IMG/VR virus record: IMGVR_UViG_3300017758_000070 | Coordinates: 1-30,667 of that record | From: a virus | Length of the DNA: 30,667 nucleotides | Reading direction: 5' to 3' (one strand) | Shown here: positions 1 to 30,667 of the stretch, piece after piece | How positions within the stretch are numbered: the first letter of the stretch is position 1 | Layout of the letters: the number at the start of each line of letters is the position of its first letter | The notes under the pieces: model-generated | The model's database searches: none | Told to the model about the DNA's origin: nothing | What the model saw: the letters and a program-made list of their open reading frames with translations, nothing else | Program-made: the position numbers and the translations under genes

Positions 1-431
1 ATATTACCTTTGTTCCAATTTATAATACCTTGTTGTAGCCATTTAGGTAAGTTTTCATATGCGAGTTGTAAACGACCAAGTATGTCTCTAGCAGTTGATG
101 ATTTGTTTGCTAGTATAGCAATATTAGAGTTAGGATTAAATAAAGCATAATGTAAAAGATATGATACTGTTGTTGTCGATTTACCTGATTGTCTAGGTAA
201 TTTACAAATAGTAAATCTATTACTATGTATTGTTCTCACAATATGTTTTTGAAAGTCGTACATTTTAAAAGGTACAAGACCTTCATCTAAAGATACAATC
301 TTCATATAGTTTTCCATAAAATATAATGGATCTTCAGCACACTTTTGATATTCTACTATTTGTTCTTTAGTAAACTCAACAGGTGTATTTACTTTTTTTA
401 GATTTGGGTTACCTAAATATGCGTCACTCAT
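1..431 (-). CDS. 17: Terminase large subunit, gp17-like (N-terminal part, cut by window edge)
   Basis: This is the ATPase end of the T4-type DNA-packaging motor, which drives DNA into the prohead and cuts concatemers. I translated it by hand from the ATG at 429-431; 143 codons are visible and the reading frame runs off the left edge. Residues 79-86 read PRQSGKST, a Walker A motif like the SRQLGKTT of T4 gp17. It is followed by a predicted strand NIAILANK (about 102-109), which fits the ATPase fold. The Walker A lies near residue 80, much closer to the N-terminus than in T4 (about residue 160), so the N-terminal extension is short. The start overlaps the end of the upstream ParB-like gene by 8 bases (ATGAGTGA), suggesting translational coupling. 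The Walker B motif, coupling motif and nuclease domain lie outside the window. Confidence 0.93.
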   Translation of the reverse strand, partial: MSDAYLGNPNLKKVNTPVEFTKEQIVEYQKCAEDPLYFMENYMKIVSLDEGLVPFKMYDFQKHIVRTIHSNRFTICKLPRQSGKSTTTVSYLLHYALFNPNSNIAILANKSSTARDILGRLQLAYENLPKWLQQGIINWNKGN

Positions 432-723
432 TTACTATTATACCTTCTATATGGGTGTATCCCATTTTTTTAGCAGTTGTAACTCTTTGACTGCCTTTTA
501 AAACAACTAAATCTTTTTCTATATATCTAACACCTAAAGCACCTACTCTAGGATTAGTATGTATTTTTCTTTGTTCAACTTCAATAGGAGTTTGTAGCGT
601 GTTTGATTTTAATAAATCTTCTAATACTAGATTATTTTTTTCATAGTATTTAACAAAGTGTAGATCACTTATCGCTAGTATCTTCTTTTTCGGGTGTGAT
701 ATTTTTGCTTTTAATATTTTCAT
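424..723 (-). CDS. Small ParB/sulfiredoxin-like domain protein between terminase genes
   Basis: This 99-residue protein ends in a segment that resembles the ParB/Srx fold core: residues 73-97 read VVLKGSQRVTTAKKMGY and then a strand HIEGIIV, comparable to the family pattern of (strand)-DGxHR-xxAAxxLGY-(strand). Here the usual DG is KG and the H is Q, so a nuclease or CTPase function cannot be assumed. The first 30 residues are Lys-rich. The only usable start is the ATG at 721-723, which leaves a 59-base overlap with the end of the gp16-like gene; no other ATG, GTG or TTG start is apparent downstream. Its stop overlaps the gp17 start. No strong Shine-Dalgarno is seen before the start, so coupling to gp16 translation is likely. 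A DNA-binding or packaging-linked role is inference from context. Confidence 0.72.
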   Translation of the reverse strand: MKILKAKISHPKKKILAISDLHFVKYYEKNNLVLEDLLKSNTLQTPIEVEQRKIHTNPRVGALGVRYIEKDLVVLKGSQRVTTAKKMGYTHIEGIIVNE

Positions 724-1123
724 TTTTTAACATTTTTTGTAATTCAGCAGTAGAACCTACAAACAAAGCATTTTTAATTTGTGCGTTTGCTGTTTTAGGC
801 AATTCTTTTAAATCTTTTAGTTTCTTTTGTAAGTCTTGTAATTTATCTACCGTTTGACCTACTTGTCCTATTAATTGACCAGCAACTTCATATGCTCTAG
901 GATGTTGCCCTTCTCTAGCAATATCTAATATACCGTCTATTGCTTCTTGTCCTCTTTCAATAAGATTGTAATAGTTTTCTCTACTATATTTGTAATCATT
1001 ATCTACGTCTGGACTTTCTTTTTTTTCTATTCTAGGCACAGCAGGTTTAAATTCTTTTTGAACAACAGGCTGTTTTGATTCTATGCCTAAAATTTCATTT
1101 ACCTTATCTTCTAGTTTTGTCAT
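665..1123 (-). CDS. 16: Terminase small subunit, gp16-like
   Basis: This 152-residue protein (T4 gp16 is 164) would recognise viral DNA and regulate the gp17 motor. Residues 74-85 (HPRAYEVAGQLI) and 119-128 (ALFVGSTAEL) match the conserved central and C-terminal stretches of T4-type gp16. The intervening residues 86-108 are heptad-like (VGQTVDKLQDLQKKLKDL), consistent with the coiled coil that assembles the small-subunit ring. The N-terminal third (about 15-45) is charged and probably flexible. It starts 2 bases after the stop of the gp15 homologue and overlaps the next gene by 59 bases. The position between gp15 and gp17 is the same as in T4. Confidence 0.9.
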   Translation of the reverse strand: MTKLEDKVNEILGIESKQPVVQKEFKPAVPRIEKKESPDVDNDYKYSRENYYNLIERGQEAIDGILDIAREGQHPRAYEVAGQLIGQVGQTVDKLQDLQKKLKDLKELPKTANAQIKNALFVGSTAELQKMLKNENIKSKNITPEKEDTSDK

Positions 1124-1125
1124 AA

Positions 1126-1932
1126 TTACTCATCACTGTCAGTTGATGGATTATATTTTTTACCATCTTCAAAGTTAGTTATTGTTGTTGTAAATCCAAA
1201 ATCATCATCTGCGTCAGCACTTGTAGGATCAGGTGTAATCTCTATTCTAATTTCTCTTGCCTTGTCTGTTGTATTGGTATCAGAATACAAATCTGATTGA
1301 ACAGTTTTGATAACACTTTGAGTTGTAGCAGGACCATATAAGTAAGTTTTAGCAGTAAACCCTAATGTATAAGTGACTGCTCGTCTTGTGGTATAATTAC
1401 CTGTGTAACTATCTTCATAATTTACACTATTTAATACAATAGGTACGTCTCTCTTAATACTTAAATTAGGTATAGCATTTATTGTTACTGTATAATCAGG
1501 TTGAAAGAAAGGTAATATTTGTTCTATAATTTGTAAACCACCCTCAGCAGTTGCCGTAAAAGAAAATAAATTAAAACTAATATTGTATGGCACAGGCATA
1601 TAATTAAAATCCATAATCTTTCCTGTTTTGCCTGTTTTAACTCTTTTAAATTTTTGAACTCTGGTAAGTTTTCTAGTAGGATCATATTGTATACCTGAAA
1701 TCTCAAAACCTAATCTAGGTAAAGTAACAGCAAATTCTCTATTATCTAAACTAGGTTGTTGATCTAGTCTAGTTAAAAACTTTTCTTTAGGTCCATAACC
1801 TAATGGAACTCTAATAGATTGAACTGTATTACCACTAGAGTCTTTTCTTCTTATTTGTATATTGTTAAAAATTTGACCGAACGCAATGGTCATTTTTCTT
1901 AAACTTTGATTGTAAAAATAATCTCCAAACAT
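1126..1932 (-). CDS. 15: Tail sheath stabiliser / tail completion protein, gp15-like
   Basis: This 268-residue protein is almost the same length as T4 gp15 (272), which caps the tail tube and sheath and joins the tail to the neck. The N-terminus MFGDYFYNQSLRK is close to T4 MFGYFYNSSFRR. FNNIQIRRK (22-30) and IIEQILPFFQPDY (135-147) match the T4 segments FSNIQIKR and IVEQILPYFQPHF, and KRDVPIVLNS (160-169) matches KRDIKIVLMS. The last 50 residues are acidic and threonine-rich with no counterpart that I recall. It sits between gp14 and gp16 as in T4, with a 1-base gap from gp14. Confidence 0.95.
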   Translation of the reverse strand: MFGDYFYNQSLRKMTIAFGQIFNNIQIRRKDSSGNTVQSIRVPLGYGPKEKFLTRLDQQPSLDNREFAVTLPRLGFEISGIQYDPTRKLTRVQKFKRVKTGKTGKIMDFNYMPVPYNISFNLFSFTATAEGGLQIIEQILPFFQPDYTVTINAIPNLSIKRDVPIVLNSVNYEDSYTGNYTTRRAVTYTLGFTAKTYLYGPATTQSVIKTVQSDLYSDTNTTDKAREIRIEITPDPTSADADDDFGFTTTITNFEDGKKYNPSTDSDE

Positions 1933-1933
1933 A

Positions 1934-2725
1934 TTATAATCCGTTATCTACATCCCCAAAAGGATTTCTTTCTGTGAAGTCTAATATATCGTCTGCTGTA
2001 GATGATGTATCAAAACCTGCTTCACTATCTAGGTCTGTGTTATCAGCATATGGTGATTGTGTTTGAAGAGCATAAGTTTCTAATAAGAAATAATTTGACT
2101 CATTATCAACACTTTCGTTTTCTAATAATATTGATCCAACTTCATTTTCTAAAGTCATTTGATGAGCAAGTTGATCTAATGAATACTTATCTTCGCCTGC
2201 GTCAACAGTAGAAACACCTGTATCAATTCTTTCTGAACTATATTCCCAACGTGTAACTCTAAGTTTGTAAATAGGTAATTGACCTAATTGAAAGAATGGT
2301 TCCTGATCTTCAACAAATTGAATTTCAAAATAACTATTCATCAAAGGCATATAAATTATATCGCCTTCGTTTGGTCTGCCTGATTTTATTAGAGTAGCAG
2401 GATCATCAACTAAATCATTCCATCTTCTTTTAGCAATACAGAAAGTTGTATCGTCTCTGATCTCTAAACCAAACTTATTAATAATTTCTTGTTCACCAGC
2501 AAAACCATCTGTACTTTCAAAATACATTTCTGCTAAATAAGCAGCATTAAATTTAGACGCAACGTCTTCGCCTAAAATTAAGTCTTGGTTAACTAATGTT
2601 CTTGGTAAGTAATATACGTCATGTCCGTATATTTTAAGACCTTCTATGATTAGATTTTCATAAAGTCTTTTTTCGTTTGTCGAACCGATACCATCGCCGC
2701 CTTGAAAATAATGGTTAACTGGCAT
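1934..2725 (-). CDS. 14: Neck protein, gp14-like
   Basis: This 263-residue protein corresponds to T4 gp14 (256), which with gp13 forms the neck that closes the filled head and connects it to the tail. The N-terminal block VNHYFQGGDGIGSTNEKRL, followed by LIIEGLKIYGHDVYYLPR (about residues 3-42), is the recognisable gp14 family signature. The C-terminal quarter is rich in Asn, Asp, Glu and Ser and looks disordered. It follows gp13 after a 4-base gap and precedes gp15, matching T4 order. A predicted late promoter before gp13 probably supplies this gene too. Confidence 0.93.
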   Translation of the reverse strand: MPVNHYFQGGDGIGSTNEKRLYENLIIEGLKIYGHDVYYLPRTLVNQDLILGEDVASKFNAAYLAEMYFESTDGFAGEQEIINKFGLEIRDDTTFCIAKRRWNDLVDDPATLIKSGRPNEGDIIYMPLMNSYFEIQFVEDQEPFFQLGQLPIYKLRVTRWEYSSERIDTGVSTVDAGEDKYSLDQLAHQMTLENEVGSILLENESVDNESNYFLLETYALQTQSPYADNTDLDSEAGFDTSSTADDILDFTERNPFGDVDNGL

Positions 2726-2729
2726 GGCA

Positions 2730-3542
2730 TTATCCTATCATTATAGCTGGGTTTAACTCGTATGTGGTTCTTAATTCTTGTTCTAGTTTATCTACGTCTG
2801 ATAATGCTTCAGTATATATTTGTTGACCATTTAATGTAACACCACCTAACATAGCGACACCATTAAATTTTGATAAGTTAGCACCCCATTGTTTTTTAAA
2901 TAAAGCAGTAACATATCTTTTTAAAAATATATCATTAAAAACGTCTGTATATGTTGTAGGGTCTAATTTTCTATAACATTCAATTACCAAATATTCATCT
3001 ACCTGTAAATCATTGCCCCAATCCATATCAATGTAAAGTCTATTATCGTGTTGATTAAATCTCATAGGTTTTTCACCAACAAGTATATGATCTAAAAAAT
3101 CTAGTTGTCTTAAAACAATGTCATAGTTAATTACACTAGTCGAAGAAAAGTCGTAAAGATCATTTAATCTTAATTGGTATCTAACATCAAATAAATTCAT
3201 ATTACCTTTATCTGAAAAAGGAAACATATTAATTACAGATACAACTGATTCTGGTACAACAAGATAATTATTATCTTCATTCCAAGTTGTTGTAGTAGAA
3301 CCGTGAGTACCTGTTTCTGTTTCTGGATTAATAGCAGACAGACGAGTTTTATCTGCCTCTGTTAATTTATATTTTAGATATGTTCTTCTAATACCATCAT
3401 AATGATATTGAGCATAATATTGTAGTGCTTCGTCCAATCTATCTTCTAGTTGGTCGTCATCTACATTTATTTCTATAACAGGTTTCCCTAATGCTCTTAA
3501 AGCATATTCTTTTAAATTTGCTCTACTTGATGGTGTTGCCAT
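2730..3542 (-). CDS. 13: Neck protein, gp13-like
   Basis: This 270-residue protein is a shortened relative of T4 gp13 (309), the head-completion partner of gp14. The N-terminal helical segment NLKEYALRALGKPVIEINVD and the following DQLEDRLDEALQYYAQYHYDG (about 30-50) are typical of marine T4-like gp13. The start ATG at 3540-3542 has a good Shine-Dalgarno (AAGGAT) 7-8 bases upstream, and a TATAAATA late box lies at 3559-3566. This gene therefore appears to open the transcription unit 13-14-15-16-ParB-17. Confidence 0.92.
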   Translation of the reverse strand: MATPSSRANLKEYALRALGKPVIEINVDDDQLEDRLDEALQYYAQYHYDGIRRTYLKYKLTEADKTRLSAINPETETGTHGSTTTTWNEDNNYLVVPESVVSVINMFPFSDKGNMNLFDVRYQLRLNDLYDFSSTSVINYDIVLRQLDFLDHILVGEKPMRFNQHDNRLYIDMDWGNDLQVDEYLVIECYRKLDPTTYTDVFNDIFLKRYVTALFKKQWGANLSKFNGVAMLGGVTLNGQQIYTEALSDVDKLEQELRTTYELNPAIMIG

Positions 3543-3558
3543 TGTTTATCCTTTTAAA

Positions 3559-3566
3559 TATTTATA
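3559..3566 (-). promoter_or_regulatory. Late promoter box TATAAATA before gp13
   Basis: This is an exact T4 late -10 element read on the minus strand. With T4 geometry (+1 six bases past the box), the transcript would start near 3553, giving an 11-base leader that contains the Shine-Dalgarno AAGGAT before the gp13 ATG. It lies in the 28-base gap between two genes, so it is not constrained by coding. Confidence 0.8.
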
Positions 3567-3570
3567 ACTA

Positions 3571-4632
3571 TTAACCAAGCGCAATTGCTTGAGAAATAGA
3601 GAACGATTGTGTAGCAAGTGTGCCTGTTATTACAGGTAAAGTTAAAGTTACGTTACCTGAATATGTTGAGTGAGCTGCTGATTTCAATGAAGTATAGTGA
3701 GCATTACTTGACTCACAATAAAATCTTTGTTCGGCAACACTACCTGATCCTGTCTTAATCTCAATTAATCCATCTGTTACAGATACTCCACCACTTGTAC
3801 CATTACCATCTAAATTTACTTTACCTGATCCGTTAGGTAATAATTGAATATTAGCGTTTGATGTTGACACTAAATCATTACCATTAACATCTAAATCACC
3901 ACCCAATTGAGGTGTTGAATCTTCCGTTAAATTTGATATTGCTGAAGATGTAGCAAGACCAGCTACTACAACTGATCTAGCAACTTTTTTAAGTCCCCCA
4001 CCTGAAGTATCAACTGCTAATAAAACGTCATCACTAGCAATTGTATCAATAGCAGATAATTCAGATACAGCTTTTGAACTAAATTTAGAACCATCAGCAA
4101 CTAAAATATTACCACTTGTATTTGTAGTTAAAGTTATGTCGTTAGAATTTACAGTTAAATCACCATCTATTCTAACACTTTCGCCAAAATCTATTATACT
4201 AGAGTCAGCTGAAATAATTTGATTACCTGATATTGTAATACCACCAGATGTTATACTTGTAACACCTGTAATAGTAGCACTTGAAAAATCTACAGCACTA
4301 GCAGGTACTCCAGCAAGTCCTGGACCTAATTGTGATACGTTAATTCTTTTCTCAGTACCGCCATCTGATATTGCTACTTTATCTCCAGCAGCAACTGTAA
4401 TACTAGTACCGTCAGTCATGCCATCTATATTTAAAACAGCCTCTACATTACCAAATTCTAAAGCACTAGCGCCTGAGTTAACTTTTAATACTTGACCAGC
4501 ACTACCGATAGATAGTGAAGCGCCTGTACCACCATGTGTTAATGCGATAAATTCGCCTGATTGATATTCTGCCAAACCTGTGGCATTATTATCATCATCA
4601 AATACGGTTCTTATCGGTGTTTTTACTGACAT
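3571..4632 (-). CDS. Fibre-like virion structural protein with C-terminal QAIALG
   Basis: This 353-residue protein is rich in Ser, Thr, Gly, Val and Asp, with short alternating strands typical of trimeric beta-helical phage fibres (for example repeated ISGNQIISADSSIIDFG-like and LGGDLDVNGNDLVS-like units around residues 130-150 and 240-255). The segment TTNTSGNILVADGSKFSSKAVSEL (about 165-188) resembles the T-N-T-S-G-N-I-L-V-A-D-G unit common in marine phage fibres. The last ten residues (FSISQAIALG) are nearly the same as those of the protein at 9244-9822. The start at 4632 has AAGGAG upstream and its own late promoter box. It is the last gene of fibre cassette 2, next to the neck genes. Receptor binding is inferred. 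Confidence 0.82.
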   Translation of the reverse strand: MSVKTPIRTVFDDDNNATGLAEYQSGEFIALTHGGTGASLSIGSAGQVLKVNSGASALEFGNVEAVLNIDGMTDGTSITVAAGDKVAISDGGTEKRINVSQLGPGLAGVPASAVDFSSATITGVTSITSGGITISGNQIISADSSIIDFGESVRIDGDLTVNSNDITLTTNTSGNILVADGSKFSSKAVSELSAIDTIASDDVLLAVDTSGGGLKKVARSVVVAGLATSSAISNLTEDSTPQLGGDLDVNGNDLVSTSNANIQLLPNGSGKVNLDGNGTSGGVSVTDGLIEIKTGSGSVAEQRFYCESSNAHYTSLKSAAHSTYSGNVTLTLPVITGTLATQSFSISQAIALG

Positions 4633-4650
4633 AAATCTCCTTAATTACAA

Positions 4651-4658
4651 TATTTATA
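4651..4658 (-). promoter_or_regulatory. Late promoter box TATAAATA
   Basis: An exact TATAAATA on the minus strand in the 37-base gap before the fibre gene at 3571-4632. The predicted start near 4645 leaves a 12-13 base leader holding the Shine-Dalgarno AAGGAG. Confidence 0.8.
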
Positions 4659-4669
4659 TATATTCTCCA

Positions 4670-6007
4670 TTAGAATGAAAATAACTCTACTCTACCTGCT
4701 GTTGTTCCATCTGCTTTTTTAAATGATGTAAATACGTTAGCTCCCTTACCAGATGTAGCAGCCATTTCAAAAGTAACGGCAGCAGTAGATAATCCACCAG
4801 ATTTAGTAAAGAAAGGTACGTCTCTACTTGCTACACCCGAAGCGTCTGCCTTTGCGATACTTTTTGTACCTACTTTTGAACCAGTAGGCAATACAACACC
4901 TGTTGATGATATAGTTACTGTACCTGATCCATCAGATGATGAAATTGTAGCACCACCTAAATTAATCGTATTACCTGTTAAGAATAAATCTTTCCATCTT
5001 TTAGCTGAACTACCTAAACTTCTTGTACCATTGCCATCAGGTATAATATCTTGGTCAACTGCTGATAAATCAGAAGCAACTTCGCCAAAATCATATTTGC
5101 CTGTTGTAGAATTATATTTTAAAGCATAACCATTTTGTTGTGCCGAAACATCAACATCACCTAAATCTTTTAAATCACCAGCACCACCGCCACCTAGTGA
5201 TTGTAGTTGTAAACTTGTTAGTTGTTTAAATCTTGTAAACTCTTTTGTTAACTCTTCAATTGATATACTACCACCATCTAATTGTTCTCTTAGTGATTTT
5301 GCTTTTCGAGTTAAAGTTTTTAAAACATCTTCTCTACTTACATAATTGTCAGTAGGTTTAATAGGGTCACCTACATTTCTTTTCATGTAAGGTGTTGCTT
5401 CAGGTTTTGTTTCTATAAAAGATTTTACATCTTCTACTAGACCTGGTTCTAATGGCTTATAAACATTTTCTTGTTTATTTAAATACTTAGCGTCTATTGT
5501 TTCTTCAATAGTAGAAATTTCTTCTTTAGGAGGAAAATAAGTATCATTTAAAAACTTATCTATTTGTTGTACTAATAAATCTTCACTTACAGGTTTTTTA
5601 GAATCTAAATATTTTTTGTAATCTGTTTCTGTAATATCTAATTCAGATACTTTTTGTTTTTGATATTCTTGTACTGAACTTGATAATACTTTTAAAGTTT
5701 CTTGTAATTCTGATTCTGCGATTGATTCTGTTGTAGATGGTAAAACTTTATCTACTTCTTTTTTAGCAACTTCATTAAATACAGGTAAACCAAATAATTG
5801 TTCTAAAGCAAAAAGTTTTTCACTTTCTGATAATTTTTGTTTTTCTTTTTCTTTGATTGCTAATGTTTCTAGTTGTTCTTGTTTTTCTTTTTCTTCAGCA
5901 AGTTTTTTTAATTCAGCATCTTTTTTTGCTTGCTCTTCATCTTTCATTTCTTGTAAGATGTCTTTGCCAGCGAGTTTGTTAAAAAAATCTTCTAATGAAT
6001 TGGTCAT
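4670..6007 (-). CDS. Virion structural protein: coiled-coil stalk plus fibre-like C-terminal domain
   Basis: This 445-residue protein has two unlike halves. Residues about 15-70 and 85-125 are highly charged Glu/Lys/Gln helices (KDEEQAKKDAELKKLAEEKEK), followed by a second helical stretch to about residue 265, consistent with a long coiled-coil stalk. From about residue 275 the composition turns to Gly, Ser, Thr and Asp. There is a GDVDVSAQQNGYALKYNSTTGKY segment and then DGNGTRSLGSSAKRWKDLFLTGN (about 322-345) with INLGGATISSSDGSG, a unit I recognise from cyanophage tail-fibre and structural proteins. It overlaps the preceding gene by one base (TAATG). I read it as a fibre or fibre-linker attached to the baseplate; the exact position is unknown. 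Confidence 0.8.
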   Translation of the reverse strand: MTNSLEDFFNKLAGKDILQEMKDEEQAKKDAELKKLAEEKEKQEQLETLAIKEKEKQKLSESEKLFALEQLFGLPVFNEVAKKEVDKVLPSTTESIAESELQETLKVLSSSVQEYQKQKVSELDITETDYKKYLDSKKPVSEDLLVQQIDKFLNDTYFPPKEEISTIEETIDAKYLNKQENVYKPLEPGLVEDVKSFIETKPEATPYMKRNVGDPIKPTDNYVSREDVLKTLTRKAKSLREQLDGGSISIEELTKEFTRFKQLTSLQLQSLGGGGAGDLKDLGDVDVSAQQNGYALKYNSTTGKYDFGEVASDLSAVDQDIIPDGNGTRSLGSSAKRWKDLFLTGNTINLGGATISSSDGSGTVTISSTGVVLPTGSKVGTKSIAKADASGVASRDVPFFTKSGGLSTAAVTFEMAATSGKGANVFTSFKKADGTTAGRVELFSF

Positions 6008-6357
6008 TACAGTTTAGTTGCTTCAGGATGTACTGTTATTAGACCATAATGTACTTTTTCTAAAGTAGAATCAGCTAGTCTTAATTCAACATCATACACA
6101 TAACGTCCTGCGTCTATATCAGCAGTATCTTCATTTGTTAAAGTTAGTTTGTATATGCCACTTGTAGCAGTGACTATTGAAGCAGTGAATGTAGCAGTTG
6201 CTGTAGAAGAGTCATAGCCTTTTCTCATTTGAGCTTGTAGTGTCAAACCAGATATATCGTATGCTGTAGAACCGTCTGTGGTTATTGTAAATTCTTTACT
6301 TAAATCTGCGCCTTGATCTATTGAAAAATTAACTGCTGTTTTTTGTGTGACTGCCAT
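6007..6357 (-). CDS. BppU-like beta-sandwich virion protein
   Basis: This 116-residue protein has the pattern of the N-terminal domain of phage upper-baseplate proteins (BppU type). It opens with a strand and GADLSKEFTI, then DISGLTLQAQMRKGYDSS, then TSGIYKLTLTNEDTADIDAGRYVYDVELR, and ends with GLITVHPEATKL. That domain normally attaches receptor-binding proteins to the baseplate. The match is by pattern only, so the function is tentative. The start has AGGAGAG upstream and a late promoter box at 6376-6383. Its stop overlaps the next start by one base. Confidence 0.75.
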   Translation of the reverse strand: MAVTQKTAVNFSIDQGADLSKEFTITTDGSTAYDISGLTLQAQMRKGYDSSTATATFTASIVTATSGIYKLTLTNEDTADIDAGRYVYDVELRLADSTLEKVHYGLITVHPEATKL

Positions 6358-6375
6358 ATTACTCTCTCCTAAGTA

Positions 6376-6383
6376 TATTTATA
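6376..6383 (-). promoter_or_regulatory. Late promoter box TATAAATA
   Basis: An exact TATAAATA on the minus strand before the BppU-like gene. The predicted +1 is near 6370, giving a 13-base leader with the Shine-Dalgarno AGGAGAG. The box overlaps the last codons of the upstream 232-residue gene (stop at 6379), a typical compact phage arrangement. Confidence 0.78.
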
Positions 6384-7077
6384 AGAGGTTTTTCTGTATT
6401 TCTCTGTAAACTATTTTATCAGTCCTAGATTTAATAAATCTTTTATATCTGTTATATAATGGCACCCATTTCTCCCAACCACTAGATTTTTCACAAGTAG
6501 ATGACAAAGTATCTAGTTTTTTTGACATATGAAATCTTTTTAAATTAACTCTTTTATCAGTATCAAAAGTAAAATATGCTAATGGATCGCCTTTTTTAAA
6601 TTTTATTTTATCACTATAACAATTAAATTCTAAGTTTATTCTTCTAAACCATTTACTAATATTTAAAGTACCAGGTACTATATTAGCGTATCTAGTATAA
6701 TGACATTGAGAAAAAAAAGGTGATGTTAAAGTCATATTCATATCAAATCTTGTAAAAAAAATATGATATAAACCTAAACAAAAAAGAAAATTATTTTGTA
6801 GAGAAGGTTGATGAGGTGTTTCTGTAGCAATAAAATCTTTTGTTAAAGGTACTATTTGATTATCTTTTATAGAATACTCACAATCAATAGGTGTCTTTAT
6901 AAAGAAAGTATTTTTTAATTTATGTGAAACAGCAGGACATAACAATAAGTTTTGTCTAGGATTTATTTTAGATATGTTTTGATAGTGTGTGTCAAATAGA
7001 TTATATAGATTATCAAATTCAACTTTTTCGTGTAAAGATGACCAATACACATTTACATTTCCAGCAATTTTCATCAT
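6379..7077 (-). CDS. Unrecognised 232-residue protein inside the fibre cluster
   Basis: I do not recognise this gene with confidence. Unlike its Gly/Ser/Thr-rich neighbours it is rich in Phe, Tyr, Lys, Asn and Cys (Cys at 47, 66, 100, 125, 153, 195). It also has several Trp (12, 143, 201, 204) and looks like a compact globular protein rather than a fibre. The best-structured part is about 115-180: TSPFFSQCHYTRYANIVPG, then WFRRINLEFN, then KIKFKKGDPLAYFTFDTD. A strand followed by a (K)KGDPLAYF turn recalls jelly-roll or dUTPase-like cores and DUF6065-type proteins, but that is only a resemblance. There are two possible starts (7077 or 7074) and no clear Shine-Dalgarno. No signal peptide or membrane segment was seen. 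Confidence 0.75.
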   Translation of the reverse strand: MMKIAGNVNVYWSSLHEKVEFDNLYNLFDTHYQNISKINPRQNLLLCPAVSHKLKNTFFIKTPIDCEYSIKDNQIVPLTKDFIATETPHQPSLQNNFLFCLGLYHIFFTRFDMNMTLTSPFFSQCHYTRYANIVPGTLNISKWFRRINLEFNCYSDKIKFKKGDPLAYFTFDTDKRVNLKRFHMSKKLDTLSSTCEKSSGWEKWVPLYNRYKRFIKSRTDKIVYREIQKNLL

Positions 7078-7098
7078 AATATAATAATAATGTACTAT

Positions 7099-8565
7099 TT
7101 AAAATCTAACGTAAACACCACCTGCTTTACCACTACTAGCACCACCGCCGCCTGTACCATCAGCACCATTACCGTTACCGTCAGTACCAGAACCGCCGTT
7201 AGCGTTTACTGGATCGTATCTTTGTTGAGAACCATTTCCTCCTCCACCGAAGAATCCTGATTCACCGAATGTACTAAATTCTGATATTTCTACACCAACA
7301 CCACCATTACAGTTTCCTGGGCAACCATGTGGCTCACTTCCGTTTCCGCCTGAGCCGCCGCCTCCGCCGCCACCCCAAAAGTAGTGACCGTCTCTGTATC
7401 CGCCGCCTCTGTTACCTCCGTGAGAAGTACCTCCGTCAGCAACGTTAGCTTGTGTTGTTGTAAATGGTGTTGATTGACAACCTGATTGTGTACCTTGAGG
7501 ATGAGCACCACCTGTGTTAGCACCACCGTTAGAGTTAGTTTGTCCCCCACCTCTAGCAGTTATATTACTGAATGTTGTATCTCCTCCAGATTGATTACCA
7601 CCACCGCCACCACCGACAGAACCTGGTATTCCTCCAGCAGATAATGGGTGTGAAGCCTTATAAACAAGACCTCCTCCGCCACCACCAGCAGAACCACCTC
7701 CGCCTGCGCCGCCACCGACTACAAGTACCTCGTAGTTACCTGTAAATGGAGCAGTAAATGTAAACGCACCAGCAGCAGTTACAGATGTTACTGAAGGAGC
7801 TTTAACTGTTAGTGAAAATGCTCTTGCTTCTGTTCTTATAGCAGAGTCAGCTGATTGTACAATAGCTGTTACTGTAAAGTTTGATGTAGTATCTGAACCT
7901 ACAGCGTCTGGTGTACCTGATATATCTCCGTTATCATTATTAAATGACATACCTGCTGGTATTGAACCAGAAGTTATATTGTGATAGATAGCAACTGAAT
8001 CGTTTGAGTCAGCACCAGCGTCATAAACACCGCCTGCTGCTCTACCTGAATCGTAAATTGTACCTAATGAACCTGCGTCATTTCTAAAAGTTGGATCTCC
8101 AATACGAGAAATTGTTGTTGTACTTTCAGCGTTTTGACCTGTTGGATTAATAACTTTAACTTTAATAGCTGAAATAGAAGTTGCGATAGGACTTGAAGCA
8201 AAACCTGTTACAGCAGTTAGTTGGGTTGAACTAACTCTACTTACTGTTGGTGAATTACCTAAAGATGAATCGTCTGCGTTGTTTAAGAAAGTGACAGTCG
8301 CACCTGTCATAAAATTTGTACCATTAATAGTAATAGTAGTATCGTTATCTTCGTTATAAGTACCTGATAAAGATGATACTGACGGTGGTAAAGCAATAGT
8401 TTCAAAATCAGAACCGTCTGATTGTTCTAATCTTTTTAATGTTGAATTATATCTTAATAAACCCTCAGCAGCTGATGGTCTTTGAGCAGTTGTACCTGAA
8501 GGCATTACTATACCCGAAGTATCACCACTTAAATCTATACTTGGATTTTTTACTTTTGTTACCAT
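7099..8565 (-). CDS. Tail-fibre adhesin: Ig-like domains plus polyglycine-rich C-terminal domain
   Basis: This 488-residue protein is probably a receptor-binding adhesin. Domain order: an N-terminal fibre segment (1-58, with LLRYNSTLKRLEQSDGS); an IPT/TIG-type Ig domain (about 60-153, TITINGTNFMTGATVTF); a putative-Ig (He_PIG type) domain (about 165-255, with SIPAGMSFNNDNGDISGTPD at 201-220); and a glycine-rich domain (278-488) that opens with the typical YEVLVVGGGAGGGG. Runs of six to eight Gly (about 293-299, 318-323, 398-404) resemble the polyglycine-II bundles of T4-like distal adhesins such as phage S16 gp38. Three Cys sit in the glycine region (363, 415, 419). The glycine codons make this stretch much richer in G+C than the surroundings. 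It lies between a DGST protein and the unrecognised 232-residue gene. Confidence 0.88.
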   Translation of the reverse strand: MVTKVKNPSIDLSGDTSGIVMPSGTTAQRPSAAEGLLRYNSTLKRLEQSDGSDFETIALPPSVSSLSGTYNEDNDTTITINGTNFMTGATVTFLNNADDSSLGNSPTVSRVSSTQLTAVTGFASSPIATSISAIKVKVINPTGQNAESTTTISRIGDPTFRNDAGSLGTIYDSGRAAGGVYDAGADSNDSVAIYHNITSGSIPAGMSFNNDNGDISGTPDAVGSDTTSNFTVTAIVQSADSAIRTEARAFSLTVKAPSVTSVTAAGAFTFTAPFTGNYEVLVVGGGAGGGGSAGGGGGGLVYKASHPLSAGGIPGSVGGGGGGNQSGGDTTFSNITARGGGQTNSNGGANTGGAHPQGTQSGCQSTPFTTTQANVADGGTSHGGNRGGGYRDGHYFWGGGGGGGSGGNGSEPHGCPGNCNGGVGVEISEFSTFGESGFFGGGGNGSQQRYDPVNANGGSGTDGNGNGADGTGGGGASSGKAGGVYVRF

Positions 8566-8581
8566 TTTTTAATCTCTCCCA

Positions 8582-8824
8582 TTATACTGGCATTTCAACG
8601 AGTACAACCACAGATGAAGCGCCTGGAGCGGCGTCAAACTGTAAAGATGTACCACCAATTGAATAGTCATTGTTAGGGTCTTGGTATACACCATCAATAT
8701 AAGCCATAACTTTATTATCAGTTAATGATTCTGTAACTGTAAAGTTAGTCGTAGAACCATCACCAGTGTATGTTCTAACGTTTATATCTGTAGGTCTATG
8801 TATATCATTGATATATCTAACCAT
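8582..8824 (-). CDS. Small DGST-module structural protein
   Basis: This 80-residue protein is a single beta domain. Residues 19-30 read YTGDGSTTNFTV, then MAYIDGVYQDPNNDYSI (about 40-56), then LQFDAAPGASSVVVLVEMPV. The same order (DGST-F, then a strand with V/I-DG/NN-V-Q-P, then a TAxP turn, then a closing strand) recurs at the N-termini of the proteins at 22271-23242 and 20491-20940 and near the C-terminus of the 2092-residue protein. It is therefore a stand-alone copy of a module used throughout this virion. It probably joins fibres or baseplate parts. It lies between the short beta protein and the adhesin. Confidence 0.8.
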   Translation of the reverse strand: MVRYINDIHRPTDINVRTYTGDGSTTNFTVTESLTDNKVMAYIDGVYQDPNNDYSIGGTSLQFDAAPGASSVVVLVEMPV

Positions 8825-8837
8825 TTAATTACCCCTA

Positions 8838-9206
8838 TTATACGTCTTCTAAGACTGAAATTGTTACGTCAATAGCAGACCCTGCTGAAGCTTCAGCTCT
8901 TAATACGTCTGCGTTTGAACCATCATTTTGTACAACTAATTTGTTGCCTTGCATTACCTCTAAAGTCGTTTTCGGTGGTACTTTTACATCTTTAATAATA
9001 TAAACATCATTTGAACCATCTTCATTATCTAAGAAGATACTTGCTGTTCTTTCTGTTGTTGTTTTATTACAGACGTTAATACCAATAATTATAGACTCTA
9101 GGGCACTTGAACCTGCGCCTGCTGGAACAGTGTACACAGCGTCTGCCGAAGCACCTGTACCTGTACCGACACTCGGTTTTGCAAATCTTTTAAAATCGTT
9201 AGCCAT
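8838..9206 (-). CDS. Short beta-rich virion structural protein (paralogue of 23251-23574)
   Basis: This 122-residue protein carries alternating strands: YTVPAGAGSSALESIIIGINVCNKT (26-50), then TASIFLDNEDGSNDVYIIKDVKVPPKTTLEVMQGNKLVVQ, and a final DVTISVLEDV. The layout is mean-valued strand, N-x-T/S loop, IP/VPP turn, LVVQNDG, closing xxVTxxxL. The 107-residue protein at 23251-23574 shares it, and both follow an IALG-type fibre gene. The start has an AAAGGGA Shine-Dalgarno and a late promoter box at 9228-9235. A structural role in the fibre or baseplate is inferred from family context in marine T4-like phages. Confidence 0.8.
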   Translation of the reverse strand: MANDFKRFAKPSVGTGTGASADAVYTVPAGAGSSALESIIIGINVCNKTTTERTASIFLDNEDGSNDVYIIKDVKVPPKTTLEVMQGNKLVVQNDGSNADVLRAEASAGSAIDVTISVLEDV

Positions 9207-9227
9207 TATACTATCCCTTTATTGTTA

Positions 9228-9235
9228 TATTTATA
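9228..9235 (-). promoter_or_regulatory. Late promoter box TATAAATA
   Basis: An exact TATAAATA on the minus strand in the 37-base gap before the gene at 8838-9206. The predicted +1 near 9222 gives a 16-base leader with AAAGGGA. A second exact match at 9300-9307 lies inside the upstream coding region and may be chance. Confidence 0.8.
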
Positions 9236-9243
9236 TACTTTTT

Positions 9244-9822
9244 TTATCCTAATGCTATTGCTTGTGCTATAGCAAATGGTTTTGTTGCCACACTTACACT
9301 ATTTATAGTCACATCCGAACTAGCGGCAAGTGTAGTTCCACTAATTGTTGTACCACTAATTGTAGTGGCACTTGCGATTGCCCCACCAGATGATACAGTT
9401 ACACTATCGTTTAATGTTAAAAGTGAACTATCAGTTGTTCTTATTCTATTTTCAGTTAAAAATAATGTGCCTGCTGTAACAGATGTACTACCTACTAAAG
9501 CAGTTGAAGTCAAACTTGTTAAACCTGTGATTGTTGAATCTAAAGAAGCAGTTAAAGTGTCAGTAGCACTTACAGTCATAGATACACCACCTGAACCTAC
9601 AACGTTTAAAGTATCACCACCTTCAATTGTTTGAGTTGTTGACGAAGCGTCTCTAAGTGTAAACTGTGAAGTACCAGCTTTTGCCTCATTAACAGCGGCA
9701 ACTAATGAAGATTTATCAGTTGTATCTAAATTAGTTAAATCACCTGTATCTGTGGCATGACTATTAAACGTACTTCTCAACGTTTCTATTGTGTCATTTA
9801 CATTTACTACTCTTACAGCCAT
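9244..9822 (-). CDS. Fibre-like virion structural protein with C-terminal QAIALG
   Basis: This 192-residue Ser/Thr-rich protein starts with a possible helical neck (VNVNDTIETLRSTFNSHATDTGDLTNLDT, then LVAAVNEAKAG at about 42-52). It continues with repeated beta units (TAGTLFLTENRIRTTDSSLLTLND; TISGTTISGTTLAAS). It ends in SVATKPFAIAQAIALG, like the end of the protein at 3571-4632 and, more loosely, the one at 23578-24399. Its start overlaps the stop of the coiled-coil gene by one base (TAATG). I infer a short trimeric fibre or a fibre segment. Confidence 0.8.
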   Translation of the reverse strand: MAVRVVNVNDTIETLRSTFNSHATDTGDLTNLDTTDKSSLVAAVNEAKAGTSQFTLRDASSTTQTIEGGDTLNVVGSGGVSMTVSATDTLTASLDSTITGLTSLTSTALVGSTSVTAGTLFLTENRIRTTDSSLLTLNDSVTVSSGGAIASATTISGTTISGTTLAASSDVTINSVSVATKPFAIAQAIALG

Positions 9823-10043
9823 TACTTACCTACTACCTTTTTTAATAAATTTTTTATTTCTCTTAATTCTGCCTTTAAAGTATTTATTTCTTTACAAGCG
9901 TCTCTTAACTTATCACTTTGTTGTTCTCTTAATTTCAATCTATTCATGTATAAATTATATTCACTTGTGTTTGTATTAACAATAGCATTACTTTTAATAT
10001 CTCTACCTAAACTATCAAAATTTTTTACTTTAACTAAACTCAT
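9822..10043 (-). CDS. Small coiled-coil virion-associated protein
   Basis: This is a 73-residue protein if it starts at the ATG at 10041-10043 (MSLVKVKNFD). I prefer this start to the one six codons upstream because the upstream version would overlap the giant DUF4815 gene, while this one starts one base after its stop. The N-terminus (LVKVKNFDSLGRDIKSNAIVNTNTSEYNLYM) is a pattern I recognise from cyanophage structural-region genes. Residues about 33-70 form a charged heptad-like helix (RLKLREQQSDKLRDACKEINTLKAELREIKNLLKKV). Its position directly after a large baseplate-type gene suggests an assembly or connector role, but this is inference. Confidence 0.8.
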   Translation of the reverse strand: MSLVKVKNFDSLGRDIKSNAIVNTNTSEYNLYMNRLKLREQQSDKLRDACKEINTLKAELREIKNLLKKVVGK

Positions 10044-10044
10044 A

Positions 10045-13000
10045 TTAAACCGCCAAAGCAATACCTCTTAAATCTTTAATTCTTGCTGGTAAACAAGAGT
10101 TAGTACCTGTGAATACAAATTTAATTTGAAAAGATGTAAATTCTTGTAAACCTGATACAGAAAACTTATGATCTTTAAATTCATTATCTAATACTTGGTC
10201 ACTTTCACTAGGTGAGATTGTTGTATCAGATGTACCGTCTGTATTGAACGGCGTATATTCTATATCTTCTATTCTTTCAGTTACTTCACCACCTGTAATT
10301 CTAAAGAAAGCTTTTAAACTAGATGTTGTTCTTATACTAGCAGCAATTCTTATATCTAAAGCAGTTGATGGATTTTCTAAATTTATTGGTCTTGTTAAGT
10401 AAGAACCAGCAGATGATCCACCTTCTATTGATGTATCTTCTTCAAAATCTACGGTGTTTGTAATTTTAGCAATTACTTTTGCCCCACTTGATGGCGCTGT
10501 AACCATAGTTAAACCTGTTCCTGAAACTGTAAAGTCATCAACAGGTTGTAATTTTAATCCGTCTTTTTTAATTGACAATAAGTGAACACTTGTTGGTGTG
10601 CCTGATAAAGTAAATAATGTTGTACTTCCGTCACCAGTAAATGTGTCTGTTGATGAAACAGTAGGATTATTTAATCTGTTTTGTATAGCAAAAGCATTAA
10701 CTCTTTTTAAATCAATAATAGGAGATACGTTTGCTTTTGTAGTTGTTAAAGATACATTTACAAACATAGATTTAGAACCTGACATTTCGTTAGTTTGATT
10801 TATAGAACTAGCAACTAATTTAGGTTCATTAAAGTAAATGTTATCTTTTAATACAACTGTTGTAGCGTCTGAAGCACCTTGTACAGCAAATGGTGTTTCT
10901 GATCCGTGAACTGATTTACCACTTGTTGTTCTAAGTGTTGTAGTCAAAGTAGTATCAGGTTGAGTAATTGTTCCTAATTGTAATTGTAAAACGTCAAACT
11001 GTCTATTCTCAGTTGCTGTTACAGTTGTGCCACCTACATCACCAGTCGCACTGGCAGTACCGCCAGTAGTTATATCATAACTATCTAATGTGATATTTGA
11101 AATACTTGTATATGTGCCGTTTATATCACTATGAGCAATACCATTGTATGTGCCTGCAGATACCCCAGCAATAGTTACGTTATCACTTGTAGAATGTAAA
11201 CCATGATTTTTATGAAATACTCTAATAATACCTGTACCGTTAAATGTTCTTAATGGACTTGTGCCTAATGTTCTAACAGGATTATCTTTATTTGCTAAAG
11301 TCACTGTGCCTGGTGTGTTTGTTGTAAACGAGGCTTTCTTTAATTTGAATTTTAAATCTTCTAATTGTTCAGCACTCCAAGTTTTATTGTTTGCTGATTT
11401 AAATAAAATACCTGTAGCAGGTTGTTTTGATACTGTTCTATCTGAACTTAAATTAGTACCACCTAATCTAGCAACATAGGTAGTATAATCGTCTGAGTCA
11501 GATTTTAATACTAAACAATATTCAGTACCTTCTTTTAAATAAACAGGTGAGTCAAATGTAAATGTTGTAGCACTTGTAGCGTCTGTACTAATGTTTACTG
11601 AACTAGGATTTAAATATTTTTCAGCGAATGGTAATAATTCTTCACTAGGATAACCGTTTATCATTGTTCTAATTTGAACTTTAACAGGTATAGTAGATGA
11701 TTTAGTAGCAAAGAAACAATCAACACTAGTCACAAAAATACCTTCTGGATCATCTATTAAGAATGATTGAGCTAATGGATCTGGATTGTTCTGGATTCTT
11801 CTTACTGATCTACCTGTTACTCTACTTGTACGTCTTGTATCTGACACGTTATTTCTAACAACTCTTATTTCTCTTGTTGATTGAACAACGTCTCTAACAG
11901 TTTCTTGTAAACCTCTAGCAACATAATCTGCTTCAGCAGACGTTGCCGTACTTGAAGATGATAAATCAGCATTTGTAGATGAACTTGTTAATCTGAATAC
12001 TCTTGTACCTGTTCTCCATCTAGGATTTGAATTATTTGTAGGATCAGGTATAGCAAAAGTACCTGATACAGCACCGTTTGTATCTGTAACTATATTACCA
12101 CCTAATGATCCCCCACTAGGAGTTATGTAAGTTGAAGCGTCTATATTATCAAAGTAAGCATAAACTCTTGTATTTGGTCTTAAACCTTGAGCAGTAAAAC
12201 TTAAATCTCTACTTCTAATAAACGGAACAAAGTTAACAGCAACAACTCTATCACCTAAACTTTGTCTTTGAGTTTGAGGCACTATTGTTGATCTAATTCC
12301 TCTTCTAGTTTGAACTACATCACTTGTAGTTGTTGTAACTATTGTATTACCTTGTTGGGTTGAACTTGTACTCGGATTACCTGTCCATTGATCTTGCCAT
12401 TCATTCCACTCTGTACCGAAAGGTATAGATGTTATGTTTGAATTATTTAAACCTAATTCTCTTGCCAAGTTGTCAAAAGTACCATTTACGTTAACAACTA
12501 ATTCAGGCGCCCTATTAGTTTCTTTCCACTCATCTAATGGTGGATCTAATTCAACACTACCTATCCAATTGAAAATCATAAATGGTTGTAAGTTTTCTGT
12601 TTTAGTTGCTAAAGGTTGATCTATAGCAGTTACCTCTGTATAAGGAACTGTAATTAAATCACCAGTTTTTTGATAACTAGCTGCTGTTCTATCAGCTGCT
12701 AATATCGCTGTACCGTCATCATCAACTTCTTCTAATTCAATAATATCTTCATTGAACATAGGTCTAGCTTCGCCTCTAGCTCTATCAATAGAAATTTTGT
12801 AATCATTATTACCTACGTCACCAATATTATGACCAGTAAAGTTATCAACTATAAATCCATTTTTAAATCTATCTAAACCATTTGAATCTTGTATTTGAAG
12901 TGATTGGGCACTTTGTTCTAATAAAGAAAGTTGAGTGTAGTATTCAACGTTTTGTATTCTTTGTTCTAAGTTACCTATGTCTCTCATAGTGAAACGTCTA

Positions 13001-16000
13001 TTGTCTTGTTCAGTTACAATAACGTCTCTTGTATCTAATGTATAACTAGGTATTTCTAAAGTTGCTAAATGTAAGTGTCCATCTAAATCACCTGGTACTA
13101 AAGGATTTAATGCTGAAGCACCTTTTAATATTTTTAATTCAGCTTCTCTAGTGATAAAAATTTTGTCTATTCTGTTTAAGTAAAACTCAAAATCTGTTGT
13201 AACGTCTGTATCAAATTTTACAATATCATGTGAAGCAGAACCAGTACCATCATAACTTCTTTCAAAATCTGAACCTGAAGTATTACCTGGAACTGTTGAA
13301 GCGTCATCAACTCTAGGTCTAAAATCTATTGTATCTCTTAATTCAAATTTTTTACCAGATGTATCAGACGTATAATTAGGTATATCTTCATAATCTACAA
13401 CACCTGAATATGAGTCAACATCAAAATAATCACCTGAACCGTGAGAGAAGAAATCAAAATTAATTAATAATTGTCCTGTAGGTTTTAAAGAACCTGGTTT
13501 TAATTTAATTCTTCCTATATCGTAAAAGTTATCTCTTTGTCCTGTATCTAAATCAAATCTATCTGTAATATCTGTATGTGAACTTGTAGCAGTTGTGCCA
13601 AATGCTGGCGACATGTAAACATTATTGATTGTTTTAACGTCTGCTTTTCCTAATCCTACTATACCATTTTCTATAATAGATTGTGAAGATATATTAACTG
13701 TTGAACTTGAATTTAATGTTTTTGATTTTGAGTTAGCAACTGATCTACTTACTGTTGCTAAAATTTTTACTTTATGACCAGCAAAGTTAGCACCAAAATC
13801 TAATTGTAAAGTTTTACCTGTAGGCGAACCACCTAAGTTATAGATAGCTTCACCTTCGTGGTTATTACCACTTGTATTTAATACATCACCTACAGCACCA
13901 GTACCACCTGATCCTGTTGTCATTATTGTAACTGTAATATCTTTATCTAATTGAGAAGAAAATACTTCGTTAGTACCTGCTGTAATAGTTTCATCACCAT
14001 TTGATGATAATGTAACTGTAAACTGTCTTCTTACATTAAAGTTAGTATCTGTTAAACCTGAGTTATCAGTTGTTTTTAAAGTTTTAATAGTTATGTTAGG
14101 TAATTTAAATAAAGAAATATTGTTTTCTGGATTTTGTAATTTAGCTCTTCTTCTAGTTATAGGAGAAGCAGTAGTTACATCACTACTACCTACAGCGTCA
14201 TCTAATTGTAAAGAAGTATTAGATGTAATATACTTTACAGTTGCCGTTAAAGTTGTGCCTGCGTCATTAATAAATGATATTGAGTCATTAATTTTTAATT
14301 CTGAATTAAATAAAGTACCTTTACCTGATAATGTTTGACCTGAGTTACCTATTGTAACTGTACCTGTTAAATCTGTATTTGATCCGTAAGTTGAATTTAA
14401 TAAAGTGTCAGCAGTATAAGTAGGTGATCCTGCCATACCGATTTGTTTAGTTTGATTAAAGTCAAAACTTGTAACACCTTTGAAACCATATCTATCTGCT
14501 TGAATTGATAAAGAAGCGTTTGATGATTGACCTGTGATTACTTCGCCAGCACTAAATGTACCTTTTACATTTGCTAAAACAAGTGTTGTATGTTTAATAG
14601 TTGGTGCTGAAGAAAAAGAAGTTACGTTTTGTCCTGTTGTACCATCTTCACTAAACAATTCAAAAGTATTAGTTGTAGTATTTTTTACTGTATAAGTACC
14701 TTCAGTATAAGCAGTTGAGTCTATTTGAAAAGAACCACCTGATACATTAATTTGTTGTCCGTCTGTTAAACCGTGATTGTTTAAAGTTACAACAGCAGTA
14801 TCAAAGGCACCTGAAATATCTGTATTAGAAGCAGTTATTGAAGTTACAGCAACTGATCGTGTTGCCGTAGCAGCCATAACTGTGGCAGTTGCGCCTGAAG
14901 TAGCACCTGAAACTGTTTCGCCTGTTGTATATGAAGCAGAACCAATAGCGTCAACGTGAGTAAACATTTCTACATCAAATAGATAATGTCTGTATGTATT
15001 AGAAGTAGCAAATATATCATTTGTTTCACTACCTGTTACATATTCAAAACCACGAGACTTAGCACGTCCTATTGTAGGTACATCATTACCTACTGTTGAT
15101 TCTTCCGTACCTCTAGCAGTTGTTGGGTCTCTATATAAATTTACTTTTTTAAATGCTTCTACATCGCCAGATACAAATCCTACATCAGGAGATCCATAAA
15201 CGTTTGAAACATTAACAAAGTTTTTTAAATTAAATCTTGTTTTATTATTATTTTGAGTATCAAAATCTCTTGCTTTATCTACATCAACAAATGTTGTTGT
15301 TAAAACTGCTGCTTCATAACCTTTTACATATGCTTTAAATGGTGAAACACCTATTGAAAGTTTTGCTTCTGAACCGCCGTTACCAGACGTAAATATACCT
15401 CTGTTATTACCTGAAACTAAATGTTCTCTAACATCAAAATCAGGATTAGTTAAAACATAATCACCTGATTCGTCAAACGTTCTACGAGCAAGTGTATCTT
15501 CTAATACATTATATTCTGTTGCTCTTATTTGTGATCTAATTTGACCATCTTCAACTCTCATTACTTCAAAGAAGTTAGAGTCTTCGGTACTTGATAATGT
15601 TTTCTTAGCAAGTGTTAATAAAATTTTAAATCTATGAGCACCAGGAGCATTTACGTTTGAACTACCTGTAGCATTGTCATTTAAACTTGTATCGTCTGCT
15701 GGTGTTACAAATGATTCTGTAACTGTAAATCCTACTCTGTAAGATGGCGTGTTTGTGTACTTATCTAAAACAAGTGTTGTGTCATCAACTTGTACAAAAA
15801 ATCCATTAATGTAATATACACCTTGTTTAACTCCAGCAGCAGAGCCAGTGTGTGTTGTAGCTATTACAACTGTTGGCGAACCTGAAGCACTTGATGTAGC
15901 AGTTTCACCATCTGTAAATTCTATTGATGTATTATTTGTACCTGATTTATTATACTTAACAAATAATGTGTCTGGATCAGTACCGTCTGTGGCAGCAACT

Positions 16001-16323
16001 CCTACAATATCAGCAACAACACCAGATGATCCACCTGTTAGTGTTGTATTTAAATATGTGTCTATTGAAGCAACTGATTTAGAAGTTAATTTTAAAGCGT
16101 AATATGATGTATCTAATCCAACTTGACCTGGAATAACCATTGCCCCTTGTTTGAACATATGATCACCAAATCTTTCAATTTGATTTTGTAATATTGATTG
16201 TGATTGTGTTAACTCTCTCGCCTGTACAGCAAACGCTGGTCTAAAAAGAACTCTATGGAATTTTTTACTTTCCGTTAAGTCATCAAAGTAAGGCGTGAGG
16301 TTAAAGTCTGTTGGACTTGGCAT
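10045..16323 (-). CDS. Giant virion structural protein, DUF4815 family
   Basis: At 2092 residues this is the largest protein here. The N-terminal block KKFHRVLFRPAFAVQARELTQ, followed by SQSILQNQIERFGDHMFKQGAMVIPG (about 20-66), is the signature of DUF4815 proteins, which I know from cyanophage virions. The middle holds GETVSGATSGATATV-like and GEVITGQSSNASLSI-like units that recur in the gp7 and gp8 homologues. An Ig-like stretch lies around 1345-1440 (FVPFIRSRDLSFTAQGLRPN, YAYFDN), then a conserved block from about 1510 (DPLAQSFLIDDPEGIFVTSVD). Near residue 1895 there is a DGSTTLF module like the stand-alone gene at 8582-8824. The start has GAGGGA upstream. It sits where T4 carries genes 9-12, so a peripheral baseplate or fibre-attachment role is likely but inferred. 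Confidence 0.88.
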   Translation of the reverse strand: MPSPTDFNLTPYFDDLTESKKFHRVLFRPAFAVQARELTQSQSILQNQIERFGDHMFKQGAMVIPGQVGLDTSYYALKLTSKSVASIDTYLNTTLTGGSSGVVADIVGVAATDGTDPDTLFVKYNKSGTNNTSIEFTDGETATSSASGSPTVVIATTHTGSAAGVKQGVYYINGFFVQVDDTTLVLDKYTNTPSYRVGFTVTESFVTPADDTSLNDNATGSSNVNAPGAHRFKILLTLAKKTLSSTEDSNFFEVMRVEDGQIRSQIRATEYNVLEDTLARRTFDESGDYVLTNPDFDVREHLVSGNNRGIFTSGNGGSEAKLSIGVSPFKAYVKGYEAAVLTTTFVDVDKARDFDTQNNNKTRFNLKNFVNVSNVYGSPDVGFVSGDVEAFKKVNLYRDPTTARGTEESTVGNDVPTIGRAKSRGFEYVTGSETNDIFATSNTYRHYLFDVEMFTHVDAIGSASYTTGETVSGATSGATATVMAATATRSVAVTSITASNTDISGAFDTAVVTLNNHGLTDGQQINVSGGSFQIDSTAYTEGTYTVKNTTTNTFELFSEDGTTGQNVTSFSSAPTIKHTTLVLANVKGTFSAGEVITGQSSNASLSIQADRYGFKGVTSFDFNQTKQIGMAGSPTYTADTLLNSTYGSNTDLTGTVTIGNSGQTLSGKGTLFNSELKINDSISFINDAGTTLTATVKYITSNTSLQLDDAVGSSDVTTASPITRRRAKLQNPENNISLFKLPNITIKTLKTTDNSGLTDTNFNVRRQFTVTLSSNGDETITAGTNEVFSSQLDKDITVTIMTTGSGGTGAVGDVLNTSGNNHEGEAIYNLGGSPTGKTLQLDFGANFAGHKVKILATVSRSVANSKSKTLNSSSTVNISSQSIIENGIVGLGKADVKTINNVYMSPAFGTTATSSHTDITDRFDLDTGQRDNFYDIGRIKLKPGSLKPTGQLLINFDFFSHGSGDYFDVDSYSGVVDYEDIPNYTSDTSGKKFELRDTIDFRPRVDDASTVPGNTSGSDFERSYDGTGSASHDIVKFDTDVTTDFEFYLNRIDKIFITREAELKILKGASALNPLVPGDLDGHLHLATLEIPSYTLDTRDVIVTEQDNRRFTMRDIGNLEQRIQNVEYYTQLSLLEQSAQSLQIQDSNGLDRFKNGFIVDNFTGHNIGDVGNNDYKISIDRARGEARPMFNEDIIELEEVDDDGTAILAADRTAASYQKTGDLITVPYTEVTAIDQPLATKTENLQPFMIFNWIGSVELDPPLDEWKETNRAPELVVNVNGTFDNLARELGLNNSNITSIPFGTEWNEWQDQWTGNPSTSSTQQGNTIVTTTTSDVVQTRRGIRSTIVPQTQRQSLGDRVVAVNFVPFIRSRDLSFTAQGLRPNTRVYAYFDNIDASTYITPSGGSLGGNIVTDTNGAVSGTFAIPDPTNNSNPRWRTGTRVFRLTSSSTNADLSSSSTATSAEADYVARGLQETVRDVVQSTREIRVVRNNVSDTRRTSRVTGRSVRRIQNNPDPLAQSFLIDDPEGIFVTSVDCFFATKSSTIPVKVQIRTMINGYPSEELLPFAEKYLNPSSVNISTDATSATTFTFDSPVYLKEGTEYCLVLKSDSDDYTTYVARLGGTNLSSDRTVSKQPATGILFKSANNKTWSAEQLEDLKFKLKKASFTTNTPGTVTLANKDNPVRTLGTSPLRTFNGTGIIRVFHKNHGLHSTSDNVTIAGVSAGTYNGIAHSDINGTYTSISNITLDSYDITTGGTASATGDVGGTTVTATENRQFDVLQLQLGTITQPDTTLTTTLRTTSGKSVHGSETPFAVQGASDATTVVLKDNIYFNEPKLVASSINQTNEMSGSKSMFVNVSLTTTKANVSPIIDLKRVNAFAIQNRLNNPTVSSTDTFTGDGSTTLFTLSGTPTSVHLLSIKKDGLKLQPVDDFTVSGTGLTMVTAPSSGAKVIAKITNTVDFEEDTSIEGGSSAGSYLTRPINLENPSTALDIRIAASIRTTSSLKAFFRITGGEVTERIEDIEYTPFNTDGTSDTTISPSESDQVLDNEFKDHKFSVSGLQEFTSFQIKFVFTGTNSCLPARIKDLRGIALAV

Positions 16324-16333
16324 TTATTTCCCT

Positions 16334-17797
16334 CTAAAATTCAATTATCAGTTTAACGTTTTCAGTTTGATCTGAAGCTCTTGTTATTGGTGCTCTATTT
16401 TCTAAATACAATACGTCACCTGTGTCGGCGTCAATTTCAGAACCAGTGTATCCACTTGAAAATGAAATACTATCAACTGTTGAAGAAGCACTTGAAGGTG
16501 TTCCTGTAGCACTTGATGATTGTCCTGTAATTGTATGTGTACTAGAAAATGCTGTTAAATTTCCATTACTATCTGCGCCAGCATCATTATGTCTTGTTTG
16601 TATATAATATAAAATTTTGTTTGATGAATCCCATTCTACAACTTTACCTACAGCGCCTGAAGTGGCTTGATTTATTTCTTCATCAACTGTAAAGTTACCT
16701 GAATTACTAGCAAGTAATATTGCTTTTGTTCCTCTTAATGTTGTAGATGAAGCAGCTGATCCGCCTGATTTAATATCTCTAAGTAAAGCAACTCTTCTAA
16801 AATCTTGTCCTACAACGAAATCACCTGTGTTTGATGATTCAGTACCTTCAAAGTTTGTATTACACATTACAAAAAATCCACCTAATTCTTTTACAGCATT
16901 AAATCCGTGTCCGCCTTTTGGCTCTATAATTACATCTAATTCTGAACCACTTAAACTTGTAGCACCAGCAGATACTATATCAGCATTTCTAATATAACCG
17001 TAAGTATAACCTGTTCCAGGAGTTGTAACTGTTACTGCTGTCACAGCACCACCTGATACTGTTACAGTACAAGCACCAGATGAACCATCACCTCTAATCG
17101 CAACACCTGTGTGTGATCCGTTAGTACCACCTGAACCTGCTGTTTTAATTTTTACTATGTTAACGGCACCATCTACAGCGGCAGATGATACAGTTGAATT
17201 AGTAGCAACTGCCATAAAGTCAGTTGATAAAAAGTTTTGTCTTTGAGCAGCAGATAAAGAATACATATATTTCCATTTGTATCCGTCACCAGTTGTTAAT
17301 ATAGAGTTTGATGTACCACTTGGTTCTACTGTTGAGTTAGCGTCACCATTGTTATCTAAACATTTGTAAACATTGAAGTCAGATGTTAGTACATAAAAAG
17401 TTGCGTCATATAAAGCTGTAGCACCACTGTTTGCTGATTGTGTACTTGAAGTTGATCCTGTTACTAAATGTCCATAATCATGTCTGTAATAATCGTAAAC
17501 TGTGCCAGTTGTCCAGTTTCTTCTAGGTACAGCAAATGATATGTCATTACTTGTAACTTTTTTAGCAGCCATAAAGTCGTCAAAAGAATAAAACTCTTCT
17601 TGTATTGAATCGACAGGTGTAGGTGCTGAAGTATCAGAACCTTCAAATTCTGTTCTACTATCTGGTCTTGTAGAAGTACCAAATGCGTGTGGTCTTCCTA
17701 TAGCTAAATAATACACATTAGCAGATGATTCTGAAAAAGACTCTTGGAACTGCTCTGAGTTGTGTATTCTAAACTTATTTGTTATTATTGCTGGCAT
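16334..17797 (-). CDS. 8: Baseplate wedge subunit, gp8-like (enlarged)
   Basis: This 487-residue protein keeps the landmarks of T4 gp8 (334 residues). They are N-terminal IITNKFRIHNSEQFQESF (T4 VTSKFRTEKMLNFYNSI), VPRRNW at 90-95 (T4 IPRRDW), VYKCLDN with VEPSG and DGYKWKYMYSLS (T4 VYRCLD, DGYVWEYLFEI), and the C-terminus LYLENRAPITRASDQTENVKLIIEF (T4 YMENRPPIIMAMDQTEEINILFTF). The extra length lies in the middle (about 200-460), with Gly/Ser-rich strands including a TVDEEINQATSGAVGKVVEWD unit. T4 gp8 is a wedge protein near gp7 and gp10. The gene follows cassette 1 and precedes DUF4815. The start has AAGGA and a promoter-like GATAAATA upstream. Confidence 0.9.
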   Translation of the reverse strand: MPAIITNKFRIHNSEQFQESFSESSANVYYLAIGRPHAFGTSTRPDSRTEFEGSDTSAPTPVDSIQEEFYSFDDFMAAKKVTSNDISFAVPRRNWTTGTVYDYYRHDYGHLVTGSTSSTQSANSGATALYDATFYVLTSDFNVYKCLDNNGDANSTVEPSGTSNSILTTGDGYKWKYMYSLSAAQRQNFLSTDFMAVATNSTVSSAAVDGAVNIVKIKTAGSGGTNGSHTGVAIRGDGSSGACTVTVSGGAVTAVTVTTPGTGYTYGYIRNADIVSAGATSLSGSELDVIIEPKGGHGFNAVKELGGFFVMCNTNFEGTESSNTGDFVVGQDFRRVALLRDIKSGGSAASSTTLRGTKAILLASNSGNFTVDEEINQATSGAVGKVVEWDSSNKILYYIQTRHNDAGADSNGNLTAFSSTHTITGQSSSATGTPSSASSTVDSISFSSGYTGSEIDADTGDVLYLENRAPITRASDQTENVKLIIEF

Positions 17798-17815
17798 AAT
17801 TTTTTTCCTTAATAC

Positions 17816-17823
17816 TATTTATC
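17816..17823 (-). promoter_or_regulatory. Variant late promoter box GATAAATA before gp8
   Basis: A one-base variant of the T4 late box on the minus strand, in the 35-base gap before the gp8-like gene. The predicted +1 near 17810 gives a 13-base leader that starts with the Shine-Dalgarno AAGGA, the same layout as the exact boxes before gp13 and the genes at 4632 and 9206. That supports it being functional. Confidence 0.6.
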
Positions 17824-17832
17824 CTCTTTTCT

Positions 17833-18114
17833 TTATGGTTTTGTCGGCCAAGTCACATTTTCACATTTCTCAACCGTGTCTTTTCCACTTGGTAAGTCTC
17901 TTAAATTTTGTCTGTATGTTTTCATATCGTCTGATAAAGTTTGATCTGACAATGCTAAATAATCTGTCTCAGCAAGTAGTCTATTTCTCTTTGTTCTCAA
18001 ACTTAGTATAGCTTCATTAAAAAGTTGAGTATCTGATTTTGTTTGTTCATCTACTTCAGCTTGTGTCATTTCCACTTCGACACCGTTAAGTAATTTAAAT
18101 TTACCTGTGCTCAT
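17833..18114 (-). CDS. Tail-fibre assembly chaperone-like protein
   Basis: This 93-residue protein has the layout of phage tail-assembly chaperones of the Phage_tail_APC type. A short beta N-terminus (FKLLNGVEVEMT) is followed by a helix, then RTKRNRLLAETDYLALSD with MKTYRQNLRDLP (about 40-75), and a WPTKP tail. The R-N/D-x-L-L-x-x-T-D-(W/Y) and YRQ-x-LRDLP motifs are shared with the paralogue at 21310-21627. Such proteins usually act on the fibre encoded just upstream, here the MALT fibre at 18114-18728, with which it shares a TAATG overlap. An SD GGAG precedes the start. Confidence 0.82.
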   Translation of the reverse strand: MSTGKFKLLNGVEVEMTQAEVDEQTKSDTQLFNEAILSLRTKRNRLLAETDYLALSDQTLSDDMKTYRQNLRDLPSGKDTVEKCENVTWPTKP

Positions 18115-18728
18115 TAATATTTAACTCCATATACTGTTACAACTCCGCCAGCTTCAAAATTACCACCACTATTACCAAACATTTTAAATTTACTAAATGC
18201 TGTACCAGCAAGAGAAGTATCTTCAACAGCTGTAAAACCTAATCTATCTCCACCACTTCTTTGAAATCCTTGATAGAAAAAATACAATGCTCTTTGAGCA
18301 GCTTCTATATCATCATTAGGTGCTGGCCAAATCCACATTGTACCACTAAAAGAGTTACCCATACCATCAGGACCTCTACTTGAATTAGCAGCAGAGTGAT
18401 CTGTTCGACTATTGTCTTCAACAACTGCTGAATTATAGTCTGTATCTGTTAAATAACCACCTGAAGTTCCAACTTGCATATTAAGATTTTGTGAAGAGGC
18501 AAAAACTAAATTTTGCATTGAAACCATATATCCTCTATATGTTGTCGTATCTAATCCAGTGAACTCAATTGTTGATGTAGAAGCAGTTGTTGTAGCAGTT
18601 GATAGTTTGACTAAATCATTATATGTTGATGTAATACTGGCAGCCGTTGTAACAGCAGTACCTCCATTAGCAACAGGTAGTGTACCTGAAACTGCTGGAC
18701 TAGTTAAACTTATTCTTGTTAATGCCAT
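18114..18728 (-). CDS. Tail-fibre protein, MALTRISL type
   Basis: This 204-residue protein starts MALTRISLTSPAVSGTLPVANGGTAV, a fibre attachment or neck segment frequent in marine phages. It then forms a beta-rich domain (FTGLDTTTYRGYMVSMQNLVFAS at about 57-79; ending KFKMFGNSGGNFEAGGVVTVYGVKY). The C-terminal x-YGVKY resembles the end of the relative at 21620-22261 (LWGYYDG). Both are followed directly by a chaperone-like gene. It probably forms a short receptor-binding fibre that its downstream neighbour helps to fold. A good Shine-Dalgarno (AGGAG) precedes the start. Confidence 0.8.
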   Translation of the reverse strand: MALTRISLTSPAVSGTLPVANGGTAVTTAASITSTYNDLVKLSTATTTASTSTIEFTGLDTTTYRGYMVSMQNLVFASSQNLNMQVGTSGGYLTDTDYNSAVVEDNSRTDHSAANSSRGPDGMGNSFSGTMWIWPAPNDDIEAAQRALYFFYQGFQRSGGDRLGFTAVEDTSLAGTAFSKFKMFGNSGGNFEAGGVVTVYGVKY

Positions 18729-18729
18729 A

Positions 18730-19299
18730 TTAAGCTCCTATTACCCTAAATCCTTCAAAAATTGATCTGTAAATTCCATCTGTTATTGTACTTGTTCCTT
18801 TAATTGAGGGAGTGCTACTTGTGTCATCTACTTGTAAATAAACTTCAATATAATCATTTGCAACTAAAGGTAAAGTTATAGCAGCTTGAACTGTAAATTG
18901 ATGTCCTGGATTATCTCTAAAATCAAAAATAGCATAATCTATTCTTGCCCCATTTTTATAAAACATTAATTCACCAGTATTATAATTAGCATTACCAGCA
19001 CAACTAGAATACATTTTAGTATGTAAAAAATATTTTCCATCCTTACCGCTCGGTACAGTAAATTTATCAGAAGCAAAAGCACTATCAGTATCATAAAATT
19101 CTGCGTTCCAAGTTACTTTAGTATTTACGTTATCAGATAAACTTTGATCGGATGATTTATAAACACTAAAAGCAGGAGTGTTAGAAAGGAAACCTGTTGC
19201 CATAGCACTACCTGGTGTAAATGTACCACTACCGTTTGAAGATACAATAGAATTTCCGCCTGCGTCTTGTATTGTATTTACTTTTAAAACACTACTCAT
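18730..19299 (-). CDS. C1q-like fibre protein (block B, third copy)
   Basis: This 189-residue protein has a short N-terminal attachment segment (SSVLKVNTIQDAGGNSIVSSNGSG) typical of marine phage fibres, then a C1q/TNF-like jelly-roll from about residue 42. Its landmarks are PAFSVYKSSDQ, then WNAEFYDTDSAFASDKFTVPSGKDGKYFLHTKM, then ELMFYKNGARI, then LPLVANDYIEVYLQVDD, and a closing FEGFRVIGA. C1q-like domains form trimers and are used as receptor-binding tips. The start has GGAGG upstream. It is one of three adjacent C1q-like genes plus a fourth, fused copy at 22271-23242. Confidence 0.85.
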   Translation of the reverse strand: MSSVLKVNTIQDAGGNSIVSSNGSGTFTPGSAMATGFLSNTPAFSVYKSSDQSLSDNVNTKVTWNAEFYDTDSAFASDKFTVPSGKDGKYFLHTKMYSSCAGNANYNTGELMFYKNGARIDYAIFDFRDNPGHQFTVQAAITLPLVANDYIEVYLQVDDTSSTPSIKGTSTITDGIYRSIFEGFRVIGA

Positions 19300-19302
19300 T
19301 TA

Positions 19303-19932
19303 TTAATATCCTCCGTATCCTGAACTAGCACCTGAATCACTACCACTAACTCCGCCAGTATTTGTTGATGAAACTGAGGATCCTATTCTCATACCCCAAA
19401 AAGTATTACCGTATTCTGTTCGCCAATCTCTACTACTTCCATGATTATGTTTAATGTAAACTTCAAAATAATCATCTACATCAACATCAACAATTGTGGT
19501 AAGATTAGCTTGATGTGGAGTTGTGCCAGAACTTTCTGTAATCATATTTAAACCTTGAGCATTTGTACCTACCTCAGAACCATTTTTATATATACTTACT
19601 CTTATATAAGCTTGGTCTGCTATATTATCAATAGTTATACCTGTGCCCATTTGATATAGTCCTGCTACTGTAGCAGTAAATCTATAATTTGTAGTAATAT
19701 CAAAATTAGTATTAGTATCCCAATACTTGGCATTAAATTGTGCTTTTGTAAAACTATTATTTCCTATAGATTGATAACCACCATTATTATAATCTCTATA
19801 CACACAAAAAGTAGGTGCCATATGACCTGTCATTGTGCCTTTTGCTGTTAACTGTACATTTGCTGGTATAATAACCGAACCTGCGCCTGTTGTTGTCGTT
19901 AATGTTCCAGCTTTTATTGTTCCACCTGCCAT
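19303..19932 (-). CDS. C1q-like fibre protein (block B, second copy)
   Basis: This 209-residue protein begins with GTIKAGTLTTTTGAGSVIIPANVQLTAKGTM and continues into a C1q-like jelly-roll. Landmarks are APTFCVYRDYN, FNAKYWDTNTNFDITTNYRFTATVAGLYQMGTGI, then VSIYKNGSEVG, then VDVDVDDYFEVYIKHNH, and WGMRIGSS. The tail is a Ser/Gly/Tyr-rich linker ending GYGGY, which is not present in the neighbours. The Shine-Dalgarno is AGGAG. Probable trimeric tip or fibre domain. Sequence divergence from its neighbours suggests an old duplication or independent acquisition. Confidence 0.83.
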   Translation of the reverse strand: MAGGTIKAGTLTTTTGAGSVIIPANVQLTAKGTMTGHMAPTFCVYRDYNNGGYQSIGNNSFTKAQFNAKYWDTNTNFDITTNYRFTATVAGLYQMGTGITIDNIADQAYIRVSIYKNGSEVGTNAQGLNMITESSGTTPHQANLTTIVDVDVDDYFEVYIKHNHGSSRDWRTEYGNTFWGMRIGSSVSSTNTGGVSGSDSGASSGYGGY

Positions 19933-19934
19933 CT

Positions 19935-20489
19935 TTAAACTCCTATCATCCTATACATACCAAATATGCTTTCATCTGTTCTAACTTCTATTGTTCCAGA
20001 ATCTACATCTCCTCTGCCATAAATTTCAATATAATCTCCAGCAGATAATACTATTGAAGTTGATAGATTAAGTCCATAATATCTACCATTACCATCATTG
20101 TTGGTATTAGTAAGCGCTCTAGTAGTGGTTTTTGAACCATTTTTGTAAACATATGCTTGGCATTGAGCAAGACCAGAATTAGCACTACTACCTACTGTAA
20201 GGTTACAATAAAGATGATATTTTCCTCCTAAACCTGACGGTACTGTAAATCTTTTAGCACTTACATCATAAGCACTATTGGTATCAAAAACTTCGCTATC
20301 AAAATTAATTAATGTATCTGTTCCGCCACTAGGATTTTGCTCTGTTGTAATTCTTGCTTCAAAAGCAGGAACCATTGATATAGCACCAGATATAGTAGCT
20401 CCTGTTGGAACTGTAACTGTATCAGTAGCAGAGCCAACTGTAAGTGTTGATCCTACTGGTTCGATTGTATTTACTGTTATTGAACTCAT
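19935..20489 (-). CDS. C1q-like fibre protein (block B, first copy)
   Basis: This 184-residue protein starts SSITVNTIEPVGSTLTVGSATDTVTVPTGATI, a beta-helical attachment segment, and continues with a C1q-like domain from about residue 40. Landmarks are PAFEARITTEQ, then INFDSEVFDTNSAYDVSAKRFTVPSGLGGKYHLYCNL, then AYVYKNGSKTT, then SAGDYIEIYGRGDVD, and IFGMYRMIGV. It follows the MSYIG protein after one base, which itself lacks a C1q domain. The Shine-Dalgarno is weak, so coupling to the upstream gene is likely. Confidence 0.84.
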   Translation of the reverse strand: MSSITVNTIEPVGSTLTVGSATDTVTVPTGATISGAISMVPAFEARITTEQNPSGGTDTLINFDSEVFDTNSAYDVSAKRFTVPSGLGGKYHLYCNLTVGSSANSGLAQCQAYVYKNGSKTTTRALTNTNNDGNGRYYGLNLSTSIVLSAGDYIEIYGRGDVDSGTIEVRTDESIFGMYRMIGV

Positions 20490-20490
20490 A

Positions 20491-20940
20491 TTAAACTATT
20501 GTTACCGTTGAGCCCGAAGGCACTGTTATTGTTCCACTGACTGTTATAGGACCAGCCAATAAAGCATTTTCTGAACTTGATATAGAAATACTTGTTAATG
20601 TCTGATTGTTTTTATGATACCATGACGAAGCTAATTTAGCAGTCGTAATAGTAGCATCCGAAGGTGTACCTATATCTAATACGTTTCCGTAAACGATACC
20701 GTAAAAAGAATCCGTACTTTCAGGAGCACCTGTAAATGTAATTGTTGAACCAGATACAGTATAAGCGCTGTTGGGTTCCTGAACTACGCCAGAAATTGTA
20801 ACCAACATGTTTTGCTCATTCAGAGGAATTACACTTTCGCCGCCAGATTGCATTGTAAATGCCTGAGTTGATCCGTCAAAAGACAAATCATCTAACTTTG
20901 TAAAGTTTCCTATTACTGGTTGTTTTCCTATATAAGACAT
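20491..20940 (-). CDS. MSYIG/DGST fibre-attachment protein (unfused form)
   Basis: This 149-residue protein carries the N-terminal MSYIG motif followed by a DGST module: LSFDGSTQAFTM (about 19-30), MLVTISGVVQEPNSAYTVSGSTITFTGAPESTDSFYGIVYG (about 45-85). It then has ATITTAKLASS and a Ser/Thr/Val-rich beta C-terminus (GPITVSGTITVPSGSTVTIV). The first 110 residues correspond to the start of the protein at 22271-23242, which continues into a C1q domain; here the C1q domains are on separate genes downstream. Its role is probably attachment to the baseplate or a fibre base. A variant late box lies just upstream. Confidence 0.82.
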   Translation of the reverse strand: MSYIGKQPVIGNFTKLDDLSFDGSTQAFTMQSGGESVIPLNEQNMLVTISGVVQEPNSAYTVSGSTITFTGAPESTDSFYGIVYGNVLDIGTPSDATITTAKLASSWYHKNNQTLTSISISSSENALLAGPITVSGTITVPSGSTVTIV

Positions 20941-20946
20941 CTTAAT

Positions 20947-20954
20947 TATTTATC
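20947..20954 (-). promoter_or_regulatory. Variant late promoter box GATAAATA before block B
   Basis: A one-base variant of the T4 late box on the minus strand, in the 27-base gap before the MSYIG gene. With T4 geometry the transcript would start at about 20941, directly at the ATG, so it would have almost no leader. It could also serve the downstream C1q genes. Less certain than the exact boxes. Confidence 0.45.
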
Positions 20955-20967
20955 TCTATTTTTTTAA

Positions 20968-21294
20968 TTAACTTTTTGGATTTGCGTCTTTAACAGCTTT
21001 GATTCTTGTTTTCCAAGCGTCAATATCTTTATAGATTTCATCCAACTGGTCACCAATATTACCGTAAGCAGCTTTTCTTGTACTTTTTACACCATTATTA
21101 GTTTCCTCTGTATTACCAGCAGCTTCATAACTAGCGATTTGTGAATCAGATGGTTGTGCTAAACCAGATACGTTCCAAGATTTAATGTAATCTCCAGAAC
21201 CATCATTTTGTAAAGCAATATTTTCTTGTTCACTATCCCAAGTTTTTGAATTAGCTACTAAATACAATTTAACTTTTGTTGCTAAACTTGCCAT
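20968..21294 (-). CDS. Tail-fibre assembly-associated protein (chaperone-like)
   Basis: This 108-residue protein ends in AYGNIGDQLDEIYKDIDAWKTRIKAVKDANPK (about 75-107). This QLDEIYxDIDAWKxxIxAVK signature is one I associate with small proteins next to tail-fibre genes in marine phages, often called tail-fibre assembly proteins. The N-terminal half has strand and loop character (KLYLVANSKTWDSEQENIALQNDGSGDYIKSWN). It follows the chaperone-like gene at 21310-21627 and closes block A. The Shine-Dalgarno AAGGAG is strong. A chaperone role is inferred. Confidence 0.72.
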   Translation of the reverse strand: MASLATKVKLYLVANSKTWDSEQENIALQNDGSGDYIKSWNVSGLAQPSDSQIASYEAAGNTEETNNGVKSTRKAAYGNIGDQLDEIYKDIDAWKTRIKAVKDANPKS

Positions 21295-21309
21295 TTTTGT
21301 TTCTCCTTA

Positions 21310-21627
21310 TTATCCTTTTGTAGGTAAATTTAGATTACTTAAATTTTCTTCTAAAGTTTTACCGTCAGTTGTTGTGTAATTACTAGGCAAATCTCTTAAT
21401 GCCTGTCTGTAATCTTTTAAATTTTGTTGTACACCTGTACCTCTGTCAGCTGCCTTTATTATTTCCCAATCAGTTTCTTTTAATAACTGATCTCTTTTTA
21501 CTCTTATATTTGCCATTGTTCTATCGTTCTTGCCGTTAGCCCAAGCAGTCTCTTCAGCGTCTCTAGCAGCTTCTTCCTGTGCTGTGTAAGCAATTTTTAC
21601 ACCATCTACTATTTTAAATCTAGCCAT
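21310..21627 (-). CDS. Tail-fibre assembly chaperone-like protein
   Basis: I place the start at the ATG at 21625-21627 (MARFKIVDGVKIAYT), giving 105 residues. It has a GGGGG Shine-Dalgarno about 8 bases upstream and only an 8-base overlap with the preceding gene; the longer reading frame would overlap by 65 bases with an uninformative N-terminus. It shares with 17833-18114 the R-D-Q-LL-x-ETDW motif (about 45-55), the YRQALRDLP motif, and a short C-terminal LPTKG tail (WPTKP in the relative). It follows the MALS fibre at 21620-22261, whose folding it probably assists. Confidence 0.82.
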   Translation of the reverse strand: MARFKIVDGVKIAYTAQEEAARDAEETAWANGKNDRTMANIRVKRDQLLKETDWEIIKAADRGTGVQQNLKDYRQALRDLPSNYTTTDGKTLEENLSNLNLPTKG

Positions 21628-22261
21628 CGTAGTACCCCCATAAAGTATAAAAGTAATCTTCAAAATTTCCAGTGTTAGGAGCAATACTAATCTTATTCAT
21701 TTTTAAAACATAAGTTGCCTCTAAACTAGCACTACCTCTAATTTCTCTAAAATTGTTACTACCATCAAATCTACAACCTTCCCAAGTCCAATTGTTTGAT
21801 TGTTTAACACTTGACTCAGTGTCAATAGGTCTTAAACGCATAATAACATTCCAACTTTCAGCGTTATCAGTATTATTACCAGCGTCTTTTGACATTTCTA
21901 CCGAAGTAGCACCATTAGAATAAATTACGTCATGTGCTGTGCCATCAGCATAAATGTGTTGATAACCATACTTATAGTTATTACTTGAATTATGAAAACT
22001 TGAACCATCTGTTGAAACAGTACAAGTTAAGTGTGCGTTATCTGTTTCAGGTTTAGCACTAAATTCTAATAAAAAAGATTTATATGTTTCAGGTAAAGTT
22101 ATTTGAATAGAACCTATTCCAGATTGAGCAGTAGCAGAAGCAGTAGCAATTTTTCTAAGGTTACCTATATCAGAGGCAGACGTTACCGTTGTACCACCTA
22201 ATGTAACTGGTAGAGCATTTTCTACTGCGTTTCCTGATAAACTAATTTTACTTAATGCCAT
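21620..22261 (-). CDS. Tail-fibre protein, MALSKISL type
   Basis: This 213-residue protein starts MALSKISLSGNAVENALPVTLGGTTV, parallel to MALTRISLTSPAVSGTLPVANGGTAV in 18114-18728. The remainder is a beta-rich globular domain (LPETYKSFLLEFSAKPETDNAHLTC at about 56-80; ending FEDYFYTLWGYYDG). The two proteins differ strongly after the first 35 residues, as expected when the receptor-binding part diverges faster than the attachment part. Its stop overlaps the start of its chaperone-like neighbour. The Shine-Dalgarno is AGGAAT. Confidence 0.8.
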   Translation of the reverse strand: MALSKISLSGNAVENALPVTLGGTTVTSASDIGNLRKIATASATAQSGIGSIQITLPETYKSFLLEFSAKPETDNAHLTCTVSTDGSSFHNSSNNYKYGYQHIYADGTAHDVIYSNGATSVEMSKDAGNNTDNAESWNVIMRLRPIDTESSVKQSNNWTWEGCRFDGSNNFREIRGSASLEATYVLKMNKISIAPNTGNFEDYFYTLWGYYDG

Positions 22262-22270
22262 TTTTTATTC

Positions 22271-23242
22271 CTATACGTTTAATTTGTACCCACTAAATTG
22301 TGATGTTGTTATTCTGCCAGTTCCTGTTGAAAAATCTATTTTTATATATGCTTCAACATAATCATCAGTATCTAAATCAACTATAATTGAAGTTGATTGC
22401 ATCATTAACTCTAATTCTTGTTCTGCTTTGTGTGTATTAGTTGTATAGTCAATAGCTGAACCATTTTTATAGATAGCTATTGCCAATGAAGTTATTGATG
22501 AAGCACTTGATGTTCCACCAGTAGCATTTACTTCAATATAATATTTTCCTGATACTGTTGGAGTAAATCTATCAGAAGCAAATTTTCCATCACTATCTAA
22601 ATTTTCTGTATCATAAGTAATTTTTGTCCAAGTATTGTCTGATTGACCAGTTGTTTGACCTGATTTAGAAGCAGAAAAAGCTGGAGCATTTATTTTATCA
22701 AACTTCATAGTACCTGTTGCTGTTGTACCTGAACCTGAAATTGAATCAACTGCCAAAACTGTGCCAGCTGCCACATTATTTTCTGGAAAAATTAATGTAT
22801 AAGATTGTGATACAGCATGAGGTGGCGATTCTAATTTTATACCATGACTATTAGCAGAGCAGTTTAGCTGAATTTGACCAGCTTGTGAACCACTACCTTG
22901 TGATGTTACACCTGCTGTAGATGTATCTGTAATAAAGTTTGTTTTTGCTTTTGTAACTGAACCGTCAGGTGTATTAATTGTACCTACTGTAAATCCTAAG
23001 TAATAACAATACATAGTATCGCCTGAAGCAGGTGCCGCTGACATTAATAAAGTATTAGCAGAAGCAGTATAAGCTTTGCCAGAACCAGGTTCTTGTATAA
23101 CGTTATTAACTACAACCAATAAATCTTTTTCGTTTGTAACTGAATGATCTAAAGAAAAAGACGTAGTTGATCCGTCAGGTGTAAACGACTGACTTTGTTT
23201 TTGTAAAAACGTTGTAGCAGGTATTTGTCCTATGTAACTCAT
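22271..23242 (-). CDS. Fused MSYIG/DGST plus C1q-like fibre protein
   Basis: This 323-residue protein has an MSYIG N-terminus and DGST module (SFTPDGSTTSFSL at about 20-32; LLVVVNNVIQEPGSGKAYT at about 41-59; AAPASGDTMYCYYLG). A linker follows (VTKAKTNFITDTSTAGVTSQGSGSQ), then a beta segment (LIFPENNVAAGTVLAVDS). From about residue 188 it has a C1q-like domain with APAFSASKSGQTT, ITYDTENLDSDGKFASDRFTPTVSGKYYIEVNA, IAIYKNGSAID, LDTDDYVEAYIKIDF and SGYKLNV. It unites in one chain what block B has on separate genes. The start has AAGGA upstream. Confidence 0.85.
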   Translation of the reverse strand: MSYIGQIPATTFLQKQSQSFTPDGSTTSFSLDHSVTNEKDLLVVVNNVIQEPGSGKAYTASANTLLMSAAPASGDTMYCYYLGFTVGTINTPDGSVTKAKTNFITDTSTAGVTSQGSGSQAGQIQLNCSANSHGIKLESPPHAVSQSYTLIFPENNVAAGTVLAVDSISGSGTTATGTMKFDKINAPAFSASKSGQTTGQSDNTWTKITYDTENLDSDGKFASDRFTPTVSGKYYIEVNATGGTSSASSITSLAIAIYKNGSAIDYTTNTHKAEQELELMMQSTSIIVDLDTDDYVEAYIKIDFSTGTGRITTSQFSGYKLNV

Positions 23243-23250
23243 TTATATCC

Positions 23251-23574
23251 TTAACTTACATCTGTTAATAATTGTAAAGCGACTGTTACTAATCCACTAG
23301 CATTATCCGATTGTACTTGTACTTTATCGTTTGTTTGAAGTACGATTTTCGGTATTTTGAAAGCAGATCCTACAACTAGTGGAGCATTTTCCACTATTGT
23401 AAAAGTTGTACTTGTCGTAGCGTCCATCTTAGCAATTTTTATGTTCACAGACGTTGTGCTTGAAGTATTAGCAACTGTTCCAGCAATCACTAAAGACTTC
23501 GCTGTAGCAGTAAAAACATCTGTCAACGAATTGCTTGTAATCGCTGATGAAGTATCTGAAAAGTTATTAGCCAT
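23251..23574 (-). CDS. Short beta-rich virion structural protein (paralogue of 8838-9206)
   Basis: This 107-residue protein has strand-rich composition: TDVFTATAKSLVIAGTVANTSSTTSVNIKIAKMD (about 18-51), then FKIPKIVLQTNDKVQVQSDNASGLVTVALQLLTDVS. It shares layout with the 122-residue protein at 8838-9206 (same MAN start, N-x-(T/S) loop, IP/VPP turn, N-D-x-V/L strand and xxVTxxLxxDV end). Both follow an IALG fibre gene. It has an AGGAG Shine-Dalgarno. Structural role inferred. Confidence 0.78.
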   Translation of the reverse strand: MANNFSDTSSAITSNSLTDVFTATAKSLVIAGTVANTSSTTSVNIKIAKMDATTSTTFTIVENAPLVVGSAFKIPKIVLQTNDKVQVQSDNASGLVTVALQLLTDVS

Positions 23575-23577
23575 TTA

Positions 23578-24399
23578 TTATTCTCCTCCTAAAGCAATTG
23601 CAAATGCTAATCCAGCAGCATTTAATTGATCTTGTATTGATGAGGTTACCCCACTTAGATAACCTAATTCTGTTGTTGTTACGGAAGTTACGGATACATC
23701 TCCGTTTGAATCTGAAGCTAATGCTCTACTAGCAGTCAAATTTTCCATTTTACTAAACGCAATGGCAGCAGCTGCCTTAATATCTGCGTTTTCAATATTT
23801 GTTATACTGTTACCTGTACCGTCAGCATCAAAAGTTTTATTTGTAAATGTAGTTGTACTGGCACCTGTAACACTTGAAACTTGTGTGGCAATATATGCCT
23901 TAATAGATTGTTGAGAAGCAGCAGCAGTTGCTGAATCTGAAGCAAAGTTATCTTCATCTAAAAAGCCTGTACCACTTAACGCACCATTTAAAACTGGTGC
24001 TGTTAATGTTTTATTTGTTAATGTTTGTGAACCTGTTAATGTAGCAATTGTGGCGTCAACAGCAATAGATAATCTATCTGTATTAACACCTGTTGTTGTA
24101 ATACCTGTACCACCTGCCACAGTTAATGTATTACCAGAAACTATTGATTGATTATCACCACCGTCACCTGCGATTGTGAAACCACCTGCGTCTCCTGGCT
24201 CAAATAAACCATTAGATGAATTATAAATTAAAGTTTGACCGTTAGTTACACCTGATATTGTAAATGCGACAGTAGAACCATCACCTAAAGCACTGTAAAT
24301 TTCGTTAAAGTTTTCGTTGATTAGATCACCACCAGCACGAAGCGTAGTACCCGTTCCGTCATTGGCAGTTGTTCCTATCTGAATTACTTGTCTACCCAT
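23578..24399 (-). CDS. Fibre-like virion structural protein with C-terminal FAIALG
   Basis: This 273-residue protein begins GRQVIQIGTTANDGTGTTLRAGGDLINENFNEIYSALGDG (about 2-42), which is a common N-terminus of marine T4-like fibre proteins. It continues with repeated beta units (GSQTLTNKTLTAPVLNG around 125-142; TTFTNKTFDADGTGNSITNIENADIKAAAAIAFSKM). LGYLSGVTSSIQDQLNAA (about 248-265), a motif frequent near the ends of phage fibre shafts, follows, and the protein ends LAFAIALGGE. The tail resembles the QAIALG ends at 3571-4632 and 9244-9822. Its start overlaps the stop of the tiny upstream gene. Confidence 0.83.
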   Translation of the reverse strand: MGRQVIQIGTTANDGTGTTLRAGGDLINENFNEIYSALGDGSTVAFTISGVTNGQTLIYNSSNGLFEPGDAGGFTIAGDGGDNQSIVSGNTLTVAGGTGITTTGVNTDRLSIAVDATIATLTGSQTLTNKTLTAPVLNGALSGTGFLDEDNFASDSATAAASQQSIKAYIATQVSSVTGASTTTFTNKTFDADGTGNSITNIENADIKAAAAIAFSKMENLTASRALASDSNGDVSVTSVTTTELGYLSGVTSSIQDQLNAAGLAFAIALGGE

Positions 24400-24556
24400 T
24401 ATCTTCCTCTAATTTTCTTACTGATAATTTTTCGTTTGGTTGTAAAGGTGTTTTTAAGATTATATTATCGCCTTCAAAAGTAAAATCTTCACCTTGTTTT
24501 AAAATTTCTTCATTTTTTAAAACAACCAACTTTATCATATTACTATTTATACTCAT
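24392..24556 (-). CDS. Tiny conserved-looking protein between gp7 and fibre cassette 1
   Basis: This is a 54-codon gene if it starts at 24556, or 48 codons from the ATG at 24536-24538. The translation includes MIKLVVLKNEEILKQGEDF and then TFEGDNIILKTPLQPNEKLS, a plausible small beta domain with strand-turn-strand pattern. It ends 8 bases inside the fibre start at 24399 (overlap ATGGGTAG). The upstream ATG lies within a pair of late promoter boxes, so late transcripts favour the second ATG. No family recognised. Its location filling an otherwise empty 175-base gap supports it being real. Confidence 0.62.
   Translation of the reverse strand: MSINSNMIKLVVLKNEEILKQGEDFTFEGDNIILKTPLQPNEKLSVRKLEEDNG
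24544..24551 (-). promoter_or_regulatory. Late promoter box TATAAATA (inner of a tandem pair)
   Basis: An exact TATAAATA on the minus strand. T4 geometry puts +1 at 24538, which is the A of the second ATG of the tiny gene, giving a leaderless start there or a transcript that mainly serves the fibre gene at 24399. Confidence 0.65.
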
Positions 24557-24563
24557 ATTTATA
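24556..24563 (-). promoter_or_regulatory. Late promoter box TATAAATA (outer of a tandem pair)
   Basis: A second exact TATAAATA on the minus strand, 12 bases upstream of the first and overlapping the first possible ATG of the tiny gene. The predicted +1 is near 24550, giving a 12-base leader to the second ATG. Together they would start transcription of fibre cassette 1 after gp7. Confidence 0.7.
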
Positions 24564-24574
24564 ACGTTCTTCTA

Positions 24575-27157
24575 TTATCCAGCATCAAAAGTTACATCTG
24601 TTGCGTCAAAGAATGTTTGGTTTTCATCAAAAGTATCTTCTTGTAATAAACCAATTTCTGATGGTATAGCATAATTAGTTTTTAACTTAAATGTAAAATC
24701 ACTTATTCTATTTGATAAACCATTAACACTTGTATTAAACGTACCACCTAATCTTAATGCGTTGATACTACTTATATTTGTTCTATTACTAAAGTTTCCC
24801 CCTAGCATAAACTTACCTAAACTCTTAAATGTAGGTCCTGCCACAGGAATACCAAATTTAGTAGAGTTATTTCTAATAGCAACAGGAAATTCTTTGTATT
24901 CGCTTAATTTTAACGTAATTCTTTGAGTTAATGTTCTATCTCTAGTGTTTGCTGTAAAGTGATCACTTGTACTATCATTTAAATCAGCACCAACACCTAA
25001 ATTTTTATTTGCTCTTACGGATGTACCATCTGTTTCAGTACCTAATCTACTACCTAAAATTGTAGAGAATAATGTATTGATTACTAGAGCAGGTCCATCA
25101 TAAGATATACTTGAATTTAGACCTGTTATAGATTTAAGTCTAGCATTTATTCTATTAACACTATCAACTTGTCCTGTAAAGTAAAAACCAGCACCGTGCA
25201 TTGTCTTTTTAAATGAATCTCGCCAGTCATTTATTGATCTACCAACTTTAATTACATATGAAAAATCTTGGTAGTATAAACTATCTTGTACTTTCATTGT
25301 TAATTCTGAAACATGACCATCCTCATTTAAATAACTTCCATCAGTATCAATGATTGTAGCAACAGTTGTTGAAGCAGTTGCTGTATCTACTATTTTAACA
25401 ATAGCAGTTTTGCCTGAAGTTCCACCTGTTAATGTAGTATCAACAGCAAATGTTCCACTTGCCGAAGATAAAGTCATTATTTGAGTATTAGTATTTAAAG
25501 ATTTAAAAGTTGCCGTAATAGCAGTTGAAGATGAATCTATACCTGTAATAGTTTCATTTTCTGTAAATGTACCTGAAATATCAGTTACTAAAATTTTTGT
25601 TAAAAAAGTAAATGAAGGTGGTGAAGGTGAATCTTGGTAATTAATACCTGGATCAATTTTATTAATACTTTGAACTCTGCCTACTTGATCACCGAAAGCA
25701 AATACACTAGCACCTGAACCACCACTATCTGTTGACACAGCAACAGTAGGTAAAGATGTATAGTTTGAACCTGAGTTGATAATTCTTATATCAGTAATAT
25801 CTTCACTGCCTGATCCTGATTCTTGTACAATTTTATTTCCTGTATATGGATCACCTCTTACTGTTTCATCTTCTAAAACAATATGATCCTCAACAGTTGA
25901 TGTTGAATCTTCTTGTGTAAAACCACCATTAACAACTGAAACTTTTGCTTCAGCTGATCCTCCACCAGCACCTGTATTAGTAAAATTAATATCATCCCCA
26001 ATAGCATAACCTGTACCACCTGCGTCTATAACAAAACTAGTTATACCACCTGAGCCTACATCACCTACTTGTATTGAAGCAGCCTCACCACCACCTGTAA
26101 CTGTAATAACATCACCAGTTGAATATAAGGCACCATCATTTGATATAGTTGATGTTGAAGGTAAAGCACTAACAGTTGCTTTAATAAATTCTGTTGATGT
26201 ATCTGATTGTGTGCCTCTAATTTCTTCGCCAGCAGTAAAAGTTCCAGTGATAGTATCTTCATTTAATATTAATTCAGAAACTTCATTTGAACCTATTTGA
26301 AATCTAAATACGTTTTCAATAATAGCAGTTGCGCCAGAGGTTTGACCTGTAATTGTTCTACCTATTAAATTTTCTGTTGCGCCAGTTGTAACAACACATC
26401 TTAATATTTTTTTAATATTCCATTGACCATCTGAGGCTCTTAACATTTGTTCTTTAGGATAAATTGTTTCAGAATTTAACCCAAATAACATTTTAAAAAA
26501 TATTTCGTGTCCTCTAGCAGTACCTTTTGATCTATATAAAGATTTAATATTTTTAATTAATTTTCTTTTATCTATTTCAGAAAATAAAGTTTCAGGTAAA
26601 GTATTTAAAAATTCATTTCTAAACTTTGTTAAGAAATTAGAAATAACTTTATCTGGATCTCTAAATTCTAAAAGTTGTTGAATAGTTGAAACAGGATTAG
26701 GTTTGTAATTATTAATAACAGCACTAGCACTAGAAGAACTACCTGTTATAGTTTCACCATCTTTAAATTTATTTTGTGATGAAATATATAATTTACCATT
26801 ACTTAAATCCTCTGTAAGAACTGTTGCCGTAGCATTTGTAGTAGAACCTGTAATAGTTTCACCTCTAGTAAATTTACCATAAGTAGAACTTTCTAAAAGT
26901 ATTTTATCACCAGCGTCTTCTTGTGTTCTTTCAGATGTTAATTTAGAACCGTCTAATAATAATTCATTTTCTAAAGAGGTATCAGTTTCTAATGATATAC
27001 CGTCTGTTGTTTGTACACTAGTTACGGATAGCTCTGCCGCTTCCATAAAAGTATAATATTGTTTTATAAATTCTAAAAATTTAGGATGTTGCTCTAAAAC
27101 AAAGTCAGGAGCCTGACTGTTAACTAGATTTGAAATTAAGTCAGTGAACTTTGCCAT
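24575..27157 (-). CDS. 7: Baseplate wedge subunit, gp7-like
   Basis: This 860-residue protein corresponds to the C-terminal half of T4 gp7 (1032 residues). LEQHPKFLEFIKQYYTFMEA (21-40) matches T4 QDSNFEAFCEAYIQYLSDG. LFSEIDKRKLIKNIKSLYRSKG, then ARGHEIFFKMLFGLNSETIYPKE (about 191-236), matches the T4 segment IYLNADKRDAVARFFESRS to KGIEASYKFLFKVLYNEEVEIE. The N-terminal beta-propeller-like half of T4 gp7 is missing. The rest is extended with repeats of a G(E/R)TITGxTSxATAxV unit near residues 99, 133, 267, 300-320, 520 and 550. It follows gp6 after 2 bases. T4 gp7 forms the wedge core with gp6, gp53 and gp25. Confidence 0.87.
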   Translation of the reverse strand: MAKFTDLISNLVNSQAPDFVLEQHPKFLEFIKQYYTFMEAAELSVTSVQTTDGISLETDTSLENELLLDGSKLTSERTQEDAGDKILLESSTYGKFTRGETITGSTTNATATVLTEDLSNGKLYISSQNKFKDGETITGSSSSASAVINNYKPNPVSTIQQLLEFRDPDKVISNFLTKFRNEFLNTLPETLFSEIDKRKLIKNIKSLYRSKGTARGHEIFFKMLFGLNSETIYPKEQMLRASDGQWNIKKILRCVVTTGATENLIGRTITGQTSGATAIIENVFRFQIGSNEVSELILNEDTITGTFTAGEEIRGTQSDTSTEFIKATVSALPSTSTISNDGALYSTGDVITVTGGGEAASIQVGDVGSGGITSFVIDAGGTGYAIGDDINFTNTGAGGGSAEAKVSVVNGGFTQEDSTSTVEDHIVLEDETVRGDPYTGNKIVQESGSGSEDITDIRIINSGSNYTSLPTVAVSTDSGGSGASVFAFGDQVGRVQSINKIDPGINYQDSPSPPSFTFLTKILVTDISGTFTENETITGIDSSSTAITATFKSLNTNTQIMTLSSASGTFAVDTTLTGGTSGKTAIVKIVDTATASTTVATIIDTDGSYLNEDGHVSELTMKVQDSLYYQDFSYVIKVGRSINDWRDSFKKTMHGAGFYFTGQVDSVNRINARLKSITGLNSSISYDGPALVINTLFSTILGSRLGTETDGTSVRANKNLGVGADLNDSTSDHFTANTRDRTLTQRITLKLSEYKEFPVAIRNNSTKFGIPVAGPTFKSLGKFMLGGNFSNRTNISSINALRLGGTFNTSVNGLSNRISDFTFKLKTNYAIPSEIGLLQEDTFDENQTFFDATDVTFDAG

Positions 27158-27159
27158 TT

Positions 27160-29022
27160 TTAATAACTACTTGTTGTTGTATAACCTACACCTGCGCTAG
27201 CAGAACCTCCAACAAACGTATCAGCTTCGACTGTAATTGTAGAGTTAGCTGTATCTATATTTAAAATCTGATCTCTAACAGGAACAATATCATTTGAAGC
27301 AGGCTCTACTGTAATTTCTACAATAGTTGAAGAAGCTCCTCTAATATTTTCTATTGAAGATACATTTAAAGAATTAATAGTTATTTGACCTGTTGAGTAA
27401 TCAACTGTACCTTGTGTGTTATTAGCATATGTTCTAACTGTACCTACAAAATAATATCTTCTAATATTACCTTGTCCATCATCATCTAAGTAGTAAATGT
27501 TTGTTGTATCACCATCTACTTTAAAACCTGAAGAAGTAATTACACCACCAATACTCGACTTGTGTCCTGAGTGTGGATTAAATATACCATTTCTAAAATA
27601 AACATCATATCTAGTAGATGTACTTAAAGTAGGTGTAAAAGATTTTCTAACTTTAATAGTAGTTACATTTGATAATATAGATGTATCTGTATCATCTATT
27701 TGTTTAACTACTTTTGAATGTCTAAAGACACTATCAAATTTTTGTAAAGTATCAGTATTATAATTATCTAAACTTGTAATTATATTTGATTTAATTGTAT
27801 CAGCATTTTTTGTGGTTGCCTTTTCATCAAACTTAGCAGTTGTTGTTAATATAATATCTGTTGTTTCTGGATCAACAATTACAGGTGTTACTGAAGCAAC
27901 ATTATATTTTTTTAATTGTGCCACTAAATCAGTTTTAGTTTGATTAGTTAATGTAGAACCAGAGGCAGCCTTAATAGCAATTTTAACTTGACCGTAAACT
28001 GGATTTTCATCATCTTCACCACCCCAAGCAGAAACGGCTTGTGCGTTAGGATATAATTCAGTTACTAAAGTTTCATAATCACCTGTTGTAACTGCTCTGT
28101 CTTGCCTTGAATATTGTAAAGGTGCGTTAAATCTAATTGACTCTTTTGTTTGAGGATCAGAACCACCTTGTGAACTTGAATTAGTTGTAATACTAACGTC
28201 TGTAAATCCGCCTATATTACCTGATAATGTAAATGATGAAGCACCGTTTGAAGCTTCTTTATTTGTAACTATGTATTCACATATTACAATATTACTATCA
28301 TCTAACTTTTTACCTAATACACCGTCGCCAAAATATATCTCATATCTTTCATCTTCACTTTCTTGTAAGAAGTAAACTTTTGATGTTGAATTGATAGAAG
28401 TTAATCCTGTTGTTTTAATAAAAGTGTTTGTAGTAGAATCAGTAGATGAATTTTGTACTTGTACTTTTAAAGTTGTCATATCTGCCAATTCACTAGGTAT
28501 AATAAATCTTTGGTCAGGATCTGAACTATCTACTGTATATCTAAATGAAACTAAAGTACCTTCAAAAATATCTACGTTTGAAAAAGTGTAAACACCGTCT
28601 GAAGGTGTAATTGTAATTTCGGCATTTGTTAGATACTGATAAGTTACATCATCAACTGTTGTTTCAAACGCTGTACCTTTTGCCATTGTGATTGACGCTG
28701 TACTTGTAGGCACATTATTAACAGTAATAGAAATATCTGCTATAGGTGATTTTGCCGAAGTAGGTGTATAACCTAACATTTTAGCAATTGACACAATATT
28801 TTTTCTTATGTCTGCTGAATCTAAATACATTTCATTTGCTAACATATTAGCATTGAAACCTAGATAGTGTGTATTATATGCTAATAAATCTAAAAGAACA
28901 GCAAAACCTGATCCTTCAAAATTATAGTCTGAAAATTCTGGTTGATTTTGTAAAAATGTTTTTAAGTTAGATTTTATATTATCAAAATCTAAATCCGATA
29001 CTGCTAATTTATTACTTGCCAT
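27160..29022 (-). CDS. 6: Baseplate wedge subunit, gp6-like
   Basis: This 620-residue protein (T4 gp6 is 660) is the wedge protein whose dimers form the inner baseplate ring and drive the dome-to-star change. SDLDFDNIKSNLKTFLQNQ, then FEGSGFAVLLDLLAYNTHYLGFNANM (about 9-60), and LANEMYLDSADIRKNIVSIAKMLGYTP (61-87) are the N-terminal signature of gp6. IYFGDGVLGKKLDD (about 230) is the FGDG-type motif of baseplate J-like proteins. It lies between gp25 and gp7 with 1-2 base gaps. A weak AAGAT Shine-Dalgarno precedes the start. Confidence 0.95.
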   Translation of the reverse strand: MASNKLAVSDLDFDNIKSNLKTFLQNQPEFSDYNFEGSGFAVLLDLLAYNTHYLGFNANMLANEMYLDSADIRKNIVSIAKMLGYTPTSAKSPIADISITVNNVPTSTASITMAKGTAFETTVDDVTYQYLTNAEITITPSDGVYTFSNVDIFEGTLVSFRYTVDSSDPDQRFIIPSELADMTTLKVQVQNSSTDSTTNTFIKTTGLTSINSTSKVYFLQESEDERYEIYFGDGVLGKKLDDSNIVICEYIVTNKEASNGASSFTLSGNIGGFTDVSITTNSSSQGGSDPQTKESIRFNAPLQYSRQDRAVTTGDYETLVTELYPNAQAVSAWGGEDDENPVYGQVKIAIKAASGSTLTNQTKTDLVAQLKKYNVASVTPVIVDPETTDIILTTTAKFDEKATTKNADTIKSNIITSLDNYNTDTLQKFDSVFRHSKVVKQIDDTDTSILSNVTTIKVRKSFTPTLSTSTRYDVYFRNGIFNPHSGHKSSIGGVITSSGFKVDGDTTNIYYLDDDGQGNIRRYYFVGTVRTYANNTQGTVDYSTGQITINSLNVSSIENIRGASSTIVEITVEPASNDIVPVRDQILNIDTANSTITVEADTFVGGSASAGVGYTTTSSY

Positions 29023-29023
29023 T

Positions 29024-29449
29024 TTATCTTAATCTTTCTAAAAAAGTTTCTACTGTTACAGGATCAGGATGTCCTACTACATAAAAACTTATTCTTAAAT
29101 CGTATGCGTTTCTATCCAAGTCAGGTCGAGCAAGTATTTGTTGTACTCTTACTCTAGGTTCAAAATTTTTTAAAACTTCACCTACATGTCTTTGTAAATT
29201 CAAAGCAGTTAATGGTGTAACTGGTTCAAATAACATAGCACGAACATTACATCCTAATTCAGGATGAAAAGGTCTGTCGAAGTGATTAGTTTGTATTAAG
29301 TTTCTAACACTTCTTTTTACAGCCTCTACATTTGTTAATTTATTTACATCATTACTAACAACATTACGACCAAAATCTAAATCTAAATCTTTATAGATTC
29401 TATTTGCTCTTTTTGAGTTGTTTGTATTTGTGGCATCGTAACTTGGCAT
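29024..29449 (-). CDS. 25: Baseplate wedge subunit, gp25-like
   Basis: This 141-residue protein (T4 gp25 is 132) belongs to the gp25/TssE family that joins wedge to sheath and triggers contraction. IYKDLDLDFGRNVVSNDVNKLTNVEAVKRSVRNLI, then HFDRPFHPELGCNVRAMLFEP (about 57-77), and NFEPRVRVQQI (about 93-103, the EPR motif) are typical. The start is the ATG at 29447-29449 with a late box at 29458-29465. No Shine-Dalgarno fits in the very short predicted leader, so read-through from the PAAR gene may carry most translation. Confidence 0.94.
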   Translation of the reverse strand: MPSYDATNTNNSKRANRIYKDLDLDFGRNVVSNDVNKLTNVEAVKRSVRNLIQTNHFDRPFHPELGCNVRAMLFEPVTPLTALNLQRHVGEVLKNFEPRVRVQQILARPDLDRNAYDLRISFYVVGHPDPVTVETFLERLR

Positions 29450-29457
29450 AACACTAA

Positions 29458-29465
29458 TATTTATA
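29458..29465 (-). promoter_or_regulatory. Late promoter box TATAAATA before gp25
   Basis: An exact TATAAATA on the minus strand in the 20-base gap between PAAR and gp25. T4 geometry puts +1 at about 29452, only three bases before the gp25 ATG. Confidence 0.7.
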
Positions 29466-29469
29466 CTAA

Positions 29470-29769
29470 TTATCCTGCGTTTACGTTAGAACTTCCACTT
29501 ATCATAGCACCAGCGTCTGTTGAATCCCCAACTCTTGCTATAGCAATACCATGAACTCTAACAGTTGATGATCCTGCGTTTACATTTGCTACATGTGGGG
29601 CACACGGTGGTAAAGGTGGAAATGGATGTGATACAGTAGGATCGCCTACTCTAGCAATTAATATACTATTTGCTCTTACAGTTGATTGACCAGGTGTATC
29701 AAGTGTTGTTGTAGCAGTACATATATGTCCTGTACTTAAACTATCACCTTGACGACTGATTGCTGGCAT
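29470..29769 (-). CDS. 5.4: PAAR-domain spike-tip protein, gp5.4-like
   Basis: This 99-residue protein is a single PAAR domain, the sharp metal-bound cone that tips the tail spike (T4 gp5.4 is about the same length). The two-fold repeated STVRANSILIARVGDP (29-44) and STVRVHGIAIARVGDS are the typical PAAR hairpins. His15, His48, Cys56 and His59 are likely metal ligands. The Pro-rich turn HPFPPLPPCAPH (48-59) is typical. It ends a short distance before gp25, forming a central-spike and wedge cluster. Confidence 0.93.
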   Translation of the reverse strand: MPAISRQGDSLSTGHICTATTTLDTPGQSTVRANSILIARVGDPTVSHPFPPLPPCAPHVANVNAGSSTVRVHGIAIARVGDSTDAGAMISGSSNVNAG

Positions 29770-29772
29770 AAC

Positions 29773-29919
29773 TTACTTACCTTGACCGTTATAAAATTTT
29801 AAACTTCTTTTTTTGTGTTTATTCATTGAACTCATTTTACATTTACGTTTTTTAGACGCTTGAGAAGTCTTTTTAGGTATACTTTGATGAGCAACAAAAC
29901 TTTTTGCTAATTTTGCCAT
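29773..29919 (-). CDS. Small basic protein (48 residues)
   Basis: I read this gene by hand: an ATG at 29917-29919 and a TAA at 29773-29775. The protein begins MAKLAKSFVAHQSIPKK, is very Lys-rich (KKRKCKMSSMNKHKKRS at about 23-39) and ends FYNGQGK. It shares TAATG with the gene before it and stops 3 bases before the PAAR start, so the whole stretch is one tight transcript. The composition suggests nucleic-acid or acidic-surface binding; no family is recognised and no function is claimed. Confidence 0.72.
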   Translation of the reverse strand: MAKLAKSFVAHQSIPKKTSQASKKRKCKMSSMNKHKKRSLKFYNGQGK

Positions 29920-30176
29920 TATCTACCTGCTTCTCTAGCTGCTTTTAAAGCTGCTTTCTTTTTTTCTATAGCAATTGATTGTCTAATCTTTCTTCCCATT
30001 GGTATTTGAACAGATTGACTAATTTGTTTGCCTTTTTTAGTGATATATTCAACACTTATAAATCTATCTTTGTAATCGCCTTGTACAGACATTACAGCCT
30101 TCTTTAAACTCATTGATTCTTTTTCTTTTTCTTCGCCTGCTTCATTCCAAAACTTAAATATTCTCATTTTTTTCAT
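29919..30176 (-). CDS. Small basic protein (85 residues), unknown function
   Basis: MKKMRIFKFWNEAGEEKEKESMSLKKAVMSVQGDYKDRF opens a short alpha/beta protein, with SLKKAVMSVQGDYKDRFISVEYITKKGKQISQSVQIP (about 23-59) as its structured core. It ends in a Lys/Ala-rich helix (EKKKAALKAAREAGR). A GGAG about 8 bases upstream supports the start at 30176 rather than the Met three codons later. The RIFKFWNE-type start is familiar to me from marine T4-like phages, but I know no function. Confidence 0.75.
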   Translation of the reverse strand: MKKMRIFKFWNEAGEEKEKESMSLKKAVMSVQGDYKDRFISVEYITKKGKQISQSVQIPMGRKIRQSIAIEKKKAALKAAREAGR

Positions 30177-30178
30177 TT

Positions 30179-30361
30179 TTATGCTCCATTAAAACTATCA
30201 ATGTCTAAACTATCATATTCTGGATCACCTGGACCGAAAAAGTTGTCATTTTTACAACGGCAATGTTTACAACACTCGATTTTTGTTCCTTTGTCGTATT
30301 CTTTCATACAACTTTTGCCACAATGACAAATATGACCGCAATTTAAACAATTTTTACTCAT
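30179..30361 (-). CDS. Cys-rich mini-protein (60 residues), probable metal binder
   Basis: I take the start at the ATG at 30359-30361 (MSKNCLNCGHICHCGKSC), because the longer frame to 30400 would overlap the end of the lipoprotein gene and a promoter-like box. Nine cysteines occur at 5, 8, 12, 14, 18, 30, 31, 34 and 36, with His at 10, 13 and 33, spaced as CxxC and CxC pairs. That suggests one or two zinc sites. The C-terminus is acidic (PGDPEYDSLDIDSFNGA). Function unknown; possibly a small regulatory or protein-binding factor. Confidence 0.68.
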   Translation of the reverse strand: MSKNCLNCGHICHCGKSCMKEYDKGTKIECCKHCRCKNDNFFGPGDPEYDSLDIDSFNGA

Positions 30362-30366
30362 ACGAC

Positions 30367-30374
30367 TATTTATC
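30367..30374 (-). promoter_or_regulatory. Variant late promoter box GATAAATA before the Cys-rich gene
   Basis: A one-base variant of TATAAATA on the minus strand, immediately after the lipoprotein stop. The predicted +1 coincides with the ATG at 30361. If real, it starts late transcription at the right end of the structural cluster. Confidence 0.45.
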
Positions 30375-30554
30375 TTAAAAATCGCAACGCATTTTTCCAC
30401 TTTTTAAGTTAGTCTCACTTAAATTTTCTTTATTTTCTAATGCTGATTCGCCAATTTTCTCAAAATCAGGTGAAATTTTACAATTTATTGATTTTTTAGA
30501 ACAAGACGAGAACAAAATAAGAACAAATGTAAGAAAAATTAGGGATTTTATCAT
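30375..30554 (-). CDS. Small phage lipoprotein (59 residues)
   Basis: I read this gene by hand: ATG at 30552-30554, TAA at 30375-30377. The N-terminus MIKSLIFLTFVLILFSSC is a signal peptide with a near-canonical lipobox (L-F-S-S-C, Cys18), so the mature protein would be acylated and membrane-anchored, about 42 residues long. The remainder is charged and helical (ISPDFEKIGESALENKENL) with Cys at 25 and 57. Small lipoproteins in phages can be outer-membrane spanin subunits (Rz1-type) or superinfection-exclusion factors. No partner inner-membrane spanin is visible here, so neither is claimed. There is no clear Shine-Dalgarno. Confidence 0.7.
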   Translation of the reverse strand: MIKSLIFLTFVLILFSSCSKKSINCKISPDFEKIGESALENKENLSETNLKSGKMRCDF

Positions 30555-30583
30555 TTTTTTTTTGATTTTTATGCTTTTTTCGC

Positions 30584-30612
30584 TTGATTTTGAAACGAAT
30601 CTATGGTATAAT
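30584..30612 (+). promoter_or_regulatory. Divergent sigma70-type early promoter
   Basis: On the plus strand, TTGATT (30584-30589), a 17-base spacer, and TATAAT (30607-30612) preceded by TGG, an extended -10. The predicted +1 is about 30619. It is the only clear host-type promoter in the window and faces away from the late cluster. Confidence 0.8.
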
Positions 30613-30655
30613 AGTATATATGAAAAACAAAAACAGTAACAAAAGGAAAAACATT

Positions 30656-30667
30656 ATGAAAAAAAAG
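30656..30667 (+). CDS. Start of an unidentified + strand gene (cut by window edge)
   Basis: The ATG at 30656-30658 follows an AAAGGA (30642-30647) at good spacing and lies about 37 bases past the early promoter start point; only MKKK is visible. An in-frame ATG at 30620 sits at the transcription start and lacks a binding site, so I prefer the later one. Confidence 0.6.

Follow-up and report, generated by a model that had tools for sequence, protein, structure and literature searches.

Organisation of the slot between the gp7 position and gp8

We analysed the whole 30,667-nt viral record IMGVR_UViG_3300017758_000070 (the window), a pelagimyophage-like (Kyanoviridae-like) fragment with no DNA-level match to named phages. 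The host of this phage is probably SAR11, an abundant ocean bacterium. A first-pass annotation had described two MSYIG-led units with homologous parts at 17833–23242. Our analysis bore this out; all ten ORFs were found, each on the minus strand, in the order given (Table 1). The start of the first chaperone gene, A3, was corrected, so that it encodes 105 residues and overlaps the MALS gene A2 by 8 nt. The cassette lies downstream of a gp9/gp10-type fibre connector and a 107-aa protein (u), and upstream of gp8. Its two units are asymmetric: unit A consists of MSYIG plus C1q, YGI, chaperone and A4, and unit B of MSYIG, three C1q genes, YGI and chaperone. The annotated pairing of the blocks holds for the MSYIG, C1q, MAL-tag and chaperone parts but fails for A4 (the “assembly-like” gene), which has no partner in block B. 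An assembly chimera was ruled out because the same arrangement with flanking core genes occurs on other contigs (L185 from gp6 to gp8, L184 from gp6 to B1 and L005 from A2 to the VrlC gene).

Table 1. Genes of the cassette, its boundaries and a second unit of related composition in the window.
Feature	Position	Strand	Evidence
860-aa protein between gp6 and connector, left slot boundary	24575–27157	-	phrog_3465 E 6e-121 (named head closure Hc2); also baseplate wedge families
273-aa gp9/gp10-type fibre connector	23578–24399	-	phrog_677 E 1e-19 over residues 1–64 (baseplate type); C-terminal tail ...AFAIALGGE
u, 107-aa putative adaptor, family of podovirus u116	23251–23574	-	blastp E 8e-11 to HTVC019P virion structural protein
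A1: MSYIG adaptor domain (1–100) and C-terminal C1q head	22271–23242	-	PF00386 E 2e-7, above curated cut-off; MSYIG A-clade
A2: MALS tag and YGI-type all-beta head	21620–22261	-	AF2 pLDDT 79, beta sandwich
A3: Phage_tail_APC fibre chaperone, insertion subtype	21310–21627	-	PF16778 E 1e-12
A4: XkdW-family accessory protein, fixed mid-cassette	20968–21294	-	PF09636 at cut-off; AF2 pLDDT 95, best PDB match XkdW 2hg7
B1: second MSYIG adaptor, headless	20491–20940	-	57% to HTVC115P, 58% to Lederberg; MSYIG B-clade
B2: tag type 2 and C1q head	19935–20489	-	between sisters: tag 95–96% nt, head 49–52% nt
B3: tag type 3 and C1q-like head, conserved in sisters	19303–19932	-	93%/91% aa in L005/L185; 44% to same-position HTVC115P gene
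B4: tag type 4 and C1q-like head	18730–19299	-	between sisters: tag 89–94% nt, head 53–54% nt
B5: MALT tag (type 5) and YGI-type head	18114–18728	-	C1q head instead in both sisters
B6: Phage_tail_APC chaperone	17833–18114	-	PF16778 E 2e-13; absent in L005 and L185; right flank shared
gp8 baseplate wedge, right slot boundary	16334–17797	-	phrog_438 E 3e-142; 73% to Mosig, 53% to HTVC008M
Second connector/u/MSYIG unit, downstream of VrlC	7099–9822	-	192-aa connector with FAIAQAIALG tail, u 8838–9206, MSYIG 8582–8824, 488-aa fibre

Protein families of the cassette

A1 matched the C1q family (PF00386) with 31.6 bits against a cut-off of 23.7, B2 remained below it (18.3 bits), and B3 and B4 gave no match despite being homologous to A1. 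This Pfam profile recognised 14 of 32 C1q-family heads, and a C1q profile matched solved C1q heads (E 1e-6). For the YGI-type head of A2, there was no sequence match to solved structures. Its model scored Z 6–7 against lectin and galectin arrangements, which is within background, and matched many uncultured-phage models at TM 0.6–0.7. A Pfam scan of the window proteins found no family in the slot-specific N-terminal tags.

Both A3 and B6 belong to the Phage_tail_APC family (PF16778; 48.1 and 50.7 bits, respectively, against a curated cut-off of 26.6), which is matched by 25/25 relatives; the chaperones of these loci are conserved in the C-terminal half and variable at the N-terminus. A4 is a member of the XkdW family: it scored 24.6 bits against PF09636, equal to the cut-off, 41 of 41 relatives matched this profile, and the structural match of its model to XkdW extends over 36 columns only. 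A search of genome contigs returned four A4 matches, three on apparently phage contigs and one distant. We rejected A4 as a dedicated C1q accessory: it commonly follows C1q genes (87 cases), yet it also follows a chaperone in 14. Since it is kept in place after YGI plus chaperone as well, A4 is positional.

Profiles of the window u protein and of podovirus u116 converge on the same 140 proteins; no solved relative of the u adaptor was found. An AIALG-type C-terminal tail is present in 76 of the 87 complete genes directly upstream of u, spanning 11 mutually unrelated N-terminal families, and under a stricter pattern in 20 of 2008 other genes. A DNA element was rejected as its basis (31 distinct 15-mers among 44); the codon choice varies, so that selection operates at the protein level. 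We found no literature connecting this motif with tail fibres. The MSYIG domain was also identified in the P-SCSP1u fibre (E 1.5e-14).

Exchange of heads and chaperones among relatives

The number of units in this slot, which the first-pass annotation had suggested comparing, is variable, with no unit in HTVC008M, a single short one in Mosig and two in the window. Among 66 complete slots, 26 were empty, 33 held other fibre genes, five held A4-type genes and two held C1q/YGI/chaperone genes without A4; in close myophage relatives, the slot is usually empty or filled by other fibre genes. Sister contigs share a backbone that is 96–97% identical, and their slot-specific tags are 87–96% identical in nucleotide sequence, against 44–56% for the C-terminal heads. 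Identity drops at the seam between tag and head, with tag and head values of 96 and 52%, 95 and 49%, 94 and 54%, and 96 and 50% nt between sister genomes. The reverse mosaic occurs for A2 in L089, with nt identities of 53% in the tag and 95% in the head, followed by 93% identity over the first 25 chaperone codons and 61% thereafter. Heads also change slots, as a C1q head from slot B2 of L203 recurs at 98–99% nt identity in the B4 slot of its close relative L204. Altogether, 25 pairs combine heads of at least 85% nt identity with tags below 50% aa identity, representing perhaps eight independent events. A conserved DNA recombination site at the seam was rejected, since conservation of the TPAF codons does not exceed that of YKNG control codons.

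The type of head is tightly coupled to the chaperone gene. A Phage_tail_APC chaperone stands next in 107 of 120 YGI run ends and in 1 of 165 C1q run ends, counts that are not independent because they derive from mechanical gene calls and from related contigs; in loci that had not been fetched through chaperone or A4, the corresponding numbers are 17 and 0. Three natural swaps show gain or loss of the chaperone with the head. In L005 and in L185, B5 bears a C1q head and B6 is absent; the third is slot 2 of L203 compared with L204. The chaperone thus appears to be encoded beside, and lost together with, the YGI fibre, whose folding would depend on it.

A probable modular receptor-binding array

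Based on these observations, we consider it probable that the region is a modular array of receptor-binding fibre proteins, inserted in the baseplate slot between the gp7-position gene and gp8. The N-terminus of the connector would fix it to the baseplate, and its short AIALG-type tail would dock the u adaptor. Together with the two MSYIG adaptors (A1 and B1), u would carry trimeric receptor-binding proteins, each made of a slot-specific tag for docking and an interchangeable head of C1q/TNF-like type or of YGI type, the latter a lectin-like beta sandwich. YGI heads are predicted to need the chaperone encoded just downstream and C1q heads to do without it, so head replacement would add or delete the chaperone gene. 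Through recombination at the seam, heads would be exchanged among members of a lineage and from slot to slot, and the ordered set itself would be old and common to SAR11 phages of different morphotypes.

Among collinear cassettes, the closest is found in isolated SAR11 podoviruses. HTVC115P, a podovirus by its name, carries in window order u, MSYIG plus C1q, A4 (70% identical), B1 (57%), three C1q genes, a MAL-tag gene and a chaperone. The match in order covers nine of ten HTVC115P genes, four successive tag types among them. The same module and gene order are present in different phage families, in HTVC019P (Autographiviridae) and other podoviruses as well as in the Kyanoviridae-like window. 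It is unlikely, given this series, that the fibre genes were instead recruited singly and fell into the same order through assembly constraints or chance, with no cassette transfer between families. Such piecemeal accretion would account for the evident movement of single heads and chaperones and for the A4 of the window being only 47% identical to that of L204 although their MSYIG genes group together. It also agrees with the head comparison: no heads are common to myophage and podophage contigs above 75% nt identity, by which we rejected recent exchange, so any cross-morphotype transfer was not recent. Against it, A4 among named phages matches only SAR11 podoviruses, and the myophage A4s sit in at least two places among the podovirus A4s.

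C1q-like proteins could also coat the virion and bind no receptor. It seems rather improbable to us that the C1q and YGI proteins serve to decorate the virion or to bind glycans at its surface and are not the primary receptor-binding proteins: their folds are generic binding folds and occur in multiple copies per phage, but the genes sit between a fibre connector and gp8, are accompanied by fibre chaperones, and show the fast head replacement on a conserved backbone that is typical of host-recognition genes (PMC3909814).

Origin of the two units

Pairwise blastp within the set, the comparison proposed in the first-pass annotation, revealed similarity beyond chance between the partners. The N-termini of A1 and B1 are 41% identical over 107 aa (E 4e-13), the C1q part of A1 matches B4 (4e-17), B2 (2e-10) and B3 (1e-9), and the chaperones A3 and B6 share 33% over 103 aa (2e-12). 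A2 and B5 match significantly at the N-terminus only (1e-8 to 1e-6 depending on direction), and it took an iterated profile seeded with A2 alone to bring their heads into one family. The annotated reading as a host-recognition-type module of two homologous, heavily diversified units is supported. Its further claim, that one module was duplicated in tandem in this lineage and then diverged, is not. The adjacency of the units and their genuine homology in the MSYIG, C1q, tag and chaperone parts would suit such an origin, but the closest relatives largely differ from partner to partner, and the partners are not each other's closest relatives. MSYIG genes form two position-specific clades that run across many phages (2 label changes against a shuffled mean of 17.4), with A1 among the first-position and B1 among the second-position genes. 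A3 and B6 rank each other only about 130th and 138th of 159 relatives and represent different subtypes, distinguished by a C-terminal insertion. The chaperone tree with A3 and B6 forced as sisters was not formally rejected (AU test, p 0.107); we reject local duplication on the MSYIG clades and partner ranks. Moreover, A4 has no copy, the number of C1q genes and the head order differ between the blocks, and the two-unit order is also found in podoviruses. We thus regard local duplication as very improbable, because the ordered set appears old and common to SAR11 phages of different morphotypes; any MSYIG duplication predates the split of the carrier phages, and present diversity arises by head replacement at the tag/head seams. 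Least probable of all is that a dedicated generator of diversity, a retroelement or an inversion, produced the heads in place of recombination with other phages. Such a generator would fit variation localised on a constant backbone, but the heads are at about 50% nt, differing over their full length with indels, and foreign heads recur intact at 95–99% in other phages, which argues for replacement and not point diversification.

Comparison with known systems

Extending the modular array, we tentatively propose, as a possibility somewhat short of even, a docking standard common to contractile and short-tailed SAR11 phages. AIALG-tailed connectors would accept u, u and the two MSYIG adaptors would accept heads through slot tags, and heads would be traded with their own chaperone and moved between slots, drawing on one common pool. 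If correct, this ordered pool, with its grammar of tag, head and chaperone, would make host-recognition types readable from metagenomes. It would also account for the way in which phages that are not related follow common hosts, and would offer a simple criterion for whether a fibre head requires a chaperone. That a structural cassette is shared would be surprising, since one study found Ubiqueviridae (HTVC010P-type) to have no core genes in common with SAR11 phages that differ in morphotype (PMC10504331) and another describes transfer across families for metabolic and curli genes only (PMC9599517).

The Alteromonas phages A5 (a schitovirus), V22 (a myovirus) and P24 have a common host-recognition module (PMC10579305, PMC7289586). 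As in that module, a fibre and its cognate chaperone are common to phages of different morphotypes. The protein families are different, V22 gp27 being reported as DUF4376-type (PMC10579305, PMC7289586), and the SAR11 phage cassette, of predicted function, comprises ten genes that provide several heads as well as slot tags and two MSYIG adaptors. In the branched complex of Ackermannviridae, several receptor-binding proteins dock through conserved N-terminal parts, proposed as recombination sites, and bind through variable C-terminal parts (PMC11414711). The arrangement we propose from the genes would be similar in these respects, with tags of 20–45 residues, separate adaptors and C1q or lectin-like heads where Ackermannviridae have tailspikes that are large and carry gp10-like XD domains.

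C1q, tail fibre, XkdW and fibre assembly genes are among the most variable in metaviromic islands of marine phages, and for HTVC010P-like phages C1q was suggested to be the receptor-binding protein; these are the same kinds of genes, and the available portion of that report gives no gene order, slot tags, chaperone–head rule or sharing with myoviruses (PMC3909814). Pelagimyophages, the same phage group, have a host recognition cluster that is likewise a hypervariable fibre region, located between VrlC and gp14 instead of between the gp7 position and gp8; a second plastic region splitting the baseplate module was mentioned only for some cyanomyophages (PMC7029224). Lastly, the Pam3 fibre gp24 has a TNF-like head and a chaperone, gp25, whose variable client-binding N-terminus and conserved C-terminal trimeriser match the pattern of the chaperones described here (PMC9608196). 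The TNF-like head of Pam3 needs its chaperone, whereas in these loci the chaperone is linked to YGI heads and not to C1q heads.

Organisation and domains of the cassette

The window virus is pelagimyophage-like, as its gp8 is 73% identical to that of Pelagibacter phage Mosig and 53% to that of HTVC008M. The minus strand of this 30,667-base virus record carries, in order, a PAAR protein, gp25, gp6, an 860-aa protein in the gp7 position, a gp9/gp10-type connector, the cassette, gp8 and a 2092-aa VrlC-type protein. The ten cassette genes (A1–A4 followed by B1–B6) and their order, as described in the first-pass annotation, were confirmed as real. Its pairing of blocks A and B held in part: alignments are significant for A1/B1, all C1q parts and A3/B6, and for A2/B5 over the tag only, the short slot-specific N-terminal part; A4 has no partner in block B. 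The B5 head (the exchangeable C-terminal part) was also gathered by an iterated profile seeded with the A2 head alone.

Cassette genes, connector-type proteins and short proteins following ...VMEI heads
Feature	Type or tail	Transcription order	Coordinates
A1	MSYIG+C1q	first	
A2	MALS gene	second	
A3	chaperone	third	21310-21627
A4	XkdW family	fourth	
B1	MSYIG	fifth	
B2, B3, B4	C1q type	sixth to eighth	
B5	MALT gene	ninth	
B6	chaperone	tenth	
Window connector-type protein	AFAIALGGE		23578-24399
Window connector-type protein	FAIAQAIALG		9244-9822
Window connector-type protein	FSISQAIALG		3571-4632
Short protein, L223			8188-8514
Short protein, L220			8263-8562
Short protein, L219			4872-5165

The C1q profile matched solved C1q heads (E 1e-6). 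The MSYIG domain matches residues 583–662 of the cyanophage P-SCSP1u fibre, the distal part of which is not resolved in the published map (PMC10575957), and a segment near the N-terminus of a K1-specific capsule depolymerase. A4 was assigned to the XkdW family, with a confident predicted model. The A2 head model is an all-beta sandwich in a lectin-like arrangement that resembles many uncultured-phage fibre models; its lectin likeness is not above background.

Head replacement on a constant backbone

Two related contigs, L005 and L185, share a 96–97% identical backbone with the window, on which single heads are replaced. Nucleotide identities on the two sides of the best split point (left|right) were 96|52 and 95|49 for B2, 94|54 and 89|53 for B4, 96|50 and 87|44 for B5, and 93|56 for A1. 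The reverse mosaic was found in A2 of the window and L089, where tags are 53% and heads 95% identical; in the chaperone that follows, the first 25 codons are 93% identical before identity drops to 61%. In L187, a contig close to L089, the gp7-position protein is only 49% identical to that of the window. Over all loci, 25 pairs combined heads of at least 85% nucleotide identity with tags below 50% amino acid identity, of which perhaps about eight are independent, since several represent the same event and one has a truncated ORF. The tag types came in the order 2, 3, 4, 5 wherever simple pattern rules recognised all four. In the close relatives L203 and L204, one C1q head (98–99% over about 450 nt) occupies slots B2 (6567–7010) and B4 (4600–5055), respectively, with different tags. 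Contig L184, whose proteins are 99–100% identical to those of the window, ends just past B1, as expected if assembly fails at heads that vary in the population.

A chaperone of the Phage_tail_APC family closes 107 of 120 runs with lectin-like YGI heads and one of 165 runs with C1q heads, the latter a chaperone/A4-like hybrid; these counts come from deduplicated neighbours and the cases are phylogenetically related, not independent. Loci fetched without chaperone or A4 queries gave a chaperone after YGI 17 times and after C1q never. Natural swaps agree: in L005 and L185 a C1q head on B5 coincides with loss of the chaperone next to an unchanged right flank, and in slot 2, L203 has a C1q gene without a chaperone whereas L204 has another head type with one. 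Heads of a third type, which end in ...VMEI, often precede short proteins that begin with a KINPNAE-like sequence and resemble A4 at the C-terminus; these may be an accessory family belonging to that head type.

Distribution and age of the cassette

The slot is variable and its copy number differs among relatives, a point that the first-pass annotation had proposed for checking: the 66 complete intervals from the gp7-position gene to gp8 comprise 26 empty, 33 with other fibre genes, five with A4-type genes and two with C1q/YGI/chaperone genes lacking A4. This slot is empty in HTVC008M and holds one fibre, one small gene and one chaperone in Mosig.

All 11 named records matching A4 are Pelagibacter phages with the podovirus P in their names. 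The best match, HTVC115P (70%), encodes a connector, u116, MSYIG+C1q, two other genes, A4, a B1-like gene (57%), C1q genes with type-2, type-3 (44% to B3) and type-4 tags, a MALT-tag gene and a chaperone (56% over the conserved part). Its u116 and u107 of the window, small adaptor genes (u) preceding the first MSYIG gene, form one family, as their profiles converge. The order u, MSYIG+C1q, C1q gene, A4, MSYIG gene is common to HTVC019P, HTVC035P, HTVC203P, HTVC026P and HTVC106P, and is partial or altered in HTVC010P, HTVC100P and Lederberg. Scanning viral contigs for A4 identified many further loci with mostly podovirus neighbours; among myophages, the cassette occurs in the window group, in L203/L204/L294 and in L284, with L077 a partial case. 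The A4 tree needs three changes of the myophage label, two forced by starred branches. No head above 75% nucleotide identity was common to myophage and podovirus contigs in the comparison over all loci, so sharing across families would be old or have passed through unsampled phages. L305, filed under the uncultured alphaproteobacterium assembly AG-447-O15, carries the cassette and several HTVC106P-like genes at 97–100%, and thus probably comes from a phage present in the cell or bin concerned. L303 has a podovirus-type SAR11 phage cassette; its binning as a Woesearchaeota genome is probably an error.

The two blocks had been read as a tandem duplication that later diversified. When MSYIG genes were labelled as directly following u or A4, their tree required two changes (shuffle mean 17.4; 0/500 shuffles as low), which places the A1/B1 split before that of these phages. 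The two window chaperones rank about 130th and 138th among each other's 159 hits, and a C-terminal insertion in A3 is shared with L089, L076 and L158 and missing from B6. Their sisterhood gave an AU p of 0.107, which taken alone is not decisive.

A common tail on the connectors

A FAIAMAIAL- or TALAIALG-like tail ends 76 of 87 complete genes directly upstream of u, which belong to 11 N-terminal families without mutual similarity. Three connector-type proteins of the window carry a tail of this kind (see table). A stricter pattern was present in 69/95 such genes versus 20/2008 others, most of these 20 being VrlC-type proteins ending RAIALAV. Because codons vary, conservation is at the protein level, and we infer that the tail docks u. 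VrlC-type proteins, of which the window has one (10045–16323), end in RAIALAV or RGIALAV, like the connector tail. A second unit of connector, u, MSYIG and fibre (7099–9822) lies downstream of VrlC, in the position reported for the host recognition cluster.

Comparison with known systems

The cassette is best read as a modular putative receptor-binding array of constant, presumed docking parts and exchangeable heads, common to SAR11 phage morphotypes. In the literature searched, with subscription papers mostly outside it, we found no description of the podovirus-shared ordered cassette, slot tags, chaperone-head rule or connector tail. In the Pam3 fibre chaperone the N-terminus, which binds the client, is variable, and the C-terminus, which mediates trimerisation, is conserved (PMC9608196), a layout that fits our chaperone alignment and the A3 N-terminus moving with the A2 head. 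Unlike in the rule found here, the client of the Pam3 chaperone has a TNF-like domain, and the rule is therefore not universal. Variable C1q, XkdW and fibre genes are reported in marine phages (PMC3909814), and the hypervariable island already described in pelagimyophages is a different one from this slot (PMC7029224). Fibre modules crossing morphotypes are described for Alteromonas phages (PMC10579305), and branched receptor-binding complexes are known as well (PMC11414711).

Follow-up and report, generated by a model that had tools for sequence, protein, structure and literature searches.

Among described receptor-binding systems, the closest to the locus analysed here are the tailspikes of the Ackermannviridae, such as those of CBA120 and S117, in which one gene cluster encodes several receptor-binding proteins with constant N-terminal assembly domains and variable C-termini. 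In the available text of the respective reports, these tailspikes form branched complexes and most Limestonevirus phages have a TSP4 that lacks a receptor-binding domain (PMC11414711), receptor-binding modules are swapped between the tailspikes of Kuttervirus, 91-100% identical ones standing on different TSP types with a conserved motif at the junction (PMC8432352), and XD2, a jelly roll, serves as a trimer-docking module in the tailspike complex of CBA120 (PMC8825819). For pelagiphages, the C1q proteins beside the tail fibre have been described as hypervariable and putatively receptor-binding (Mizuno et al. 2014, PMC3909814), and XkdW and tail fibre assembly genes stand in the same table of metaviromic island genes. 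Distant and morphologically different Alteromonas phages share host recognition genes (PMC10579305, available part), broad shuffling of fragments has been reported in receptor-binding proteins (PMC10684548, available part), and the Melnitz and Skadi papers present variable tail genes, though, in the text available, not the arrangement described below (PMC9004378, PMC10504331).

The cassette that lies between a connector gene and gp8 in our window probably encodes, on balance, a receptor-binding complex of several parts, in which the attachment ends are constant and the tips can be exchanged. It resembles the Ackermannviridae clusters in having conserved N-terminal ends and variable C-terminal parts in one gene cluster, and in carrying one receptor-binding module on different protein types (28 non-redundant pairs). 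Unlike the beta-helix tailspikes, its tips are small C1q-like jelly rolls, together with other families, the tip that was modelled being C1q-like; also unlike them, its adaptors are 30-40 aa long, and it is common to T4-like and T7-like marine phages. Judged from the sequences, the cassette would thus work like an Ackermannviridae tailspike set, and membership is not claimed; its tips are of another kind. The published pelagiphage islands are presented, in the available part of PMC3909814, without a rule linking stubs to adaptors, an exchange of tips between adaptors, or a C-terminal plug, and the Alteromonas module, as far as its available description goes, consists of a fibre and its chaperone (PMC10579305), whereas the present cassette is a multi-adaptor set. 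Our search of the openly accessible literature returned no report of the stub-adaptor rule, of an AIALG-like C-terminal peptide, or of C1q tips common to fused and separate bases in these phages.

Gene layout and the two-domain protein

The window, that is, the whole stretch of DNA analysed, is a virus record of 30,667 bases with all its main genes on the minus strand (Table 1). Its gp8-like protein shares 73% identity with the one of Pelagibacter phage Mosig and 53% with the HTVC008M protein, for which reason the virus is regarded as pelagimyophage-like. Reading downstream, the genes follow each other as connector, S107, fused DGST-C1q, MALSKI, Tfa-like, XkdW-like, DGST stub, A, B, C, D, second Tfa-like and gp8, the stub gene beginning 1.3 kb after the fused gene ends. 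Since HTVC008M has no genes between the preceding structural gene and gp8, and Mosig has three, the site before gp8 is variable; it differs from the site between VrlC and gp14 at which the host recognition cluster of pelagimyophages has been described (PMC7029224, available part). Comparable gene orders with a fused or long DGST gene are found in other kinds of Pelagibacter and Methylophilales phages, namely HTVC019P (Autographiviridae), HTVC115P, HTVC026P, HTVC100P, HTVC203P, HTVC106P, HTVC035P, Lederberg and Melnitz-2 (Kyanoviridae). Several pelagiphage records label S107 proteins 'virion structural protein'. Near cassettes the XkdW-like gene is very frequent, with 555 relatives among 599 candidate stretches.

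Table 1. Positions in the window of the cassette genes, their parts and the bordering genes
Feature	Positions	Strand	Evidence
T4 gp9/gp10-N-like connector, 273 aa, C-terminus ...LAFAIALGGE	23578..24399	-	Pfam PF07880 (T4 gp9/gp10 N-terminal), 35.6 bits, cut-off 25; PHROG 677, E 1e-19
AIALGGE peptide at connector C-terminus, putative plug	23581..23601	-	motif counts upstream of S107
S107, protein of ~107 aa, putative socket or hub	23251..23574	-	aligned with 13 homologues
DGST1-C1q, fused base and tip, 323 aa	22271..23242	-	Pfam, window search, model
DGST part of DGST1-C1q, residues 1-85	22988..23242	-	confident beta domain in model; 44% to 20491-20940
Linker of DGST1-C1q, residues 86-182	22697..22987	-	mostly low confidence, block pLDDT 41-67
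C1q tip of DGST1-C1q, residues 183-323	22274..22696	-	Pfam C1q; Z 16.5 to Caprin-2 C1q
MALSKI... protein, 213 aa, D-like N-terminus	21620..22261	-	position and N-terminus
Tfa-like (tail fibre assembly) protein; true start probably within listed ORF	21310..21684	-	PHROG 4912, E 6e-15
XkdW-like protein, 108 aa	20968..21294	-	Pfam PF09636, 24.6 bits (at cut-off); PHROG 9114, E 7e-23
DGST2 stub: DGST domain and C-terminal cap, tipless, 149 aa	20491..20940	-	PHROG 18673 tail fiber, E 9e-43; model
DGST2 C-terminal cap	20494..20631	-	conserved among stubs, always terminal
A protein: adaptor (residues 1-40) and C1q tip	19935..20489	-	window search, profiles
B protein: adaptor (1-37) and C1q tip	19303..19932	-	window search, contig comparison
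C protein: adaptor (1-40) and C1q tip	18730..19299	-	window search, contig comparison
D protein: MALTRI adaptor (1-30) and tip	18114..18728	-	profiles, contig comparison
Second Tfa-like protein	17833..18114	-	PHROG 4912, E 2e-16
gp8-like baseplate wedge protein, downstream cassette boundary	16334..17797	-	PHROG 438, E 3e-142; 73% to Mosig

The first-pass annotation had described the protein at 22271-23242 as a DGST domain joined to a C1q-like domain, and this holds: Pfam C1q (PF00386) matches residues 188-319 with 31.6 bits, above the cut-off of 23.7, and a search of the window with the protein aligned residues 1-101 with the stub (44%, E 2e-10) and the C-terminal half with the C (34%, E 1e-16), A (34%, E 1e-11) and B proteins (31%, E 2e-8), so that the homology of both halves to separate genes is well above chance. 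That the DGST protein (20491-20940) and the C1q proteins (18730-20489) are encoded separately nearby was likewise confirmed by the minus-strand ORFs. The same search returned a third DGST-like ORF of 80 aa at 8582-8824. The three single C1q proteins fall short of the Pfam C1q cut-off (18.3 bits for A, no match for B and C). For the T7 gp17 N-terminal domain (PF03906), neither the fused protein nor the stub gave a match up to E 1, and the ORF at 8582-8824 stays below the cut-off (18.3 against 25.2 bits); the tandem DGST protein of Melnitz-2 passes it with 26.6 bits, unlike the DGST proteins of the window. The separate genes are not the fused protein cut in two, since every single C1q protein opens with a conserved segment of 30-40 aa of its own, the adaptor, and the stub has its own C-terminal cap; the fused protein represents one form, among several, in which a modular receptor-binding kit occurs.

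The monomer model of the fused protein, built on an alignment of 45 sequences (mean pLDDT 76.4, pTM 0.50), contains two well-predicted domains, at about residues 11-85 and 183-323, separated by about 97 mostly low-confidence residues, and gives no confident relative placement of the DGST and C1q domains. The C1q part (residues 182-323) has a jelly-roll fold with Z of 14-16.5 to solved chains of the C1q family, the best being the C1q domain of Caprin-2, and is also matched by the CBD of the A-1(L) short tail fibre (8ke9_A, Z 15.0). A tail protein of cyanophage A4 (9k09_A) spans both domains (202 residues, Z 15.7), with its domains placed differently from those of our model, as the rmsd of 14.3 indicates; the identity of these two chains to the fused protein is low (17-18%), and our literature search did not turn up a publication on the A4 structure.

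The stub model (mean pLDDT 80.8) aligns over residues 8-85 with XD2, one of the gp10-like docking domains (XD2/XD3), of CBA120 TSP4 (7rfv, residues 187-250; Z 8.8, 1.8 A, 64 residues, 22% identity), with the N-terminus of T7 gp17 (Z 8.0-8.2) and with several phage neck and baseplate proteins, the cap being barely covered by these structure searches. From the models, DGST is plausibly a docking domain, but a Z near 8 may reflect a common arrangement only and is by itself no proof. A DGST-like stretch is also present in gp28 of P-SCSP1u (residues 570-674, E 1e-15), for which the available structure report resolves the fibres at their N-termini only (PMC10575957) and therefore gives no placement of DGST.

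Stubs, adaptors and the exchange of tips

Profiles for the DGST domain, the cap, the adaptors and the tips served to type the genes of the window and of 277 loci, for the most part metagenomic contigs. The loci came from five contig scans, all anchored on cassette genes; among these anchors only XkdW favours neither stub nor long DGST, and the genes that seeded the adaptor profiles had mostly been seen after stubs. When the count took in DGST genes followed by two or more complete genes of at least 125 aa, identical cases once, a capped stub was followed first by an A-type gene in 123/124 cases and a DGST gene without cap in 2/103. For the 80 loci retrieved by way of the XkdW gene, the corresponding counts were 40/41 and 0/24, and with one representative per 70% DGST cluster they were 5/5 against 0/9 in the XkdW set and 21/21 against 1/42 over all loci. 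Throughout the typed loci the cap is protein-terminal and never has a tip after it, while the C-termini of the 103 cap-less DGST proteins were typed as C1q (40), T3 (15) and T2 (3), with 45 left untyped. Both forms occur in the same places: directly after S107 there are 62 long DGST genes and 40 stubs, directly after the XkdW-like gene 11 and 38, and elsewhere 61 and 49.

Because of the stub-A rule, and because long and stub DGST use one slot, the tip seems to be supplied either in cis or in trans: going by the gene sequences, DGST carries its own C-terminal part, or it is a tipless stub, behind which an A-type protein and other adaptor-tip proteins are encoded. Gene content thus gives good support to a functional link of the tipless DGST protein with the separately encoded tip proteins. 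A side observation concerns 27 loci (L062, L058, L068, L151 and others) that have two stub cassettes; in 26 of these loci the cap type of the first stub was the same, and the second stub always had a different one.

Sequence comparison shows that the attachment ends (DGST and the adaptors A to D) are kept while their C1q tips are replaced, also across bases. Between the window and contig L002, identity is 99% for S107, DGST2 and gp8 and 91% for the B tip, whereas base and tip identities diverge in DGST1 (90 and 38%), A (82 and 36%), C (82 and 35%) and D (93 and 23%); the D tip of the window served as one seed of the T3 tip family, and in L002 the D protein bears another tip, of C1q-like type. 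Same-adaptor pairs over all loci, in which related contigs are counted many times, combined bases at least 85% identical with tips below 50% in 537/549 cases for A, 267/276 for B, 375/390 for C and 59/63 for DGST.

Tips on different bases can be far more alike. A strict count over classified bases outside the window record yielded 28 non-redundant tip pairs at least 70% identical on different adaptors (first 35 aa at most 45% identical), and 17 of the 23 disjoint pairs on different adaptors reached at least 85%. The best pair joins the C tip of L008 and the A tip of L246 (98.0% at the amino acid and 98.4% at the DNA level). Four of the 28 link a DGST-borne tip with an A, B or C tip; a DGST-fused tip of L008 is 89.9% identical to a B tip of L153, and one of L069 90.7% to a C tip of L268. 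An isolate genome is included in just one of the 28 pairs, so that the others could be assembly chimaeras. A looser count with unclassified and redundant genes gave 124 tip pairs at least 60% identical, and closely similar tips were found on DGST, A, B, C and D bases. An NTPAF-like motif stands at the start of the tip in 78/121 C, 89/181 A, 39/76 B, 33/57 DGST, 9/31 D and 17/56 unclassified proteins; this junction motif may help recombination, yet it belongs to the tip family itself.

Concerted switching of all tips in a cassette, suggested by HTVC115P (mostly C1q) and Lederberg (another family throughout), was considered and set aside, since 77/122 stub cassettes had uniform tips against 74.5 expected by shuffling. 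As a separate observation, the B tip is kept in the closest relatives of the window (L002, as above, and L004, 97%), in contrast to the tips of A, C and D, and may have a different role; the B protein ends in a Gly/Ser-rich tail.

How the separate proteins might be joined

In the reading that we prefer, the stub would be a hub that holds the A-D proteins by their N-terminal adaptors, its cap possibly stacking with the similar-looking adaptor repeats, and several C1q tips would be displayed on it at once. The fused 22271-23242 protein would be a one-piece form of the same arrangement, placed in the first slot. By a further step, the whole set might be joined to the tail via S107, which would dock on the connector's short C-terminal peptide.

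The pairing of adaptor and stub is favoured by the distances among 128 cassettes, in which the stub cap follows the A adaptor (r 0.54) and not the A tip (r 0.02). As judged from these sequences, adaptor and stub are therefore more likely to be the binding partners than C1q and DGST. The cap is not singled out in this respect, the partial correlations with the A adaptor being 0.21 for the cap and 0.15 for the DGST domain, and both the stub-adaptor association and the correlated distances could stem from block inheritance, all the genes being linked. A subtype-specific lock and key between cap and A adaptor was not upheld: average linkage shows some preferences, but several caps or adaptors are shared, and single-linkage clustering, which merged all 128 A adaptors into one group, was uninformative for such subtypes.

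It is rather unlikely, though with an appreciable share of the probability, that each C1q protein joins the tail as an independent fibre by its own adaptor, never touching the stub, and that the genes merely travel together as an operon. Every C1q protein does have its own N-terminal adaptor, and the nearly equal tracking of the DGST domain and the cap by adaptor distances is what plain co-inheritance would produce. Against this, a cap-less DGST gene is rarely followed by an A gene even though it shares with stubs the slot after S107, which simple linkage to a DGST gene leaves unexplained.

The first-pass annotation had argued from the fusion that the separate proteins should bind each other, the tipless DGST holding the C1q domains directly, in the manner of the fused chain, and one base having three alternative tips. 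The functional link that this presupposes stands (123/124 against 2/103, and a shared slot), and it agrees with the homology of both halves and with tips supplied in cis or in trans; the direct contact between C1q and DGST that the fusion implies is improbable. A linker of about 97 mostly low-confidence residues separates the two domains of the fused chain, DGST is fused to several tip families, tips swap among five base types, and tips do not co-vary with the stub (r 0.02). With its pTM of 0.50 and long linker, the monomer model approaches the case of two domains far apart without an interface, but strictly it leaves their relative position without a confident assignment. The idea of three alternative tips also fits poorly, since A, B and C have distinct adaptors that mostly follow recurring orders after stubs (ABCD in 38/124 and ACCD in 13/124); given this mostly fixed order, they are probably parts used together. 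That the stub is a decayed or intermediate form which lost its tip and has no hub role would be compatible with the one slot used by stub and long DGST, but is very improbable given a mean column identity of 52% over the length of 56 stubs, a cap that is always terminal, and the spread of stubs over 21 DGST clusters at 70%.

S107 and the C-terminal peptide of upstream proteins

An AIALG-like C-terminus was found in 119/128 genes directly upstream of S107 (at least 90 aa, deduplicated), against 15/2332 other genes, five of which have S107 two genes further on; as the motif was picked with these proteins in view and the S107 set came from iterated profile searches, these counts describe the present data set and are no independent test. 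The proteins upstream of S107 differ widely at their N-termini, being gp9-like, T7-fibre-like or of other kinds, and that of HTVC019P is T7-fibre-like (PF03906, 107.9 bits). Judging by sequence, the peptide shared by these unrelated proteins is possibly a common plug. A second case is present in the window, where the protein at 9244-9822 ends in KPFAIAQAIALG directly before the gene at 8838-9206, which matches PHROG families 1276 and 26609, like the S107 proteins of other phages. The sequence search with S107 gave only a chance-level match (E 0.6).

SAR11 phages are among the commonest viruses of the sea and must keep pace with diverse hosts. Constant ends with freely traded tips would account for a recognition that is renewed while the tail itself need not be rebuilt; the cassette is apparently portable between T4-like and T7-like tails. 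A wider reading is a plug-and-socket system common to unrelated marine phage tails, in which the fibre or connector of each tail would end in an AIALG-type plug for S107, DGST hubs would sit on S107, and tipless hubs would carry ordered adaptors that show several exchangeable C1q tips at once; it is possible, and we put it forward tentatively; if true, any plug-bearing tail could adopt a ready-made and continually reshuffled recognition kit. The stub-adaptor rule and the C-terminal peptide could also help annotators to find receptor-binding genes that are now listed as hypothetical.

Some minor features of the window may be added. The protein at 3571-4632 ends in SISQAIALG and has no adjoining S107 gene, and a 232 aa protein is encoded between fibre genes at 6379-7077. 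A second small cassette at 7099-9822 comprises the plug-ended protein at 9244-9822, the S107-like protein at 8838-9206, the DGST-only protein of 80 aa at 8582-8824, and, at 7099-8565, a glycine-rich protein with He_PIG and Gly_rich_2 domains; a similar order is found in Melnitz-2.
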